Below, piece by piece: positions 1 through 64,000 of a stretch of 64,000 nucleotides of DNA. The notes below the pieces were generated by a model. The model did no database searches and was not told the origin of the DNA. It saw only the letters and a program-made list of their open reading frames with translations. Origin of the DNA: Pelagovum sp. HNIBRBA483 (GTDB taxonomy: Bacteria > Pseudomonadota > Alphaproteobacteria > Rhodobacterales > Rhodobacteraceae); contig NZ_CP162412.1 of the NCBI RefSeq assembly GCF_040931995.1, positions 1,178,001 to 1,242,000 of the forward strand, in the 5' to 3' direction. Position numbers and translations under genes: made by a program. The first letter of the stretch is position 1; the number at the start of each line of letters is the position of its first letter.

Positions 1-1
1 G

Positions 2-88
2 GAAACGGAGTGGGCGGAGATCGGCTTGAACACTGCCTGGACGGTCACACGAGACGTCGGCGCAGCGCCGGTACTCAGGGAGGAATGA
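2..88 (+). CDS. C-terminal tail of an unidentified protein (partial)
   Basis: An open frame enters from the left edge and stops with TGA at 86-88, 4 bp before the peroxidase start. The 28 visible residues end in TRDVGAAPVLREE and show no family signature. The close spacing and a shared strand suggest that it is co-transcribed with the di-heme peroxidase. Function cannot be assigned from the tail. A partner of the peroxidase is possible but is only inference. Confidence 0.5.
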   Translation, partial: ETEWAEIGLNTAWTVTRDVGAAPVLREE

Positions 89-92
89 GATA

Positions 93-1424
93 ATGCGTTT
101 CTTACCGTTGATCTTGCTTTGTTTGCCGACGGCGATTTACGCACAAGCCTTGCCAGAGCCTCTGACCGACGCTGACTTTCCCAAGGCGAATATGGAAGAG
201 ATTGCGCTCGGGCAACTTCTGTTCTGGGACGCTGAACTGTCGGGAAATCGCAACATCTCATGTGCGAGTTGTCATCACCCGCGGTTTGGTACTTCGGACG
301 GGTTGTCGCTGGGCATTGGGGAAGGAGGTCTCGGTTTGGGGCCGGATCGACGCCCAAATCCGGACAACCCTCCGGAGCAACGTATCCCGCGTAATGCGCC
401 GGCCCTTTGGAATGTAGGCGCGGCTGGGTTTACCGTGCTTTTTGCCGATGGTCGGATCGAAGTAGATCACAACCGGCCAACTGGGTTCAGAACCCCGCTT
501 GAGGATGAGATGGTGCAAGGTTTTAACTCGCTCCTTTCAGCGCAGACCATGTTCCCTGTATTGTCGCAAGATGAGATGGCAGGCCATTACAGCGAGAATG
601 AGATCGCAGCGCTGGTGCGCACTGGACGCCTTACTGGAAGTGACGGTGCGTGGGCGGCTATAGCGGCGCGAATTGACGCCATCCAAGAATATCAGGCGCG
701 TTTCCGCCAAGCCTATGCAGAAATTTCTGGTGGGCGAGAGATCAATTTCACCGATATTTCGAATGCAATTGCCGCCTATATGGCATTTGATTTTCGATCA
801 GACACTTCGCCATTCGATGCATTTCTGCGCGGCGAAGATAGCCTCGATGCTGATGCGCGTGCAGGGCTTGAACTGTTTTATGGGGATGCCGGTTGTAGCA
901 CTTGCCACAGTGGGCCGTTGCTGAGTGATATGTCTTTCCATGCAATGGGAGATGTTCAGATCGGACCGGGCAAGGCGGAGCGTTTCGAGACGCACCAACG
1001 CGATACCGGACGCATGCGCGTTACCAACAGGGCAGAGGACGCCTATGCTTTTCGGACGCCTTCGTTGCGAAATGTTACGCTGACGGCGCCCTATGGGCAT
1101 TCAGGCGCCTTCGCCGATTTGGAAGCGTATTTGCGCTCACACATCGCGCGGGGAGGCCAGATCGCTGACTATGACACGACCGAGGCCATTTTGCCGGAGA
1201 TGACCCTTTCCAAACCGGATTTGGCACCCGATGCGGCCGGAGCGGATTTTGCTGGCATCTACGCGGCGGCGCAATCAATGCCCGCACAGGAAGTTGAACT
1301 AGAGGACCGCGAAATCAAACAATTGATGGCATTTCTGAAGTCTCTTGAAGACCCCATAGCGCGAAGTGGTGGGCGCTTGGGGATCCCTGAAAAAGTCCCT
1401 TCGGGATTGCCGGTTGAGCGCTGA
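93..1424 (+). CDS. Di-heme cytochrome c peroxidase family protein (MauG/CcpA type)
   Basis: A 443-residue exported protein. Residues 1-18 form a signal peptide (hydrophobic LPLILLCLPTA, then AQA cleavage). There are two c-type heme motifs, CASCH at residues 57-61 and CSTCH at 268-272, one in each half, as in bacterial di-heme peroxidases and MauG-like enzymes. These periplasmic proteins reduce hydrogen peroxide or oxidise protein side chains. The spacing between hemes and the total length are typical or slightly long, and the segment between the hemes (GLGLGPDR, then PRNAPALWN) is typical of the superfamily. The start ATG follows an AGGGAGGAA ribosome site at about 78-86. It follows an upstream gene closely. 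A MauG-like maturase role cannot be excluded. Confidence 0.85.
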   Translation: MRFLPLILLCLPTAIYAQALPEPLTDADFPKANMEEIALGQLLFWDAELSGNRNISCASCHHPRFGTSDGLSLGIGEGGLGLGPDRRPNPDNPPEQRIPRNAPALWNVGAAGFTVLFADGRIEVDHNRPTGFRTPLEDEMVQGFNSLLSAQTMFPVLSQDEMAGHYSENEIAALVRTGRLTGSDGAWAAIAARIDAIQEYQARFRQAYAEISGGREINFTDISNAIAAYMAFDFRSDTSPFDAFLRGEDSLDADARAGLELFYGDAGCSTCHSGPLLSDMSFHAMGDVQIGPGKAERFETHQRDTGRMRVTNRAEDAYAFRTPSLRNVTLTAPYGHSGAFADLEAYLRSHIARGGQIADYDTTEAILPEMTLSKPDLAPDAAGADFAGIYAAAQSMPAQEVELEDREIKQLMAFLKSLEDPIARSGGRLGIPEKVPSGLPVER

Positions 1425-1453
1425 GTAGATCGCTTTTGACTCTTTCTAATTAT

Positions 1454-1469
1454 TGCAACGATTGTTGCA
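1454..1469. promoter_or_regulatory. Inverted repeat upstream of the RpiR-type regulator, candidate operator
   Basis: TGCAAC-GATT-GTTGCA is a perfect 6+4+6 inverted repeat that lies 75 bp before the MurR/RpiR start, in the 119-bp gap after the peroxidase gene. Its position fits autoregulation by the downstream SIS-domain regulator. It has no T-run, so a terminator is unlikely. Binding is inferred, not shown. Confidence 0.4.
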
Positions 1470-1543
1470 GGTTCAATCCATTCGATCTAATGTCATGTGT
1501 CGGTTTGTGATCTGGGTGGGGCGCTGTTGATGAGGAGAAGAGC

Positions 1544-2422
1544 ATGGTAACGCAGGACGGATCGCCACCGGCGGACTATGAAGAACTCATCCGGTTGATC
1601 CACGACCGCTTCGAGCAGATGAGCAAAACGTATCAAAAAATTGCCGAGTATCTGACCCAGAACCCCAATGAAGTTGCGGTCCAGTCGGTGAACGCGATTG
1701 CAGCGCATTGCGATATTCATGCATCCAGTTTTGTCCGGTTCGCGCAGTCGTTGGGTTATAGCGGCTTCAAGGATTTGCAATCACTGTTTCAGCGGCGACT
1801 TTCTACCGCGGCGCCCGGTTTTGAAGCGCGAAAGAAAGCTTTGGAGGGCGAACTCTCGAGGCGGGAGGACCGCTCGGAATACGGTTTTTTGCGCGATCTG
1901 GTGGTGAGGGATATCGCTTCATTGCAAGACCTGCTGGAAAAAATGGATGCTGGTGACATTGCCCGTGCCGCGGAAATGATCGAAAGAGCCGGTACGGTTT
2001 ATCTGGTTGGTCAATTGCGATCCGAGCCGGTGGTGAGCCTGTTGCGCTATATTCTTGCGATGCTTGGGCGGCCATGTGTGCTTCTTGATGCGAGCGGTGG
2101 GCTGGCGACCCATATGGCGCGTAACATGAAGCCTGACGATGTCTTGATTGCGGTATCCTTCAGGTTCTACGCCACAGAGGTGGTGAATATCGTCGAGGAA
2201 TGCGCAAAACTAAATGTGCCAATCATCGCAATCTCTGACAGCACTTTATCACCACTGAAGAAGCCATCTGCGGTGCTCTTTGCGGTGCCAGAGCATGACT
2301 ATACGTTTTCACGCTCGCTTGCTGCACCGATGTGTTTGGCGCAGGCTTTAATGGTCGCTGTCGCGGCGCGGGTTCAGCAGAATTCAAACGATCCGCGGAT
2401 ACCGACAGTCACCGCGCAATAG
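1544..2422 (+). CDS. MurR/RpiR family transcriptional regulator
   Basis: A 292-residue regulator. Residues about 10-90 form the RpiR-type HTH (MSKTYQKIAEYL, then VNAIAAHCDIHASSFVRFAQSLGYSGFKDLQ). Residues about 130-270 form a SIS sugar-isomerase-fold domain (VYLVGQLRSEPVVSLLRYIL, IAVSFRFYATEVV, IIAISDS). Members usually bind phosphosugars or related catabolites and repress nearby catabolic genes. The gene converges on the end of the ureohydrolase operon (3' ends 123 bp apart), so it may or may not control it. A GGAG site precedes the ATG. The true effector cannot be read from the sequence. Confidence 0.85.
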   Translation: MVTQDGSPPADYEELIRLIHDRFEQMSKTYQKIAEYLTQNPNEVAVQSVNAIAAHCDIHASSFVRFAQSLGYSGFKDLQSLFQRRLSTAAPGFEARKKALEGELSRREDRSEYGFLRDLVVRDIASLQDLLEKMDAGDIARAAEMIERAGTVYLVGQLRSEPVVSLLRYILAMLGRPCVLLDASGGLATHMARNMKPDDVLIAVSFRFYATEVVNIVEECAKLNVPIIAISDSTLSPLKKPSAVLFAVPEHDYTFSRSLAAPMCLAQALMVAVAARVQQNSNDPRIPTVTAQ

Positions 2423-2545
2423 GCGCGCCATTTCTATCAAAACTCGGCATTTTCGCGAACAGGTTGACAGTGTATGAGCTGATCAAGGTGGGCAGTTCTT
2501 TGCTCCAAATGTCGTGTGGCTCTCGTTTGAGTGCATCTGTCGCGA

Positions 2546-3526
2546 TTACCCGCGGCGTTTTTCAATCGCTTCAGACAAAACTCCCATCAGTTCAAACAGG
2601 AGGGAAGCCCCGAGCCAAGCCGTGCCGCCTGTTGGGTCGAACGGCGGCGACACTTCCACGAGATCAGCGCCTACCAAATTCACGCCGCGCAGTTGGCGAA
2701 TAACCTGCTGCGCTTGATAGCTGTTCGGGCCACCAATTTCTGGTGTGCCGGTCCCCGGTGCGTAGGTTGGGTCGATAAAATCAATATCAAAAGTGCAGTA
2801 GCTTGGCCTTTTGCCCAAAATTTCCCTCACCTCCGCCATGACGTGACTGGTGCCCCGCTCGTAGAGTTCTTCGATCCTGATGATGCGGATGCCCTGTTCC
2901 AGTCCCCACTCAACATCGGTCGTGTCATAAGCGGTTCCTCTGATGCCAACCTGAACGAAGCGCTTCGGGTCAACGAGTCCTTCTTCGACAGCGCGGCGGA
3001 AGGGCGTGCCGTGGGTATATTTGCTTCCGCCAAAATAGGAGTCGAACAGGTCGGTATGGCTGTCGAATTGCACCAATCCAAGCGGCTCCTCCTTACCCAG
3101 TGCGCGGAGAACAGGTAGAGAAACCAAGTGATCTCCTCCGACCGTCAATGGACAAATACTTTGGGCCTTCATCGCTGCAAGGAATGTTTCGACGCGAGTG
3201 AGCGTGTCCATGATGTCTACGGGGTTCGGCGCGACATCGCCAAGGTCCGCACAGTTTACCTTCGCGAAGGGGGCAATTCCCGTGACTGGGTTCATCGCGC
3301 GGATCATCGTTGACGCATCCCGCAATTGCCGAGGGCCGTGGCGGGCGCCCGCGCGGTTTGTTGTGCCGCCGTCCCAAGGGACGCCGATGAGCCCTAACTC
3401 AACATCATTGTAACGTTCATTACCGGGCGTGAGATGCGGCAGTCGCATGAAGGTGGGGACGCCAGCAAAGCGGGCCAATTCCATCGCGGAAACGGGTTGA
3501 AAGAACGGGTCAATTTCGCGGGTCAA
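2546..3526 (-). CDS. Agmatinase/ureohydrolase family protein (copy 1)
   Basis: A 326-residue arginase-fold Mn enzyme that would split a guanidino or ureido compound into urea (or ammonia) and an amine. The metal ligands are visible: GGDH, FDSHTD and FDIDFIDP, followed by the usual APGTGTPEIGG loop. The frame begins at TTG (3526), 8 bp after a CGGAG site, which overlaps the end of the preceding gene; a later ATG at residue 15 is the alternative. It is the last gene of the nine-gene operon running from 11062 to 2546, 4 bp after the second ureohydrolase. The substrate could be agmatine, guanidinobutyrate, guanidinopropionate or something new; the fold does not tell these apart. Confidence 0.85.
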   Translation of the reverse strand: MTREIDPFFQPVSAMELARFAGVPTFMRLPHLTPGNERYNDVELGLIGVPWDGGTTNRAGARHGPRQLRDASTMIRAMNPVTGIAPFAKVNCADLGDVAPNPVDIMDTLTRVETFLAAMKAQSICPLTVGGDHLVSLPVLRALGKEEPLGLVQFDSHTDLFDSYFGGSKYTHGTPFRRAVEEGLVDPKRFVQVGIRGTAYDTTDVEWGLEQGIRIIRIEELYERGTSHVMAEVREILGKRPSYCTFDIDFIDPTYAPGTGTPEIGGPNSYQAQQVIRQLRGVNLVGADLVEVSPPFDPTGGTAWLGASLLFELMGVLSEAIEKRRG

Positions 3527-3530
3527 TTCG

Positions 3531-4511
3531 TTACTCCGATGCGACGTTCTCGGCTATCATTGCAACCATCTCGAACATGATGGCCGCGGCGGTCAAGGCC
3601 GTGATGTTATTGGGGCTGTCCTTGGTCGGCATCATGCACACCACATCGCCGCCCACGATGTTCATACCACGCGCGGCTCTAAGCAGGCTGATCGCCTCAT
3701 CTATGTCAAACCCCTTCTCACCAGGTTCAATATTCGAGACGCCGGGCGCAATGGTTGGGTCGAGGCAATCGAGATCGAATGTGATGTAGACGGGGCGCCC
3801 CGCGAGCACTTCCTTGCTTTGGGCGACCACGTCTTCGAGTCCGCGATGCCGGAACTCCTGCATGGTGACGACGTTGTAGCCATAGTCATAGGATGGCTGG
3901 AGCCAGTCCAAGGTCCGCGGGTGCCCTCGCAGGCCGATCTGCATCGAGCGGGTCGGATCAACCTTCCCCTGATCGGCGAGATATGCGCCCCAATGGGCTG
4001 CGGATTTGTGGGCGCCGAGGAAATGATCCACCTTGGTGAAAACGTCTGTATGGGCATCAAGATGCAGAAAGCTGATAGGTTCCCCACCGGCGATCTTGCC
4101 GCAGCCTAGGGCCTGAACGATGCCGCCAGTTATGGAATGATCGCCGCCGACGGATACAGGCCGCGCGCCGGCATCGTCTATCGTTTGGTAGAATTTGGTA
4201 ATCTGCTCAATGCAATGCTCGTTGTCATTTGCCCGCGGGAAGGGGACGTCACCGACATCAGCGATCCGCGCGGCGTTCCATGGATCGATGCCGAATTGGG
4301 CATGAACCCGCCGTTGTACTGCGGATACGTTTCTGAGGGCGCGCGGCCCAAGGTGCTGATCGCGCTCGGTTGTTCCATTGCCTGCCGAATGCGGCACACC
4401 CACGAGCGCGATGTCTTGATCTTCCGGTCCGGAATTCGGGCAACGAAACATGGTGGGAATGCCCCACCAATAGAGGTTTTCCATCATCGAGCGGTCGTGT
4501 TCGTCAGCCAT
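3531..4511 (-). CDS. Agmatinase/ureohydrolase family protein (copy 2, divergent)
   Basis: A second 326-residue arginase-fold protein, clearly diverged from the neighbouring copy. Metal-binding motifs are intact (GGDHS, HLDAHTD, FDLDCLDP), but the loop that follows is APGVSNIEPGEKGF instead of the usual PGTGTPE-type sequence. That loop helps to shape the substrate pocket, so the two copies probably act on different substrates or form a hetero-oligomer. It starts at ATG 4511, 2 bp after the stop of the CMD-like gene, and sits within the operon. Assignment to the family is secure and the substrate is unknown. Confidence 0.85.
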   Translation of the reverse strand: MADEHDRSMMENLYWWGIPTMFRCPNSGPEDQDIALVGVPHSAGNGTTERDQHLGPRALRNVSAVQRRVHAQFGIDPWNAARIADVGDVPFPRANDNEHCIEQITKFYQTIDDAGARPVSVGGDHSITGGIVQALGCGKIAGGEPISFLHLDAHTDVFTKVDHFLGAHKSAAHWGAYLADQGKVDPTRSMQIGLRGHPRTLDWLQPSYDYGYNVVTMQEFRHRGLEDVVAQSKEVLAGRPVYITFDLDCLDPTIAPGVSNIEPGEKGFDIDEAISLLRAARGMNIVGGDVVCMMPTKDSPNNITALTAAAIMFEMVAMIAENVASE

Positions 4512-4513
4512 GT

Positions 4514-4885
4514 CTAATCCGCGCTCTTTGCCTTTTCGACTTCTTCCATGAGTATCGGAACCCCCATTGTCATCGAGTGTATGCCCATGATCGAGGTCAG
4601 TTGGATCACCTCAAGGATTTCTTCTTTGGTTGCACCCGCGGCGAGGGCATTCGCCATATGGCGCCGCGCACCCGACGGCCAGAGATGCGTTGTCGCGACG
4701 TTGATGGCGATAAAGATCAGTTCTTTGGTTTTCTGATCCAGCGGTCCGTTCTGGGGGACTGACCGGAATTGCAGGAAGGCCTCTAGATAGTCACGATCCA
4801 GTTCCTCCAGTGTTGACCAGAACGGATTCCAGTCGCCGGTAGCGCGCTGTGCGTCGGTCGCGGGGTAGGTTTTCTTGTCTGTCAT
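4514..4885 (-). CDS. Carboxymuconolactone decarboxylase (CMD/AhpD-fold) family protein
   Basis: A 123-residue protein starting at MTDKKTYPA, 1 bp after the stop of the ThDP-enzyme gene; a longer frame running upstream overlaps that gene and is rejected. The core (KELIFIAINVATTHLWPSGARRHMANALAAGATKEEILEVIQL) is the CMD helical fold. The CxxC pair of AhpD peroxidases is absent and only the histidine region remains, so a peroxidase role is unlikely. A decarboxylase or isomerase step, or a scaffold role, in the same pathway is more plausible. Context: fourth from the end of a nine-gene catabolic operon. Confidence 0.8.
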   Translation of the reverse strand: MTDKKTYPATDAQRATGDWNPFWSTLEELDRDYLEAFLQFRSVPQNGPLDQKTKELIFIAINVATTHLWPSGARRHMANALAAGATKEEILEVIQLTSIMGIHSMTMGVPILMEEVEKAKSAD

Positions 4886-4886
4886 G

Positions 4887-6575
4887 TTAGCCACCTCTGT
4901 GCTTGAAGCTGTCGCGGCGGAATGAATAGAGCGCAGCGGGGTCGACCATAACGTCGATAACAGCGGGTTTTCCGCAGTCCAGCGCTGCCTCGATTGCTTC
5001 GGCCGTTTGGGAAAGCGTTTCGGCGCGGTAGCCCTTGGCCCCATAAAGCTCGGCGAGTTTGTCGAACGGCGGGCTGGAGATATCCGCGCCGATGTAGCGC
5101 CCATTGAAGAAATCGCGTTGGTAGGCCTTTTCGGCGCCCCAGCAACCATTATTCATCACCACCGTGACGGTATTGATGCCGTAGTCGACCGCTGTGGAAA
5201 GCTCAGATGTGGTCATGCCAAATCCGCCATCGCCCATCAGGCTGACTACGGGGCGATCAGGACAGGCCAGTTTTACGCCCAAGCCTGCGGCAAAGGAGAA
5301 GCCAACCAATCCGAAATCCAGTGGTGTGAACAGGCTCTTGGGCTGCCAGTAGTTCAGTTTATCGGTTGCTTGCAGGCAGAGTGTTCCCGCATCCATCGTG
5401 AATGCGGCATCATGAGGAACAACATCGCGTAGAGTTTTAAACAAGCCAGAAGGCTGGATGATGGTATTCGAGACGTCCGCATCTATATCGCGCTGCGTCA
5501 GAAAGGCTTTGCGCTCAGCTTTGTAGCTCTCCGTCCATGCCTCGGCTTCGGCGCGACGCGCCAGCTTTCCTGCCTCATATGTGAGCTGCTGTGCGACGGT
5601 AGGTGCGTCACCCCAGATGCCCAATTCGACAGGAAAGTACCGGCCGATCGCGGTGGGTTCTTGTTCAACATGAATGATTGCGGCGGCGCGGTTGATATTG
5701 TCGTAACTGAAGAACGTCGCGTTGAAGCCGATCCGTGTACCCAAGGCCAGGATCACATCGGCTTCTTTCATGAGGCGGGAGGCGACCTCGTTGCCGCGCG
5801 GCCCCATCTGGCCCGCATTCAGCGGATGACCGAATGGTATGGCGTCGCCATGGCCCGGAGACGAAACGAGTGGCGCATTGAACGCCTCTGCAAGCGCGAT
5901 GGCGTGACTTGAGGCGCCAGTATTTTTGATGCCGCCTCCAACCATGATGACCGGACGTTCCGCATTCGCTAGCATTTTGGCGGCTTGAGCGATGGATCGC
6001 TCTGGCGCGGCAGTCGGACCAACGGGGCGATAATGTTCGGGCGCAGGCATCGCCTCATAGTCGGCCTGACCGGAAAGGACGTCGCGGGGAAGGTTGAGAT
6101 GAACAGGCCCCATACGCGGGGCATTTGCCACACGAAATGCCTCCTGCACGAGTTCGGGAACCCGTTCGGCAGAAGGGGCCGTCCAGGTTTTTTTGGTAAT
6201 CGGGGTGAAAAGCGCCTGCTGGTCGACCTCCTGAAAGGCATCGCGATACACATGACCAGACGCCAATGCCCCACCGATTGAGACGATCGGAGTATAAGCG
6301 GCTTTTGCCTGTGCGAGGCCGGTAACGAGGTTGGTCGTACCTGGGCCGTTTTGACCGGCGAGAACGACGCCGGTTTCGCCACTCGCTCTGGCGTAGCCGT
6401 CGGCCATATGGGTGCCCGTACGCTCGTCGTGTACGCCGATGAAGTTGATCTCTTTGGCGTCGTATAATGCATCGAACATTTCCATCGTCGCAGAGCCGAT
6501 CAGCCCGAACACATATTTGGTATCTTCTGCCTTCAGGGCTTCAACGGCGGCCTGCCCACCGGAAAGTCGGGTCAT
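4887..6575 (-). CDS. Thiamine-diphosphate-dependent enzyme (acetolactate synthase / sulfoacetaldehyde acetyltransferase-like)
   Basis: A 562-residue three-domain ThDP enzyme. The activating glutamate lies in GVHDERTGTHMADGYARASG near residue 51. A central domain follows (VGGGIKNTGASSHAIALAEAF), then the ThDP/Mg motif GDGGFGMTTSELSTAV to NNGCWG near residues 445-475. The N-terminus (VFGLIGSATMEMFDALYDA, FQEVDQQALFTPITKKTW) recalls Xsc-type sulfoacetaldehyde acetyltransferases more than biosynthetic IlvB, and no small subunit is present. The probable reaction is C-C cleavage or ligation on a 2-oxo acid or aldehyde formed by the operon's monooxygenase and dehydrogenase. An AGAGGA site precedes the ATG. 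Confidence 0.8.
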   Translation of the reverse strand: MTRLSGGQAAVEALKAEDTKYVFGLIGSATMEMFDALYDAKEINFIGVHDERTGTHMADGYARASGETGVVLAGQNGPGTTNLVTGLAQAKAAYTPIVSIGGALASGHVYRDAFQEVDQQALFTPITKKTWTAPSAERVPELVQEAFRVANAPRMGPVHLNLPRDVLSGQADYEAMPAPEHYRPVGPTAAPERSIAQAAKMLANAERPVIMVGGGIKNTGASSHAIALAEAFNAPLVSSPGHGDAIPFGHPLNAGQMGPRGNEVASRLMKEADVILALGTRIGFNATFFSYDNINRAAAIIHVEQEPTAIGRYFPVELGIWGDAPTVAQQLTYEAGKLARRAEAEAWTESYKAERKAFLTQRDIDADVSNTIIQPSGLFKTLRDVVPHDAAFTMDAGTLCLQATDKLNYWQPKSLFTPLDFGLVGFSFAAGLGVKLACPDRPVVSLMGDGGFGMTTSELSTAVDYGINTVTVVMNNGCWGAEKAYQRDFFNGRYIGADISSPPFDKLAELYGAKGYRAETLSQTAEAIEAALDCGKPAVIDVMVDPAALYSFRRDSFKHRGG

Positions 6576-6586
6576 AGCGTTTTCCT

Positions 6587-7393
6587 CTATTGTTTGGTGA
6601 GCGTGCGGTTCAGGAAATCCCTGAGCGCGTGCGCGAAAAGTTCAGGTCTTTCGATCAGACCGAGATGCTGAAGCGACGGGATGATAATCGCTTCGGCGCC
6701 GTCAATTTCGGCCGTGATGGCCCTGGTCATTGCCGGTGTTGAGCCGGTGTCGTTTTCGCAGGTGAGGACGAGCGTCGGGTGGTTAATGGGGGAATCGGGT
6801 GCTATCAATTCGCGCACGCCTTCTGCCAGCACCCAGCGGTGCGCCGCATAATTCTTTGGATCATTGGCCAAGACGATCTGCCGAATTGATGCGACGTCTT
6901 GCGCATGGGTTTCCATGAAGTCTTTCGTGAACCATCGTGCCAGCGTTACGTCTATGCCGGCGGCAGGGCCGCCTTCCGCTGTATCTTGTGCGCGTTTCTC
7001 AACAATTTGTTGTTGCTCTTCACCACGATCGTGCGGTGAGTTTAGAACAGCCAGCGCGGATACGCGGTTGGGGAAATCGATAGCAATGCGCCGATTGATC
7101 ATCCCTCCAAGTGAAAAACCGAGCAAAGCCGCTTTTTCAATTTTCAGTTCGTCCATGAGGTCAACAAGCTGCTTGGCGAGGGATCTTAGCGTAACCTCGA
7201 CGTTTGGTAGAGCGGATTGGCCGTGGCCCAACAGGTCGTATGTAAGGACGCGGAAGTTCTGAGACAGATCGGGTACAATAGCCCCCCAAGTGCTGCTGCG
7301 TGTCAATCCAAGCCCGTGGATGAGTACGACCGCGGGGGCGTCGCTCGGGCCGGACAATTCATATGCGGTTCCGTTTTGCGAGATCGCCATCAT
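6587..7393 (-). CDS. Alpha/beta hydrolase (enol-lactonase / RutD-like)
   Basis: A 268-residue serine hydrolase. It shows the oxyanion segment VLIHGLGLTRSSTW, the nucleophile elbow GFSLGG, and the C-terminal acid/histidine region ending in PSLQHLGLIERPELF. The closest family types are 3-oxoadipate enol-lactonases and the RutD-type aminoacrylate hydrolases. It overlaps the upstream PF06684-like gene by 4 bp (ATGA), so the two are translationally coupled. It probably hydrolyses a lactone, ester or amide intermediate. The exact substrate is unknown. Confidence 0.8.
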   Translation of the reverse strand: MMAISQNGTAYELSGPSDAPAVVLIHGLGLTRSSTWGAIVPDLSQNFRVLTYDLLGHGQSALPNVEVTLRSLAKQLVDLMDELKIEKAALLGFSLGGMINRRIAIDFPNRVSALAVLNSPHDRGEEQQQIVEKRAQDTAEGGPAAGIDVTLARWFTKDFMETHAQDVASIRQIVLANDPKNYAAHRWVLAEGVRELIAPDSPINHPTLVLTCENDTGSTPAMTRAITAEIDGAEAIIIPSLQHLGLIERPELFAHALRDFLNRTLTKQ

Positions 7394-7986
7394 AGGCCCG
7401 CAGGGTTGTCGGGGTCGCGGCCCATCTCTGCCAAATCTTGATACCGATCGCCGATGCGGTGGTTCGGATGCCCGCCCACAGATGCCCCTAAGGCAACAAC
7501 AATTTCATCGGCGGCGGGAGCATCGGAAATCGAGGTTTGAATGGTTTGATAGTGCGACCTGCGACCTCCATCATCCTTGTCCATCAGGGGGATAGTGATA
7601 GGGCAATTCGCGGCACCGCGCGTGTTGGAAAAAACGAGATAGGATTTTGCGTTCACTGCTTCGCGCAGTTGGTTGCCGAAGTGAACGGTGTGCGTCATGG
7701 CTTGGGCGTGCTCAATTTCGCCTCCCATGCCAACGACGCTGGCCTTTCCGCACCCCTCCAGTTGATCGCCCGTTACATCGAGCAGCATCTCCGTCAGCAT
7801 TTTCCCGATCACGGGACCATGCTCCATGATTTCGGGGCGCATGTTTTCAACATGCCCGCGACCGAACCACGGGTTCTTGATGATCGCCAAGGCCGCGACG
7901 AGCAAAGTTGGTTCGTCGACTTTCTTCCAGCCTTCGAGATATGTTGTTTGTCTCCAAAGAAGCGTGCGACGAAGTTCAACCGGCAT
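7390..7986 (-). CDS. Amino acid synthesis (AA_synth, PF06684-type) family protein
   Basis: A 198-residue protein of the little-studied PF06684 family; diagnostic stretches are KPWFGRG-like NPWFGRGHVENM, VVGMGGEIEHAQAMTH, and SISDAPAADEIVVALG. The start ATG overlaps the end of the LLM-monooxygenase gene by 11 bp, with an AGGAGG site inside that gene. The family is often seen beside flavin-dependent oxygenases and hydrolases in catabolic clusters, and its reaction is not established. Possible isomerase or amidohydrolase-type roles are inference. Confidence 0.7.
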   Translation of the reverse strand: MPVELRRTLLWRQTTYLEGWKKVDEPTLLVAALAIIKNPWFGRGHVENMRPEIMEHGPVIGKMLTEMLLDVTGDQLEGCGKASVVGMGGEIEHAQAMTHTVHFGNQLREAVNAKSYLVFSNTRGAANCPITIPLMDKDDGGRRSHYQTIQTSISDAPAADEIVVALGASVGGHPNHRIGDRYQDLAEMGRDPDNPAGL

Positions 7987-9034
7987 CAGCTATTTTCCTC
8001 CTCTTAAATTCCGGAATTACCTTGTCGATGAAGAGTTGGAGCGACCGTTTTTGCTGATCCATGTCCATGCCCATCGACGCGTAGTAGATGAAGCCATCGA
8101 GGCCCAGATCCTCATAGAGTTTCAGTTTTTCGAGAACTTGAGACGGCGAGCCGAAGAGTAGGTTCTCTTCGAGTGTCGCGGGATCATATCGGAAATTGCC
8201 CTCAAGTTTTTCTGGTGGCACGGCTTCGGGGAAGCCATTCACGACATCACCTGTCTGCGTCATGAGATTGCCGAACTGGCTTAGTTGAACGCGGACGGAT
8301 TGCAGGGCGTTCTGGCGGTCTGCCTCAGTTTCGTAGACCGCTGCGTGGCGCATCATCACCCATCTGCCGTCGTACTTCCCGCCATTCTTTGCGATCGACT
8401 CGTCGAGGCGTGCACGATAGGCCTCGGCCTCAGACATCGGCATCGTCAATGGCCATGACATGATATTGCAGTCGTTTTCGACGGCGTAGTCAAAGGTTAT
8501 TGGCGAGCGCGCTGCCACCCAGACGGGTACGTCATCCTGAATGGGTTTGGGGCAAGACGTCGCGCGTGGAAACTGCCAATAGGTTCCATTGTGTTCGTAA
8601 TCGCCCTTCCACAATTCGCGCACTACCGGCAGCATTTCCTGCATGTAGCGCCAGCTGTCTTTTTGATCGAGGCCGGGTTTCATGCGGTCGAATTCACGCT
8701 GATAGGCACCAGAGCCAATGCCAAACTCCAAACGCCCATCGCTGATCAGGTCAAGAAACGCCGCCTCGCCTGCAAGGTCGATCGGGTGCCAGTAGGCGGC
8801 GTTAACTACGCCAACACCGAGGCGAATATTTTTGGTGTGTTCGCCCCACCAAGTCAGGATCTGAAAAGGGTTCGGGGCGATAGTCATCTCCATGGCATGG
8901 TGCTCGGCAGCCCATGCGATTTCGAAGCCGGCGGCGTCTGCCATTTTTACCATTTCAAGCGTGTGATCCCTGACGTCCTTCATGTCGGTTTCGGGGCTCA
9001 TGCGCTCCAAATTGATTGCGAGCTGAAATTTCAT
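7976..9034 (-). CDS. LLM-class (luciferase-like) flavin-dependent monooxygenase
   Basis: A 352-residue TIM-barrel protein of the bacterial luciferase family: AAEHHAMEMTIAPNPFQIL, NIRLGVGVVNAAYWHPIDLAGEAAFLDLISDGRLEFGIGSG. These enzymes use FMNH2 supplied by a separate reductase, present here as the first operon gene. The substrate is probably an amine-, amide- or aldehyde-containing compound. An AGGGAGGAAGC site lies before the ATG. The gene composition recalls the Rut pyrimidine pathway, but this protein lacks the RutA-type N-terminus and is not a plain RutA. Confidence 0.85.
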   Translation of the reverse strand: MKFQLAINLERMSPETDMKDVRDHTLEMVKMADAAGFEIAWAAEHHAMEMTIAPNPFQILTWWGEHTKNIRLGVGVVNAAYWHPIDLAGEAAFLDLISDGRLEFGIGSGAYQREFDRMKPGLDQKDSWRYMQEMLPVVRELWKGDYEHNGTYWQFPRATSCPKPIQDDVPVWVAARSPITFDYAVENDCNIMSWPLTMPMSEAEAYRARLDESIAKNGGKYDGRWVMMRHAAVYETEADRQNALQSVRVQLSQFGNLMTQTGDVVNGFPEAVPPEKLEGNFRYDPATLEENLLFGSPSQVLEKLKLYEDLGLDGFIYYASMGMDMDQQKRSLQLFIDKVIPEFKRRKIADAG

Positions 9035-9049
9035 CGCTTCCTCCCTTGT

Positions 9050-10522
9050 TCAACGCGCCACAAACTGGCTTCCCAGTGGCTCTGAGGATGTGTTCATCCA
9101 TACTGTTTTGGGGCGGGTGTAATCGTAGACTGCTTGGAACCCACTCTCGCGGCCGTATCCGGAGGTCTTCATGCCGCCAAATTCTGCGATCGGAGAGACG
9201 GCTCGGTAAGTGTTGACCCAGACGATACCTGCTCTGACGCCCCGACTCATGCGTAAAGCGCGGGCGCTGTCTCTCGTGAAGATGCCAGCGGCAAGGCCGT
9301 GCACGGTATCATTGGCCAGCGCGAGGGCTTCTTCCTCGGTTTTGAACCGCAGGACCGAGAGGACGGGGCCAAAAAGCTCCGTATCGACGATGTGCAAATC
9401 CGGCGACGGGCAATCGATGATTGTGGGCCTATAGTAGAGTTCGGAACCCGCCACAGCACGCTCACCGCCGCAGATGACTCGCCCGCCTTCCTCGATTGCG
9501 CGGGCAACCTCACGTTCGATGTTTTCAAGCTGACCGTGAGTGCAGAGAGGCCCCATTTCCGTTTCCTCGGCCATCGGGTCACCGATTTTCGCCTGATTGG
9601 CGATCTGGGCGAGACGTTGCAAGAATTCGTCTGCTATTGCCTCGTGGATGACAAGCCGAGAACCGGCGACGCAGCTTTGACCGGAGGCTGCAAAAATACC
9701 TGAGACCGCACCGTTTACAGCGCTTTCGATATCCGCGTCATCAAAAACGATTAAGGGTGACTTTCCACCAAGCTCAAGGCTGAGTTCGGCAAAGTTTTCG
9801 CGGGTGTTTCCAATGACATGACGGGCCGATGAAGGGCCGCCTGTGAACGACACACGCGCAACAAGCGGGTGTGATGTGAGAACGCGCCCGCATGGGTCGC
9901 CATGCCCAGTCACGATGTTGACCACGCCATCAGGTATTCCGGCCTTTGTGATCAATTCACCGAATTCCAACATTGCGGCGGAAGCATGCTCGGACGCCTT
10001 GAGGACAACGGTATTTCCAGCGGCAAGGGCGGGGCCGATCTTAACCGCGGAAAGGAACAGTTGCGAGTTCCAAGGCACCACTGCGGCAATCACGCCCAGT
10101 GGCTCGCGATTGGTAAAAACGAACATTTCCGGTTTGTCGATCGGAAGTGTCTCACCGTTGATCTTGTCAGCGGCGCCGGCGAAAAAGTGATAGAATTCAC
10201 TTATGTATTTTGCCTGCCAGCGTGTTTCCTTGAACATTTTACCCGTATCGCGTGTTTCCGTTGCGCCGAGGCTTTCGGAATGCTCGGAGAGCAGATCGGC
10301 CAAACGCCTGAGGCAGTGGCCACGCTCGGTGGCGGACATGCGCGACCATGGCCCGTCGTAGCAGGCATGATAGGCCACTTTGACAGCGCGATCGACGTCA
10401 GCAGCGGTGGCTTCGGGGATGCGGGCCCAAGCGTTTCCGGTACTGGGGTCCATGCTCGTAAATGAGCCATTGTCGGAAGCACTGACCCATTCACCCGCAA
10501 TCAACATCTTGTAGTTTTTCAT
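9050..10522 (-). CDS. Aldehyde dehydrogenase family protein
   Basis: A 490-residue NAD(P)-dependent aldehyde dehydrogenase of usual length. The catalytic glutamate lies in LELGGKSP, the catalytic cysteine in GIFAASGQSCVAGSRL, and the C-terminal NTYRAVSPIAEFGGMKTSGYGRE is typical of betaine/GABA-aldehyde types. It sits between the flavin reductase (9 bp gap) and the LLM monooxygenase (15 bp gap). It probably oxidises an aldehyde released by oxidative deamination or C-N cleavage. Substrate specificity is not readable. Confidence 0.9.
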   Translation of the reverse strand: MKNYKMLIAGEWVSASDNGSFTSMDPSTGNAWARIPEATAADVDRAVKVAYHACYDGPWSRMSATERGHCLRRLADLLSEHSESLGATETRDTGKMFKETRWQAKYISEFYHFFAGAADKINGETLPIDKPEMFVFTNREPLGVIAAVVPWNSQLFLSAVKIGPALAAGNTVVLKASEHASAAMLEFGELITKAGIPDGVVNIVTGHGDPCGRVLTSHPLVARVSFTGGPSSARHVIGNTRENFAELSLELGGKSPLIVFDDADIESAVNGAVSGIFAASGQSCVAGSRLVIHEAIADEFLQRLAQIANQAKIGDPMAEETEMGPLCTHGQLENIEREVARAIEEGGRVICGGERAVAGSELYYRPTIIDCPSPDLHIVDTELFGPVLSVLRFKTEEEALALANDTVHGLAAGIFTRDSARALRMSRGVRAGIVWVNTYRAVSPIAEFGGMKTSGYGRESGFQAVYDYTRPKTVWMNTSSEPLGSQFVAR

Positions 10523-10531
10523 ATCGGTTTC

Positions 10532-11062
10532 TCAGGTTGCGGCGGATAGAAAGCGATCCGCTTTTGGGAGTACCCGATGGTAGCTGCCGTCACGGTAGGT
10601 GAGGGGTCGTGCGGCGCCCGCGAGAACGTGCCGAACATGGCCTAGAATGATGAGGTGGCTACCCGACAAAATCGTCTGTTGTTGTACGCATCGAAAGGCG
10701 GTCGCACCATCGATTTGGGGAGGCGTACCCGGGGCACCGTAGCAATCAATCCCAGAAAAACGGTCCTCTACCAGAGCATCGTGCCGACCAGCAAAGCGGT
10801 CTGCAATGTCGCTATCCTCCTCGGAAAGGACATTCACGCAGAAGTCTTTGTTCTCCAGAACGGCTTTGGCAATCCGGCTTTCTGCAAAGAGGCATATCAA
10901 TATGGTTGGCGGGTCCGCAGAGACCGATGAAAAAGCACTTACTGTGGCGCCTAGCCGTCCGGCTGGGCCATCTGTGGTCACAACGGTAACCGATGAGGCA
11001 ACCCTTCGCATGGCGTCGATAAAGCTGTCACGCGGCACCAGCTTCGTAGCATCCCGAAACAT
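10532..11062 (-). CDS. Flavin reductase (RutF/HpaC-like)
   Basis: A 176-residue protein starting at MFRDATKLVPRDSF; a strong AGGAGG lies 7 bp upstream, which rules out the longer frame. Family signs are FIDAMRRVASSVTVVTTDG, GRLGATVSAFSSVSADPPTILIC and the terminal YRDGSYHRV. It would use NAD(P)H to make reduced FMN for the LLM monooxygenase encoded two genes downstream. It is the promoter-proximal gene of the minus-strand operon and is divergent from the LysR gene. Confidence 0.88.
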   Translation of the reverse strand: MFRDATKLVPRDSFIDAMRRVASSVTVVTTDGPAGRLGATVSAFSSVSADPPTILICLFAESRIAKAVLENKDFCVNVLSEEDSDIADRFAGRHDALVEDRFSGIDCYGAPGTPPQIDGATAFRCVQQQTILSGSHLIILGHVRHVLAGAARPLTYRDGSYHRVLPKADRFLSAAT

Positions 11063-11181
11063 GTTTACCCTCCTGCGACTGCAAAATTTTGTTGATTGGC
11101 CAGATGTGTCACAGAAACTCAATTCTTGATAGTGAATAGTTTTGCTGCAAAAATGCAAAAAATTCGAATTAAGGGGGCGAG
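11063..11181. promoter_or_regulatory. Divergent promoter region between the catabolic operon and its LysR gene
   Basis: A 119-bp AT-rich gap separates the flavin reductase and lysR starts. It contains the perfect palindrome AATTCGAATT at 11161-11170, a few bases before the LysR ribosome site. A related pair of ATTCGA/TCGAAT arms occurs just downstream of lysR at 12043-12059. The arrangement is the usual one for LysR control of a divergent operon with autorepression. Binding is inferred. Confidence 0.5.
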
Positions 11182-12039
11182 ATGAATATTGTCGCGTTGC
11201 AAACGTTTTTGGCGATTGTGGAGACGGGTAGCCTCGTTCGGGCGTCTCAGCGGATGAACGTTACGCAGTCTACGGTGACGGCTCGCCTTAAGACGTTGGA
11301 AGACGAAATCGGCCAGGTGCTGCTCAATCGTCAGAAATCAGGAACGACATTGACGCCTGCTGGAACCAAACTCTTGGGGTATGCGCGGATCATGACTGGC
11401 CTCTGGCGGCAAGCCAAGTTTGAAACGGCGCTCCCTGCGGGCCTCGATGCTGTTTGCACATTTGGCTGTGACCGAGAATTATGGCACGGGCCGGGGCGGC
11501 GGTTCTTTTACGATATTCTGTCCAAGCATCCTGAGATTGCGATGTCTGTGCATCAGGGTAGCGCTAACGATCTCGAGGCTTGGCTTTCAGAGGGGTCCGT
11601 TGATGTGATCCTGACCTATGAGGCCGTCGCACGGGGGAGCCAAACGATACATGAGCTGCCGGTTGAGAGGCTGGTTCTTTACTCTGACAGGAATGATACT
11701 CCCATCATCGGGGATCCCGATTATATCTTTGTCGACCATGGGGCGGATTTTCGGCGTATGCATGCGCAATCCTATCATGATGCTGGGGTTGCGCGGATCA
11801 GCTTTGACAGCTCTTGGTGGGCGTTACAGTTTATGCTTGATAATCGCGGTTCGGCCTATCTGCCCGAGGCTTTGGCTGACAGGTTTGTGCGAAGCGGGCG
11901 CATTTTCGCGGTGCCCGATGCGCCTGTTTATACGCGCAAGAAGTGCCTTGTTGTCAGCGATAGCGCAGCGCAAGGTTGGAGCTGGTTCCAGCCGCTGGTC
12001 GAGCGGCTTATGGACGAGTCCGCGCTCTTCAATTTGTAG
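11182..12039 (+). CDS. LysR family transcriptional regulator
   Basis: A 285-residue LTTR. Residues 1-65 are the winged HTH (NIVALQTFLAIVETGSLVRASQRMNVTQSTVTARLKTLEDEIG, then TLTPAG). The remainder is a periplasmic-binding-protein-like effector domain, slightly short. It is divergent from the nine-gene catabolic operon and upstream of the proXVW transporter genes, so it is well placed to control both degradation and uptake of one substrate. A GGGGG-type site precedes the ATG. Confidence 0.9.
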   Translation: MNIVALQTFLAIVETGSLVRASQRMNVTQSTVTARLKTLEDEIGQVLLNRQKSGTTLTPAGTKLLGYARIMTGLWRQAKFETALPAGLDAVCTFGCDRELWHGPGRRFFYDILSKHPEIAMSVHQGSANDLEAWLSEGSVDVILTYEAVARGSQTIHELPVERLVLYSDRNDTPIIGDPDYIFVDHGADFRRMHAQSYHDAGVARISFDSSWWALQFMLDNRGSAYLPEALADRFVRSGRIFAVPDAPVYTRKKCLVVSDSAAQGWSWFQPLVERLMDESALFNL

Positions 12040-12042
12040 ATA

Positions 12043-12059
12043 ATTCGATTTTTTCGAAT
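12043..12059. promoter_or_regulatory. Inverted repeat downstream of lysR, candidate operator or weak terminator
   Basis: ATTCGA-TTTTT-TCGAAT is a perfect 6+5+6 repeat just 3 bp after the LysR stop and about 214 bp before proX. Its arms match the TTCGAA core of the palindrome before lysR. It may therefore be a second regulator site serving the transporter genes. A short hairpin role in 3'-end formation is the alternative. Confidence 0.35.
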
Positions 12060-12272
12060 ATAGTCTGCACAAAGTTTCGCTTATCAATTTTTTCACTCCC
12101 GCTAACCTGAGTGGGTCGAGGTTGCGTGCGCCGGTCGCCAGATCAGCTGATCCTCGCCCAAGAATGCGCCTGTGCGCTGGCGGAGAAGTCTCCACGGCGA
12201 ATGCGGGCCAATGAGAAATTAGCAAATGCCGGATAAAGAACATGTCGGCGATAACTCATAGGGAGTAAGTCA

Positions 12273-13223
12273 ATGAAGAAGCTTGGAACCATTCTGGTAG
12301 GTGCGACCGCACTTGCCGCTTCGCCGGTTATTGCGGCGGATATTGTCATCGGTGTACCCAACTGGCCTTCGGTAAACGCAACAGCGCATATCATGAAGGT
12401 CGCGATTGAGCAGAACCTCGGGCTAGAAGTGGAACTGCAGAACGGGACCAACCCGATTGTATTCGAGGCGATGGATTCTGGCGCGATGCATGTGCACCCC
12501 GAGGTTTGGCTGCCGAACCAGCAGAATCTTCACGATACGTTCGTTGTGGATAAGGGCACGGTGTCGATGAACCCGAATGGGGTTGAAGCGTTTCAGGGCA
12601 TGTGCGTCGACAAGGCGACGGCGGATGCCAATGGCATTACGTCGATCGACGATCTGACCAATCCCGATATCGCGGCACTGTTCGACAGTGATGGCGACGG
12701 CCAAGGGGAGCTTTGGATCGGTGCGCCGGGTTGGGCGTCAACCAATGTTGAGAAAATACGCGCAAAATCATATGGTTATGATCAAACCTTCACACTGACA
12801 GAGATCGACGAGACAGTTGCCTACGGTGAACTTGGCAACGCGATTACTGCTGGCGATGCATGGGCGGGCTTCTGCTATACGCCGCATTATGTGTTTGCGC
12901 TGCATGATCTGGTCGTGCTCGATGAACCGGCCTATGATCCTGCAAAATGGAATGTCACCCAGCCGACAGATTCAGCGAATTGGCTCGAGGAGTCGGATGC
13001 AGCGGTCGCTTGGGACTCTGCTTATTTGCACATCCATTATGCAACCTCATTGGAGACGGACTACCCCGGGGTGGCAACGTTGCTCTCCAACATGATGTTC
13101 GACACAGATACAGTCTCGGCGATGACGTTTGCGCTGGTCATCGATGGTGTTGAGCCGCTTGCCTATGCGGAGCAGTGGGTAGCTGACAATGAGGATGCCG
13201 TGCTTGGCTGGATGGCCAACTAG
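12273..13223 (+). CDS. proX: Glycine betaine/proline-type ABC transporter substrate-binding protein
   Basis: A 316-residue periplasmic protein with a signal peptide (residues 1-22, ending VIAA). Its OpuAC/ProX domain includes GVPNWPSVNATAHIMKVAI, HVHPEVWLPNQ and the aromatic-rich WIGAPGW and DAWAGFCYTPHYVF that in the family form a cage around quaternary ammonium groups. It is first in a proX-proV-proW set with an AGGGAG site. The ligand could be glycine betaine, choline, TMAO or a guanidino/betaine compound fed to the neighbouring pathways; specificity is not resolved by sequence. Confidence 0.85.
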   Translation: MKKLGTILVGATALAASPVIAADIVIGVPNWPSVNATAHIMKVAIEQNLGLEVELQNGTNPIVFEAMDSGAMHVHPEVWLPNQQNLHDTFVVDKGTVSMNPNGVEAFQGMCVDKATADANGITSIDDLTNPDIAALFDSDGDGQGELWIGAPGWASTNVEKIRAKSYGYDQTFTLTEIDETVAYGELGNAITAGDAWAGFCYTPHYVFALHDLVVLDEPAYDPAKWNVTQPTDSANWLEESDAAVAWDSAYLHIHYATSLETDYPGVATLLSNMMFDTDTVSAMTFALVIDGVEPLAYAEQWVADNEDAVLGWMAN

Positions 13224-13299
13224 GCGGAGCTCACACTGCTGATACGGAAATTGCAGGCTGCCACTGGTGTGGCGGTCTGCTCGGGGAGCCGGAGGCGTC

Positions 13300-14349
13300 A
13301 TGAGCGAAGCTGTCGTCAAATTAACTGATGTCTGGAAGATCTTTGGCGCGCGTGCCGACGAAGCAATGGCCACCGTCAAAAAAGAGGGTATCGGAAAGCC
13401 CGAGGTTTTGGAGCGTTTTGGCTGCGTTGTTGGGGTGCAGGGTGCGTCTTTCGAAGTATCTCGAGGCGAGATCTTCTGCATCATGGGTTTGTCGGGTTCG
13501 GGGAAATCCACCCTCGTGCGCCATATCAACCGCCTGATTGACCCAACCGCCGGAAAGATTGAAATTCTTGGTCATGATGTTTCGACCATTTCTGACAAAG
13601 AGTTACGCCGTATTCGCGCGCAACAGATCGGGATGGTTTTTCAGCACATGGCGTTGATGCCGCACCGGAGTGTGCGGGACAATGTGGCGTACCCCTTGGA
13701 AATACGAAAGGTTTCAAAGTCCAAGCGCTGGGCGATCTCAGATCACGCTCTTGGGCTTGTTGACTTGACGGGATATGAGGACCGCCTTCCGAATGAACTG
13801 TCCGGCGGGATGCAGCAGAGGGTTGGAATTGCCCGGGCGCTCGCTTCCGATCCTGAAGTCCTTTTGATGGACGAACCTTTTTCGGCCTTGGATCCGCTGA
13901 TCCGGTTGCAACTTCAGGACCAATTCAAGGCCTTGGTCGCGCAGCTGAAGAAGACGACGCTCTTCATTACTCATGATTTAGACGAGGCGATCCGAATTGG
14001 TCATCGCATTGCCATCATGAAGGACGGTGTCATCGTTCAGATCGGTACGCCTGAAGACATCGTGATGAATCCAGCGGATGAATATGTCCGCGAGTTCGTG
14101 CAGGGCATTTCCAAGCTGAAACTTGTTAGAGCGCATTCGATCATGATGCCGATTGATGAGTTTCGAGCGAGAGACGAGCGTTCGCTCGATGAGTCGCCAC
14201 GGGCCGATGAAAACGCCGATCTTGATCAGTTGATCGATCTATCGGTTGGAACCTATGCACCAGTGATCATTACTGAAAATGGTGTGGACGTTGGTGTTGT
14301 GGACAAAGCACGCCTGCTGCGCGGTATTCAAGGAGGCAAGGATGACTGA
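13300..14349 (+). CDS. proV: Glycine betaine/proline-type ABC transporter ATP-binding protein
   Basis: A 349-residue ATPase starting at MSEAVVKL after a GGAGG site. Walker A GLSGSGKST, signature LSGGMQQRVGIARAL, Walker B LLMDEP and the H-loop ITHDLDEA are intact. The N-terminal GARADEAM region is typical of ProV/OpuAA. After the ATPase domain about 75 residues remain, with only one recognisable CBS-like strand set (YAPVIITENGVDVGVVDKARLLRG), so it is shorter than full ProV, which usually carries two CBS units. It overlaps proW by 8 bp. Confidence 0.9.
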   Translation: MSEAVVKLTDVWKIFGARADEAMATVKKEGIGKPEVLERFGCVVGVQGASFEVSRGEIFCIMGLSGSGKSTLVRHINRLIDPTAGKIEILGHDVSTISDKELRRIRAQQIGMVFQHMALMPHRSVRDNVAYPLEIRKVSKSKRWAISDHALGLVDLTGYEDRLPNELSGGMQQRVGIARALASDPEVLLMDEPFSALDPLIRLQLQDQFKALVAQLKKTTLFITHDLDEAIRIGHRIAIMKDGVIVQIGTPEDIVMNPADEYVREFVQGISKLKLVRAHSIMMPIDEFRARDERSLDESPRADENADLDQLIDLSVGTYAPVIITENGVDVGVVDKARLLRGIQGGKDD

Positions 14350-15925
14350 TACTCAGACCGGAATAAAAGTCACCGCTGCCTCTGACATTGAGGTTGATCG
14401 AGACGCTCTTGATTCATCCATCAGGGAATTTGCAGGGGCTAATGGCGATGTTTATGTTTCCGCCTTTCACAAAATCCATAATTCGACCGAATGGTGGCCG
14501 AGCACATTCAATTGGGCCGCCGCGCTATTCGGACCGTTGTGGTCCGCCAGCCGCGCTATCTGGGGTTTGTTCTGGACGTTTCTGATCCTGGAAATCGTGG
14601 CTTGGGTGCAGATCGGCAGGGGGCTTTGGGGTAATCCAGGCGCGGATATGCTCGACCGTGCCAATCGGCAACAGGCGCGCGTCGACGACATGCTTGAACG
14701 TGCTGCTGCGGCGACAGAACAGGATGACATTGATAGGTTCACGACACTTGCCGAAAACCTGCAAAAAGCGACCGATAACAGCTTCGCGCAAGCCGAAGCG
14801 ATGCAAGCCGAGGCGCCAGTGATCGCGCTTGCTGGAATTGTCCTTCTTGTAATTTTTAAAGTAATTCAGGGCTTTATAGCGAACGGTCTGTACGAGAAGC
14901 GCTATTCCAATTGGCGGGTCGATAGCCGCAAGGTTGAGAGTGGCCGGAAATTGGGCAATGTCATAATGGGTGTGGTGCTTGTCGCCGCAATCGCGCCGCT
15001 GATCGTTTACAAGTTCACAGTGAATGTGACCTTTGCTCTCCTAGAAACCTTCCCTGAAAAGGAAGTTTCCCGGCTGATCCTCGGTGATGGTAGCGGTACG
15101 CTCTTTTCTGAACTTGCGGGCTGGCTGGAGGCACGGATTGATGCCGCAGCGCTGGCGGGAGGGGACGTTTTTGATGGGGTCGTTGCGGGTGTCCGCACGG
15201 TGCTTGACGGGCTGACACTGGCCCTGAACGGCTCGCCGTGGCCGGTGGTCATGTTGATTATTTGCGTGACGGCTTGGCGTTCTGCTGGGCCAAGGGTTGC
15301 CATTTTTACGGCATCGTCCCTCGCTTACATTGCTTTGCTTGGCTATTGGTCGGTTGCAATGGAGACGGTGGCGCTTGTGGGGGCGTCGGTGTTGCTTTGC
15401 GTGGTCATCGGCATTCCGCTAGGCATTTGGTTTGGCAAGTCGCGCCGGGCCTACTCTGCAGCTGAGCCGGTTCTCGACCTGATGCAAACCCTCCCAGCCT
15501 TTGTCTATCTTATCCCCATCATCGCGTTTTTCGGCACGGGGAATCCGCCTGGAATTTTGGCGACCATTATTTTCGGAATGCCGCCGGTGATCCGTCTTAC
15601 CGCGCTTGGAATGAGGGGGGTGCCTGAAAGTATTAAAGAGGCCGCGGTCGCGTTTGGTGCCTCTCGATGGCAGCTGCTTAAAGATGTTGAGGTGCCGCTC
15701 GCATTACCTTCGATCATGACTGGTGTGAACCAGACCATTTTGATGTGCCTTTCAATGGTGGTAATTATCTCATTGATCGGTGGTGGTGGCTTGGGAAAAG
15801 AGATTCTGGAAGCTCTTCAATATGCCGCGAAAGGGCCAGGGCTTTTGGGTGGGTTCGCCATTCTCTTTCTCGCGATGGTGATGGATCGCATTGTGCAAGG
15901 GGCGTTTCGTCAGAAGCGAGACTGA
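14342..15925 (+). CDS. proW: Glycine betaine/proline-type ABC permease with an extra N-terminal domain
   Basis: A 527-residue membrane protein starting at MTDTQTGIK inside the proV end. The C-terminal half (about residues 300-527) is a standard permease with the EAA-type loop ESIKEAAVAFGASRWQLLKDVEVPLALPSI. The N-terminal third (about residues 30-200) is unusual: STFNWAAALFGPLWSASRAIWGLF resembles the tryptophan-rich membrane motif of DUF2628-type proteins. A soluble segment rich in Ala/Asp/Gln, possibly coiled, and another membrane span follow. Family permeases are normally about 300-400 residues. The extension resembles those of some roseobacter TMAO/betaine permeases, but that is from memory. 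Confidence 0.85.
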   Translation: MTDTQTGIKVTAASDIEVDRDALDSSIREFAGANGDVYVSAFHKIHNSTEWWPSTFNWAAALFGPLWSASRAIWGLFWTFLILEIVAWVQIGRGLWGNPGADMLDRANRQQARVDDMLERAAAATEQDDIDRFTTLAENLQKATDNSFAQAEAMQAEAPVIALAGIVLLVIFKVIQGFIANGLYEKRYSNWRVDSRKVESGRKLGNVIMGVVLVAAIAPLIVYKFTVNVTFALLETFPEKEVSRLILGDGSGTLFSELAGWLEARIDAAALAGGDVFDGVVAGVRTVLDGLTLALNGSPWPVVMLIICVTAWRSAGPRVAIFTASSLAYIALLGYWSVAMETVALVGASVLLCVVIGIPLGIWFGKSRRAYSAAEPVLDLMQTLPAFVYLIPIIAFFGTGNPPGILATIIFGMPPVIRLTALGMRGVPESIKEAAVAFGASRWQLLKDVEVPLALPSIMTGVNQTILMCLSMVVIISLIGGGGLGKEILEALQYAAKGPGLLGGFAILFLAMVMDRIVQGAFRQKRD

Positions 15926-16023
15926 AGGGGTGGTGCGCTGTATCATAGCGGCACACCCGCGCCGAATGCGAGACGTCTAGGAGGAGGTCAAAAGACCTGT
16001 TTGTCGCTTATGGCGTTGTCTGT

Positions 16024-16722
16024 ATGGGCAGTCTGGGGCAAGACTTGTGCTTAATGGAAAACTTTAAAAACACGAGTAAGCCGGTGCCACTTTCGCAAGA
16101 TCCCCATAAACTTCGTGAAGGTGGCGAAAAGAAACTGGAGGTCGCGATCGGGCGTGAAATTCGCGCACTGCGGCAACAGCACGGTATGACCTTCGCAGAA
16201 CTGTCCAACCAAACAAAGATCTCTGTCAGCATGCTTTCGAAGATCGAAAGTGGTTCAACATCGGCATCTCTTGCCACATTGCAGACCCTCGCGGACGCTT
16301 TGAGCACCAGCATCACTTCATTCTTTCGGCGCTTTGAGGAGGCAAGGAATGCAGTGCATACGAAAGCTGGTGAAGGTGTTGAGATTGATCGCACTGGAAC
16401 CAGAGCCGGGCATCAGTATAATCTATTGGGTCATCTTGGGTCTAATGCCAGCGGTGTTGTTGTCGAGCCGTATCTGATTACCCTTACTGAGGAGTCAGAT
16501 GTATTCCCGACATTCCAGCATGACGGAATTGAAATGCTCTACATGCTGGAAGGTGAGGTTGGATACCGACATGGTGATCAGAGTTATCACCTGAGACCAG
16601 GGGATACGCTGTTTTTCGACGCGGACGCGCCGCATGGGCCAGACGTGTTGATAAAACTTCCAGCAAAATATTTGTCGATCATCTCGTATCCTCAGCGGAG
16701 CTCGGGTGACGAAAAACCCTGA
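16024..16722 (+). CDS. XRE-family regulator with C-terminal cupin domain
   Basis: A 232-residue regulator. The HTH covers about residues 40-95 (LEVAIGREIRALRQQHGMTFAELSNQTKISVSMLSKIESGSTSASLATLQTLADAL) and the cupin about residues 130-225 (FPTFQHDGIEMLYMLEGEVGYRHGDQSYHLRPGDTLFFDADAPHGP). Such proteins sense small amines or organic acids. It lies 143 bp upstream of the glutamate-synthase-like genes, on the same strand, with a clear inverted repeat in between. No good ribosome site is seen at ATG 16024 or at the alternative ATG 16054 (residue 11), so the start is uncertain. Confidence 0.85.
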   Translation: MGSLGQDLCLMENFKNTSKPVPLSQDPHKLREGGEKKLEVAIGREIRALRQQHGMTFAELSNQTKISVSMLSKIESGSTSASLATLQTLADALSTSITSFFRRFEEARNAVHTKAGEGVEIDRTGTRAGHQYNLLGHLGSNASGVVVEPYLITLTEESDVFPTFQHDGIEMLYMLEGEVGYRHGDQSYHLRPGDTLFFDADAPHGPDVLIKLPAKYLSIISYPQRSSGDEKP

Positions 16723-16773
16723 TCCTTTTCAGGTAACAACCACGCAAGCTGGCAGTTTCGGTTGGCGGAATCT

Positions 16774-16792
16774 ATTTTCCTGAAAGGAAAAT
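16774..16792. promoter_or_regulatory. Perfect inverted repeat before mgsA/glxB, candidate XRE-cupin operator
   Basis: ATTTTCC-TGAAA-GGAAAAT is a perfect 7+5+7 repeat in the AT-rich 143-bp gap. A related half (CCTTTTCAGG) lies at the end of the regulator gene near 16724-16733, and another TTTCAGGGAG lies just before the mgsA/glxB start. It is well placed for promoter control by the upstream XRE-cupin protein. There is no T-run and no upstream gene needs terminating at this point except the regulator itself. Confidence 0.5.
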
Positions 16793-16865
16793 TTATTTCA
16801 CTATATTGCAATTCCGTTTTTCGCTATTTAGCCTAACCTTGATACTTTCAGGGAGTCGCTTGGAA

Positions 16866-17762
16866 ATGTGCGGAATTGTCGGCCTGTTTTTAAAAGACGA
16901 CGCGTTGAACCCTCAACTTGGTCAATTGCTTTCTGATATGCTGATCACAATGACGGATCGTGGGCCGGATAGCGCAGGAATTGCCGTTTATAGTGATCGC
17001 TCTTCCGGCAAAGCAAAGGTGACCGTTCAGTCGGACAAGCCTGAGAGCGATTTCCCCTTACTAGAAGCCGCATTAGCAACTGAACTCAATGCGCCTGTTG
17101 CGTTAGTTCGTAACGACACTCATGCAGTTATCGAATGTGACAGCCATCTGATCGTAAATGTCCGTGAATACATTCGCGAGAAACACAAGAATGTCCGGAT
17201 CATGTCAGGTGGCGATGCAATTGAGATTTATAAGGAGGTTGGCCTTCCCAAAGATGTTGTCGGCAGGTTCAGTATCGGAAAAATGTCGGGCTCTCACGGG
17301 ATCGGACACACGCGTATGGCCACAGAGTCCGCCGTAACGACCGAAGGGGCGCATCCGTTCTCGACCGGCGCTGATCAGTGCCTTGTGCATAATGGATCGT
17401 TGTCGAACCATAACTCCTTACGGCGCAAGCTTGTCCGGGAGGGCGTGCGCATCGAGTCGATGAACGATACGGAGGTGGGCGCAGCCTATCTCACATGGAA
17501 AATGCGAGAGGGCGCAACGCTGGGCGAAGCCCTTGAAAGCAGCCTGAGTGATCTTGATGGATTTTTCACGTTCGTAGTGGGAACCAAGGACGGTTTTGGT
17601 GTGGTGCGTGATCCGATTGCCTGCAAGCCCGCAGTCATGGCGGAAAACGACCAATATGTAGCATTCGGGAGCGAGTATCGAGCGCTGGTCAACCTGCCGG
17701 GTATCGAAGATGCGCGGATATGGGAGCCCGAACCCGCGACCGTGTATTTCTGGAGTCGTTGA
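16866..17762 (+). CDS. mgsA/glxB: Class II glutamine amidotransferase, glutamate-synthase-like subunit
   Basis: A 298-residue Ntn-type amidotransferase. The start is set at MCGIVGLF so that Cys2 becomes the N-terminal nucleophile, with a GGGAG site upstream; the longer frame is rejected. HTRMATESAVTTEGAHPFS and HNGSLSNHNSLRR are typical of the GltB/PurF glutaminase fold. It would release ammonia (or methylamine from gamma-glutamylmethylamide) for the FMN subunit. In the family this gene is mgsA (N-methylglutamate synthase) or glxB (with glnT); the two names describe homologous sets and the sequence alone does not choose. Confidence 0.85.
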   Translation: MCGIVGLFLKDDALNPQLGQLLSDMLITMTDRGPDSAGIAVYSDRSSGKAKVTVQSDKPESDFPLLEAALATELNAPVALVRNDTHAVIECDSHLIVNVREYIREKHKNVRIMSGGDAIEIYKEVGLPKDVVGRFSIGKMSGSHGIGHTRMATESAVTTEGAHPFSTGADQCLVHNGSLSNHNSLRRKLVREGVRIESMNDTEVGAAYLTWKMREGATLGEALESSLSDLDGFFTFVVGTKDGFGVVRDPIACKPAVMAENDQYVAFGSEYRALVNLPGIEDARIWEPEPATVYFWSR

Positions 17763-17763
17763 A

Positions 17764-18447
17764 ATGAAAGTCTATGACCTCTCCAAAGACGGTTTGCGTG
17801 GCTTGAATTCGGCGCTGCATGCGCAATCGGAAATAGTCACCGCGCCTGCGTGGAAAATCGTAAACCCAAAAGGGAGCCATGCCCTTGCGGTTGGATTGGA
17901 TGCGGCGCTTGATGTCACTATCCAAGGGTCCACTGGTTATTATTGCGCCGGCATGAACCAAGAGGCGACAATTCGCGTAAAGGGGTCTGTTGGCCCGGGG
18001 GTGGCCGAAAATATGATGTCCGGAACTGTCATCGTTGAAGGCGATGCAAGCCAGTACGCGGGCGCGACAGGGCACGGTGGGTTGTTGGTCATCAAGGGAA
18101 ATGCAAGCTCGCGATGTGGGATCTCGATGAAAGGTATTGATATCGTTGTCGAGGGTAACGTCGGTCACATGTCGGCATTCATGGCGCAGGCTGGAAATCT
18201 CGTGGTTTGTGGTGATGCGGGCGAGGCACTTGGAGACTCCCTCTACGAGGCGCGTCTGTTTGTTCGAGGTTCCGTGAAGAGTTTAGGCGCCGATTGCGTT
18301 GAAAAGGAGATGCAACAGGAGCACCTCGATATTCTCGGTGAGCTCCTTGAGCGCGCTGGGACTTCCGCAAAGCCTGAAGAGTTCAGGCGCTATGGATCTG
18401 CCCGCACTTTGTATAATTTCGATGTCGACAATGTTGCGGCCTACTGA
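17764..18447 (+). CDS. mgsB/glxC: GXGXG-domain glutamate-synthase-like subunit
   Basis: A 227-residue protein starting 1 bp after the amidotransferase stop. It is a right-handed beta-helix like the GltB C-terminal domain, with repeated G-x-x-G-x turns (GSTGYYCAGMNQEATIRVKG, GDASQYAGATGHGGLLVIKG, GNVGHMSAFMAQAGNLVVCG). In the split enzyme it docks the amidotransferase and FMN subunits. It is always found between them, as here. Confidence 0.85.
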   Translation: MKVYDLSKDGLRGLNSALHAQSEIVTAPAWKIVNPKGSHALAVGLDAALDVTIQGSTGYYCAGMNQEATIRVKGSVGPGVAENMMSGTVIVEGDASQYAGATGHGGLLVIKGNASSRCGISMKGIDIVVEGNVGHMSAFMAQAGNLVVCGDAGEALGDSLYEARLFVRGSVKSLGADCVEKEMQQEHLDILGELLERAGTSAKPEEFRRYGSARTLYNFDVDNVAAY

Positions 18448-18462
18448 GGAGCCTTTGCATCA

Positions 18463-19791
18463 ATGAGTGATACCGGTCCCCGCACTGTTCCTATCCAATC
18501 CGCGACATTCACGAATGAGGTGAATGCAGAGATACGTCGCGCTGCGGCGACGGGCATCTATGATATTCGCGGTGGGGGTGCGAAACGTCGCGTTCCGCAT
18601 TTTGACGACCTTTTGTTCTTGGGCGCCTCTGTATCTCGTTATCCACTTGAGGGGTATCGGGAGCGATGTGATACCTCAGTGACGCTCGGAACACGGTTCG
18701 CAAAAAAGCCGGTTCCGCTCGACATCCCAATAACGATCGCTGGAATGAGCTTTGGTGCTCTGTCGGGCCCTGCGAAAGAGGCGCTGGGGCGCGGCGCATC
18801 CGCGGCGGGGACGTCGACTACTACTGGTGACGGTGGAATGACCCCAGAGGAGCGAAGCCATTCTAACAAACTGGTCTATCAGTACTTGCCTTCGCGCTAC
18901 GGCATGAACCCAAATGACTTGCGAAAGGCAGATGCAATAGAGGTCGTCGTCGGGCAGGGGGCGAAGCCGGGCGGGGGTGGAATGCTGCTCGGCCAGAAGA
19001 TTAGCGATCGCGTCGCTGACATGCGGACCCTGCCAAAGGGCATAGATCAAAGATCCGCGTGCCGACACCCCGATTGGACCGGACCTGATGATCTGGAGAT
19101 CAAGATATTAGAGCTGCGAGAGATCACGAATTGGGAGGTGCCCATCTATGTTAAGGTCGGTGCAACGCGCCCGTATTATGACACCGCACTCGCTGTAAAA
19201 GCTGGTGCAGATGTTGTCGTGATGGATGGTATGCAGGGTGGAACCGCTGCAACCCAAGATGTTTTTTTAGAACATGTCGGTATTCCGACGCTCGCTTGCA
19301 TACGCCCTGCAGTGCAGGCTTTGCAGGACCTCGGCGTTCACCGCGAAGTTCAACTCGTTGTTTCCGGCGGCATACGAAACGGTGCCGACGTCGCGAAAGC
19401 TCTGGCGCTTGGTGCGGACGCGGTAGCAATCGGGACCGCTGCGCTGATTGCGCTGGGCGATAACGATCCAAAATGGGAAGCCGAATACCAGAAGCTTGGA
19501 ACGACAGCTGGTGCCTATGATGATTGGCACGAAGGGCGCGATCCGGCTGGTATTACCACGCAAGATCCTGAACTCGCTGCGCGTCTCAATCCAATAGAGG
19601 CGGGCCGACGGCTGCGCAATTACCTAAAGGTGATGACACTGGAAGCGCAGACCATCGCGCGCGCCTGCGGGCACAATCACCTGCATAACCTAGAGCCTGA
19701 AGACTTATGTGCGCTGACGATGGAGGCTGCTGCGATGGCGCGGGTGCCTCTGGCGGGGACGGATTGGTACCCGGGCAAAACAGGGTTTTGA
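18463..19791 (+). CDS. mgsC/glxD: FMN-binding glutamate-synthase-like subunit
   Basis: A 442-residue protein with the GltB alpha/beta-barrel. It shows ITIAGMSFGALSGPAKEALGRGA, TTTGDGGMTPEE, QGAKPGGGGMLLG, VYVKVGATRPYYDTALAVKAGADVVVMDGMQGGTAA and VVSGGIRNGADVAKALALGADAVAIG. The cysteine cluster near the C-terminus (ARACGHNH, PEDLCAL) corresponds to part of the iron-sulfur site region. A GAGGAG site lies before the ATG. It transfers ammonia or methylamine to 2-oxoglutarate. In the methylamine version the product is N-methylglutamate, whose dehydrogenase genes are not in this window. Confidence 0.85.
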   Translation: MSDTGPRTVPIQSATFTNEVNAEIRRAAATGIYDIRGGGAKRRVPHFDDLLFLGASVSRYPLEGYRERCDTSVTLGTRFAKKPVPLDIPITIAGMSFGALSGPAKEALGRGASAAGTSTTTGDGGMTPEERSHSNKLVYQYLPSRYGMNPNDLRKADAIEVVVGQGAKPGGGGMLLGQKISDRVADMRTLPKGIDQRSACRHPDWTGPDDLEIKILELREITNWEVPIYVKVGATRPYYDTALAVKAGADVVVMDGMQGGTAATQDVFLEHVGIPTLACIRPAVQALQDLGVHREVQLVVSGGIRNGADVAKALALGADAVAIGTAALIALGDNDPKWEAEYQKLGTTAGAYDDWHEGRDPAGITTQDPELAARLNPIEAGRRLRNYLKVMTLEAQTIARACGHNHLHNLEPEDLCALTMEAAAMARVPLAGTDWYPGKTGF

Positions 19792-19799
19792 AGTAAAGT

Positions 19800-19827
19800 T
19801 CGGGCAGCCTCAAGGGTTGCCCGATTT
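19800..19827 (+). terminator. Hairpin between the FMN subunit and glnT/gmaS, terminator or attenuator
   Basis: A 10-bp stem (TCGGGCAGCC with GGTTGCCCGA, one G-T pair) with a 5-base loop is followed by TTTCGT. It lies 8 bp after the stop of the FMN-subunit gene and 36 bp before glnT/gmaS. The T-run is short, so it may be a partial terminator or a processing site that sets the expression ratio of the two parts. Confidence 0.55.
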
Positions 19828-19863
19828 CGTATAAAGATATGAAAATCAATGGGTTGACAGACC

Positions 19864-21192
19864 ATGACTATAGATCTTAGTGCCTTTGCCAAAGAGCGTG
19901 GCGTTAAATATTTTATGATTTCGTTTACCGATCTTTTCGGTGGACAGCGGGCCAAGTTGGTTCCCGCTCAAGCGATTTCCGACATGCAGGAGGAAGGTGC
20001 GGGGTTTGCGGGCTTTGCAACTTGGCTGGATATGACGCCTGCGCATCCCGACATGCTTGCCGTCCCAGACCCATCGTCAGTGATCCAGCTCCCTTGGAGG
20101 CCAGAGGTCGCATGGGTGGCTGCTGATTGCGTCATGGAAGGTGAACAGGTCGCTCAGGCACCGCGAAATGTGCTGCGTCGCTTAATCCAAGAAGCCGCTG
20201 AAATGGGGCTGCATGTCAAAACGGGTGTAGAAGCCGAGTATTTTCTGCTCACGCCAGAGGGCGATCAGATATCAGACCCGTTCGATACAGCAGAGAAGCC
20301 TTGCTATGACCAACAAGCTGTGATGCGCCGGTATGATGTGGTGCGCGAGATTTGTGACTACATGCTGGAATTGGGGTGGGGACCTTATCAAAACGACCAT
20401 GAGGATGCGAACGGCCAGTTTGAAATGAACTGGGATTTTGACGACGCATTGAAGACCGCGGACAAGCATTCATTTTTCAAGTTCATGACGAAATCAGTCG
20501 CTGAGAAACACGGTTTCCGCGCGACCTTTATGCCCAAGCCCATCGAGGGGCTGACTGGCAACGGTTGCCATGTCCATATTTCCGTCTGGGATGGGAAGGG
20601 CGATGCGGCTAAAAAGAATGTTTTTGCAGGATCAGGCGAAGGGCAAACTGGAGAAGTTGGCCTCAGCGAACAAGGTAAACACTTTCTTGGAGGTATTATG
20701 AAACATGCCTCCGCGCTGGCCGCGATCACAAATCCCACTGTAAATTCCTATAAGCGGATCAATGCGCCGCGGACAACGTCAGGTGCAACTTGGGCGCCCA
20801 ATACGGTGACATGGACCGGTAATAACCGGACCCACATGGTGCGCGTACCAGGCCCGGGGCGTTTTGAACTTCGATTGCCCGATGGCGCCGCCAATCCCTA
20901 TTTGCTGCAAGCTGTGATAATTGCGGCTGGGCTTTCAGGGCTGGAGGCGAAGGCTGATCCCGGAAAGCGTCACGATATCGATATGTACGCCGAGGGCCAT
21001 AAGGTGAAGGGCGCGCCAAAGCTCCCACTCAACATGTTGGATGCTCTGCGCGCCTATGACAAAGACAAGGATCTCAAAGCCAAAATGGGGGAGGCTTTTT
21101 CCGTAGCTTATCTGAACTTGAAGCATCAGGAATGGAATTCATTTGTCAGCCATTTCAGCCGATGGGAGAAAGAGAACACGCTTGACGTCTAG
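19864..21192 (+). CDS. glnT/gmaS: Type III glutamine synthetase / gamma-glutamylmethylamide synthetase
   Basis: A 442-residue glutamine-synthetase-fold enzyme. Landmarks are YFMISFTDLFGGQRAKLVPA, the metal-binding EAEYFLL, NDHEDANGQFEMNW, GNGCHVHISVWD and NSYKRINAPRTTSGATWAPN. It matches rhizobial GlnT and roseobacter GmaS very closely along its whole length. GmaS ligates glutamate to methylamine with ATP; GlnT uses ammonia, weakly. Linkage to the split glutamate synthase is shared by both. The absence of the N-methylglutamate dehydrogenase genes immediately downstream weakens, but does not remove, the methylamine reading. Confidence 0.85.
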   Translation: MTIDLSAFAKERGVKYFMISFTDLFGGQRAKLVPAQAISDMQEEGAGFAGFATWLDMTPAHPDMLAVPDPSSVIQLPWRPEVAWVAADCVMEGEQVAQAPRNVLRRLIQEAAEMGLHVKTGVEAEYFLLTPEGDQISDPFDTAEKPCYDQQAVMRRYDVVREICDYMLELGWGPYQNDHEDANGQFEMNWDFDDALKTADKHSFFKFMTKSVAEKHGFRATFMPKPIEGLTGNGCHVHISVWDGKGDAAKKNVFAGSGEGQTGEVGLSEQGKHFLGGIMKHASALAAITNPTVNSYKRINAPRTTSGATWAPNTVTWTGNNRTHMVRVPGPGRFELRLPDGAANPYLLQAVIIAAGLSGLEAKADPGKRHDIDMYAEGHKVKGAPKLPLNMLDALRAYDKDKDLKAKMGEAFSVAYLNLKHQEWNSFVSHFSRWEKENTLDV

Positions 21193-21654
21193 CAAAAAGT
21201 TTTGCGCAGAACTTGACCCTGATAAGCGTTGTCAGGTCGATTGATCGTAGATGATGGCTGAGAAGTCTCTCTGGCAACCGCATTCGCCGTGATCGGTGCG
21301 CCCGGCACAAATCTGGATAGCCTGCCTCTTAATATCACGTTGAAATTCATCAATATCCGTTGCTCCGCAGATGTTCGGTGGCCAGCCTTCTGCTCCGAAA
21401 GCGGAGCCACTAATCCCGATATAGAACATTATATGGAGACGCTCGGTCGGCAGGAAAAACATGCTGTCAACTGGTCCAATACAAGGCAAAGTTGTGCGTT
21501 GGAGTTCCGTCGGGCGCGACGTGATTTAGTTTAGCCTTCCATGTTGCCCATTAGGACACATTTTGAGATCTGAATTGTAGCGAAGAATGTAACATTTGTT
21601 GCCGCGTTTCCCTCAAGCGACAATAGTAAATAGGCGACCATCGGGAGTGAAGCC
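21193..21654. other. 462-bp intergenic region, no convincing gene
   Basis: Between glnT/gmaS and the hybrid kinase only weak frames are seen. A minus-strand frame at 21232-21489 encodes a short Cys-containing peptide (FYIGISGSAFGAEGW near its middle) with no clear ribosome site. It could be a decayed gene. No terminator with a T-run was found. Confidence 0.5.
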
Positions 21655-23730
21655 TTGGAACATGCTGACGTGGAAATGACTGCTGCGGACGAAATGAGTG
21701 CGAGCGCAAGTCAATTGGAAACGGCCAGTGACATGGATATGAGTTCTGGCTCCGGTATGGAAATGGACATGAGCGACGGGGTGATGGGAAATTTTCCGCC
21801 CTGGGAAGTAATGGTCGCACTGGATTTGCTGACGATTGCGTTTGTTGTTTTTGGGACCACGATACTTTTGCGTAGGTGGAAGAAACTAGGACCCTCCGGC
21901 GCAGGGCGTGGGGTTGTTCTTATTCTATTGGGGCTGTGGAGCGGGGCCGCACTTTATATCGCAGATTTTGTTAGCATGACTATCCTGCCGCGATTCATCG
22001 GAATGATGTCAGCTATGAATGTGATGGAAAATTTGCATCTGCGTTTGAGCTGGTATTTCAACGTAACTTCGACGTTATTGATCACTATTGGTTTGTTCAT
22101 GACGCTGCTTCATCTTTTGAGGCGGATCGAAATGGACCAAGAAATCAATGCGAACTTGGTTGAAGCGAATATTCAGGCGGAAGCTGCAAGTCGCGCCAAA
22201 TCGGCATTCCTTGCCAATATGAGCCATGAAATACGGACGCAGATGAATGGTGTCGTCGGGATGGCTGAACTGTTGGCGCGATCTGATCTTCAAAAGGGTC
22301 AGCGCGATATGTTGGCAACCATATTGTCGTCCGGCCATGCGCTCCTTCGTATCATTGACGATATCCTTGATTTTTCGAAAATCGAGGCGGGGCGTCTCGA
22401 TGTGGAAGTGACCGACACAAATCTGCGCGAAATCGCGGAAGATGCGGTGATGAATATCGCGCTCTCTGCCGATAACATGAACGTACGGACCAGCCTGATC
22501 ATCGGCGCAAATGTCCCAGAGATCATTTCCAGTGACCCAGTACGACTTGGGCAAATCTTCACGAACCTGCTGAGCAGTGCGGTCAAGTTTTCGCAGCCTG
22601 ATGATCCGAAAGGGGTGGGCAAAGTTCTCCTAAAGTTGAGCGCTGGCAGCAGCGGAGAACTGGAGATACGCGTCTCAGATAATGGCATAGGCATGTCACC
22701 TGAATATGCAGAAAACCTGTTTTCAGCATTTTCCCAAGAGGAAATCTCGACCACCCGTCGTTATGGTGGCAGCGGGTTGGGCCTGAGTATCACCAAAAAT
22801 CTTGTTGAGCTCTTGGGAGGCGAAATTTCAGTCCAAACGGAGGTCGGACGTGGATCAACCTTTGTAATTAGGTTGAAGGTGCCAGTTATTACGCCTGCGA
22901 CAAGCCCCACCGTTCATAATCCATTTACGGTTGCACTCCTATTTGATGATGAGCTCAGTCCTGATGGATCCGTCCAAAACGAAACGCTCATTGAAGGCGT
23001 GCCGTTTTTGAGTTTCTACAGCGAGAGCGACCTACTCGCTGCGTTGGACACGATTTCCGGTGATGTGATCGTTGGCGTTGCGACGGGCCATTTACGGGAA
23101 ATTGACCGGACTGTGCGGGGGCTTATCAGCCGGGGCAATGTCATTGGATGCATCAGGATTGTTGATGACCGTAGCGTTGAACAGGGACTGCATGGCGAAA
23201 AGATATACACTATTCACCGGAGCCCGATCCTTCCGTCACGGTTGATAGAAGCGATTTCGACGTTAGCGAAAGCGCATTTGTCATGGCCGAAGCGGGACGA
23301 GGGCTTTCAAAGCGAGCAGCGAGATGTATTGCCTGATCAACCAGCCAATAAGCGTATTCTTTTGGTGGAGGATAATCTCATCAATCAGCGTGTGATCATG
23401 CTGCAGTTGGAGGCTCTTGGCTATTCCGTTGAGGTGGCCAATGACGGTGCGGACGGGCTTCGAAGGTTTAAGGAGCACAATTTCGATATTGTTTTGAGTG
23501 ATTGCCATATGCCAATTCTCGACGGCTATGAAATGACCAAGACCATTCGCAAATTGGAGAGCGAGCAACAGCTCGGCCGCAAACCGATCATCGCAATCAC
23601 TGCAAATGCGATAGCGGGTGAGGCTGCCAAATGCATTGATGCGGGTTTTGACGGGTATCTTGCAAAACCGTTTCAGGTCAAAGAGCTCGGCGCTGTTCTT
23701 TCCAAGCATCTCAGGAATGGGGCGTTATAG
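21655..23730 (+). CDS. Membrane-bound hybrid sensor histidine kinase with receiver domain
   Basis: A 691-residue protein starting at TTG (21655) 7 bp after a GGGAG site. The first 45 residues are rich in Met and Asp ([16 protein letters not shown]). Three membrane spans follow in residues about 52-150, a short linker, and HisKA with His191 ([12 protein letters not shown]). HATPase motifs come next ([23 protein letters not shown]), then an unassigned segment at about 420-560 resembling a degenerate receiver, and a C-terminal receiver with Asp616 (IVLSDCHMP) and a conserved LAKPF lysine. The usual RTPMNG is RTQMNG here. The Met-rich start may bind copper or silver; this is inference. No separate response regulator is adjacent. 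Confidence 0.85.
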
Positions 23731-23886
23731 GCGTAATGCCCCCTGGAAACCCTCGTGGGGCCTTGGTGACACGCTCGCGATCAGGGACTTGATGACATTT
23801 CGAAAGCAGCGCCGTGTTCGGTTCACCAATCACGGTCGGAGGTAAATTTAGGATGTCTGCTGCATTTCAATCTTGTCACGAGTTGT

Positions 23887-25914
23887 CTAGACCAGATCGC
23901 GCGGAATGGCTTCTTCATAGTCACGTCTGAAGATTTCGGTACCGTTCTCTCTGGCTATGAGCGTGGCATGGATGTCCCAGAATTCAGGCTGCGCTCTCAC
24001 TGAGCATTCTGTTTCGACCTCGGCTTTCCATCCTTCACGCGCATAACTCTTGCGCCATTTGCAATTGCCAAATGCGCTGTTGGGATCATCAGGGTGAATG
24101 TTGAACGTCTCGTCCTGAATATAACGTATTGTCAGGCCGGTGTGGGCGTGACGCACTTCTCCGGTGTCATTGAAGCGATGTAATGTTTCGGTTCCTGTGC
24201 CGATGTCCGAAATAAGGCGCCGGTACCAATTTCCTTCGGTCAGCGCCTCAGCTCTGAGTGGCGCTGCCCCTTCTGCCTCGTGAAACGGGGCAAGGGTGCT
24301 ATCCCGCTGAGAAGCGCGCCTTGTTGGCAGGAATAATCGCGCTGATGACAGGTCAATATCGAGCGTTGCGCTTTCGGGCGAAGGCCAGATGATCGGCCAG
24401 TATGCAGAGGAGAGGGCCAGCCTCAGACGATGCCCTGCGGGCACGACTTGACCGCAGGCATTGAGTTGCACCTCAACAGTAACATCTGTTCCCACAGGCA
24501 TCGGCGATGGATCCGAGTGGCTTATGCGATGGGTCAGGTTGAGTACGCCGTAGCTGATCATGGTTGCCTGACCGTTTGGTGCAACAGACGACAAGACCGC
24601 GCCGATTTGCCCAATAGGGCGGTCACATGCCAGAGTGCAAGTGAAACGCGGAAAGCCAAACAGATCCAACTGTTCTGACAAGGGCGAGCTGTCCACTGAC
24701 CAAACCAGACCGGCTTCGCCGTTTTGATCGGTTGGGCCGTCAGCACCAAGTCCGAATTGGAACCAGTTTGGTGCCGTGCGCCCCGCGGTATGCGGCGACT
24801 TGATTGTCAGCCGACCTGCGGATTGCGTCGGTACGCTGTCGAGCAGGGCTTCTTTCGTCAAGTGCCACGCTGTACCCGCATTGGACATGCTCCAGTCATC
24901 CTCGGCGATCCAGCGCCCTTGGCGCTCCGGATGCCTTGGTGTGGGCGCATGGGCATCCTGCAGCCAGGCACGGATCATTGGTTCATCCATGATTCCGGTA
25001 TCAATCCCTTTCAGGTGCTGGTCCCACCAGCGGAGCGCCTCTTGCAAGAAGCCGATCTGCGGTCCTGGATTAGCGAAGTGGGGATACTTATGCGCCCAAG
25101 GGCCGATCAATGCTTTCTTTGGGCAGTTTAGATTATCCATCATTCGGAAGACGGGGTTGGTATAACCGTCGGCCCATCCGCCGATGGCATAAACTGCTGC
25201 GGTAATGGCGCTATAGTCTTCGCAAACCGATCCATGCTGCCAAAAAGCATCGCGTCTTTGGTGACGGAACCAGTCCATTAGCCAGCAACCGTTATTTTCC
25301 AGTCTTTCTAGCCACATTTTCCGCCAACTCTCGTCCACGATTGCGGGGTCGGGAGGGGTCATGGCTATTGTAAAAGCAGTTGCGCCCCAGCTGAGCTTGT
25401 CCGTCAGGATGGCGCCACCCATGAAATGGATATCGTCCGCGTAGCGGTCATCGGTCGAGCAAAGCGTTATCACGGCTTTCAGCCCCTCTGGCCGCCTTGC
25501 CGCGACTTGGAGGCCGTTGAAGCCGCCCCAACTGATCCCCATCATACCAACAGTGCCGGCGCACCAAGGCTGCGCGGTGATCCATTCGATCACCGCTAGG
25601 GCGTCGTCCTGTTCTTGGCGCAAGTACTCGCCAAGGCAGACGCCTTCACTGTCGCCGGTCCCACGCATATCAACCCGAACGGAGGCATAGCCGTATCCCG
25701 CAAAATAGGGGTGGGTCAGGTGGTCGCGCTCGACGGTGCCGTCGCGTTTGCGATAGGGCAGGTATTCGAGAATGGCGGGTACGGGATTCGTTTCGGCATC
25801 GACGGGAAGCCATATCCGCGCAGCAAGCCTTGTCCCGTCTGGCATCGGGATCCAGATGTTCTCGATTTCCTTTATTTCGTGCGGAAATTCGGTGCGGATT
25901 CTTGGTTGCGCCAT
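23887..25914 (-). CDS. CocE/NonD family hydrolase (S15 peptidase-like)
   Basis: A 675-residue alpha/beta hydrolase with the nucleophile elbow GMMGISWGGFNG near residue 125, a helical cap, the catalytic-His region ALIGPWAHKYPH, and a C-terminal jelly-roll (about residues 370-560) typical of cocaine esterases and X-Pro dipeptidyl peptidases. It is cytoplasmic, with no signal peptide. It acts on esters, amides or acyl-amino compounds; the substrate is unknown. It lies 73 bp downstream of the GntR regulator on the same strand, so both may be transcribed from the operator region that also drives the DMSP genes in the other direction. Confidence 0.8.
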   Translation of the reverse strand: MAQPRIRTEFPHEIKEIENIWIPMPDGTRLAARIWLPVDAETNPVPAILEYLPYRKRDGTVERDHLTHPYFAGYGYASVRVDMRGTGDSEGVCLGEYLRQEQDDALAVIEWITAQPWCAGTVGMMGISWGGFNGLQVAARRPEGLKAVITLCSTDDRYADDIHFMGGAILTDKLSWGATAFTIAMTPPDPAIVDESWRKMWLERLENNGCWLMDWFRHQRRDAFWQHGSVCEDYSAITAAVYAIGGWADGYTNPVFRMMDNLNCPKKALIGPWAHKYPHFANPGPQIGFLQEALRWWDQHLKGIDTGIMDEPMIRAWLQDAHAPTPRHPERQGRWIAEDDWSMSNAGTAWHLTKEALLDSVPTQSAGRLTIKSPHTAGRTAPNWFQFGLGADGPTDQNGEAGLVWSVDSSPLSEQLDLFGFPRFTCTLACDRPIGQIGAVLSSVAPNGQATMISYGVLNLTHRISHSDPSPMPVGTDVTVEVQLNACGQVVPAGHRLRLALSSAYWPIIWPSPESATLDIDLSSARLFLPTRRASQRDSTLAPFHEAEGAAPLRAEALTEGNWYRRLISDIGTGTETLHRFNDTGEVRHAHTGLTIRYIQDETFNIHPDDPNSAFGNCKWRKSYAREGWKAEVETECSVRAQPEFWDIHATLIARENGTEIFRRDYEEAIPRDLV

Positions 25915-25987
25915 ACGATGAGCCTTCCCCGATATTATTTCCGAGGAGAGTGGCCGATCATATGGATTCTGTCATGTCTTTTTGGCG

Positions 25988-26737
25988 TTAGTCAGCGATA
26001 GTCTTTTCCGAAGGTGATCGCCGCTCTTGCAGGTATTTTTTCCCAAGGTCGAGAATGTAGGCGGCGAGATCGTCCATCGCGGCCTCTGCCTGTATTTGTT
26101 GGCCCGCTTTAACCGCATCTAACAGAGCGCGGTGCAGCGCGATGATGCGCGCGCGCGAGCGACCTGAATATGTGATCATGTTCATCAGCGGTTGCATGGC
26201 TTCGACTGATGCGGCGAGCTGCCACGATAGAATGGGGTTCTGCGCTGCATCCACCAGCGCACGGTGGTAGCCCACGTCGGAAGCACAAAAGGACTCGTCA
26301 CTGAGAAGCGGGTCGGCTTGTTTTTCGATCTCTTTCTCCATGAGTTCGAGATCAGCTTCCGAGCGCCGTGCGCAGGCCAAGGCAAGGCAAGCGCGCTCGA
26401 GAGTGAAGCGAGATTCACAGGCGGTTTCAAAGTCAATTGCGTTCATTGAGAGCAAAAGTGTTGCGGTTGTCGCCATTTGCTCTTGTGCTTGCGCGAAGCT
26501 GATTTTGTTCACGAAAGCGCCGCCGGTTGCGCCCCGTTGGGTTCGGATAAGGTTTTGCGCGGCGAGGCGCTTGAGTGCTTCACGCACCGTTGAACGAGAG
26601 ACGTCAAATTTTGTCGCAAGGTCGGCTTCTGACGGAAGCCGTCCGTCCGCGGGCAGGTGACCTGAAACGATCGTTTCTTTGATTGCTTGCGCAATTTGAA
26701 CGGAGAAATCTTTGCTCGTAACCAGTTGGGTCTTCAT
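25988..26737 (-). CDS. GntR family regulator, FadR/FCD type
   Basis: A 249-residue regulator. The N-terminal winged HTH is about residues 10-75 (IAQAIKETIVSGHLPADGRLPSEADLATKFDVSRSTVREALKRLAAQNLI). The C-terminal FCD domain is about residues 95-235, with metal-ligand candidates in DVGYHRALVDAAQNP and IIALHRALLDAV. It is divergent from DUF2182-DUF1326-dmdA-acuI-dmdB, with two FadR-type operator candidates in between. A repressor lifted by DMSP or an acryloyl-type metabolite would fit; that is inference. A gntR gene beside dmdA is, as I recall, common in roseobacters. Confidence 0.9.
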   Translation of the reverse strand: MKTQLVTSKDFSVQIAQAIKETIVSGHLPADGRLPSEADLATKFDVSRSTVREALKRLAAQNLIRTQRGATGGAFVNKISFAQAQEQMATTATLLLSMNAIDFETACESRFTLERACLALACARRSEADLELMEKEIEKQADPLLSDESFCASDVGYHRALVDAAQNPILSWQLAASVEAMQPLMNMITYSGRSRARIIALHRALLDAVKAGQQIQAEAAMDDLAAYILDLGKKYLQERRSPSEKTIAD

Positions 26738-26781
26738 TCTAGTCGATCCTCATGCGTCATTTCGCAATATCCGAAAATTTC

Positions 26782-26814
26782 AATTGTCAGACATTTTTCA
26801 ATTGTCAGACAATT
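26782..26814. promoter_or_regulatory. Two FadR/GntR-type operator candidates
   Basis: AATTGTCAGACAATT at 26800-26814 is a perfect 15-bp palindrome; AATTGTCAGACATT at 26782-26795 is a second copy with an imperfect right arm. The centres are 18 bp apart. The TTGTCnGACAA core is of the form bound by many FCD-type GntR proteins, and the divergent gntR gene begins about 45 bp away. This is one of the clearest regulatory signals in the window. Confidence 0.75.
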
Positions 26815-26873
26815 ATCGGTCGTTTACCACGGATAATACATTCGAGTCGCGGAACCAAGCCGGAAAAGCCGAA

Positions 26874-27632
26874 ATGCAGGTGTTAGCAACATTTAGACGG
26901 ATGGGCGCGCCGCATTGGCTCGGGCTATACGCGGTTGTCCTCGCGGCCTGGGCTGCGCTTTTTGCCATGCAGACCCCGGTTGAATTAAGAAATTTGGCTG
27001 ATCTATACGGCGCGGATTTCTGGCGTGAGCTATGTACTGTGGAGGCCGGGTGGGCCGGTCTGCCCATCACTATTTTGATGTGGCTGCTGATGTCCGCAGC
27101 GATGATGGCCCCGACGGCAATTCCCGCGCTCGTCACTTGGGATGATCTGGTGATTTCTGGTGCTGCGCGCGGTTTTGGGGCGCTATTGTTCGGGTATTTG
27201 GCCGTTTGGGGTGGCTTCTCCGTTGTTGCTAGCATTTTGCAGGTCGTGCTGGCAGAATTCCAGCTGCTCGACGGCTTTGGAAAAAGCACGAATGATCTGG
27301 TCACCGCGAGCCTGCTTTTGATCGCTGGAGCTTACCAGTTTTCGGCGCTGAAAGAAGCCTGCCTGAGCAAGTGCCGCAAACCGCTTACCTTCTTTATGCA
27401 GTATTGGAATGAAGGTCCGTTGCGTATGGGGCTACGCCTCGGCGCTGTGTGCCTCGGATGCTGCTGGGCGCTGATGGTGCTTGCCTTCGTCGGAGGCACG
27501 ATGAACCTCCTGTGGATGGGCGGTGCCATGATTTTGATGTTCTTGGAAAAAATGCCCGATATCGGGCGGTATCTGACACGACCCGTTGGACTTGCACTGA
27601 TTGGTGCCGCTGGTCTGGTCTTGGTTTTTTGA
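26874..27632 (+). CDS. DUF2182 membrane protein
   Basis: A 252-residue polytopic membrane protein. Diagnostic features are LMWLLMSAAMMAPTAIPAL near residue 75, LKEACLSKCRKP in the middle, and CLGCCWALMVLAFVGGTMNLLWMGG near the C-terminus. The start is placed at MQVLATF (26874) because upstream codons lie in the operator region. The family has conserved Cys and Met residues and is thought to handle metal, but its function is not established. It is usually paired with DUF1326, as here (19 bp apart). The gene leads the operon into the DMSP enzymes. Confidence 0.8.
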   Translation: MQVLATFRRMGAPHWLGLYAVVLAAWAALFAMQTPVELRNLADLYGADFWRELCTVEAGWAGLPITILMWLLMSAAMMAPTAIPALVTWDDLVISGAARGFGALLFGYLAVWGGFSVVASILQVVLAEFQLLDGFGKSTNDLVTASLLLIAGAYQFSALKEACLSKCRKPLTFFMQYWNEGPLRMGLRLGAVCLGCCWALMVLAFVGGTMNLLWMGGAMILMFLEKMPDIGRYLTRPVGLALIGAAGLVLVF

Positions 27633-27651
27633 TCCGGAAGGAGAGACGGAC

Positions 27652-28296
27652 ATGAATGATGTAATGACTGCTGAGTTGGGCACGGTGCCTTGGTCGATCA
27701 AGGGTGAATTGATCCTGAACTGCAACTGTACCGTGTTTTGCCCCTGCGTGGTGAGCCTCGGTCAACACCCACCGACTGAAGGCTATTGCCAGGCGTGGTC
27801 CGGTGTTCGGATCGACGAGGGGCAATACGGAGATGTTGATCTCAGTGGCCTGAATGTTGGTTTGGTTCTGGAAATCCCAGGCCTGATGGCGCGAGGCAAC
27901 TGGAAGGCCGCCGCCTATATCGATGACCGCGCAAGTGATGCCGCGTTCGATGCGCTTGTGGCGATTTTCTCCGGAAAAGCAAAGGGCACTACCGGCCTCT
28001 TCTCGATGCTGGTTTCCGAGTTCCTTGGCGCGGAACGGGCACCTGTCGTGTTTGAAAACGAAGGCAAGGCCCGTCGCTTGATGGTTGGTAAGTTCATCAA
28101 AGGCGAGGTTGTGCCGGTCGAAGGCGCACGCGAAGGCGAGGATATCGTCGTTCATAATACTCAGTATTGGATGGGACCGGATATCACCGTGGCAAAAGCA
28201 ACGCAGGGTCGCGTGCGTGCGCACGGGCGCGTGTGGGATTTCGACGGGCGTTCCGCTGAAATCTGCCAGATCGATTGGAAGGGGCCCGGTCGCTAA
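27652..28296 (+). CDS. DUF1326 domain protein
   Basis: A 214-residue protein starting at MNDVMTAEL after a GGAAGGAGAGA site; the longer frame overlapping the DUF2182 gene is rejected. The N-terminal WSIKGELILNCNCTVFCPCV carries the CNC and CPC cysteine pairs that define the family and could bind metal. The remainder is soluble. The role is unknown; its pairing with DUF2182 suggests a shared membrane or metal-related task. It lies 31 bp upstream of dmdA. Confidence 0.8.
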   Translation: MNDVMTAELGTVPWSIKGELILNCNCTVFCPCVVSLGQHPPTEGYCQAWSGVRIDEGQYGDVDLSGLNVGLVLEIPGLMARGNWKAAAYIDDRASDAAFDALVAIFSGKAKGTTGLFSMLVSEFLGAERAPVVFENEGKARRLMVGKFIKGEVVPVEGAREGEDIVVHNTQYWMGPDITVAKATQGRVRAHGRVWDFDGRSAEICQIDWKGPGR

Positions 28297-28327
28297 AGCG
28301 CGGCCTTAAGGATAGGGACGATTTGAA

Positions 28328-29431
28328 ATGGCAATGATTTCGCCATCTCGGCGCTTGCGCCGGACGCCATTCTCCGCAGGTGTGGAGCGCGAGGGTGTCA
28401 AAGCATACACCGTTTACAATCGCATGCTCTTGCCGACGGTTTTTGAATCTGTGGAGGCGGACTACCACCACCTGAAAAAGCATGTTCAGGTTTGGGACGT
28501 TTCCTGCGAACGGCAGATTGAACTTCGTGGTCCGGATGCGTCGCGCCTGATGCAGATGCTCACGCCGCGCGATCTGCGGGCCATGTTGCCGGGGCAGTGT
28601 TTTTACGTTCCGATTGTGGACGAAACCGGAGGCATGCTGAACGATCCTGTTGCGGTAAAGCTCTCTGAGGACCGCTGGTGGATTTCTATCGCCGATAGTG
28701 ACCTGCTTTTCTGGGTAAAAGGTATTGCGCATGGCTACCGCCTAGATGTGCTGGTCGATGAGCCGGATGTGTCTCCCCTCGCTGTACAGGGGCCGAAAGC
28801 AGATGATCTTATGGCGCGGGTCTTTGGCGATTCCGTTCGGGACATTCGCTTCTTCCGCTTCGGCCATTTTGATTTCGAAGGTCATGATATGGTCGTCGCG
28901 CGATCAGGATATTCCAAACAAGGTGGCTTCGAAATCTATGTCCAAGACAGCGCAGCTGGTATGCCGCTTTGGGATGCTTTGTTTGCCGCTGGCCAGGATC
29001 TGGAAGTGCGCGCTGGGTGCCCGAACCTCATCGAGCGGATTGAGAGCGGCTTGCTGTCCTATGGCAACGATATGACCGACGATAATACCCCGCATGAGTG
29101 TGGATTGGGCAAGTTTTGTAATACCCACACCGCTATCGGTTGTATCGGCCGAGACGCGCTTCTGCGGGTTGCGAAAGAGGGACCGATCCAGCAAATTCGC
29201 CCGATTGAAATTTCTGGTGACCGTGTGCCGCCCTGTGACAGGGTTTGGCCGGCTTACGCGAATGGGAAGAAGGTCGGGCAGGTGACGTCGGCAACGTGGT
29301 CGCCTGATTTCAAGACGAACGTCGCAATCGGCATGATCCGCATGACCCATTGGGATGCCGATACGGTCATCGAAGTAGAGACACCTGATGGAATGCGCGC
29401 GGCGACTGTTCGCGAGACATTCTGGAATTAA
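28328..29431 (+). CDS. dmdA: Dimethylsulfoniopropionate demethylase
   Basis: A 367-residue GcvT-fold enzyme that moves a methyl group from DMSP to tetrahydrofolate, giving methylmercaptopropionate (MMPA). It matches characterised roseobacter DmdA along its length: SPSRRLRRTPFSAGVE, GVKAYTVYNRMLLPTVFES, VQVWDVSCERQ, MLNDPVAVKL, VSPLAVQGPKADDLMARVFG, SGYSKQGGFEIYV and ESGLLSYGNDMTDDNTPHECGLGKF. This distinguishes it from ordinary aminomethyltransferases. It is followed 11 bp later by acuI, the usual roseobacter order. Confidence 0.93.
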   Translation: MAMISPSRRLRRTPFSAGVEREGVKAYTVYNRMLLPTVFESVEADYHHLKKHVQVWDVSCERQIELRGPDASRLMQMLTPRDLRAMLPGQCFYVPIVDETGGMLNDPVAVKLSEDRWWISIADSDLLFWVKGIAHGYRLDVLVDEPDVSPLAVQGPKADDLMARVFGDSVRDIRFFRFGHFDFEGHDMVVARSGYSKQGGFEIYVQDSAAGMPLWDALFAAGQDLEVRAGCPNLIERIESGLLSYGNDMTDDNTPHECGLGKFCNTHTAIGCIGRDALLRVAKEGPIQQIRPIEISGDRVPPCDRVWPAYANGKKVGQVTSATWSPDFKTNVAIGMIRMTHWDADTVIEVETPDGMRAATVRETFWN

Positions 29432-29442
29432 GGAGAAATTCA

Positions 29443-30432
29443 ATGTTCAAAGCATTGGTCGTCGAAAAGGACGATGAAGGAAAAACCCACGCTGCCGTGC
29501 GAGAGTTGGACGAAGCGCAGCTTCCCGATGGGGAAGTAACGGTATCGGTCGAATACTCAACGGTTAACTACAAAGACGGTCTGTGCGTGGGGCCGGGAGG
29601 TGGCTTGGTCCGGAATTATCCGCATGTGCCGGGGATCGACTTCGCGGGCACAGTCGCGGAATCCGATGACCCGCGTTATAAGGCAGGCGATGCTGTTGTC
29701 CTGACCGGTTGGCGTGTTGGAGAAGCGCACTGGGGCGGATATTCGCAAAAAGCTCGGGTGAAAGCAGATTGGCTTGTTCCGCTTCCGGAGGGCTTGGAGG
29801 CCCGTCAGGCGATGGCCGTCGGGACAGCAGGCTTTACAGCGATGCTCGCAGTCATGGCGCTCGAAGATCACGGAATGAAGCCTGAAAACGGCCCCGTTCT
29901 GGTGACTGGTGCAGCAGGTGGGGTCGGCTCGGTCGCAACAGCGATCCTTGCCAATCTGGGTTATGAGGTAGCAGCCGCCACGGGGCGGCCGGAAACTGAA
30001 GAGTATCTCAAACGCCTTGGCGCGAGCCGTATCGTCGCGCGTGACGAGATCAACGAGACAGTAAAGCGTCCGCTCGAGTCTGAAACTTGGGCTGGGTGTG
30101 TAGATGCCGTGGGCGGGGCAATGCTCGCGCGGGTGCTTGGCCAAATGAAATATGGCGCTTCTGTCGCGGCCGTGGGCCTTGCCGGCGGCGCGGGGTTGCC
30201 AGCAACTGTGATCCCTTTCCTTCTGCGTGGGGTCAACCTTCTTGGGATCGACAGCGTGCTGCAACCGTTCGAGAACCGTCAGCGCGCGTGGCAGCGGATT
30301 GTGACAGACCTGCCGATGGACAAGCTAGAGGCAATGGTGCAGCCAGCGACGCTTTCCGATCTTCCTGCATTGGGAGCTGATATCCTTAAAGGGAAGGTAA
30401 AGGGTCGCGTTGTTGTGGATGTAAACAGCTAA
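29443..30432 (+). CDS. acuI: Acryloyl-CoA reductase, MDR family
   Basis: A 329-residue zinc-free medium-chain dehydrogenase/reductase. Family signs are STVNYKDGL, PHVPGIDFAGTV, VVLTGWRVGEAHWGGYSQKARV, VTGAAGGVGSVATAILANLGY for the NADPH site, and GVNLLGIDSV. AcuI reduces toxic acryloyl-CoA to propionyl-CoA, protecting cells during DMSP use. The co-location with dmdA makes this assignment firm. An AAGGAG site precedes the ATG. Confidence 0.92.
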   Translation: MFKALVVEKDDEGKTHAAVRELDEAQLPDGEVTVSVEYSTVNYKDGLCVGPGGGLVRNYPHVPGIDFAGTVAESDDPRYKAGDAVVLTGWRVGEAHWGGYSQKARVKADWLVPLPEGLEARQAMAVGTAGFTAMLAVMALEDHGMKPENGPVLVTGAAGGVGSVATAILANLGYEVAAATGRPETEEYLKRLGASRIVARDEINETVKRPLESETWAGCVDAVGGAMLARVLGQMKYGASVAAVGLAGGAGLPATVIPFLLRGVNLLGIDSVLQPFENRQRAWQRIVTDLPMDKLEAMVQPATLSDLPALGADILKGKVKGRVVVDVNS

Positions 30433-30460
30433 CCGCGCGGCAAAAACTGGAGGAGGAGCC

Positions 30461-32089
30461 ATGGGGTGGATGAGAGACGAGACGGGACTCGGGCGGCGCG
30501 AAGCCAACCATGTACCGCTTACACCGCTTTCACATCTGCGGAGAGCCGTTGAACTGTTTTCGGACAGGGAAGCGCTTGTCCACGGATCACTCCGGCTCTC
30601 CTACCTTGACTATTATCGACGGATCAGTCAGCTTGCTTCCGCTTTGCAGAAAAGCGGTGTGGCTTCGGGCGAGGTTGTGGCAGCGCTGTTGCCGAACATC
30701 CCCGCGCATGCCGAAGCCCATTTCGGTGTTCCTGCTTGTGGCGCTGTTCTGAACTCAATCAACACGCGCCTTGATCCTGAAACGATCGCTTACATTCTTG
30801 GCCATGGCGAGGCGAAAGTTGTTCTCGCTGATACAGAGTTGCTTCCAGTGGTGGAGTCTGCCCTCGCACAAATGGAAGGGTCTGTGCCGCGCATCATCGA
30901 AGTTTGCGACCAACAATCCGGCTTTCAACCTTCAGGGCGATACGTTGAGTATGAGACTTTCATTGCCGAAGGTGATCCGAAATTTCACTGGATCATGCCC
31001 AAAGACGAATGGGAAAGCCTATCGCTGAACTATACATCCGGCACGACAGGGCGCCCCAAGGGGGTCGTCTATCATCACCGTGGCGCTTATCTCATGACGA
31101 TGGGAACGTTAGTCAGCTGGCAGATGACGCGACACCCACGATACCTGACCATTGTTCCGATGTTCCATTGCAATGGCTGGAACCACATTTGGATGATGCC
31201 CTTGGTGGCTGGGACCGTGATATGCTGTCGCCAACCGTCTGCGGCCGAGATCAATCGTTTGATCGACGCGGAGAATGTCACACATTTTGGCGGCGCCCCG
31301 ATCCTTCTCAATATGCTGGCCAATGCACCTGAACACCAGCGCCGCAAATCCCAGCATATCGTTGAAGTTTTCACGGCAGGGGCTCCGCCGCCTGCCGCGA
31401 CTCTGGCGGCTGTTGAACCACTTGGATTGAACGTGATGCAGGTCTACGGCCTGACCGAAACCTATGGCCACGTTACAGAGAGCCTTTGGCGCGGAGACTT
31501 GTGGAATAACGAGAATGACGAAGATAGGTTCCGCAGAAAGGCGCGGGCTGGAGTTCGTTTCCCCATGATGGAGGATGTCGCAGTGTTGGCTGAGGGCGGG
31601 CGACCTGTCTACCATGATGATGCAGACACTGGTGAGATCATGCATCGCGGCAACACCGTCATGAAAGGCTACCTCAAAGACCCCGAGGCGAGCGCAAAAG
31701 CCTTTGAAGGCGGGTATTTCCATTCGGGTGACTTGGCTGTGCGGGACAAGGACGGGTTCATTCGCATCGTTGACCGCGCAAAAGACATTATCATTTCCGG
31801 CGGCGAAAACGTGAGCTCGGTCAGCGTTGAGGATGTGATCACACGCCATCCGGCAGTCTCCCTCTGCGCGGTGGTGGCTAAGCCTGACGAGAAATGGGGC
31901 GAGGTGCCTTGTGCTTTCATCGAGCTCAAAAGCGGCGCTGAAGCAACGGATCAGGACATAATTAAGTTTTGTAGAGAGCGGCTCGCGGGTTTCATGACAC
32001 CCAAAAAGGTCGTGTTTGGCGAACTACCAAAGACGGCCACCGGAAAAATTCAGAAATTCGAACTCCGGCAGGCCGCAAAGGCACTTTGA
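30461..32089 (+). CDS. dmdB: MMPA-CoA ligase (DmdB-type acyl-CoA synthetase)
   Basis: A 542-residue ANL-superfamily enzyme. P-loop SLNYTSGTTGRPKGVVYHHRGAYL near residue 190, motif YGLTETYGHVTES, hinge RIVDRAKDIIISGGENVSS, and catalytic Lys in PKTATGKIQKFELR. The residues following the P-loop match roseobacter DmdB proteins. It would activate MMPA to MMPA-CoA after DmdA action. A GGAGGAGG site lies upstream, 28 bp after acuI. The later steps (DmdC, DmdD/AcuH) are not in this window. Other short-chain acids as substrates remain possible. Confidence 0.85.
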   Translation: MGWMRDETGLGRREANHVPLTPLSHLRRAVELFSDREALVHGSLRLSYLDYYRRISQLASALQKSGVASGEVVAALLPNIPAHAEAHFGVPACGAVLNSINTRLDPETIAYILGHGEAKVVLADTELLPVVESALAQMEGSVPRIIEVCDQQSGFQPSGRYVEYETFIAEGDPKFHWIMPKDEWESLSLNYTSGTTGRPKGVVYHHRGAYLMTMGTLVSWQMTRHPRYLTIVPMFHCNGWNHIWMMPLVAGTVICCRQPSAAEINRLIDAENVTHFGGAPILLNMLANAPEHQRRKSQHIVEVFTAGAPPPAATLAAVEPLGLNVMQVYGLTETYGHVTESLWRGDLWNNENDEDRFRRKARAGVRFPMMEDVAVLAEGGRPVYHDDADTGEIMHRGNTVMKGYLKDPEASAKAFEGGYFHSGDLAVRDKDGFIRIVDRAKDIIISGGENVSSVSVEDVITRHPAVSLCAVVAKPDEKWGEVPCAFIELKSGAEATDQDIIKFCRERLAGFMTPKKVVFGELPKTATGKIQKFELRQAAKAL

Positions 32090-32106
32090 ACAAAGCGACA
32101 TTGTCG

Positions 32107-32781
32107 TTATTCGAAGAAGTCGGCTGAGAATAGAAAGCCGTAGAATTCGGCCGCCGCCAACGCACCTCGGTCATAGAGCTTGGCGTAATTGTTGCCCATG
32201 TCTTGGAATGCCATAAGCACCGCGCGCTCGGTCATCCTGCCCCATGTGGCGTCTATACGTCCTTGGTAATAGCCAAGGCGGTACAAGGTGTCTTGCAAAG
32301 CGTAGCGCTCGGACGCCGAAAGCAACTGAAATGCTCGGGCAAAATCGTTCCCAGAAATCAGGTTGCCTTTGCCGATGGAGGGCCGGGGAAGCGTATCTGA
32401 AATATACCGAAACTCCAGACGCTCCCAGCGGGAGGTTCCGTCAGGAACGCAGTTTGAGAAATTGGGGCGCCACCCTTCCAGGACAACATATGTCTCCGAC
32501 ACTACATCTCCATTCATTGGATAGGTCATCGGTAACGCGCATCGGGACGAGAACACACGCGCTGTACCAATGTATCTGTTTCCGATGCGCTGGCCATCAA
32601 ACAACATGGTACCAGTCTGGACCCCGACGTCGCGCATGCCTTGTCTTGGGTCTTCGTAATAGAAAAAACGTTGCTGACCGTTCGCGACCAATCTCATGGT
32701 GCTCCCATTATGGTCCCAAAAGCTGTCTGCGGACACAGTCGTCGCTAAAAACGTTATCATGAGCAGGGCAATTATTTTCAT
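32107..32781 (-). CDS. Exported protein with C-terminal peptidoglycan-binding-like segment
   Basis: A 224-residue protein starting at MKIIALLMITF (signal peptide, cleavage after VSA). The middle is a beta-rich domain with two cysteines (SSRCALP, FSNCVPDG). The C-terminal part (DTLYRLGYYQGRIDATWGRMTERAVLMAF) resembles a PG-binding-1 helical repeat. It converges on dmdB, with the stops 17 bp apart. The biological role is unknown. It is the last chromosomal gene before the island. Confidence 0.65.
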   Translation of the reverse strand: MKIIALLMITFLATTVSADSFWDHNGSTMRLVANGQQRFFYYEDPRQGMRDVGVQTGTMLFDGQRIGNRYIGTARVFSSRCALPMTYPMNGDVVSETYVVLEGWRPNFSNCVPDGTSRWERLEFRYISDTLPRPSIGKGNLISGNDFARAFQLLSASERYALQDTLYRLGYYQGRIDATWGRMTERAVLMAFQDMGNNYAKLYDRGALAAAEFYGFLFSADFFE

Positions 32782-32944
32782 CTGAACCTTCCGATCGCGA
32801 TTTTGTCTCAATGTGACGCAAGGTTCTCGTGAGGCCATGGGGCATTGGAAGCAAGGTGGCTCACATTTGGATGACCTACGGCGCATCAGGATAAGTTTCG
32901 CTGAGATAAGAGACTGGAACGCCGGATCGTGACGCTGGGATTGT

Positions 32945-32961
32945 TGGAGGCGAGTACCGGA
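32945..32961. repeat. Distal attachment-site repeat
   Basis: TGGAGGCGAGTACCGGA is an exact copy of the last 17 nt of the tRNA-Cys gene (with its CCA), in the same orientation as at 47428-47444. The 7 bases to its left match in 5 of 7 positions, after which similarity ends. It lies 164 bp after the start of the last chromosomal gene and marks the outer end of the island. Confidence 0.9.
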
Positions 32962-33429
32962 CTCTTCTACATTTTCTTAAGTATCTGTTTTTATGAAATT
33001 TTATTTTTGACGTTGTTCCCACATGCGACCTTTTTTTGTTCCCTTTTGTTTTTTGGATTTAGACTGCGCCGTCACAGTTCTTGGTTCCTCAAGTTATCAG
33101 GTTATCGACGGCTCAGATCGCCAACGTGCTGTTGTGTTATACTCGAGCGGCGACCCCCCCAAGAAATAGTCTGATTAGCACCTACTTTGATGCGTTGTGA
33201 CTTGCTTCCGCTTGTCTGGCGGTGCTGCGGCGCGGAATTGGGCCAACTTCAGAAAGGCGGAGTGTGGGGCCTCCCAACTGGAAATTGAACTCTCAAAGAC
33301 GCCGATAAACGCGAACTGTCAACTTTGCTTGGTGGCATACCGCTTTTGGCTAGTTGCGCATGTCCTTAGGATCAAATTGATACATCCCTCTCAAGAGCTA
33401 TGTTTGAAGAAAGAGTGTGTTGGGTGTAC

Positions 33430-33894
33430 ATGATGAAGATACTTCAGCTAGTTTCTTTGGTCGCCTCTCTAGGCGCACCACTCGCAGCAAAGGCGGAGGT
33501 TTTCACAACTGACCGCTCGTTGCGCGATTTTTCTTCGGTTCAAGTCTTATCTTTGGATGGCGCGAAGGGGGGCTGCTGGACCAATATGGGGGTGGCTGAA
33601 ACTTACGCCGCAGACCGCCTTCGGTCGCGAGGGGCAAATGTCGTGATGGGTAAGCAGTATTACTCCACTCACCAGAACGGTCACGTGATCTTCCATATTG
33701 TCGTCGATGCTTCAAGGAATGGCCAATGGTGCTACGGTACATATGGCGTCACGATTCAAACGTTCCTCGAAGAGGGCGACCGGCAGCAACCAAACGTTGT
33801 CTACTCGGACCGCGGAGGTTACGCGATGGATCAGGGAAACTTTAACAACTATGTGTTGGACGTAATTTCTGACGCAATCAATGAGTGGTATTGA
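33430..33894 (+). CDS. Hypothetical exported protein
   Basis: About 154 residues with a signal peptide (MMKILQLVSLVASLGAPLAAKA). The mature part has two cysteines in short aromatic contexts (GGCWTNMG and GQWCYGTYG) that could form a disulfide. No family was recognised. Start at 33430 or the adjacent ATG at 33433; the ribosome site is weak. It is followed at once by a second small exported protein. Inside the island, first gene after the distal repeat; the preceding region 32962-33429 shows no gene. Confidence 0.6.
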   Translation: MMKILQLVSLVASLGAPLAAKAEVFTTDRSLRDFSSVQVLSLDGAKGGCWTNMGVAETYAADRLRSRGANVVMGKQYYSTHQNGHVIFHIVVDASRNGQWCYGTYGVTIQTFLEEGDRQQPNVVYSDRGGYAMDQGNFNNYVLDVISDAINEWY

Positions 33895-33912
33895 TTGGAG
33901 CGTGAGCGATTT

Positions 33913-34251
33913 ATGCGGCGGGCTTTACTCATTACTGTGACCCTCAGTGTCTGGTCCGGAAATGCACTTCTTGCTGACGGGGCAAAAAAAACATCAGACA
34001 TTCTAATGTGCGCACCGAATGGCTCGGGTGAGCGAACCTTTTTCATGGATCCTTACATTTCCTCCGACTTCTGGAATACGGGCATCGGTTTGTCGTGGAC
34101 TCTTCTAGTTTCCGCCAAGGAAGTGATAGCGGGTCAAGAATATCTTGTCGGTCAGTTGGTTAGTCCGCGAGGAAGTAGGCAGCCTAATGTTGGTTACGTG
34201 CTTGCTGAGGAATGGGACTGCGCAGAATCGGCCATTTCGTCAAACGGGTAG
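33913..34251 (+). CDS. Small hypothetical exported protein
   Basis: About 112 residues, starting at MRRALLITVTLSVW after a GGAG site; the signal peptide ends near ALLADG. There are two cysteines (LMCAP and EWDCAES). No family was recognised. It begins 18 bp after the previous exported gene, so the two are likely to be expressed together. This may be a secreted pair, cargo of the island. Confidence 0.5.
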   Translation: MRRALLITVTLSVWSGNALLADGAKKTSDILMCAPNGSGERTFFMDPYISSDFWNTGIGLSWTLLVSAKEVIAGQEYLVGQLVSPRGSRQPNVGYVLAEEWDCAESAISSNG

Positions 34252-35454
34252 CGGTACCGGTCAGACGCAGGTTCGTTGAAATTTCCCAAATCCCACATGG
34301 GAAATGGTTGCAATTATTATTACCTCGATAAGATATATTTAAGCAGTTGGGGTTGGCAGAACCGTCGTGCGTTACATGTTGCGTGGTGTCAAAACCCAGC
34401 TGCAGTCAACATGTTGATTAAGACGGCCCCGAAAATGCGTAATGTATCTGGTTTATTTGTTCCGTTTTTTCACTTACGGCTTGCTTCGCAATAAATGAAA
34501 ATCCACCAGGAAGTCCCTAGACCCCGAGACTGTTGTAGCTTTTTCGGACGTATCCGGTGTGCTTCGCACGACAACGACAACGCAATACGCAAGTCTCGCT
34601 ACTTCCTCAGTTGAGCCAATTTCCTGAGCTACAGAAGGCAGTATTTATATCAGCATCGCAAGATTCCTAAACTTCGAAGCGAGCATGGCTAACTACGATG
34701 ATGATTCAGACCTGTTCTTCCTCGATCCAACATCGCTCCCAGTTTGTGGAGATTTTCAGTTTCGAACCGTGTACAAAGGCACATTAACAATTGGTGTTGG
34801 GGACGAGGTAACTGTCAGCGCGTTCACATTCAATGGTGCGGACATCGGCTTAATTTCGGCCCTAACCTCCGACGGTAAATACACGATCGTATCCGGACTT
34901 GAGCCTTCGAACATTCCGCCCACAGGATTTGATTATGCGGGTCAGTACTTGGTGGCGGCTATCGATAATTCCCTCCAGGAAGGTGGGACTTTTGACCTTG
35001 CTCTAGATTTCGAAAATGGTTCAGGCACGCTCTCTGCAACTTCTGCTTGAACCTCTCTATCAGGGAACATTGACGTAGATGTAGCAACAGGTGAGATGTC
35101 AATCTGAACTCTAGTAATGATTGCACCGCCGTTTAGTGGTGACGCAAGCGCAACCTTCGAAGGAAATCTACATGAGGCGGCAGCGAGTAGCGTTTCCGGA
35201 CTACCCTATGATGCGGAAGGGACTTCTCCAAGCGTAACCGGCGCAATTATTGGCGCGCGGCAGGGGTTAACTGTCAGTCGAATGGTAAATCTGGGCGCCG
35301 GTAGGCTGAACCAAGTGCTTGACGTTGGTTGCCCCTATGCTCGTTCACTGAACTCTAAAAAACCGTACCGTATATGGCGAAGCCGGAAGGCGAGCCTCTG
35401 AGGTTAAACATTAGTTAAGGTCCACCTATTATTTAATAGTCTTAAGTATAAAGC
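34252..35454. other. About 1.2 kb of island DNA with only weak frames
   Basis: Apart from the weak ORFs at 34685-35050 and 35117-35401, no gene is convincing. The region is AT-rich with many stops in all frames and looks like decayed cargo. It ends next to the stop of the polymerase-like gene, where an AT-rich stretch (35402-35455) could serve as its 3' end. Confidence 0.5.
34685..35050 (+). CDS. Weak hypothetical ORF
   Basis: A 121-residue frame starting MANYDDDSDLFFLDP, low in charge and rich in Gly, Thr and Ser (GVGDEVTVSAFTFNGADIG, LALDFENGSGTL), resembling a beta-sandwich fragment of a secreted protein. It has no signal peptide or recognised domain, so it may be a broken piece of a longer gene. 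A second weak frame follows at 35117-35401. Coding status is uncertain. Confidence 0.3.
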   Translation: MANYDDDSDLFFLDPTSLPVCGDFQFRTVYKGTLTIGVGDEVTVSAFTFNGADIGLISALTSDGKYTIVSGLEPSNIPPTGFDYAGQYLVAAIDNSLQEGGTFDLALDFENGSGTLSATSA

Positions 35455-36945
35455 TTAAGAGAGATACTCTCCTCTTAAATCATCACCTTTAAACAAATCA
35501 TCAGTAGGTATCTCTTCAGCAACTTCACATTTAAGAGGGACGAGGACGTTTAAACCGCTCATGTTGTAGCAGTATTCCCTGATGGTTTCGCGATAGACCT
35601 TTGCGGCTTCTTTCGCGTCGGCGAGCTTTACCATCAGGCAGTCATGAACCGGGTAAGCAGGGATGCCTTGCTCATGGAGCCTTTCAATCGCTTGCATTGT
35701 CATCTCGGATTCATGAAAGCTCAAGAAACCCGCACCATTGATGTAGCCATCCAATTGACCGTTATTGTCGTATCTTGGCTCCAGTTTATTCAAGGCCGGT
35801 ATCACGTCTTTGAGGTGAGCTTTGAATAGGTCCCACTCTTTTTTACTGACCTCCGTCGATGCGACCAAATCATCCGTCGGATTAGACTTATTTGGATCGC
35901 CAGAACCGATCATTTCCATCACGGCAGCCTTCGCAATAAGGCGAGTACGTTTGGTAGGTTCGATTTTTGCTTCGCCTGAGTCGTAAAATTCTTCGAGGTA
36001 CTGGTCCCATGCGGCTTCATCGTAGAAGGTCAGGCCGGTCAACTGTAGGTAGGGATCGTGCCAAGTTCCGTGGTCTGAAACATTCTTCATACGAATCCCA
36101 AGCAAACAACTCAGTAGCGTTGGCTGAGAGGCGCGTATGTCCAACTCGCAGATCGGTTCGCCATCGATTGTGCACTGAAGCCGCTCACCTTCTTTGTTGT
36201 TGAGCATGGTCCATGCCCCATAGAGGCGTCCGCCTGACGTGAAACTCCCATCATGGAATATGCGTGTCGCAGAGGCCGCCACAGAGCCATTAGGAAGTTC
36301 TATGGGATGATCTCGCCAATAGCTGTTAAGCCGCTCCATGCGACTCTCGGAGGCTCTCAGGGCCTCTCCATCAACTCCTCCTACTTGAGTTCGATTGAAG
36401 AAGGGTTTCGGCTTTCGATCCTTTTCCCTTGTCGCTTTTTGCTGTCGTGTTTCAGGCTTGTTGACCTTCACAAGAGGACGTCCAACGTCAATAAATTGTG
36501 CCTGATCAATTCCCGATGGGAGGTTATCCCGGACGAGTTGGTACATTGTCATCTTCGGATCACTATGCCATCGCTCGCTCTCATCTTGGAACAACCCACT
36601 ATCGCCAGACCCCTCAACCAATTGACCATTGAAGTGAGCTACAAAATCTTTGGCGACGTTTCTCCAAATGACACGGCCAATCTTTGGATACAGCGACCAA
36701 GCACCCGATCGCAGCCTAATGCCGAGGTACTGAGGGGCGCAGCTACGTCGAAATCTGGTCGCTCTTTCACTTGCCATTAGCAGTGACGACAATGCCACGC
36801 GATACTTCTCAGATTTTGGGCCAGTGAGGGGGTAACCTAAGACCCTCAAAAGGTCGTCGACCATTACCACAGCTGTTTCGTTGTAAGGTAGCCATATGGG
36901 AACTGCAGGATGTAGCCCGTACTTTTGTTCAGTTTCGTCTGACAT
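35455..36945 (-). CDS. Stand-alone protein with family-A-polymerase-like palm motifs
   Basis: A 496-residue protein starting at MSDETEQ, with an AGAGGG site just upstream. The C-terminal half carries three motifs in the order and spacing of family A DNA polymerases and single-subunit RNA polymerases. Motif A is ELDIRASQPTLL, with its Asp at about residue 269. Motif B is RLIAKAAVMEMIGSG, with R335 and K339 at the classic R-x3-K spacing. Motif C is PVHDCLMVK, with HD at 434-435. No 3'-5' exonuclease is seen; the first 220 residues are of unknown fold. GRLYGAWTML before motif A is a further conserved-looking block. It is the only polymerase-like protein of the island. DNA or RNA synthesis activity is inferred, not certain. 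Confidence 0.6.
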   Translation of the reverse strand: MSDETEQKYGLHPAVPIWLPYNETAVVMVDDLLRVLGYPLTGPKSEKYRVALSSLLMASERATRFRRSCAPQYLGIRLRSGAWSLYPKIGRVIWRNVAKDFVAHFNGQLVEGSGDSGLFQDESERWHSDPKMTMYQLVRDNLPSGIDQAQFIDVGRPLVKVNKPETRQQKATREKDRKPKPFFNRTQVGGVDGEALRASESRMERLNSYWRDHPIELPNGSVAASATRIFHDGSFTSGGRLYGAWTMLNNKEGERLQCTIDGEPICELDIRASQPTLLSCLLGIRMKNVSDHGTWHDPYLQLTGLTFYDEAAWDQYLEEFYDSGEAKIEPTKRTRLIAKAAVMEMIGSGDPNKSNPTDDLVASTEVSKKEWDLFKAHLKDVIPALNKLEPRYDNNGQLDGYINGAGFLSFHESEMTMQAIERLHEQGIPAYPVHDCLMVKLADAKEAAKVYRETIREYCYNMSGLNVLVPLKCEVAEEIPTDDLFKGDDLRGEYLS

Positions 36946-36963
36946 TTGCCCTCTGACGTTCAA

Positions 36964-36990
36964 TCTGAATGTTTCAGATCAGACTGAAAC
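36964..36990. promoter_or_regulatory. Nested inverted repeats upstream of the polymerase-like gene
   Basis: TCTGAA-TGT-TTCAGA (36964-36978) and GTTTCAG-ATCAGA-CTGAAAC (36971-36990) overlap, giving three TTCAG/CTGAA arms just upstream of the minus-strand start at 36945. This is the pattern of a repressor operator. No obvious regulator is adjacent. It could also belong to a structured 5' leader RNA. Confidence 0.45.
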
Positions 36991-37635
36991 GGAACGCCTC
37001 ATTAATCCAGCCTCCACTTTATGGTCTGGCACTAAATGGTTAGCGAGGAATACGACACGACATAATCAAGATGTAGTCTCCCAGAGGCAATTGTAACAAT
37101 ATGTGGATGTCGCAGAGCTACTTGCTACCTTGCCGCTCCATTTCTACTGGGGGGATGAGCACACAGCGAAGCTGAGAAGGGTGTGGGTGAGTAACGCAAC
37201 TTCACCATGTGCTCTATGCTGAGGCTATCAACCAATTCCCATCGTGGGGGTTCTCGGTCGCGTTGTGTTTGAGTGCATTTGGGAGCCGCTTCATACGAGA
37301 GTATGTTTCGCCTTTCAAATTGGTAACCGGTCTCGAACTTTTCAGTGTGACTTTGCAGTGTCTCAGGAGCCAACCATACAAGGTATCTTTGGGTGAATTT
37401 ACTACGTAGGGGTTTCCACGCGAACTATGTCCCGACGGACTAACTAAGGTGAGTAATCTGCCGTCATTGGTAGGTATGGTTTTGTTGTTTGGACTGCTTA
37501 GGTATTATCAATAGAGTAAGGTCTAATGGGACCTCTCATATCGACCACTATTTGGCAAAATTCCTATCATACGGGTTGATTTTATTATGAGAAAATGTGA
37601 CCCTCACAGGGTCTTAAATATGTAGGAGAATTGCT
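36991..37635. other. 645-bp gap between the polymerase-like gene and the serine recombinase
   Basis: No credible gene is seen; the frames here have no ribosome site or domain. A short perfect hairpin, GACCCT-CAC-AGGGTC, lies at 37599-37613, just before the recombinase ribosome site, and may be an operator or a recombination subsite. The remainder is a possible home for a promoter pair or a non-coding RNA, since both flanking genes point away from it. Confidence 0.5.
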
Positions 37636-38196
37636 GTGCTCATTGGATATGCTAGAACGTCTACTGTGGATCAGGACTATGGCCTGGAAGCCCAAAAGGA
37701 TGAACTGCAAGCCTACGGAATTGGGGAATTATATCATGAAAAGGTGAGCGCGGTGGACAGCAACAGGGCGGAACTGAAGTCTGCTATCAAATCCCTCCGC
37801 AAAGGTGACAAGCTGGTCGTAACCAAGTTGGATCGACTTGCTCGTAGCGTGAGGCACTTGGGGGAGCTTTTAGAGTCTCTAGAAGCAAAGGGTGCTGGTC
37901 TTGTCGTTCTGTCGATGGGTGGTCAGCAGGTCGACACCACTACAGCAACAGGCAAACTCATTCTCACCATGCTCGGGTCTGTAGCTGAGTTCGAACGCAA
38001 CCTAATGAAGGAACGCCAGAAGGCAGGCATAGAGAAGGCCAAGGCACAAGGTAAGTACAAGGGTCGCATCCCTACAGCCAAGCGACAGGCCGACAAGGTT
38101 CTAGCACTCAAGGAAGCTGGAGTCTCTCGTCAACAGATCATGGAGCAGCTTGGTATCTCACAGGCTTCCTATTATCGGATTGTAGCTTCAACTTGA
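37636..38196 (+). CDS. Serine recombinase (resolvase/invertase family)
   Basis: A 186-residue site-specific recombinase starting at GTG (37636), with AGGAG 7 bp upstream. Ser9 in GYARTST is the nucleophile; KLDRLARSVRHL and TATGKLILTMLGSVAEFERNLMKERQ are family motifs, and the C-terminal helix-turn-helix is KEAGVSRQQIMEQLGISQASYYRIV. It is typical of Tn3-type resolvases and Pin-type invertases. No transposase of Tn3 type is nearby, so it may resolve island multimers, invert a segment, or be left from another element. Confidence 0.92.
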   Translation: MLIGYARTSTVDQDYGLEAQKDELQAYGIGELYHEKVSAVDSNRAELKSAIKSLRKGDKLVVTKLDRLARSVRHLGELLESLEAKGAGLVVLSMGGQQVDTTTATGKLILTMLGSVAEFERNLMKERQKAGIEKAKAQGKYKGRIPTAKRQADKVLALKEAGVSRQQIMEQLGISQASYYRIVAST

Positions 38197-38344
38197 TCAA
38201 CGGTTGTAATGACGTCGTGACACTTCAGTGGGTATCACAAGTAGCTTCTAAGAGGGTTCTACTAAGGCGGGGCAGGTTCGGCAGTAGGTACTTGGGTCCC
38301 TCCAGATTTCAAGCAATGAACCAGAGGCACCGCTGTTTGGGCGG

Positions 38345-38479
38345 CTATATTCGGAACTCAGATTTTGGTTTCAGCACTTGCCCGAAGGCGTCTAAGCGCG
38401 GCATCCCTTGGCCGCAAAGCACCTTAACCTGCCGTAATTTCGTGACAATCTCTTCAGGCTTATGTCGTTTGATACCCAT
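38345..38479 (-). pseudogene. IS3-family transposase OrfA remnant
   Basis: Reading the minus strand from ATG 38479 gives RHKPEEIVTKLRQV followed by LCGQGMPRLDA, the N-terminus of the OrfA protein of IS3-family elements. After about 30 residues the frame leaves the family sequence and stops at 38345-38347. Only the first third of orfA survives, with no orfB. The stretch to about 38527 (GGACCACTTCATG) probably contains the old IS end. It lies between the recombinase and the defence-like operon and is a scar of an earlier insertion. Confidence 0.7.
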
Positions 38480-38612
38480 ATCTGATCCTCCGTTTCCTAA
38501 ATATACGGGCGGACCACTTCATGGGGGGAGGATCAAGTGCCTTTCAAAAACGTCGTATTGAAAAAAGAAAAACTTGCCGAACGATGAAATTGGCCAGTTC
38601 TTTGTGGCGCGA

Positions 38613-39467
38613 CTAACTGAAGGAAAACATCTGCTCAAAGGCTATGAACGGCACTTGCGCGGTCTCCCAGCTACCGCTCCGTCTGTTTTCAGGTACATGA
38701 GGTCTCATGTCTTCAACACCGATAACGGCAAGCTTCGGTTGGTGTGAAGCAGTGTTCCAAAGGTGAAATGAATAGCGTTCTGATTTGTCGGCTGTTTCCC
38801 ACTCATTTCGTGTGAGGTACAAGGTCGCTTCTCTCAGTGGTCTTTCGGAGCACTTGCACTCGACTTTCATCGGTGCGGTGTCGCTAGCAGACGCCATTGA
38901 AAGGAGATCGTAACCAAATTCATCGCTATCCAATGCGACCCATCTAGGCTTCTTTCCAGTTCGCTTCGTCTCATATACTATGCTTAGTCTCTCGCCTGTT
39001 CTGCCAACTTCAGTCCGGTTCCTGTCTTTGTCGCCGCGAACGCGATCCGCTATTTCATCCCAGAAGCGGACTACCTCGTCGTGCTCGCCCTCAGCCAATT
39101 CTGCTTCATGTAGCAACTGCGCTATTTCAGGTGGAGCCTGAAGTAGAACGTGAATTCGACCGCGGCGTGCCAATTGTAGCCAGGGATCTTGTCTCAAGAG
39201 GAAATAGTCTGTAAGCAGGAAGCGCAGCTGTTCAGTTGCATGGTTTAGCTCAAGACATTCTTGTCCACGGTGGGCGATCGAGACCCTCCCGTCGGAACCT
39301 TCTGTGATCCAGCCGAGTGCACTTACGTTCTCCATGACACTATGAGCGCTTGTAGAAGAAAAACGTAGGCTCTTGAGTTCGGATACAAACATGTTTTGTT
39401 CGCAAACTTCCGCGAGAAAATCGATGCATGCATAAGCTGTGCTAGGGGTAAGTAGTGCAGGCCTCAT
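38613..39467 (-). CDS. DUF3883-type protein with nuclease-like DxExK residues
   Basis: A 284-residue protein, last gene of a four-gene operon; its ATG overlaps the stop of the helicase gene by 4 bp (ATGA). The N-terminal 140 residues are helical and resemble a winged-helix segment. The C-terminal part (about 155-284) matches the DUF3883 layout: DEFGYDLLSM with D187, then MKVECKCSERP with E203 and K205, then LYLTRNEWETADKSERYSFHLW. The D...ExK pattern is that of PD-(D/E)xK nucleases. DUF3883 domains occur in many defence operons as likely nucleases or DNA-binding modules. Confidence 0.7.
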   Translation of the reverse strand: MRPALLTPSTAYACIDFLAEVCEQNMFVSELKSLRFSSTSAHSVMENVSALGWITEGSDGRVSIAHRGQECLELNHATEQLRFLLTDYFLLRQDPWLQLARRGRIHVLLQAPPEIAQLLHEAELAEGEHDEVVRFWDEIADRVRGDKDRNRTEVGRTGERLSIVYETKRTGKKPRWVALDSDEFGYDLLSMASASDTAPMKVECKCSERPLREATLYLTRNEWETADKSERYSFHLWNTASHQPKLAVIGVEDMRPHVPENRRSGSWETAQVPFIAFEQMFSFS

Positions 39468-41269
39468 TTGGGGCTAAGGGCCTCCACAAGTGCCTCCACA
39501 TCTCCTTTGTCCAGGCCCGCACTGTCCACTTCCTGCTCCATCTCTTCTGTTTCCCAAACAGGTGAGATGTTCAGTGAGTGATCGCGCAGGACTTGAGCCA
39601 TTGCAGATACCTTGCTCTCGAGGCGAAGCCTAACTGTCTCATCAATTGTTCCTTGGCACTCAACAACTTCGAGAGTGGTCGCAATATCAGGCGGCAGACC
39701 AAGTCTGTGAATTCGGTCTTCAGATTGTAGATATTGGGCCGCATTGAAATTTCGATCGAGATAGATTGCGTGATGGCAAACGCGATGAAGGCTTATCCCT
39801 TCGCTTGCGGCGGCTGGATTTGCGATCATGACTTGCGCGTGAGCGTCATCATGAAACTTCTTGATCTTGCCCTCTCTCGTATCCTCATCTTCGTCGCTCC
39901 CGGCGTCAACACCGCCGTGAATGTACACAGCCCCAAGATCTCGAAGGCATTCTGAGAGGTATTCCACGTTCTTAACAAAAGAAGACCAAATCAGAACTTT
40001 GTGGCCTTGCTTGGTGAGCTCTCTCGTCCGACCGATTACATACCTGATCTTTGGGCCTTCACCCTCGCTCAAAGCATTAGTCAGCTCTGAGGCGTAACGA
40101 AACTCTGGTTTGTCCGCGAGCAGCGCAGGATTGGACACAAACTGCAGTACTGTTGCGACGGAACGCCCAAACCTGCGCAGTGCGCCCTTAGTGCTATCGG
40201 TTAATGCTCGTTCAGCCTCACGAGCCAACTCACTTTTTAAGAGCGAGTATAGCTTCTCCTGGTGTGGATCCATCGGAAGGGGTTTCACCTTCCTCAAAGG
40301 GGGGCGTAATCCTAGTTCATCTTTTGAGGTTCTAACGTAAACCCGCTGAATGCGATCTACTACATTCTCGGCTGAAGCGCTTACTTCGGGGAAAAGAAAT
40401 CTGAATTGTGGAACTAGGTCTTCAGTTGACTGTGGCATTGGCGTGCCGCTTAGTATCAGTTTTCCTTTCGGCAAATGCGACATGGTCAATATCGCTTGGG
40501 ATTGCTGACTGTCGATATTTTTGATCCGATGGCTTTCGTCCAGAAAAACAAACGGTTGGGTCCTACTAATGTGCTCGGCGACCCGGTCTCGCACTCTCAC
40601 TAGCTGCTGATACCCTATTAACATGAGCTTCGGGTTGTCCGAGAGTTGCCGGGGGATTTGATCGGTTTTCCGGAGCCTTTCAAACTTTCCTGAGCTATCG
40701 GGAAAACACTGGGCGTATTGCTCGTCCCAAGCAGCAAATGCGTTTTTTGGTGCAACAACAAGGAGGCCAGTACCCTCCTCTGCGGTAAGTGCGTAAAAGG
40801 CCAGTGCTTCCGTTGTCTTACCAGCGCCAGGCACTGAAAAAGTCGCTCCACTAGACCTCGCTATGAGCTTGGTAACATTCCTAGCCTGTTCTGTGGTTAA
40901 TTCTCGCTGGAAGCCTACCGCTTCCAATCGTTCCTTAAGCTCTCTCTCGCTTAAGTTCTGTGCGGTTTCAGACAGGAAACTCTCTTGCATCCTGCGAGAC
41001 TCGTTGAGGCGAGCAACAGCTTGTTCGGAGATCCCAAAGTCATCTCCAGCCTTCAAACCGAAAGCTGAAATTACGCTTAGCACTTCTCCTCGAACGGCAA
41101 GAAATGTCCACCACGGCAAGGTAAGCGCGTTCGAACTGTTTAGCTCGGCTGAATCGGAGGCCTCCAAACAGATCGAAATAATCAGCTTTTGCCATTTCTG
41201 CTGGGCATCTTCTTCGGACCAGCGAAGCAGCGCGAGCCCTTGTTTCTCAACATAGTCGAACGAGAGCAA
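39464..41269 (-). CDS. SNF2-family DNA helicase/translocase
   Basis: A 601-residue superfamily 2 ATPase starting at TTG (41269), 1 bp after the ParB-like stop. Walker A PGAGKTTEAL with K151, Walker B FLDESHRIKN, motif III LSGTPMPQS, then a second RecA domain with VLIWSSFVKNVEYL, ANPAAASEGISLHRVCHHAIYLDR and the arginine-finger motif YLQSEDRIHRLG. The N-terminal 120 residues are a helical accessory region of no known family. Such enzymes move along DNA and often load or drive a nuclease. The two flanking genes suggest it is the motor of a multi-subunit complex. Confidence 0.88.
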   Translation of the reverse strand: MLSFDYVEKQGLALLRWSEEDAQQKWQKLIISICLEASDSAELNSSNALTLPWWTFLAVRGEVLSVISAFGLKAGDDFGISEQAVARLNESRRMQESFLSETAQNLSERELKERLEAVGFQRELTTEQARNVTKLIARSSGATFSVPGAGKTTEALAFYALTAEEGTGLLVVAPKNAFAAWDEQYAQCFPDSSGKFERLRKTDQIPRQLSDNPKLMLIGYQQLVRVRDRVAEHISRTQPFVFLDESHRIKNIDSQQSQAILTMSHLPKGKLILSGTPMPQSTEDLVPQFRFLFPEVSASAENVVDRIQRVYVRTSKDELGLRPPLRKVKPLPMDPHQEKLYSLLKSELAREAERALTDSTKGALRRFGRSVATVLQFVSNPALLADKPEFRYASELTNALSEGEGPKIRYVIGRTRELTKQGHKVLIWSSFVKNVEYLSECLRDLGAVYIHGGVDAGSDEDEDTREGKIKKFHDDAHAQVMIANPAAASEGISLHRVCHHAIYLDRNFNAAQYLQSEDRIHRLGLPPDIATTLEVVECQGTIDETVRLRLESKVSAMAQVLRDHSLNISPVWETEEMEQEVDSAGLDKGDVEALVEALSPK

Positions 41270-41270
41270 T

Positions 41271-42599
41271 TCAGTTCTTCCGCTGCGCTATGAATTCGCG
41301 AATGCGTAAAATCGAAGCCTCCATGGCCTCCAACTGTTTCTCAGCGCCCTCAATCTCGGCTTCGGGGGTAAGGCCTAGATTCAAGGCGTCGTTCAGTGCA
41401 GTGCGAGACTTATGCAGCTGTTTGATGAAGTACTTTGCCTTTGCTTCTTCGCCGACTTTCTCTTTTTCGGACTTCAGTGTCTCCACGATCACATCTTGCG
41501 CCTTACTTATTGTCGCAGGAGAGGCGAAGATGCTAGCCACTAGCTCCATATCGGTAACCTCAGTCGAGTTCGTTTCGCCACCACCAAAGGCGAGCAGCGC
41601 TTGATCGTCCGGGTATTTGGTATCTTCGTCTGAGAACACCAATCGTAGCTCATCCTTTACCGAGCCAAGGTGTTTCCCTAGCTTTGGAATGAAGGTGTAC
41701 AGGCGTTCTTCAGCAGCGTCGGGATCATCTATGTAGTGAAAGGCCAACTCCTTCAGAACTTCACGATCCGCCAAGCTCTTCTGTTCCTTCATCGTCTTAT
41801 TGAGGCGTTTGAACGTGTGCTCGGTCTCGTTCAAAAGCGACCACATGTTCTTTTTCCCGCGAGCCGAAAGATACTCTGCCCCCAACTCTCTTATTTCAAA
41901 GAGCTCATCGATATCCTTCTTCTTCTTCCTGTATTGTCGCGAGAGCTCGGTGGTTGAGTAGCCAAACCTTCTCTGCTTCTCCTTGAACATCTTAGCTTCA
42001 GCGTGCCATGTATAGTCGCTTCGAATGTCTTTCTCGATCTGAAGGCGCGACTCAATGGCATCAAGTTCTTTATCCTCGCATTTCGGTAGGACAACGACGT
42101 CAACATGGCTGAAGTGCGAGTATTTTTCTTCATTCGAATAATACAACTCGCGCCAGCTACATAGACGGCGGTTGCCATTAATCACAAATCCACTCTCATC
42201 AAGCAGGATTGGTTCAACTTGCTTATTCGTAGGGTCGCGGAATTTCTCGGACAGCCCTTCTTCACCAATCATTTCGCTAAGGATTTGGTGCTGAGCCTCC
42301 TGAAGAATATACAATTCCGGGTCACCATCAGTGAAGAAATTCTCGTCTTTTCCGTTGACTACAACCCATTCCTCTTGAATCGACGATGTCCTCCCATTCG
42401 CAATTCTGTATTTGGGTAAGCCAATTTCCACCCGGAGAATGGGCAGACTTATTGTTTGTCCTTTAAAGTTCTCAATTCTGTGAGAGTCTCGGCCCTTTTC
42501 TTTGGCTTCTTTGGTGAGATCAGAGAACGACTGCCGCCTAGCTGGAAGTGGCCAACCAAATTTCTTCTCTGCCAGAGGTGATCTCTCTATTTCATTCAT
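41271..42599 (-). CDS. ParB/Srx-fold (ParB N-terminal domain-like) protein
   Basis: A 442-residue protein. Near residues 125-150, PILLDESGFVINGNRRLCSWRELY matches the GNRR box of the ParB/sulfiredoxin fold, used by CTPase or nuclease-type proteins. A helical DNA-binding-like section follows (FKEKQRRFGYSTTELSRQYRKKKKDIDELFEI). The C-terminal half is charged and helical (KAQDVIVETLKSEKEKVGEEAKAKYF). It is not a partition ParB, since no ParA is present. A role in DNA recognition or nucleotide-dependent clamping in this operon is inference. Confidence 0.75.
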   Translation of the reverse strand: MNEIERSPLAEKKFGWPLPARRQSFSDLTKEAKEKGRDSHRIENFKGQTISLPILRVEIGLPKYRIANGRTSSIQEEWVVVNGKDENFFTDGDPELYILQEAQHQILSEMIGEEGLSEKFRDPTNKQVEPILLDESGFVINGNRRLCSWRELYYSNEEKYSHFSHVDVVVLPKCEDKELDAIESRLQIEKDIRSDYTWHAEAKMFKEKQRRFGYSTTELSRQYRKKKKDIDELFEIRELGAEYLSARGKKNMWSLLNETEHTFKRLNKTMKEQKSLADREVLKELAFHYIDDPDAAEERLYTFIPKLGKHLGSVKDELRLVFSDEDTKYPDDQALLAFGGGETNSTEVTDMELVASIFASPATISKAQDVIVETLKSEKEKVGEEAKAKYFIKQLHKSRTALNDALNLGLTPEAEIEGAEKQLEAMEASILRIREFIAQRKN

Positions 42600-42608
42600 T
42601 ATTCGGCC

Positions 42609-43067
42609 TCACTGAAAGGAAACAATGACTAGTGGCATGTGGATGACCTTGCGAAAAATTACCAACTCTCCCTCGAGCCGGTCTGAATTGGCGAGATTGT
42701 CGCCCAAAATTCGGGCTGCAACCGCCGTTGGCAAGATGAGCACGCCCACATCAATTAGGCCGTCCAAGTACATCTGCTGGAGCTTTATGAGATCAGCGTA
42801 CATTCTTGACATGTTGCCTGCAGTCTGGATGCCGAGTCCCACACGGTTTTTTTGCGAAGCAATCGTGATCTTGGACCCGTGCGCCACCTGAACCTTATCG
42901 GTCCATCCCTGATCTTTTAGCCTATCTAAGACCTCATTTCGGAGTTCGGTGCCAGAACCTCTCTCTATTGGGGTCTTACAGTGCTTTATGGCATTAAGAA
43001 TTTCTTCCCGCTCCACAGAGGGTAGGGCCTCACTGCCCACGAGATGAGAGTATTGATGCGTTTCCAT
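42609..43067 (-). CDS. Restriction-endonuclease-like protein (BglII/BamHI-like fold), active site unclear
   Basis: A 152-residue protein, first gene of the four-gene operon, 9 bp before the ParB-like gene. ELRNEVLDRLKDQGW, then VGLGIQTAGNMSRMYADLIKLQQMYLDG, then IDVGVLILPT and ELVIFRKVIHMPLVIVSF resemble the core of BglII-type endonucleases, which continue with a helix and two beta strands. The usual catalytic D...ExQ is not present: the E position appears as Gly in GLGIQ and the D position as Ala. It may use other residues, may only bind DNA, or may have been misassigned. No other catalytic motif is seen. Confidence 0.5.
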   Translation of the reverse strand: METHQYSHLVGSEALPSVEREEILNAIKHCKTPIERGSGTELRNEVLDRLKDQGWTDKVQVAHGSKITIASQKNRVGLGIQTAGNMSRMYADLIKLQQMYLDGLIDVGVLILPTAVAARILGDNLANSDRLEGELVIFRKVIHMPLVIVSFQ

Positions 43068-43284
43068 CGACGTAAGTTGCTCTCTTCACTGATGTCTGTC
43101 CGAGAATACACGCCGCTGAGTGAAACGCCATCCCCGGATTGTCAGCCAACCAGGCCCACTACCCAACTTAGATTGGAGGTGGCGGCACATTGGTGTTGAG
43201 CAACTAGGACTAACCTTCGGTCAAGCAGTGAGTTCTCTTGTCTTGCGTTCGAAGTTGCCAAAAGCGGCCATCCTGATAGCGTGC

Positions 43285-43671
43285 ATGCCAATAATCCATT
43301 TAGGAAGTCCAGTTGTGAAGCGCGCTGAGAACAGTGGTGTACGGCTTAGTTCGGCAGATGCCGCGATTGTGAAAGGGATGCTGATCAGAGGTGATCGACA
43401 GCATGACATCGCCTCTTGGTTCGGAGTGAATGGTGGGCGAATTGGAGAAATCAGTAAGGGCCACAAGTTCTTCGACGTTCCTCCTCAAACACATGGACTG
43501 CCGCGGCCGGGACCTTACATGTCTGGAAAGGCATCGGATTCCTTAGTTGGCGAGTGTCGGCGTCTTAGAAGCAAGGTACGTAAGCTACTTTCCGATTGCT
43601 CTTTGGGGCCTGAGGCAAAGTCCATCGCAACCAGCATGATGGAGCAACTGGACGGGATCATTGATGATTGA
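43285..43671 (+). CDS. Small HTH-like protein
   Basis: About 128 residues. The core SADAAIVKGMLIRGDRQHDIASWFGVNGGRIGEISKG looks like a helix-turn-helix with an unusual recognition loop and recurs in alphaproteobacterial accessory DNA. The start is placed at ATG 43285; a GTG at 43120 gives a 183-residue form that has no better ribosome site. It is divergent from the four-gene operon (about 217 bp gap) and 158 bp upstream of the DNA methyltransferase on the same strand. It could be a controller protein for both. Confidence 0.55.
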   Translation: MPIIHLGSPVVKRAENSGVRLSSADAAIVKGMLIRGDRQHDIASWFGVNGGRIGEISKGHKFFDVPPQTHGLPRPGPYMSGKASDSLVGECRRLRSKVRKLLSDCSLGPEAKSIATSMMEQLDGIIDD

Positions 43672-43829
43672 ACGGCGCTTGGCAATTGTCGCACACCGCC
43701 TCATCAAACGCACATTCAACCGCGCCTCGGAGAGTAGAAGTGGTGTACATCTTGTGCGCTCAGTTGTAACTACTGGATCTTCTTGTGGTAGCGTGCTAAA
43801 AATTGGAAAACGTAGGAGTGAGGGGCCGA

Positions 43830-45437
43830 GTGCGGGTTATTGATTTATACGCAGGTGTGGGCGGTTGGTCGGTAGGCCTAAAGCTCGCAGGCTTCGATGT
43901 CGTCAGATCGTATGAATGGTGGCAAGCAGCTGCGAATACCCATCGGTCCAACTGTGGTTCAACGGTTGAGGTAATTGATATAAGAACCCTGGACACGAGC
44001 ACCTTACCCAGCGACATTGATCTCGTAGTCGGCAGCCCACCCTGCACACAGTTCTCGTATTCCAACCGCGGCGGGTCCGGTGATGTTGAGGACGGATTGC
44101 TAGACATCGCAAAGTTTTTGAGCGTGGTTAGGGCCTGCAAACCTAAAGCCTGGGCCTTTGAAAATGTACCCCGTGTTAAGTCGGTGCTTGAGAAAGAGAT
44201 ACAGCCTGGCGGTTCGTTGAGTAGTTTTGCTGATCTGTTTGATGACGCCAAAGTTGAGATATTTGATTTCGCAGATTTTGGTCTTCCTCAACGCCGAAGG
44301 CGCTGCATTGCAGGAAACTTCGATTTCAATCTCCTTAAGTCATATTCTCGGAATTCGAGCCATCCAACCCTAGGGGACGTGGTTTATAAGCTAAGCATTG
44401 GCCGTGAGCCCATCTTCAAGGATTCACTCAAAGATGAGGTGACCGATAATGACCCAGAAGAGCCGCTAAATTGGGAGGAGCATCGCTTCAACAGAGACAT
44501 GAAGGTCGCACATCCAGTCTACAACGGCATGCCCTTCCCAGACCCGCTGGATCGATCGAGCAGAACGGTGACCGCGACATGCACCAGAGTTTCTCGCGAG
44601 AGCCTAATCATCAAAGATGATAACGTCGGAGGGTACCGCAGGCTGTCAGTGCGAGAAAGAGCTTCACTACAAAGTTTCCCAATCAGCTTTCAGTTTCTTG
44701 GCTCAAGTCACTCTCAAAAATTGAAAATGATTGGAAACGCTATTCCGCCCCTATTTACCTACATGGTAGGGGAAGCGGTAAAAGGTACGTCCAAAGATAA
44801 GCTGGTTCCAGTAGATGAGCTTGACGCTAATTCTTTGGTATCTGCCACTGACAGCATTACCACCAAACCCGACAATTCTGGGAGAACGTATCCGGAGAAT
44901 AGGCGGTTTAGGTTCAGTATACCCAATCTACGCTTCAAGAGTGGAACACGCTTTGAGCTTGCCAACATTGACGGACCAACGAGTTGGGCTGTGTGTTTTT
45001 ACTTTGGAGACTCAAAGAGAATACAAAAGCGTCAATTCACGCTGAACGATGTTGAATCCTCCGTCCGTGGCTGCTCTTCGGATTTGCGCGAGCTACTCAA
45101 GTCGACCATGGATGATTTCAGAAAATGTGACTTCTGGGGTGAACTAGCGGGTCTTCAGGAGACATGGAGCCACCGTTCTAATGGTCTCCATCCTTTCAAT
45201 TTGATCGATGCATTTGGCGAATTTGCCGAACGACATGCACAGAATGACGCGTGGATTTCGCTAGATGAATATGACGTAAAGAGATACGTAACATCAATTG
45301 TTTACTCGAATGATACCATCCGAGGATTGGCAATCCAGAAAATTGAGAACTATGCAAAAATGATAGCCATTGGTTCAGTGGTAGCCGCTCACGCCAACCA
45401 AGAGTTCTCGAAAGTTTTTCAATCTGTTGCCGCCTAG
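43830..45437 (+). CDS. C5-cytosine DNA methyltransferase with C-terminal extension
   Basis: A 535-residue protein. Motif I is DLYAGVGGWSVGLKLAGF, motif IV GSPPCTQFS with the catalytic Cys, motif VI AFENVPRV, motif VIII LPQRRRRCIAG, and motifs IX-X SVRERASLQSFP and IGNAIPP. These occupy about the first 320 residues. The last 215 residues have no recognised family and could be a target-recognition or partner-binding domain. The GTG at 43830 has an AGGGG site; a TTG at 43803 gives 9 more residues. It faces the four-gene operon and is the only methyltransferase of the island, so it may protect host DNA from that system. Confidence 0.88.
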   Translation: MRVIDLYAGVGGWSVGLKLAGFDVVRSYEWWQAAANTHRSNCGSTVEVIDIRTLDTSTLPSDIDLVVGSPPCTQFSYSNRGGSGDVEDGLLDIAKFLSVVRACKPKAWAFENVPRVKSVLEKEIQPGGSLSSFADLFDDAKVEIFDFADFGLPQRRRRCIAGNFDFNLLKSYSRNSSHPTLGDVVYKLSIGREPIFKDSLKDEVTDNDPEEPLNWEEHRFNRDMKVAHPVYNGMPFPDPLDRSSRTVTATCTRVSRESLIIKDDNVGGYRRLSVRERASLQSFPISFQFLGSSHSQKLKMIGNAIPPLFTYMVGEAVKGTSKDKLVPVDELDANSLVSATDSITTKPDNSGRTYPENRRFRFSIPNLRFKSGTRFELANIDGPTSWAVCFYFGDSKRIQKRQFTLNDVESSVRGCSSDLRELLKSTMDDFRKCDFWGELAGLQETWSHRSNGLHPFNLIDAFGEFAERHAQNDAWISLDEYDVKRYVTSIVYSNDTIRGLAIQKIENYAKMIAIGSVVAAHANQEFSKVFQSVAA

Positions 45438-45797
45438 GTATTGATCTCTATTTGCTACATTGGCGTCTTCTTCTAAGTCATCGGCGAACTGTTGAGCGCT
45501 CGCTTCAATAAGTCGGTACCCGGCTTTTCATGGTTTTGGTTCGTCATCGTTGGTTGCGTTTGAGCTGACAGGCACACAGACCTACGACCGATCAGTGGCA
45601 TATTGCACTATCCATGGGAGAGACTTGGGCGAGCTGCTTTTTGCCAACACACAGCGTCAGGTTTGGGAACGGTACGATGTATGGGAGCGGTATTGAGGGG
45701 GGTAAGGTCGTCGTGTCGATCGCTGCTCGGAGCTGTACCTTCTCAGAGCCTAGACAGAATCAAACAGATAGCTGCCTGGAGCGGAAGGAGGCTACCA
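45438..45797. other. 360-bp gap between methyltransferase and integrase, no gene seen
   Basis: The methyltransferase (plus strand) and integrase (minus strand) converge here. Frames in this region lack ribosome sites and domains. No clear bidirectional terminator was found. Confidence 0.5.
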
Positions 45798-47339
45798 TCA
45801 GGCGCGCCCTTGGAGCCAAGGATGCTGCACACGATTAACGATACTATACTTGATGGTCACGTCTATATCTTGGAGGTATGTCCTCGTCCTCTCAGACTGC
45901 CGGACATTGCCCTCCATATCGTGTCCAGTGATCCAGTCCATGTGCGCGCCTGACGGGACTGGGTCTGTTAGGTTAGCCATTAGGCCGGTCAGATTATGTC
46001 GTAACGAATGAGCGACTTTCCGGTCATCATTCTCGTTGTCCCTAACTGCATGAAAATAAGGACTGACTGCCCTGCTTGCTGATTTCGATGATTTCCCGTC
46101 GTTCTCAATTTTAAAGCTGAAGATGCGGCCGGTGCTGGGTTCGGGTAACTCAAGGCAATCGGGTATCGCTACTGTTCTTGCAGAGAATTTATCATTTTTT
46201 ACCACTGCTCCAGTCGACAGGTCAAAATATCTCAACCCATTTCTATCAATCTTGTACTGCGACCAAGTTAGTAGGGCCGCCTCATCAAGTCTCATGCCTG
46301 TGGTGATTAAGATGGACAACAGCAACCAGTGCTCATCTGGCATATCTAGAGAGAATAATCTGTGCAATTGTTCGGTGCTCAACGCCTCATAGCTGCGTTT
46401 GGCAATACCGTAGCCTTTGGCGCTAATACCCACAAATGGGTTAGCGGTTAAAAATGGTTTGGGCATCTGCGCATTAGAATCGACTAAGTCGGTTATTGCC
46501 CAATTCAGCATTGTGGACAGGTGTCGTTTGTAGGTCTTGATCGTGCTATTCGCCAACCCCTCATCCGATAATGTTTCCATGATGATTTTGGCATCGCGCG
46601 CCAAGATTTGGTCTAGCGGTTTGTCACCGATGATTTCTGCACATGTAGTGATGTAGCTTGATGCATATTGGTGTTCTTTTCTCGATAAACCTGCCCAGCG
46701 CCTATCTTTCAAGTAAGCAGGAAGGACCTCAAGGATTGTTGGGCATCCGGTAAGATTGACTCGCTGCTCAGCTTCAGATCCAACTTTGCTGCGCGGCTCA
46801 GGCAGGGAGTTATTTTCGGAGCCATCTATTGTTTCAAGAAATTCTTTCAACTCGGCAGCGGCTTGGTTCTGCATGGTAGTCGGGTAGGGGTTGGGTGGGG
46901 CTGTTATCCTCGATCGAAAGTCTAATGCCTCATGATAATTAAGAAAGCGGAACAGCTTGTTCGCCAAGCTCAAGTTCCAACCATCTGGTGCCATGCAAAC
47001 GATCTGACACGCTAATACTCGACCGTCGTCCCACTTTTGGATGAAGGCCTGCGGTTCAAGCCCTCCGGCCTTTTCTGGCTTCCAGTTCGTCTGGAGGAGT
47101 TCCAAGAATGGGTCTCGTTCTAATAATTTATCCCATTCATCATAAATTTCGCGTTCGATACTGCGCCAAACGCGCTCTGCCTGTTTTCGGTCCCTTGATC
47201 TTGTCGATTTGCGTACAGTTCGGTTGCCGCCAGTAACTTTAAACACGTCAGCAGGCTTGGTTACTTGAACGTAGTAGTATCCACCCTTCGAGGTGATTTT
47301 TACTAGCCGAGTTACAGGATACCTGCTTATGGAAGTCAT
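45798..47339 (-). CDS. Tyrosine-type integrase of the island
   Basis: A 513-residue phage-type integrase starting at MTSISRYPVTR; the frame runs further upstream through the attachment site but that part is not convincing. N-terminal SAM-like core-binding domain near residues 200-310, then the catalytic residues: Arg in ITTGMRLDEAALLTW, His-x2-Arg in AHSLRHNLTG, His in ITGHDM, and Tyr in TRTYLQD. Its position 87 bp from the tRNA-Cys 3' end is the standard arrangement for tRNA-directed islands. It acts at the 17-bp core shared by both ends. Confidence 0.92.
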   Translation of the reverse strand: MTSISRYPVTRLVKITSKGGYYYVQVTKPADVFKVTGGNRTVRKSTRSRDRKQAERVWRSIEREIYDEWDKLLERDPFLELLQTNWKPEKAGGLEPQAFIQKWDDGRVLACQIVCMAPDGWNLSLANKLFRFLNYHEALDFRSRITAPPNPYPTTMQNQAAAELKEFLETIDGSENNSLPEPRSKVGSEAEQRVNLTGCPTILEVLPAYLKDRRWAGLSRKEHQYASSYITTCAEIIGDKPLDQILARDAKIIMETLSDEGLANSTIKTYKRHLSTMLNWAITDLVDSNAQMPKPFLTANPFVGISAKGYGIAKRSYEALSTEQLHRLFSLDMPDEHWLLLSILITTGMRLDEAALLTWSQYKIDRNGLRYFDLSTGAVVKNDKFSARTVAIPDCLELPEPSTGRIFSFKIENDGKSSKSASRAVSPYFHAVRDNENDDRKVAHSLRHNLTGLMANLTDPVPSGAHMDWITGHDMEGNVRQSERTRTYLQDIDVTIKYSIVNRVQHPWLQGRA

Positions 47340-47343
47340 GACT

Positions 47344-47378
47344 TTGTTCCCAATTTTCTTCCCAGCATTGTTCCCAAT
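47344..47378. repeat. Direct repeat TTGTTCCCAAT, candidate integrase or excisionase arm sites
   Basis: TTGTTCCCAAT occurs at 47344-47354 and again at 47368-47378, 24 bp apart (just over two helical turns), with a partial copy (TTCTTCCCA) in between. It lies between the integrase start and the attachment core. Such iterated short sites near attL are typical arm-type or excisionase binding sites. It could also control the integrase promoter. Confidence 0.6.
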
Positions 47379-47427
47379 GGGGTCGTTTGGGTCAATGATA
47401 TATAGAAAAAAGGAGTGTTTGGTTTGC

Positions 47428-47444
47428 TGGAGGCGAGTACCGGA
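47428..47444. repeat. Attachment-site repeat inside tRNA-Cys
   Basis: TGGAGGCGAGTACCGGA is the 3' end of tRNA-Cys (CCA, discriminator base, acceptor 3' strand and part of the T arm) on the complementary strand. The identical sequence is at 32945-32961. Recombination between the two would remove the 14.5-kb island and leave the tRNA complete. Confidence 0.9.
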
Positions 47445-47501
47445 ATCGAACCGGTGTACACGGATTTGCAATCCGCTGCGTCACCACTCCGCCAACTCGC
47501 C
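47428..47501 (-). tRNA. tRNA-Cys (GCA)
   Basis: Read on the minus strand, the 74-nt gene starts GGCGAGT at 47501 and ends ACTCGCC-T-CCA at 47428, a perfect 7-bp acceptor stem with an encoded CCA. The anticodon loop TTGCAAA reads GCA for Cys, and the T-loop GGTTCGATTCC is canonical. The gene is intact, because the island insertion rebuilt its 3' end. Confidence 0.95.
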
Positions 47502-47667
47502 TCGCTTGCGTCATTAGAGGTGACAGCGATCGGCTACACCAACAAAATGGGCGGTGCAAGGCGGATTTTATGGATGCGTTGCGAGAGATCTCTGGTTTGA
47601 TCATTGCCCTGATCCGCCTGTTGTGGCAAAGGCTTGTCAACATTCAGTTCAGCGAAGAGGCGGACAG

Positions 47668-48321
47668 TTGGCAAATTACGATGCTCGCAGAACCATGATG
47701 GTCGATACGCAGATCAGACCGTCGGACGTGACCAAGTTTCCGATCATTGATGCGATGCTTTCCGTCCCACGGGAAAAGTTTGTTCCAGACGAACTGAAAG
47801 AGGCAGCCTACATTGGCGAACATGTTTCGTTAGGCAATGGCCGTGTTCTGTTGGAACCACGCACTTTTGCAAAAATGCTGGATTTTGTTGATGTGCAACC
47901 GGATGAGAACATTCTCGATATCGGTTGCGGGCTGGGATACTCGACGGCTGTGCTTGCGTCTCTCGCGAAATTCGTGGTCGCCGTCGAAGATGACGAGCAA
48001 CGTGCGGACGAGGCTCAGAGCCTACTGTCGGAATTGAATTTGGACCAAGCCGTTGTCGTTTCGGGCGCTCTTGTCGAGGGTGCGGCAAAGTCCGGCCCTT
48101 ATGATGTTGTCTTCATTGAAGGGGCTGTTGAAGTCCTGCCAGAGGGTATCACCGCTCAAATCAAGGATAATGGCCGTGTGATTGCAATTTTCGCAGAGGG
48201 TGAGCTGGGCGTCGTACGGGTCGGTTACAAGCGCGATGGTCGGCTTCACTGGCGGTTCGCGTTCAATGCAACCGCACCCATATTGCCCGGCTTTGAGAAG
48301 AAACCAGAATTTTCCCTTTGA
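47668..48321 (+). CDS. Protein-L-isoaspartate O-methyltransferase family protein
   Basis: A 217-residue SAM-dependent methyltransferase. The start is put at TTG 47668 with an AGAGG site, giving the familiar N-terminus ANYDARRTMMVDTQIRPSDVT; the longer frame overlaps the region next to tRNA-Cys. Motif I is ENILDIGCGLGYSTAVLA. Family residues PREKFVPDE and LLEPRTFAKML are present. It lies 60 bp upstream of the TolC-type gene, a conserved pairing in Rhodobacterales. True isoaspartate repair is likely, but not certain for this subfamily. Confidence 0.82.
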   Translation: MANYDARRTMMVDTQIRPSDVTKFPIIDAMLSVPREKFVPDELKEAAYIGEHVSLGNGRVLLEPRTFAKMLDFVDVQPDENILDIGCGLGYSTAVLASLAKFVVAVEDDEQRADEAQSLLSELNLDQAVVVSGALVEGAAKSGPYDVVFIEGAVEVLPEGITAQIKDNGRVIAIFAEGELGVVRVGYKRDGRLHWRFAFNATAPILPGFEKKPEFSL

Positions 48322-48381
48322 ATTTGAACCGAACAGTCTAGTTTGGCGATGACGAGGGGCCTGAAGGGACTGGAACTGCAT

Positions 48382-49755
48382 ATGAGAATAGCACGAAGCC
48401 TTTTCGCGTCGTTGTTGATTGCATCGTCTGTCTTTGGATCCTCGGCGAGTGCTGACACCCTTTCAGGCGCGCTATCGCGTGCTTACGAGAATAGCGGGTT
48501 ACTAGAACAGAACCGTGCTACGTTGCGGGCTGCTGACGAAAATGTCGCGCAAGCGGTGTCGCGTCTCAGGCCAGTCCTGTCTTGGTCCGCATCGGCGCTG
48601 AATAATAATCTCACCGGTGCTAATCCGCTGGCCGATTTCGACAGTAATTTCTCGACGTCCTTGTCGCTCAACCTGAACTGGCTTCTATATGATTTTGGCG
48701 CGAGTGACTTGGCGGTTGAAGCGCAGAAGCAAACTGTCCTTGCGACGCGCGAGGCATTGGTTTCAGTCGAACAGCAAGTTCTCCAACGTGCTGTTGCCGC
48801 TTATCTCTCGGTGTTGCGCGACCAACAATTCGTTTCGCTGAGAGAGAGTAATGTTCGGCTGATTGCTGAGGAACTGCGTGCTGCTGAAGAGCGGTTTAAC
48901 CTCGGTGAGACAACGAGGACTTCTGTAGCACTTGCTGAGGCACGGCTTGCCTCTGCGCGCAGTCTCCTCGCCGTCGCGCGGGGTAACCTGGTGCGTGCCG
49001 AGCAGGAATATCAGGTCGCCGTCGGGGCGATGCCGCGTAATTTGGCGCAAGCGCCTGCGTCACCGGTTTCTCTGAGTGTAGATGCTGCAAAAGCGTATGC
49101 TGTGCGCCATCACCCCCAGATCAAGCAACTCCAGTATAGCGTATCTGCGAGTGAATTGGCGCTGGAACGCGCATCGCTTGCCATGAGGCCGCAAGTTCAG
49201 CTGAACTCCGGTATCACATTGCGGGACGACGGAACCGAGAGCTCCAATATTTCGGTGACAGTCGGCGGTCCCCTTTACAATGGCGGCGCGATGCAGAGCC
49301 AAATGAGGCAAGCTCGCCATCAGTTGGACAGCGCCCGCGCTGGCCTACATATTGCGGTGCAAAATATCGAACAGAATGTTGTCGTCGCCTATGCGAATTA
49401 CGATGTAGCAGGTGCGGCGCGAGACGCGTATGAACAGCAGGTTGCTGCGGCGGAAGTGGTTTTTGAGGGAACCCGCGAGGAAGCTAGCCTTGGAGCACGG
49501 ACGATGCTCGATGTACTCACTGCGGAGCAAGACCTGCTTGATGCCCGCGCCAACCTTGTCTCGGCACAGATCGATGAAATCCTTGCGAGCTACTCCATTC
49601 TGGCGGCTCTAGGGAGCTTAACCGTTGATCATCTGGATTTATCGGTGCAACGCTTCGATCCTGAAGCCTATTACGAACTTGTCAAATCTGCGCCAATTGC
49701 CTCCTCTGCTCGCGGGCAAGCGCTAGATAGGGTGCTTTCTGCAATCGGAGATTGA
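48382..49755 (+). CDS. tolC: TolC-family outer-membrane efflux protein
   Basis: A 457-residue outer-membrane channel protein starting at MRIARSLFASLL (signal peptide to SASA). It has two OEP repeats of long helices (ALSRAYENSGLLEQNRATLRAADENV, AEERFNLGETTRTSVALAEARLASARSLL, and the second-half AYEQQVAAAEVVFEGTREEASLGARTMLDVLTAEQDLL). The size is typical. The product serves as outer-membrane exit for type I secretion and efflux pumps. Partner inner-membrane genes are not in the window. Confidence 0.88.
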   Translation: MRIARSLFASLLIASSVFGSSASADTLSGALSRAYENSGLLEQNRATLRAADENVAQAVSRLRPVLSWSASALNNNLTGANPLADFDSNFSTSLSLNLNWLLYDFGASDLAVEAQKQTVLATREALVSVEQQVLQRAVAAYLSVLRDQQFVSLRESNVRLIAEELRAAEERFNLGETTRTSVALAEARLASARSLLAVARGNLVRAEQEYQVAVGAMPRNLAQAPASPVSLSVDAAKAYAVRHHPQIKQLQYSVSASELALERASLAMRPQVQLNSGITLRDDGTESSNISVTVGGPLYNGGAMQSQMRQARHQLDSARAGLHIAVQNIEQNVVVAYANYDVAGAARDAYEQQVAAAEVVFEGTREEASLGARTMLDVLTAEQDLLDARANLVSAQIDEILASYSILAALGSLTVDHLDLSVQRFDPEAYYELVKSAPIASSARGQALDRVLSAIGD

Positions 49756-49842
49756 GTATATTTTGCTTCGGCGCCCACTACCTGTTGTTTTGCGGGCGCA
49801 TTCGGGGTTACTATCTCGGATAGAAAAAGAGCAGGGAAGTTC

Positions 49843-50673
49843 ATGTCCGATCCGCTGACGAATGTTGATGCTGAGGACGTCCTCGTTTCAATTCGGCGTT
49901 TGATTGCACAAGATGCTGATAATGAATGGACTGTCGAAACAGTCCCTGTCGCGCGCGAAGGTGCTGGACAACACAGCCAACCATCGGCTGACGATCAGGA
50001 ATCGAGGTTTTTACTGACACCGGCATTGCGCGTTGTGGGCGCAGATACTCAGCGCAAAGAGACGCCCGCGACCGATGCCGCGTTGGGGCGCACTGCATTG
50101 TCTCTTGATCCCTACCTCGTTTCCAAATCCGAGGATGGCGCCGGCGAAAACGCACCGTCACCGAACGAGAGCTTGGCGGAACTCGTGGAAAACCAGATCA
50201 GGCACGCGACTATGGAAGCGACGATTGCCGAGCTGGAAGCAGCCATTAGCCAGAATGACGATGAGTTCGAACCTGATGAAGGTGAGCCAGAACCTTCGAC
50301 ACCGTTGTGGTTCCAAAGCTATGCAAAGGCGGAGCGCGCGCTTTATGCGAACCTTGGCAACGCGCCGTCCACTAGCGGACTGCACGGACAGGCTCATGAT
50401 GATGCTCCTCTAACGGCAGACCGGATAGCCTCCGGCAACACCGAGGTGGAGCCGCAACCGAAATCTGTTGAGTTCAATGCGGCACATACATCCGTCGCTA
50501 CGTCTGAACCCAATCAATTGGTGCTGGACGAGGATGCATTGAGGGATCTTGTCCTGGACATGGTCCGTAGTGAACTCAAAGGCGCGCTCGGGGAGCGGAT
50601 TACACGCAATGTTCGTAAGCTCGTTCGGCGCGAAATATATCGGGTAATGTCCGAACAGGGTCTTATCGAGTAA
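49843..50673 (+). CDS. PopZ-like (DUF2497-related) protein
   Basis: A 276-residue, acidic, low-complexity protein. The N-terminal [24 protein letters not shown] resembles the PopZ start (EEILASIRRIIS-type helix), the middle is disordered (rich in Asp, Glu, Pro, Ala), and the C-terminal [33 protein letters not shown] is a helical assembly region. PopZ forms polar hubs in alphaproteobacteria. The match is to overall architecture, and this may be a roseobacter-specific variant. Its end overlaps the minus-strand cobQ stop by about 11 bp. Confidence 0.6.
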
Positions 50674-52120
50674 CTGTTTCGGCAAGCGCAAGAAGTCGGT
50701 CGAGATCCAGATGCTGTTCCATGTGATTTGCAAGCGCGTCCAACGTTTGTTCTACTTCGGCTTCGTAAAATACGTCGCTCCGCGGCATTCCCAACTCCGC
50801 GAGAAAGTGGCGCCGGAATGCGTCAGACGAAAAAAGGCCGTGCAGGTAACAGCCAAGAATTTGCCCACCTTTTGCTGATGCACCCTCAGGGCGCCCATCT
50901 AGGTGGAGCCACGCATTTCTGCAATCCGGTCCGACAGTTTCACCGATATGAATCTCATATCCCGAGACGTTCGTGCCGCTAGCTAAATGAACCGCCGTAC
51001 TCAGAGCGAGCCTTTTTTCTGGTTTCATATATGTCGTGATGTCTAGAAGGCCGAGCCCTTCGACTCTGGCAGGTTTTCCCTCGATTCCGAGGTCGTCTAT
51101 GATTTCGCGGCCGAGCATTTGGTAGCCACCGCAAATTCCCAAGACACGACCGCCTCTATTTAGGTGGGCCGCGAGATCGACATCCCACCCTTGCTCCCGA
51201 AAGTGCCTCAGGTCGGCGATGGTTGATTTTGAACCGGGGATAAGCACCAGATCGGCATCGCCGGGAAGCGCGCGTCCCGCCTCGATAATCTCGACTGAGA
51301 CATCTGGTTCCGCTGCCAAGGGATCTAGATCGTCAAAATTCGCGATGCGACCAAGTCGCGGCACAGCGATTTTGATCTTACCAATGCCCCTGCTTGCTAT
51401 GTCCATTACATCTTCTGCGGGCAACTTCCACGCAGCATCGAACCAAGGGACAACGCCAATCGGGGCCCATGATGTATATTCTGTTATTGCCTGCATCCCG
51501 TCATCGAACAAAGAAACGTCACCGCGAAACTTATTGACGACAAAGGCTTTTATGCGATCTCGATCACTCTCTGGTAGGATCACATGTGTGCCGACAAGCT
51601 GCGCGATTACACCTCCTCGGTCGATGTCACCAACGAGCACGACCGGCACGTTGGCGGCCTCGGCGAAGCCCATGTTCGCGATATCGCCTGCGCGCAGGTT
51701 GATCTCGGCGGGACTGCCAGCTCCCTCCACGATGACGAGATCATGCTGACTCGCGAGCCGGTGAAAACTATCAAGGACCGGCGGCATTAAAGTCGCTTTC
51801 ATCTTGCCATAATCGCGTGCTTTGAGTGTGGCGATACGCTTGCCTTGGAGCACAATCTGCGAACCAACATCTGTTTCTGGTTTCAGCAGAACGGGGTTCA
51901 TATCCGTGTGAGGTTGCAGGCCACAGGCACGGGCCTGAAGTGCTTGAGCGCGCCCGATTTCCCCGCCATCCTTTGTTACGGCAGCGTTGTTGGACATGTT
52001 TTGTGGTTTGAATGGAGCAACCGACATCCCCCTCCGTCGCGCAGCGCGGGCGATACCGGCAACCAGAAGTGATTTGCCCACATTTGAGCCAGCGCCCTGA
52101 ATCATTATTGTCTTGGCCAT
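50663..52120 (-). CDS. cobQ: Cobyric acid synthase
   Basis: A 485-residue amidotransferase starting at [17 protein letters not shown] with a GGAGGTG site. N-terminal P-loop, [12 protein letters not shown] and [11 protein letters not shown], then the class I glutaminase domain with catalytic Cys in [11 protein letters not shown] and the His in GCYLHGLF. It catalyses four ATP-dependent amidations of adenosylcobyrinic acid a,c-diamide. No other cobalamin genes adjoin. It converges on the PopZ-like gene. Confidence 0.92.
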
Positions 52121-52228
52121 GCGGCACCTCCAAAATTCGTCATACGGTGTGGAGCGGGCCGTGAAAAGCCGATCGGCGGCAGGTTTGTGACAGTGACCGT
52201 CACATTTGTTCGCGTAGGACTTCTGAAA

Positions 52229-52262
52229 CAAAAACAGGCGCTCAATCGAGCGCCTGTTTTTG
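52229..52262 (-). terminator. Strong Rho-independent terminator after the DUF6280-type gene
   Basis: A perfect 15-bp stem (ending GCGCTC) with the 4-base loop AATC, flanked by runs of A and T on the two sides, lies 17 bp past the stop of the 52280-52606 gene. The A/T flanks allow termination in both directions. Confidence 0.92.
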
Positions 52263-52279
52263 AACTATTGAAATGGTTC

Positions 52280-52606
52280 TTAGGCTGCTTTCGCGCCTTC
52301 CAATTCTGCGGCGTGGCGGCGTTCACTCTCTTCGCGTGACAGTGCGACTGAAGTCCGTACACCCTTGCCGACAAATTCCATCAGGCCCTTAACGACTCGC
52401 TCGTTCGGGTCGATCCCCGCGCAGGACAAAACCTCGCGCCCATCGCGCGAGCGTGCCCAACGAGCAATTTGCTCAGGGCCGTTTCCGTATTTCTTATCGT
52501 CCGCAATCGCATCGTCTAACGCAGCAAGAACCACCGCCGCAAAAAGCTTGCGAGCGCGATTTCCTTGTTCGTTGTTGAAAGCAGTGCCATCAACGAAATC
52601 AGTCAT
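52280..52606 (-). CDS. DUF6280-type conserved small protein
   Basis: A 108-residue cytoplasmic protein, starting MTDFVDGTAFNNEQGNRARKLFAAVVLAALDDAIADDKKYGNGPEQIARWARSR. It is highly conserved among Rhodobacterales and has no known function. An AAAGGATG site precedes the ATG and a strong terminator follows, so it is a single-gene transcript divergent from efp. Confidence 0.8.
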   Translation of the reverse strand: MTDFVDGTAFNNEQGNRARKLFAAVVLAALDDAIADDKKYGNGPEQIARWARSRDGREVLSCAGIDPNERVVKGLMEFVGKGVRTSVALSREESERRHAAELEGAKAA

Positions 52607-52830
52607 GACGCATCCTTTGTTGTTTTTGCTCTTGTGGTTTGGTCGGTTCGCGCAATATGCCTGTTTCCAACCGATTCGGGGTGGTTCATTTGGAATGGCA
52701 GCTATGCATATTATGCATATCTGTGGCCAGAACTTTTTGGTTTTGAGCGGTTTTCCAGATCATCACAACGATATGTAGTTGGAAAACGCGCTTCATCAAC
52801 CATGACGTCACAATTTGGATAAAATTCGAA

Positions 52831-53394
52831 ATGCCCAAAATCAACGGAAACGAAATTCGCCCTGGAAACATCATTGAGCATGATGGAGGTTTGTGGGCCG
52901 CTGTGAAGGTGGGTCACGTCAAGCCAGGAAAGGGCGGGGCGTTTGCACAAGTCGAGTTAAAGAACATCCGTGATGGCAGGAAATTGAACGAGCGTTTCCG
53001 TTCTGATGACCGTGTCGAGCGTGTCCGTCTTGAACAGAAAGATCAACAGTTCCTTTACGAGACGGATGGACGTTTGGTCTTTATGGACAACGAAACCTTC
53101 GAGCAGACAGAGGTCGATGCAGAACTTTTGGGCGAGCGCCGTCCCTTCTTGCAAGACGGCATGGTCGCGACGGTCGAATATTTCGACGAAGAGGCGTTGA
53201 GTGTACAGCTGCCGCAAAAAGTCACCTGCACCGTTGTGGAGACTGAGCCGGTAGTGAAGGGCCAGACAGCGGCAAACTCATATAAGCCTGCGATCCTGGA
53301 CAACGGTGTTCGGATCACGGTTCCGCCATTTATCGCAACCGACGAGCGGATCATCGTCAACACCGAGACAATGGAATATTCCGAACGCGCATGA
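52831..53394 (+). CDS. efp: Elongation factor P
   Basis: A 187-residue three-domain EF-P. Lys34 in KPGKGGAF at the tip of domain I is the site that is lysylated in E. coli. The middle OB domain contains [20 protein letters not shown] and the C-terminal domain ends [28 protein letters not shown]. It relieves ribosome stalling at polyproline. The modification enzymes are not in the window. Followed 64 bp later by dnaG. Confidence 0.95.
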
Positions 53395-53458
53395 CGAATT
53401 ATTGGCATCTTTGGGCTGACTGCTGGACAGGGTGCCCGAGAGACCCAATATAGGGGGC

Positions 53459-55381
53459 ATGAGTCTTCCGCCCGGGTTCCTAGATGAGTTGCGAGGTCGC
53501 TTGTCCCTTGGGCAAGTGGTCGGTCGTAAGGTTATGTGGGACTCGCGGAAGTCCAACCAAGGGAAGGGCGACCTATGGGCGCCTTGCCCGTTTCATCAAG
53601 AAAAAACGGCGAGCTTTCATGTCGATGACAGGAAGGGCTATTACTATTGTTTTGGCTGTCACGCCAAAGGCGACGCCATTTCTTTCGTCCGCGAAACTGA
53701 AAATGTGAGTTTTATCGAGGCGGTAGAGATTCTGGCGCGCGAGGCAGGGCTGCCGATGCCGGAGCGTGACCCTCGTGCGCAGGAGAAGGCGGACAAGCGA
53801 ACTGAGTTAGCCGATGTCATGGAAGACGCGGTTCGTTTTTATCAACTTCAACTCCGAACTGGCGCCGCGAAAGACGCTCGCGACTATCTCGCGGGCAGGG
53901 GGATTACGGAAAAAGTTATCGAACGTTGGGAAATTGGGTTCGCGCCTGACAACCGTCAGGCCGTGTACTCTCATCTGACCTCGAAAGGGGTCAGTCCCGC
54001 CGATATTATTGAGTGTGGATTGGCGGCCAAACCTGATGACGGTGGCGCGCCTTTTGATCGGTTTCGGGGGCGGATCATGTTTCCGATCCGCGATGCGCGG
54101 AACCGGGCGATTGCATTTGGCGGGCGTGCGATGGACCCGAATGCCCGCGCCAAGTATTTGAACTCACCAGAAACCATGCTCTTCGACAAGGGCCGCACCT
54201 TGTTCAACCAAGGGCCTGCAAGGGCGGCGAGCGGCAAAGGCAAGACTTTGATCGTTGCTGAGGGCTACATGGATGTTATCGCTTTGGTTGAGGCGGGGTT
54301 TGAGGCGTCGGTCGCGCCGCTGGGAACGGCCATTACCGAAAACCAGTTGCAGCTTCTATGGCGTATGCACCCCGAGCCAACGATTGCGCTTGATGGAGAT
54401 ACGGCGGGTTTGCGGGCCGCTATGCGGTTGATTGAACTGACGCTCCCAATGCTTGAGGCAGGCAAATCACTTCGTTTCGCTCTGATGCCCGATGGCAAAG
54501 ACCCAGATGATATTTTGCGCGGCAAAGGAGCGTCTGCTCTTCAGGCAATTCTGGAAGCTTCTATTCCAATGGTTGACCTACTTTGGCGTCGGGAAACGGA
54601 GGGTAAGGTCTTTGACAGCCCTGAAAGGCGGGCAGGCCTGGAAAAAGCATTCAATCAGCGCTTGTCGCTGATACAGGATCCGTCAATCCGGCATCATTAC
54701 CAAGCCGCGCTCAAAGACAGGATGTGGCATCATTTCCGCCCCGCGCGGAGCGGCCGTGCGTGGAAGGGCGGCGCGCAGAAAAGTATCGCAGCGCCGATGG
54801 CAGAGACAAAACTCTCCCCCTTGGTATCCGAGGGCGGTACGAGCGACCATGTGCGCGAAGCTGTTGTGTTTGCCGTATTGTTGGCAACGCCAACTGTCAT
54901 CCCCGAATTCGAAATCGCATTGGAAGCCTTAGTGTGCACCGATCATCAGCACGCGCAGATACGAAATGCGCTATTGAGGCATCTGGAAGCGCCAGACGTA
55001 AAAAATGCCGTCCTTTCCGACCTAGGAGAGGAGGCGCTGGCTAAGCTTTTCTCTCAGAGCTATGTGCGCATCAACCCTTCCTTCCGGCGGCCCGGTGATG
55101 AAGAAATGGCGCGCATGTGCGTGGCTGAGGAGTTGGAAAAGTTACAAGCCCAGCGCGGTTACGAGCGTGAGATGGCTGATGCGATGCAGGACCTCTCCAC
55201 CTCCGCTGATGAGGGGCTGACTTGGCGGTTGCGCGAGGCTGCAAAATCTCTCCAGCAAGCCGGCAAGGGCGACGGAGAAGACCGCGCCGCCTACGAGCGC
55301 GGTGAAAATGGTGTTCAGATGAAGAAAGAGGAGAAAGAGGCCTTCGACGACCTCGTTCGCAGGCTGAATTCCGAAGATTGA
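53459..55381 (+). CDS. dnaG: DNA primase
   Basis: A 640-residue primase starting at MSLPPGFLDELRGR after an AGGGGG site; a GTG nine codons upstream is possible. N-terminal CHC2 zinc-binding domain (CPFHQEKTASFHV then YYCFGCHAKGD), catalytic core, TOPRIM with LIVAEGYMDVIAL and ALDGDTAGLRAA, and a helicase-binding C-terminal region. It makes RNA primers at the fork. It forms the macromolecular-synthesis pair with rpoD, here separated by 143 bp. Confidence 0.95.
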   Translation: MSLPPGFLDELRGRLSLGQVVGRKVMWDSRKSNQGKGDLWAPCPFHQEKTASFHVDDRKGYYYCFGCHAKGDAISFVRETENVSFIEAVEILAREAGLPMPERDPRAQEKADKRTELADVMEDAVRFYQLQLRTGAAKDARDYLAGRGITEKVIERWEIGFAPDNRQAVYSHLTSKGVSPADIIECGLAAKPDDGGAPFDRFRGRIMFPIRDARNRAIAFGGRAMDPNARAKYLNSPETMLFDKGRTLFNQGPARAASGKGKTLIVAEGYMDVIALVEAGFEASVAPLGTAITENQLQLLWRMHPEPTIALDGDTAGLRAAMRLIELTLPMLEAGKSLRFALMPDGKDPDDILRGKGASALQAILEASIPMVDLLWRRETEGKVFDSPERRAGLEKAFNQRLSLIQDPSIRHHYQAALKDRMWHHFRPARSGRAWKGGAQKSIAAPMAETKLSPLVSEGGTSDHVREAVVFAVLLATPTVIPEFEIALEALVCTDHQHAQIRNALLRHLEAPDVKNAVLSDLGEEALAKLFSQSYVRINPSFRRPGDEEMARMCVAEELEKLQAQRGYEREMADAMQDLSTSADEGLTWRLREAAKSLQQAGKGDGEDRAAYERGENGVQMKKEEKEAFDDLVRRLNSED

Positions 55382-55524
55382 CAATTATTGGCCTTTGATT
55401 TGGTCCATAAGCGAAAAAAACCACTCAGGTAGGTTGCGTATTCCGCCCCGCGCGGATTGATTCGAGTTTGGACGAATCACTGATTCTCGTTTTGTGCGAG
55501 AGATGATTCGGTAAGGAGTTTTGA

Positions 55525-57507
55525 ATGGCTGCACGTGAAAACGAAGAAACCCGCGTCGAGGACCAAGATGGTGAAATCTCGCTCGATGTGAGCCAGTCGG
55601 CGATCAAGAAGATGATCGCGGAGGCACGGGAACGGGGCTACATCACTTATGATCAGCTCAATGCTGTTTTGCCCCCTGACCAAGTTTCTTCTGATCAGAT
55701 TGAAGACGTCATGTCGATGCTCTCCGAGATGGGCATTCAGGTCACTGAGGATGAGGAGTCTGAGGAGACAGAGGAAAACAAGGCGTCGACCGCCATTGCC
55801 ACGACCGGTGGAGGGCGTGACGTTGCTGTTTCGGCCGGAGAAACCGAGAAGCTCGACCGTACTGACGATCCGGTCCGGATGTATCTGCGTGAAATGGGGT
55901 CGGTTGAACTGCTGAGCCGCGAAGGCGAGATCGCGATTGCCAAGCGGATCGAAGCCGGTCGCAACACGATGATTGCAGGGCTTTGCGAAAGCCCGCTGAC
56001 CTTCCAGGCAATCACCATCTGGCGGGACGAACTTCTTTCTGAAGATATCCTCCTGCGCGACGTGATCGACCTCGAAGCCACTTTCGGAAACCAACTCGAC
56101 GACGAAGAAGAGGCGGTGGTCACACCCGGCGCGCCTGTCACCAGCGGCGAGTCTTCAAAACCGGCGACTGAAGAGCTGGATGCTGATGGAAACCCGATCG
56201 CGACTGACGATGACGATGACGAGGACGATCAGGCCAATATGAGCCTTGCCGCGATGGAGGCGGCGTTGAAGCCGCGTGTCCTCGAAACTCTTGAGAATAT
56301 CGCGCGCGACTTCGCCCATCTTTCCGATATGCAAGACGCGCGCATGTCTGCGACACTCAACGAGGATGGGACTTTCTCTGAACAGGAAGAAGCAACATAC
56401 CAGCATCTAAGATCAGAGATCGTTGTACTCGTGAACTCGCTGCACCTTCATAATAACCGCATTGAGGCTCTGATCGACCAGCTTTACGGCATTAACCGGC
56501 GCATCATGTCGATCGATAGCTCAATGGTGAAGCTGGCAGACCAAGCGCGGATCAACCGCCGTGAGTTTATCGAAGCCTATCGCGGTGCGGAACTAGACCC
56601 GACCTGGGTCGATAGAATGCAGGAGAACAGCGGTCGCGGCTGGCAAATGCTGTTCGAGCGGTCGACCGACAAAATTGAAGAGCTGAGGTCAGATATGGCT
56701 CAGGTTGGTCAATATGTCGGTGTGGATATCTCTGAATTCCGCCGCATCGTGCAGCAAGTCCAGAAGGGCGAGAAAGAAGCACGCCAGGCAAAGAAAGAAA
56801 TGGTCGAGGCCAACCTGCGCTTGGTTATTTCTATTGCCAAGAAATATACAAACCGTGGCTTGCAATTCCTTGATTTGATTCAGGAAGGTAACATTGGTTT
56901 GATGAAGGCGGTAGACAAGTTCGAATATCGCCGCGGCTATAAGTTCTCCACCTATGCAACTTGGTGGATTCGTCAGGCCATCACCCGCTCAATCGCGGAT
57001 CAGGCGCGGACCATCCGTATTCCGGTGCATATGATCGAGACAATCAACAAGCTTGTTCGGACCGGTCGCCAGATGCTCCACGAGATCGGCCGCGAACCGA
57101 CACCGGAAGAGTTGGCCGAGAAGCTGCAAATGCCGCTTGAGAAGGTGCGGAAGGTGATGAAAATCGCCAAAGAGCCGATTTCGCTCGAAACACCCATTGG
57201 TGACGAGGAAGATAGCCAGCTCGGCGACTTTATCGAAGACAAGAATGCGATCCTGCCTTTGGATTCGGCCATTCAGGAAAACTTGAAAGAGACGACGACA
57301 CGCGTTCTTGCCTCACTGACGCCCCGCGAGGAGCGCGTTCTCCGGATGCGTTTCGGCATCGGTATGAACACGGACCATACGCTTGAGGAGGTCGGTCAGC
57401 AATTCAGCGTGACCCGTGAACGCATTCGACAGATCGAAGCTAAGGCGCTGCGCAAGTTGAAACATCCGAGCCGGTCGCGGAAGTTGCGGTCGTTCCTTGA
57501 TCAGTAA
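55525..57507 (+). CDS. rpoD: Housekeeping RNA polymerase sigma-70 factor
   Basis: A 660-residue sigma factor. Region 1.1 at the start, region 1.2 [22 protein letters not shown], an acidic non-conserved insert ([10 protein letters not shown]), and region 2 with [26 protein letters not shown] and [12 protein letters not shown]. Region 3 contains [13 protein letters not shown], and region 4 [23 protein letters not shown]. All features of the primary sigma are present. Preceded by dnaG, as in most proteobacteria. Confidence 0.96.
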
Positions 57508-57521
57508 AGCAACGAGGCAGC

Positions 57522-57788
57522 ATGTCCCTTTTCGGAAAACTTTTCGGTAGTAGCGAGAAAAAAGCGGAACCTGTTGAGCACAACGGGTTTCGGATTTTTG
57601 CGGAACCGATGAAGGAAGCCGGTGGGTTTAGAATTGGCGCGCGCATCGAGGCTGAGATCGATGGTGTGAAAAAGACCCACTCGATGATCCGCGCTGATAC
57701 CTATCAGAATGCCGAAACGGCGATGGAAGCCTCCGTCACAAAGGCGAAGATGTTGATCGACCAAATGGGTTCCCGCATCTTCGATTGA
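57522..57788 (+). CDS. HlyU family protein
   Basis: An 88-residue protein: MSLFGKLFGSSEKKAEPVEHNGFRIFAEPMKE, GGFRIGARIEAEIDGVKKTHSMIRADTYQNAE. It matches the small HlyU-like family (PF10115) found in alphaproteobacteria, annotated as transcriptional regulators without much proof. It begins 15 bp after rpoD and overlaps the yjbQ start by 4 bp. Confidence 0.75.
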   Translation: MSLFGKLFGSSEKKAEPVEHNGFRIFAEPMKEAGGFRIGARIEAEIDGVKKTHSMIRADTYQNAETAMEASVTKAKMLIDQMGSRIFD

Positions 57789-58213
57789 GCGGGGTGGTCT
57801 TGCACAACACTTTTGAGATCAAAACCAACGGCCCCGGGCTTTATGAGTTTACCGAGGCAGTTCGATCGTGGGTAATTGGAACAGGTGTCGTGACGCTTTT
57901 TGTCCAGCATACCTCATGCTCACTTCTGGTGCAGGAGAACGCCGATCCCGAGGTGCAAACCGACCTTAGGAACTTATTTGAAAGGTTGGTTCCGCCGAGT
58001 ACCGACCCGTCGATGCGGTACCTAACACACACATACGAAGGCCCAGATGATATGCCAGCTCATATTAAAGCGGCGCTGTTGCCTGTGAGCCTCTCGATAC
58101 CTGTGATTGAGGGGCGCTTAGCGTTAGGAACTTGGCAGGGCATCTATCTGTTCGAGCACAGGAACCGGCCGCATCTGCGCAGTATTGCCGGATGCATGCA
58201 GAACACGGCCTGA
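57785..58213 (+). CDS. YjbQ/UPF0047 family protein
   Basis: About 142 residues; LHNTFEIKTNGPGLYEFTEAVRSWV, FVQHTSCSLLVQENADPEVQTDLRNLFERLVP, YEGPDDMPAHIKAALLPVSLSIPV and LGTWQGIYLFEHRNRPHLR are the family motifs. It has been linked to a minor thiamine-phosphate synthase activity. The frame starts at TTG 57785, overlapping the HlyU stop; a TTG at 57800 after GCGGGG is equally plausible. Confidence 0.82.
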   Translation: MSGVVLHNTFEIKTNGPGLYEFTEAVRSWVIGTGVVTLFVQHTSCSLLVQENADPEVQTDLRNLFERLVPPSTDPSMRYLTHTYEGPDDMPAHIKAALLPVSLSIPVIEGRLALGTWQGIYLFEHRNRPHLRSIAGCMQNTA

Positions 58214-58252
58214 GTTACTGTATCTAGCGGTCGTGAATTCTCTCTACCCAAA

Positions 58253-58285
58253 TTATTCACAACCACCTATACTCGTTGTGGATAA
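58253..58285. promoter_or_regulatory. Inverted pair of DnaA boxes upstream of nrdR
   Basis: TTATTCACA at 58253-58261 and, on the opposite strand, TTATCCACA at 58277-58285 both fit the consensus TTATNCACA exactly. The arms (TTATTCACAAC and GTTGTGGATAA) form an inverted repeat with an 11-base spacer, 43 bp before the nrdR ATG. This suggests that DnaA helps to control nrdR-ribD, linking nucleotide-reductase control to replication. Confidence 0.65.
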
Positions 58286-58327
58286 CTGGGATTGAATACC
58301 TAGACGGCAGTAGATGAGGACAGGAAC

Positions 58328-58795
58328 ATGCGTTGCCCGTTTTGCGGTCATCAAGACACACAAGTAAAAGACAGCCGCCCGGCTGAGGACCATGTAGCCA
58401 TTAGGCGCCGCCGTTTTTGTCCGGCATGTGGTGGGCGTTTCACAACTTATGAGCGCGTACAACTGCGTGATCTCGTGGTGATTAAGACCAATGGTCGCCG
58501 CGAAGATTTTGATCGAGACAAACTTGAGCGGTCGATCCGCATCGCGCTGCAAAAACGCCCCGTTGAGCCCGAGCGGATGGATCAGATGATTTCGGGTATC
58601 GTGCGTCGGTTGGAAAGCATGGGCGAAACTGACATTCCGAGCCAAACGATTGGTGAAATCGTTATGGAAAGTTTAGCCCGTATCGACACTGTCGCTTATG
58701 TCCGCTTTGCAAGCGTATATAAGAATTTCCAGGCTGCGGACGATTTCGATAAATTCGTCAGTGAATTGCGGCCACTGGCTAAGCCGGACGAGTGA
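58328..58795 (+). CDS. nrdR: Transcriptional repressor NrdR
   Basis: A 155-residue protein. Zinc ribbon [15 protein letters not shown] and [15 protein letters not shown] at residues 3-48, then the ATP-cone ([29 protein letters not shown]). It represses ribonucleotide-reductase genes according to ATP/dATP. The ATG follows an AGGAC-type site. It overlaps ribD by 4 bp. Confidence 0.95.
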
Positions 58796-59886
58796 GCACC
58801 GAACTGGATCGTCGATATATGCGGCTCGCGCTAGCTCTTGGTCGGCGCGGACAGGGGCGTGTTTGGCCCAACCCCTCTGTTGGATGTATAATCGTTAATG
58901 ACGGGCGCATCGTTGGCCGAGGGCGGACCGCTGACGGCGGGCGCCCGCATGGGGAAACTGTTGCTTTGGAACAGGCTGGGAAAGCTGCGCAGGGCGCGAC
59001 CGCATATGTCACTTTGGAGCCTTGTGCGCATTTCGGGAAAACACCACCATGTGCTTCCGCTTTGGTGTCTGCCGGAATCGCGCGTGTCGTGGTCGCGGCC
59101 ATTGATCCCAATCCATTGGTGTCAGGTAAAGGGATAGAACTTTTGCGTGCGGCGGGTATCACCGTCGAAACGGGCCTGTTGGCCGACGCGGCGGAGAGGG
59201 ACTTATCAGGATTTCTGTCGGGTCAAACCCGTCATGTTCCCTTTGTCACATTAAAACTGGCGATGACGCTGGATGGTCGGATCGCAACCAAGGATGGCGA
59301 GAGTAAATGGATTACAGGCCCGGAAGCCCGCCGGAAAGTGCACGCGATGCGGGCAACGCATGACGCGGTGATGGTCGGCGGTGGTACTGTACGGGCTGAC
59401 GATCCCAGTTTGGATATCCGTGACCTTGGTATTGATCGACAGCCAGTAAGGGTCGTTTTGTCCGCAGGTCTGAACCTACCGTTGGAGAGTAAGTTGGCAA
59501 AATCTGCCAGGATTCAGCCGCTTTGGATATGTATTGGGCAGGAAGCGGCGCCGGACAAGATATCGGCATGGCAGTCGGTGGGGGCCAAAACTATTTGCTG
59601 CGCAACGGAAGGACCAGCGCTCGACATGGCCTCTGTTCTACGAACTTTGGCGGCCGAAGGGCTTACGCGGGTTTTTTGCGAAGGTGGTGGAGAGGTCGCG
59701 GCATCACTGCTCACCGCTGATTTTGTTGACGAGCTTGTTGTGTTTGGAGCGGGAGCCGCGATCGGTGGCGATGGCAGACCTGGCATTGCGAAAATGGGTG
59801 TCTCTTCATTGTCGCAAGCGCCACATTTACGCTTGATCTCAGTGGAGCGGGTTGGCGCGGATATTATGAGCCGCTGGGGCCGTTAG
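58792..59886 (+). CDS. ribD: Bifunctional riboflavin biosynthesis deaminase/reductase
   Basis: A 364-residue protein starting at GTG inside the nrdR stop (GTGA). Deaminase domain about residues 1-150: [18 protein letters not shown] with zinc ligand His, and [13 protein letters not shown] with the two Cys ligands. The usual HAE triad reads HGE here, with Ala replaced by Gly; the metal and proton-relay residues are kept. Reductase domain about 150-364: [40 protein letters not shown]. It performs the second and third steps of riboflavin synthesis. Confidence 0.93.
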
Positions 59887-61895
59887 CGCCAAATCCAATA
59901 AAAGCTCGCGAAAAGCCCTTGTAGTTTTGCCAACATCCGCAGTCCCAAGGAACCCCTCAGGGCAGTGCTGCTGCGCAGTCTCTCTACAGCGACCTCAACT
60001 GGGCAGGGCAGGCCTGTGACCGGATCATGATAGCGTGGGTAATCGATCAGCGCCGCATGGATGAGCGCCTCAAGGGTGGGGCGGGTGGTTCTGCGCGGCA
60101 TTTCGAGGCCAAGGTCGCGGGTCAAACCCCAGCCAGCATAGAATGGACTGCCAAGGCAGGTGACAGGTTTGCCGTGTATCAAGGCTTCGAAACCGAGCAG
60201 AGATGTCATGGTCCAAATCTCGTCTGCGGCCAGCAAGGCGGCAATGGGATCGGTTTCGGTGAGAACTTGATCCGCGCTCAGGCTTGCATCGGGGACTTTT
60301 CCTTGCCTCAAGCCCGCCTCGACATCTGGATGCGGTTTGTACCAGATCTCGGCGTCAGGATTGGCTTCTCTGGCGCTCGTAAGGAGTGCTCGGTTTGTTC
60401 GAATTTTGCCGGTCCCTTTGCGGATTGAAGCATCATCTTCGACTTGTCCTACGACGAGGATGACATTGCGGTCTGTGCGCTGCGGCAGTGCTGTCGAACT
60501 GTTGAGGTTGTATTTCGAAATACTCGCATCCCGTATGGATCTTTTCAGGGCGTTGACGCGCTCTTGCTGGTCTTCGGTCAGCATCGGCGTTGCGTTGATG
60601 AGTGTTTCAAGCCGGCTAGGTCGCGACGGATCGTAATATATGCCTTGATCGTCAAGCGATAGGGATACAGGCGGTGTCAGTGCCGCGCCAAGACCGACCG
60701 AGCGGAGGAAGCCGTCCTCTACCCGCGTGGCGTCTGCAACGGTTTCGAAGTTATCTGAATTTGATGCCCAAACCATATGACGCCGCGAAGGGTCTGATCC
60801 CCGAAATCGGACAGCCTTCTCTCTGCCGAAAAACGCTTGAAAATGAGGTCGTTTCCAGAGGCGGATGCCATGGGCGATCCAGCCAAGGCGGTCTTCGCGA
60901 TAGGCACGGCTTTGAGACTCAAGGATGTCGATCACGCGCGAAATATCGCAAGTCTTGCCCATGTAAGGGTCAAACCAGACTGGATATTTGACGTAAGCGC
61001 CAAGGAACAGTTGCGCGGCTGTGAGGCGGCGTTGACGGCGAGGAATTGGCATTTCATCTACGGTGAGGCCCCATCCGGCATAGAAAGGCTGACCGAAGAC
61101 AATCGGTTTGTGACCCGCGAGAATTGCTTCAAAACCAAGTTGCGATGACACGGTGTAAACCGCTATCGCGCCGTCTAGGAGATCCCACGGCGAGCAAGTG
61201 TCGGAATAGAACTGAGTAGCAGGATCAACTAAGTCCTCCTCAAGGAAATGCCCGGTCCGATGCCCTTGATTGGTTTCAGGGTGCGTTTTGATTAGGATCT
61301 TGGTGCCGGGATGATCAAGCCGAGCACGGGTCAGCATCTCGAGAAAGCGTGCACGGTCCGCGCTGCAGCACAGGAGGCTTGCGTCACCATCTGTCTGATC
61401 AACAATCAGTACATAACCCGGCTCGGGTGGCGGTGTCGTGGGATCGTGGAGATTGTATTTGGACAGATGCAGCCGTCGTATGCGGGCCATCAGCGCGCGG
61501 GCTTTTGCCAGTTCCGATGAATGATCCAGCGGGTCTTCGAGCAAGAGCCTTTCCAGATCGGAGGTTTGGCTACCGTCAAAATGAACGCCGGTGTGATCGA
61601 GACAAAGGCCAAGCGGCGCGGCTCCATCGCGACCAGTTTTAACCGAGCGCAGGAAGGCGTCTTCGACCCTTAAGACAGCCGCGCCGGTCCGCTTGGTGAT
61701 CTTGAGCCCGCGACGGCTGGTTGGGCTATTGCCCCAAATGGCGACTGTGTCATTGGGTTTTGGCAGGCCGATAGTCACTTTGAAACCGGCTGCCGCGAGT
61801 ATTTTGCGGATAGGGGAGCGCAGAAAGCCCCCATTGAAAACAAAAATCCGCCGCGGAGGTGAGGCCGCGGCGGATTGAGATTGCGGTTTGATCAT
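59883..61895 (-). CDS. kpsC: Capsule polysaccharide modification/export protein KpsC
   Basis: A 670-residue protein with two tandem copies of the Capsule_synth glycosyltransferase fold. The first copy has GLPKPNDTVAIWGNSPTSRRGLKI, VEDAFLRSVKTG, YVLIVDQTDGDASLLC, IKTHPETNQGH and KPIVFGQPFYAGWGLTVDE. The second has RVEDGFLRSVGLG, VILVVGQVEDDASI, WYKPHPDVEAGLR and KPVTCLGSPFYAGWGL. KpsC/LipA proteins add beta-Kdo units to the lipid anchor of group 2 capsules at the inner membrane. It lies downstream of the OPX lipoprotein gene (4 bp gap) on the same strand. Confidence 0.9.
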   Translation of the reverse strand: MIKPQSQSAAASPPRRIFVFNGGFLRSPIRKILAAAGFKVTIGLPKPNDTVAIWGNSPTSRRGLKITKRTGAAVLRVEDAFLRSVKTGRDGAAPLGLCLDHTGVHFDGSQTSDLERLLLEDPLDHSSELAKARALMARIRRLHLSKYNLHDPTTPPPEPGYVLIVDQTDGDASLLCCSADRARFLEMLTRARLDHPGTKILIKTHPETNQGHRTGHFLEEDLVDPATQFYSDTCSPWDLLDGAIAVYTVSSQLGFEAILAGHKPIVFGQPFYAGWGLTVDEMPIPRRQRRLTAAQLFLGAYVKYPVWFDPYMGKTCDISRVIDILESQSRAYREDRLGWIAHGIRLWKRPHFQAFFGREKAVRFRGSDPSRRHMVWASNSDNFETVADATRVEDGFLRSVGLGAALTPPVSLSLDDQGIYYDPSRPSRLETLINATPMLTEDQQERVNALKRSIRDASISKYNLNSSTALPQRTDRNVILVVGQVEDDASIRKGTGKIRTNRALLTSAREANPDAEIWYKPHPDVEAGLRQGKVPDASLSADQVLTETDPIAALLAADEIWTMTSLLGFEALIHGKPVTCLGSPFYAGWGLTRDLGLEMPRRTTRPTLEALIHAALIDYPRYHDPVTGLPCPVEVAVERLRSSTALRGSLGLRMLAKLQGLFASFYWIWR

Positions 61896-61899
61896 CCGA

Positions 61900-63039
61900 T
61901 TAGTTTAGGCCTGAGCCAATGGACGCGGCGGCGTCGATCTGCTGGAGTGAGCCGAAGGCGGCTGCAATGGCCTTGTTGAACTGAACGAATGGCGCTTCGG
62001 TGACGTAGACCGTATCACCGTCGCGAATGGCGAAGTCACGGGCCATGAACACGCCGTTCGGTTTCGTTAGATCAAGCACATAGATGACGCGCTGGGTGCC
62101 GATGAGATCGTTGCGCCCGACGAGTTGTTTGGCGATTTCTTCCGGCTCGTTTCGGAAGACAAAAACGCCGGTTGGGTCTGCTGCGTTGGCGCTGAGGCCA
62201 CCCACTTGGGCAATGGCTTCAATGGCGGAGATAGACTTGCTTTGGAACTGCACACGGTTTTGTGCGCCGGTTGCACCGAGAGCGGTGAAGCTGCGGGTGT
62301 CTTCTTCCACAATGATGCGGTCGTTGTTACGCAATGCAATATCAAGCCCAGGCATTTCATGCAGGTCTTCGAACCATACTGAACCGCGAGCCTCGCCGCG
62401 CACGACTGTGACCTGGGCGATTTCCGGCTCGATACGGACGCCGCCTGCGCGGGCGAGCATGGCGCTCAGTGTGCGTGTCGGGCGCTCAATCGGGTAGACA
62501 CCTTGCGCACCAACACCGCCGAGGACGGAGACGCTAGCGCCATCACCCGCGAGGCGTCGCACTTGAACTTGCGGTTCGGGTGTTTGTTCTTCGAGCCGTT
62601 CGGTAATCAGGCGGCGCAGGGCTTCAGGTGTATTCCCCGAAGCGCGCAGGCGACCCGCATAAGGGATGAAGACAAAGCCTTGCCCATCGACCTGTACCTC
62701 GTCGAGTACGGTGGCGTTCTGGCCGCTCGGAACCAGTAGGCCGTCATCGACGTTTTCCCAGATTGTGATGCCGATCACGTCGCCGGGGCTGATTGTGTCA
62801 GAGCCGAGGATGCCAGCATTCTGGAAGCCGTCGGAGAAACCGAGCGCCGGCGCGACTGCCGCGATGCGGTTCACGCGGTCATCGACGGTCAGAACGAATG
62901 CGTCGCCTTCCTCCAGAACGGAGCCGGAGAAGATTTCGGCTTTGTTGGGGCCGGAACGCGGAAGGCCGCATGATGAAACAACCAATGCGGCGGCAAAGAG
63001 AAGCGCGCGACTGGCCAGTCGCTTGTTTAAGGGTTTCAC
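61900..63039 (-). CDS. kpsD: Outer-membrane polysaccharide export lipoprotein (KpsD/Wza-type OPX)
   Basis: A 379-residue lipoprotein. The start is placed at GTG 63039 (MKPLNKRLAS) because GAGGAG lies 8 bp upstream; an ATG at 63126 gives a longer form whose N-terminus is less suitable. Lipobox VVSSC at about residues 22-26. Then Poly_export (GDVIGITIWENVDDGLLVPSG, VDGQGFVFIPYAGRLRASG) and SLBB-type domains (SVLGGVGAQGVYPIERPTRTLSAMLARAGG). It forms the outer-membrane channel for the capsule. Confidence 0.88.
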   Translation of the reverse strand: MKPLNKRLASRALLFAAALVVSSCGLPRSGPNKAEIFSGSVLEEGDAFVLTVDDRVNRIAAVAPALGFSDGFQNAGILGSDTISPGDVIGITIWENVDDGLLVPSGQNATVLDEVQVDGQGFVFIPYAGRLRASGNTPEALRRLITERLEEQTPEPQVQVRRLAGDGASVSVLGGVGAQGVYPIERPTRTLSAMLARAGGVRIEPEIAQVTVVRGEARGSVWFEDLHEMPGLDIALRNNDRIIVEEDTRSFTALGATGAQNRVQFQSKSISAIEAIAQVGGLSANAADPTGVFVFRNEPEEIAKQLVGRNDLIGTQRVIYVLDLTKPNGVFMARDFAIRDGDTVYVTEAPFVQFNKAIAAAFGSLQQIDAAASIGSGLN

Positions 63040-63175
63040 TGCTCGGTCTCCTCGACCTGTTATTTTTGCCTCGATTTTTGGAAAGCGTAGTCGATCAGGC
63101 TCCGCAATGCTAGAAAAAGCGTGCAAGGTTAGCGTGTGTTTAGGGGGAACTGTTGCGCGTGAGACTCGCCGCCCG

Positions 63176-64000
63176 CTACTTGACCAGCCGCAAATTCTGG
63201 CGTGGGGGCAGCTTGCCGGCGCGGAGGGCGTCGTAGGGATCCTCCTCGCTGAGCATCATGTCGACCACTTGTCGCAACAGTTGGCGCCGGCCTCTGGTGG
63301 AATAGAAGCTGCCGGGTATCTGGCTGGTTTCAAGCAGGAACCGCCGATAATCGCGATAGGCACGGCTGTCGGGGCGCTGCGGATTCGCGAAGAAATCCTC
63401 GATGCTGTCAGCGGCTACGAATTCCGGTTTGTCATATACCGCCTTGCCAAAGACCTTCAGGGGAATGGCCCGCCAAAGCACCTGCTGGGCGGCGGTTGAA
63501 TTGACGGTCACGGCTGTGCGGGCATCATCAAGGAGGCGCGCAAGTTTGCCGCCCCTGACATAGTGCACACGGTTGGAAATCCCGTATTTCCCTGCCAATT
63601 CACTGATCTTGCGGTTCAGGGGCAATTGGCCGTTCTCGAGTGGATGTGCCTTGAAAACGAGGTGGTGGTGTTTTGGTGCGCCTGTCGCGAAACCTGCAAT
63701 GACCACTTCGAGAAACTCCGCCATCGAGTTGAATGGTGAGTGGGCGATAAAGCTGGAGTCATGTTCGAGCTGTAGCAGCGCAAGGTGGTACGGATAACCG
63801 CCGCGACCGATGCGCCATGTTTGCAGCATCCGGCCAAGGGCGATGACCGGCATAAGGAGCAAGCGCCGCGTGTAGAGGGTGGTTTCAGTCCACAGAGGCA
63901 GCGCGCGATGGGGTTGGAAATTGCGATAGTCGCCGTTCCTGAATAAAACGAACCAGTGGTAGAGTGCGCCATAGAAGATATGCTGGCGCATGTCGCCCCA
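63176..64000 (-). CDS. kpsS: Capsular polysaccharide biosynthesis protein KpsS-like (partial)
   Basis: The frame is open to the right edge, so the N-terminus lies outside the window; 275 residues are visible. They match the C-terminal part of the KpsS/Capsule_synth fold: LALLQLEHDSSFIAHSPFNSMAEFLEVVIAGF, LVFKAHPLENGQ, VHYVRGGKLARLLDDARTAVTVNSTAAQQVLWRAIPLKVFGKAVYD. KpsS adds the first beta-Kdo to the lipid anchor and works with KpsC. It is 136 bp upstream of the OPX gene on the same strand. Confidence 0.82.
   Translation of the reverse strand, partial: WGDMRQHIFYGALYHWFVLFRNGDYRNFQPHRALPLWTETTLYTRRLLLMPVIALGRMLQTWRIGRGGYPYHLALLQLEHDSSFIAHSPFNSMAEFLEVVIAGFATGAPKHHHLVFKAHPLENGQLPLNRKISELAGKYGISNRVHYVRGGKLARLLDDARTAVTVNSTAAQQVLWRAIPLKVFGKAVYDKPEFVAADSIEDFFANPQRPDSRAYRDYRRFLLETSQIPGSFYSTRGRRQLLRQVVDMMLSEEDPYDALRAGKLPPRQNLRLVK

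What the first reader, a model, noticed from the sequence alone, without database searches (positions are those of the whole stretch)
38613..45437. Compact operon of nuclease-like, ParB-like, SNF2 and DUF3883 genes facing a C5 DNA methyltransferase: candidate undescribed defence system
Four minus-strand genes are joined almost without gaps (9 bp, 1 bp, and a 4-bp overlap): endonuclease-like protein, ParB/Srx-like protein, SNF2 motor with intact motifs, and a DUF3883 protein with D...ExK. A C5 methyltransferase and a small HTH-like protein are divergent. All lie in a tRNA-borne island. The set resembles a multi-subunit, ATP-driven restriction system but does not fit types I-IV, BREX, DISARM, Dnd/Ssp or Zorya by gene content as I know them.
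Basis: partly seen in the sequence, partly recalled or inferred. Interest (0 to 1): 0.9.

Follow-up and report, generated by a model that had tools for sequence, protein, structure and literature searches.

The report
Restriction operon with dead restriction enzyme
A mobile bacterial gene set looks like an undescribed DNA-restriction defence in which a former restriction enzyme has lost its cutting site and probably only recognises DNA, while a clamp-like protein, a DNA motor and a separate nuclease travel with it and a DNA-marking enzyme protects the host.

Summary
Confirmed: minus-strand operon 43067 to 38613 (spacings 9 bp, 1 bp, 4-bp overlap) with divergent HTH-like gene and C5 methyltransferase, in a ~14.5-kb element at tRNA-Cys. 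The first gene has the full BstYI/BglII/BamHI fold (Z 21.5, 1.8 A over 150 residues), but 0 of 67 cassette copies keep either catalytic acid. The 8 stand-alone BglII-family genes found in 398 genomes keep them and show none of the partner genes in the stretches fetched. The core is one inherited unit: of the 80 closest loci, ParB-like adjoins SNF2 in 78 and NOV_C in 79, misses being contig ends; the dead enzyme is in 66. Core proteins co-evolve (Mantel r 0.83-0.93); the amino-methyltransferase much less (0.23-0.35), and methyltransferase class switched at least 4 times. Best reading: ATP-dependent restriction-modification with a dead type II enzyme as recognition subunit, ParB-like clamp, SNF2 motor and NOV_C nuclease. 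PADLOC 2.0.0 has no model matching the ParB-like protein, and nine literature searches listed no paper seen to describe the set. Restriction itself is untested.

The parts
42609..43067 (-). BglII/BstYI/BamHI-fold protein without catalytic acids; proposed DNA-recognition subunit
   Evidence: PF09195 1.5e-7; model pLDDT 96.7; BstYI Z 21.5, 1.8 A over 150 residues; 0 of 67 copies with an acid at positions 70 or 79; 8 of 8 stand-alone homologues have both
41271..42599 (-). ParB-like protein: ParB nucleotide-binding fold with GNRR motif, helix-turn-helix, long helical C-terminus
   Evidence: model pLDDT 91.9; KorB Z 9.8, Caulobacter ParB 7bm8 1.8 A over 91 residues; G142, N143, R145 in 75 of 75 rows
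39464..41269 (-). SNF2-family ATPase (proposed translocase)
   Evidence: PF00176 8e-16, PF00271 5e-9; FSVPGAGKT invariant in 84 of 84 rows; catalytic residues 76 of 76
38613..39467 (-). NOV_C/DUF3883 protein, E..E..D..ExK signature: proposed nuclease subunit
   Evidence: PF13020 1.2e-6; E159, E166, D187, E203, K205 in 80 of 80 rows; no PDB sequence relative
43803..45437 (+). C5 cytosine methyltransferase, 544 aa: proposed self-protection
   Evidence: PF00145 1e-43; 90% identical in Nioella L011 and 45-48% in nine further cassettes, in three different positions relative to the core
43120..43671 (+). HTH-like protein (weak KorA/TrfB match), proposed regulator; among the loci fetched shared only with the Nioella copy
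   Evidence: KORA E 0.011, below cut-off; tblastn at 1e-6 finds it outside the window's own genome only in L011
38559..45436 (.). Transferred unit: the only stretch of 32001-48500 with a nucleotide match in the Nioella sediminis locus L011 (16,756 bp held)
   Evidence: 84.6% identity over 6892 bp
45798..47471 (-). Tyrosine integrase of the carrier element (the listed TTG start overlaps the tRNA, so the true start is probably further in)
   Evidence: phrog_1 8e-27
32938..32961 (.). Probable far attachment site: copy of the tRNA-Cys 3' end (partner 47421-47444)
   Evidence: 22 of 24 identical, 17 exact
47428..47501 (-). tRNA-Cys(gca), integration target
   Evidence: ARAGORN

Best explanation
A mobile, ATP-dependent restriction-modification system in which recognition and cutting are split. 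The methyltransferase marks the host's sites. The BglII-fold protein binds the unmarked site, presumably as a dimer, but cannot cut, because both catalytic acids are gone. Site binding loads or activates the ParB-like clamp and the SNF2 motor, which moves along or remodels the invading DNA, and the NOV_C protein (PD-(D/E)XK-like signature) cuts. Shown by computation: gene order, fold, loss of the catalytic residues, intact SNF2 and NOV_C signatures, co-inheritance of the core and exchange of the methyltransferase. Inferred: that it restricts DNA (about 0.8), that the dead enzyme is the recognition subunit (about 0.75), that NOV_C is the cutter (about 0.75), and that ParB works as a nucleotide-switched clamp that couples recognition to the motor (about 0.45). 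Because the stand-alone relatives of known structure cut RGATCY-type sites (recalled), a palindrome containing GATC is a reasonable but untested first guess for the target.
For: Fold: BstYI Z 21.5, BglII 21.3, BamHI 18.9. The PDB profile alignment puts the family's C/Q/G where BamHI, OkrAI and BstYI have the E of their ExE/ExQ motif, and T/F/S/A where OkrAI has D. Acid at either column: 0 of 67 in cassettes; both present in 8 of 8 stand-alone PF09195 proteins, with no ParB, SNF2 or NOV_C profile match in the 9-18 kb fetched around them (one, L128, is seen on one side only); a BamHI-like gene (L131) reads EWETGN and also lacks the core. Other residues of the same strand and helix stay fixed: Q81, G84, D92, K95 67 of 67, N85 and R88 66 of 67, so the protein is under selection, not decaying. 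Core unit: ParB 78, NOV_C 79 and BglII-like 66 of 80 loci, mostly touching or overlapping genes. Mantel r 0.83-0.93 within the core, 0.23-0.35 with the amino-methyltransferase. Methyltransferase class changed at least 4 times on the SNF2 tree; four amino-type enzymes tested match PF01555 and PADLOC MTase_II models. The Nioella copy shares exactly the cassette. The ParB-SNF2 pair also adjoins type III Mod/Res (L009, L010, L106, L108) and lies near Sau3AI-type enzymes (L008, L109).
Against: No experiment. Seven of 80 loci with room for it lack the BglII-like gene yet keep ParB, SNF2 and NOV_C, as does L102, so recognition can be done otherwise there. NOV_C as a nuclease rests on a sequence signature; no PDB relative was found and its structure was not predicted. 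The methyltransferase distances are not free of the core: r 0.23-0.35 still exceeds all 999 permutations, and mixed subfamilies may lower it. If the methyltransferase is interchangeable it must mark the same site each time, which is untested. The sampled neighbourhoods are not rich in known defence genes. ParB nucleotide use is not shown; the Glu of the usual GERR motif is Asn here. A ParB-like gene without the rest exists (L101).
Confidence: 0.62

Rival explanations
1. An ordinary type II restriction-modification pair (methyltransferase plus BglII-like enzyme) next to an independent ParB-SNF2-NOV_C module.
For: Methyltransferase plus BglII-like genes alone would look like a type II pair; Pfam and PADLOC label them so.
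Against: The BglII-like protein lacks both catalytic acids in 67 of 67; its distances follow those of ParB, SNF2 and NOV_C (r 0.83-0.87) far more than those of the amino-methyltransferase (r 0.35); the 8 stand-alone relatives with intact acids showed no part of the module in the stretches fetched.
Confidence: 0.08
2. A defence or DNA-maintenance system based on ParB clamp plus SNF2 motor (structure sensing or DNA compaction, Wadjet- or Zorya-like in logic), in which the methyltransferase and dead enzyme are regulators and no sequence-specific restriction occurs.
For: The ParB-SNF2 pair occurs without the dead enzyme and with other partners; the methyltransferase varies in class.
Against: A DNA methyltransferase is nearby in 72 of 80 loci, 6 of the 8 exceptions being cut short, and several other partners of the pair are themselves restriction systems; conserved dead-enzyme residues suggest selected DNA binding.
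Confidence: 0.17
3. The dead BglII-like protein is a safety or regulatory factor (occupies host sites, represses the operon) and the NOV_C protein or the ParB protein finds the target itself.
For: It is missing in 7 of 80 loci with full flanks; ParB carries its own HTH-like domain matching those of KorB and Noc; small regulators beside the endonuclease gene are common in type II systems (controller proteins, PMC12255303 passages).
Against: The protein keeps the whole restriction-enzyme fold and tracks the core in evolution; where it is absent the fewest changes on the tree are 4, so it is usually kept.
Confidence: 0.13

Closest known systems
CglI / NgoAVII restriction systems (PMC4267653 abstract and one section; PMC5737866 abstract and conclusion)
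   Same: Separate methyltransferase, recognition/nuclease protein and helicase-like ATPase; cleavage needs nucleotide hydrolysis; said there not to fit types I, ISP or III neatly.
   Different: There one R protein is the endonuclease (PLD-superfamily in the relative BceSIV) with a DEAD-family ATPase; here a dead BglII-fold protein, SNF2 motor, ParB-like clamp and NOV_C protein, four separate core genes.
BamHI / BglII / BstYI / OkrAI type II enzymes
   Same: Same fold over the whole recognition protein; amino-methyltransferase partner in most cassettes (60 of 72 loci with a methyltransferase have only that class).
   Different: Both catalytic acids lost in 67 of 67 copies; needs, by inference, three further proteins.
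Type III systems with extra genes (PMC8259958, abstract and passages)
   Same: That paper reports an added helicase-like ATPase of unknown role next to Mod/Res in more than 500 genomes; here four plasmids carry Mod-Res-ParB-SNF2.
   Different: The paper's ATPase lies 5' of mod, and the words ParB and SNF2 do not occur in its text; the window's cassette has no Mod/Res.
DISARM, Zorya, Dpd (PADLOC models)
   Same: SNF2-family motor; the window SNF2 scores against ZorD (2.5e-21) and DpdE (2.4e-17).
   Different: Among the rows listed only helicase-core and methyltransferase stretches match; no other subunit of these systems was matched by the nine window proteins scanned.

Membership tests
Active type II restriction enzyme of the BglII/BamHI group | Fold of the group | tested here: met
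   Z 21.5/21.3/18.9 to BstYI/BglII/BamHI
Active type II restriction enzyme of the BglII/BamHI group | Catalytic D and ExE/ExQ acids | tested here: not met
   0 of 67 with an acid at columns 70 or 79; Q81 67 of 67
Restriction-modification system (broad sense) | DNA methyltransferase in the same locus | tested here: met
   72 of 80 loci; 6 of 8 without are cut by contig ends, L059 and L072 are not
Restriction-modification system (broad sense) | Cleavage of unmethylated DNA | not testable with these tools
   needs experiment
Type I | HsdR/HsdM/HsdS subunits | tested here: not met
   no Hsd-type Pfam match over cut-off among the nine window proteins scanned; SWI2_SNF2 (PF18766) matches the SNF2 protein below cut-off
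Type III | Mod and Res | tested here: not met
   no Mod-type methyltransferase in the operon; ResIII only as a weaker helicase-core match of the SNF2 protein
CglI/NgoAVII | PLD-type R protein plus DEAD-family/Z1 ATPase | tested here: not met
   no PLD or Z1 match at E up to 1 in the window proteins; the Z1 domain as a mark of this family is recalled
DISARM / Zorya / Druantia / Dpd | Partner genes beyond the helicase | tested here: not met
   PADLOC rows listed (best 25 per protein) show helicase-core and methyltransferase resemblance only
ParB nucleotide clamp | ParB N-domain fold and motif | tested here: met
   KorB Z 9.8; 7bm8 1.8 A over 91 residues; GNRR aligned to GERR of the host ParB
ParB nucleotide clamp | CTP binding and sliding | not testable with these tools
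   needs experiment
PD-(D/E)XK nuclease (NOV_C protein) | D..ExK signature | tested here: met
   E159, E166, D187, E203, K205 in 80 of 80 rows
PD-(D/E)XK nuclease (NOV_C protein) | Restriction-enzyme fold | not tested

The most novel reading that the evidence does not exclude
A further architecture of restriction-modification: a naturally killed type II restriction enzyme kept as a stand-alone specificity subunit that hands DNA to a ParB clamp and SNF2 motor for cutting by a separate NOV_C nuclease, with the ParB-SNF2 pair acting as a portable drive unit also plugged into type III and Sau3AI-type systems.
Probability: 0.45. Interest if true: 0.92.

Novelty: new variant of a known kind. Interest (0 to 1): 0.82.

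Why it matters
If right, it shows that restriction enzymes can be turned into pure recognition subunits and coupled to a clamp-and-motor machine, joining ParB biology with restriction. It is sporadic but spread over 11 named phyla in the 80 loci examined, its ParB-like protein matches no PADLOC 2.0.0 model, and it gives a directly testable set: six genes, one predicted dead site, one predicted live site, one predicted motor. It also warns that gene-by-gene annotation as 'type II REase' can be wrong about which protein cuts.

Tried and rejected
Rejected that the set is a known system: PADLOC gave no match for the ParB-like protein (window copy at E up to 1; three other copies at 1e-3) and only weak ones for the BglII-like protein (3.6e-5 and 0.02; 5e-4 or none in two other copies). 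The PADLOC rules for whole systems were not run.

Rejected that the BglII-like protein is active: 67 copies, 8 stand-alone relatives. Rejected that HTH 43120-43671 is core: among loci fetched found elsewhere only in Nioella. Phages: no BglII-like match in 50,697 records at E 0.01 and two SNF2 records at 1e-20, so no sign of a phage home. NOV_C profile against PDB sequences: nothing up to E 1.

Neighbours: 110 of 249 neighbour proteins (drawn at random from the 227 of at most 700 aa) matched 18 PADLOC models at 1e-15, each by one protein (AbiEi, AbiEii, PDC-S36, PD-T4-1, TmtA, AriAB, KwaB, WYL, mad2) and at Pfam level 3 integrases and 2 resolvases: weak support for a defence-island setting. A search for the MADS system returned nothing relevant in the 8 of 21 papers listed. 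A KorA-KorB link of the HTH-like and ParB-like proteins was considered; the KorA match is E 0.011, below cut-off. I found no way to determine the target sequence; GATC is a recalled family trait.

Rows and samples: one search used 59 BglII-like, 79 ParB, 84 SNF2 and 81 NOV_C rows, one search used 67, 75, 76, 80 and 61 amino-methyltransferase rows (shorter or cut copies dropped). In one search, 6 rows without a methyltransferase label and L030 (both classes) were left out of the class count, and L081, which has both, was counted as amino type; the tree is a quick one with long branches, and one of the 4 class changes hangs on L066, a long branch with a different C5 enzyme. The less biased sample is 398 genomes of the window's phylum (names are not given; taken as Pseudomonadota because the nearest relative is Nioella): BglII-like profile 3 matches, 2 strong and both in cassettes, 1 weak (6.7e-4) without a core gene in the 17 kb fetched; ParB-like profile 7 matches, 4 strong (E below 1e-60; 3 with SNF2, 2 of them with the BglII-like gene, 1 alone) and 3 weak ones in frames of about 730 aa.
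Full report
Observation. The four minus-strand genes lie where stated with the stated spacings, and the divergent HTH-like gene and C5 methyltransferase are present. Pfam gives BglII-type endonuclease, SNF2, NOV_C and C5 methylase; the second gene has no Pfam match over cut-off. The carrier is an element of about 14.5 kb: an integrase beside tRNA-Cys, a copy of the tRNA 3' end at 32938-32961 (22 of 24 bases), and lower GC than most of the window.

A transferred unit. With six profile models, ParB-like lies just upstream of SNF2 in 78 of 80, NOV_C downstream in 79 of 80, and the BglII-like gene upstream of ParB in 66 of 80. The 2 and 1 misses are contig ends; of the 14 without the BglII-like gene 7 are cut and 7 (L035, L038, L042, L046, L049, L066, L072) are real absences. 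The loci fall in 11 named phyla, one unplaced. Among pairs called as intact neighbours, genes lie within 60 bp of each other in 56 of 56, 63 of 69 and 74 of 77 cases. In Nioella sediminis (L011, 16.8 kb held) exactly 38559-45436 is shared at 84.6% identity and no other part of 32001-48500. So the set is rare, sporadic and coherent.

A dead restriction enzyme. AlphaFold gives a very confident model (pLDDT 96.7) that overlays BstYI at Z 21.5 and 1.8 A over 150 of 152 residues, BglII at 21.3 and BamHI at 18.9. The profile aligns with BstYI, OkrAI and BamHI such that the Glu of their ExE/ExQ motif becomes Cys, Gln, Gly, Ala, Ser or His, and the Asp of OkrAI becomes Thr, Phe, Ser, Ala, Asn or Pro. 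That the lysine of PD..D/ExK is E in BamHI and Q in BglII is stated in PMC4081073 (passages seen); here it is always Q. Residue numbers of the known active sites are recalled. Of 67 copies (window included) 0 have an acid at either position. As a control, PF09195 was searched in the same 398 genomes: 10 match, 2 are the cassettes of the window's genome and G175, and the 8 stand-alone ones all have D, then E (6) or D (2), and E there; none has a ParB, SNF2 or NOV_C profile match in the 9-18 kb fetched, one of them (L128) being visible on one side only. The single PF02923 (BamHI) genome found behaves likewise. Loss of catalysis therefore goes with the cassette. The protein is not decaying: Q81, G84, D92 and K95 are fixed in 67 of 67.

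The other subunits. SNF2 catalytic residues are invariant in 76 of 76 rows and the NOV_C E..E..D..ExK residues in 80 of 80. The ParB-like model (pLDDT 91.9) matches KorB (Z 9.8) and Caulobacter ParB 7bm8 (1.8 A over 91 residues); no Foldseek match reached 0.001 (best 1.4e-3, a ParB). Its GNRR replaces GERR of the host's own ParB. From memory, that Glu takes part in CTP hydrolysis, so hydrolysis may be altered; another ParB of the same genome also differs there, so this is only a hint.

The methyltransferase is exchangeable. In 60 of 80 loci it is an amino-methyltransferase only, in 10 a C5 enzyme only, in 2 both are near and in 8 none was seen. The amino type (TSPPY motif in 47 upstream genes; PF01555 in the four tested) is usually just upstream. 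The C5 type is of one family (90% to the window's in Nioella, 45-48% in nine others) placed upstream, divergent or convergent; L066 carries a different C5 enzyme. Distances of BglII-like, ParB, SNF2 and NOV_C agree closely (Mantel r 0.83-0.93), those of the amino-methyltransferase weakly (0.23-0.35, though still above all 999 permutations); on the SNF2 tree the class changes at least 4 times. This is what one expects if the dead enzyme keeps one target and any enzyme that marks that target will do.

The ParB-SNF2 pair elsewhere. Eight Bacillota plasmid loci carry SNF2 next to a gene of this ParB family with the GNRR motif (L009 is matched only by the profile that includes it): after type III Mod-Res in L009, L010, L106 and L108, near Sau3AI-type enzymes and C5 methyltransferase genes in L008 and L109, and with other neighbours in L105 and L107; in L008, L105 and L109 a PLD-like domain is fused to SNF2. 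Alphaproteobacterial plasmids L003-L006 have ParB-SNF2-DUF3883 (in L005 split by an IS element) preceded by a protein of about 280-320 aa that the BglII-like profile does not match and that has no Pfam match in the three tested. A weaker SNF2 hit in Bradyrhizobium (L110) has no ParB-like match beside it.

Mechanism and standing. The simplest account is restriction with recognition, clamp, motor and cutter as separate proteins. The nearest described logic is CglI/NgoAVII, where a helicase-like ATPase and a nuclease protein cooperate and translocation leads to cleavage (PMC4267653 abstract and one section; PMC5737866 abstract and conclusion). PMC8259958 (abstract and passages) reports an extra helicase-like ATPase with type III systems. 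Nine literature searches (some listed only the top 8-20 of up to 363 papers) gave no paper that, from its title, start of abstract or the passages read, describes this gene set. Subscription papers, REBASE and newer defence catalogues could not be checked.

Noticed in passing
L009, L010, L106, L108: Bacillota plasmids carry Mod-Res-ParB-SNF2 as four adjoining genes: a type III system with a ParB-SNF2 add-on.
   Followed up: partly
L008, L105, L109: SNF2 proteins of about 850-880 aa with an N-terminal PLD-like domain, each next to a ParB-like gene; Sau3AI-type enzymes lie near in L008 and L109.
   Followed up: partly
L003, L004, L005, L006: A protein of about 280-320 aa (no Pfam match in the three of four tested) takes the place of the BglII-like gene upstream of ParB-SNF2.
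   Followed up: partly
L101 8577-9755: A ParB-like gene of this family (E 4e-64) without SNF2 or NOV_C in the 18 kb fetched.
   Followed up: no
L076 7999-8436: Very divergent BglII-like copy (SAR86) that also lost N85 and R88, otherwise near-invariant.
   Followed up: no
L057: SNF2 and NOV_C are each split into two frames in this Planctomycetota copy, perhaps a decaying cassette or sequencing errors.
   Followed up: no
L028: A Rickettsia endosymbiont assembly carries the whole core with the amino-methyltransferase match in two pieces.
   Followed up: no
window 35455-36963: 502-aa island protein without Pfam match, similar to phrog_4756 (6e-17) of unknown function.
   Followed up: no
window 37636-38196: Serine resolvase/invertase next to the cassette; a 41% identical one also follows the Kozakia cassette (L003).
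   Followed up: partly
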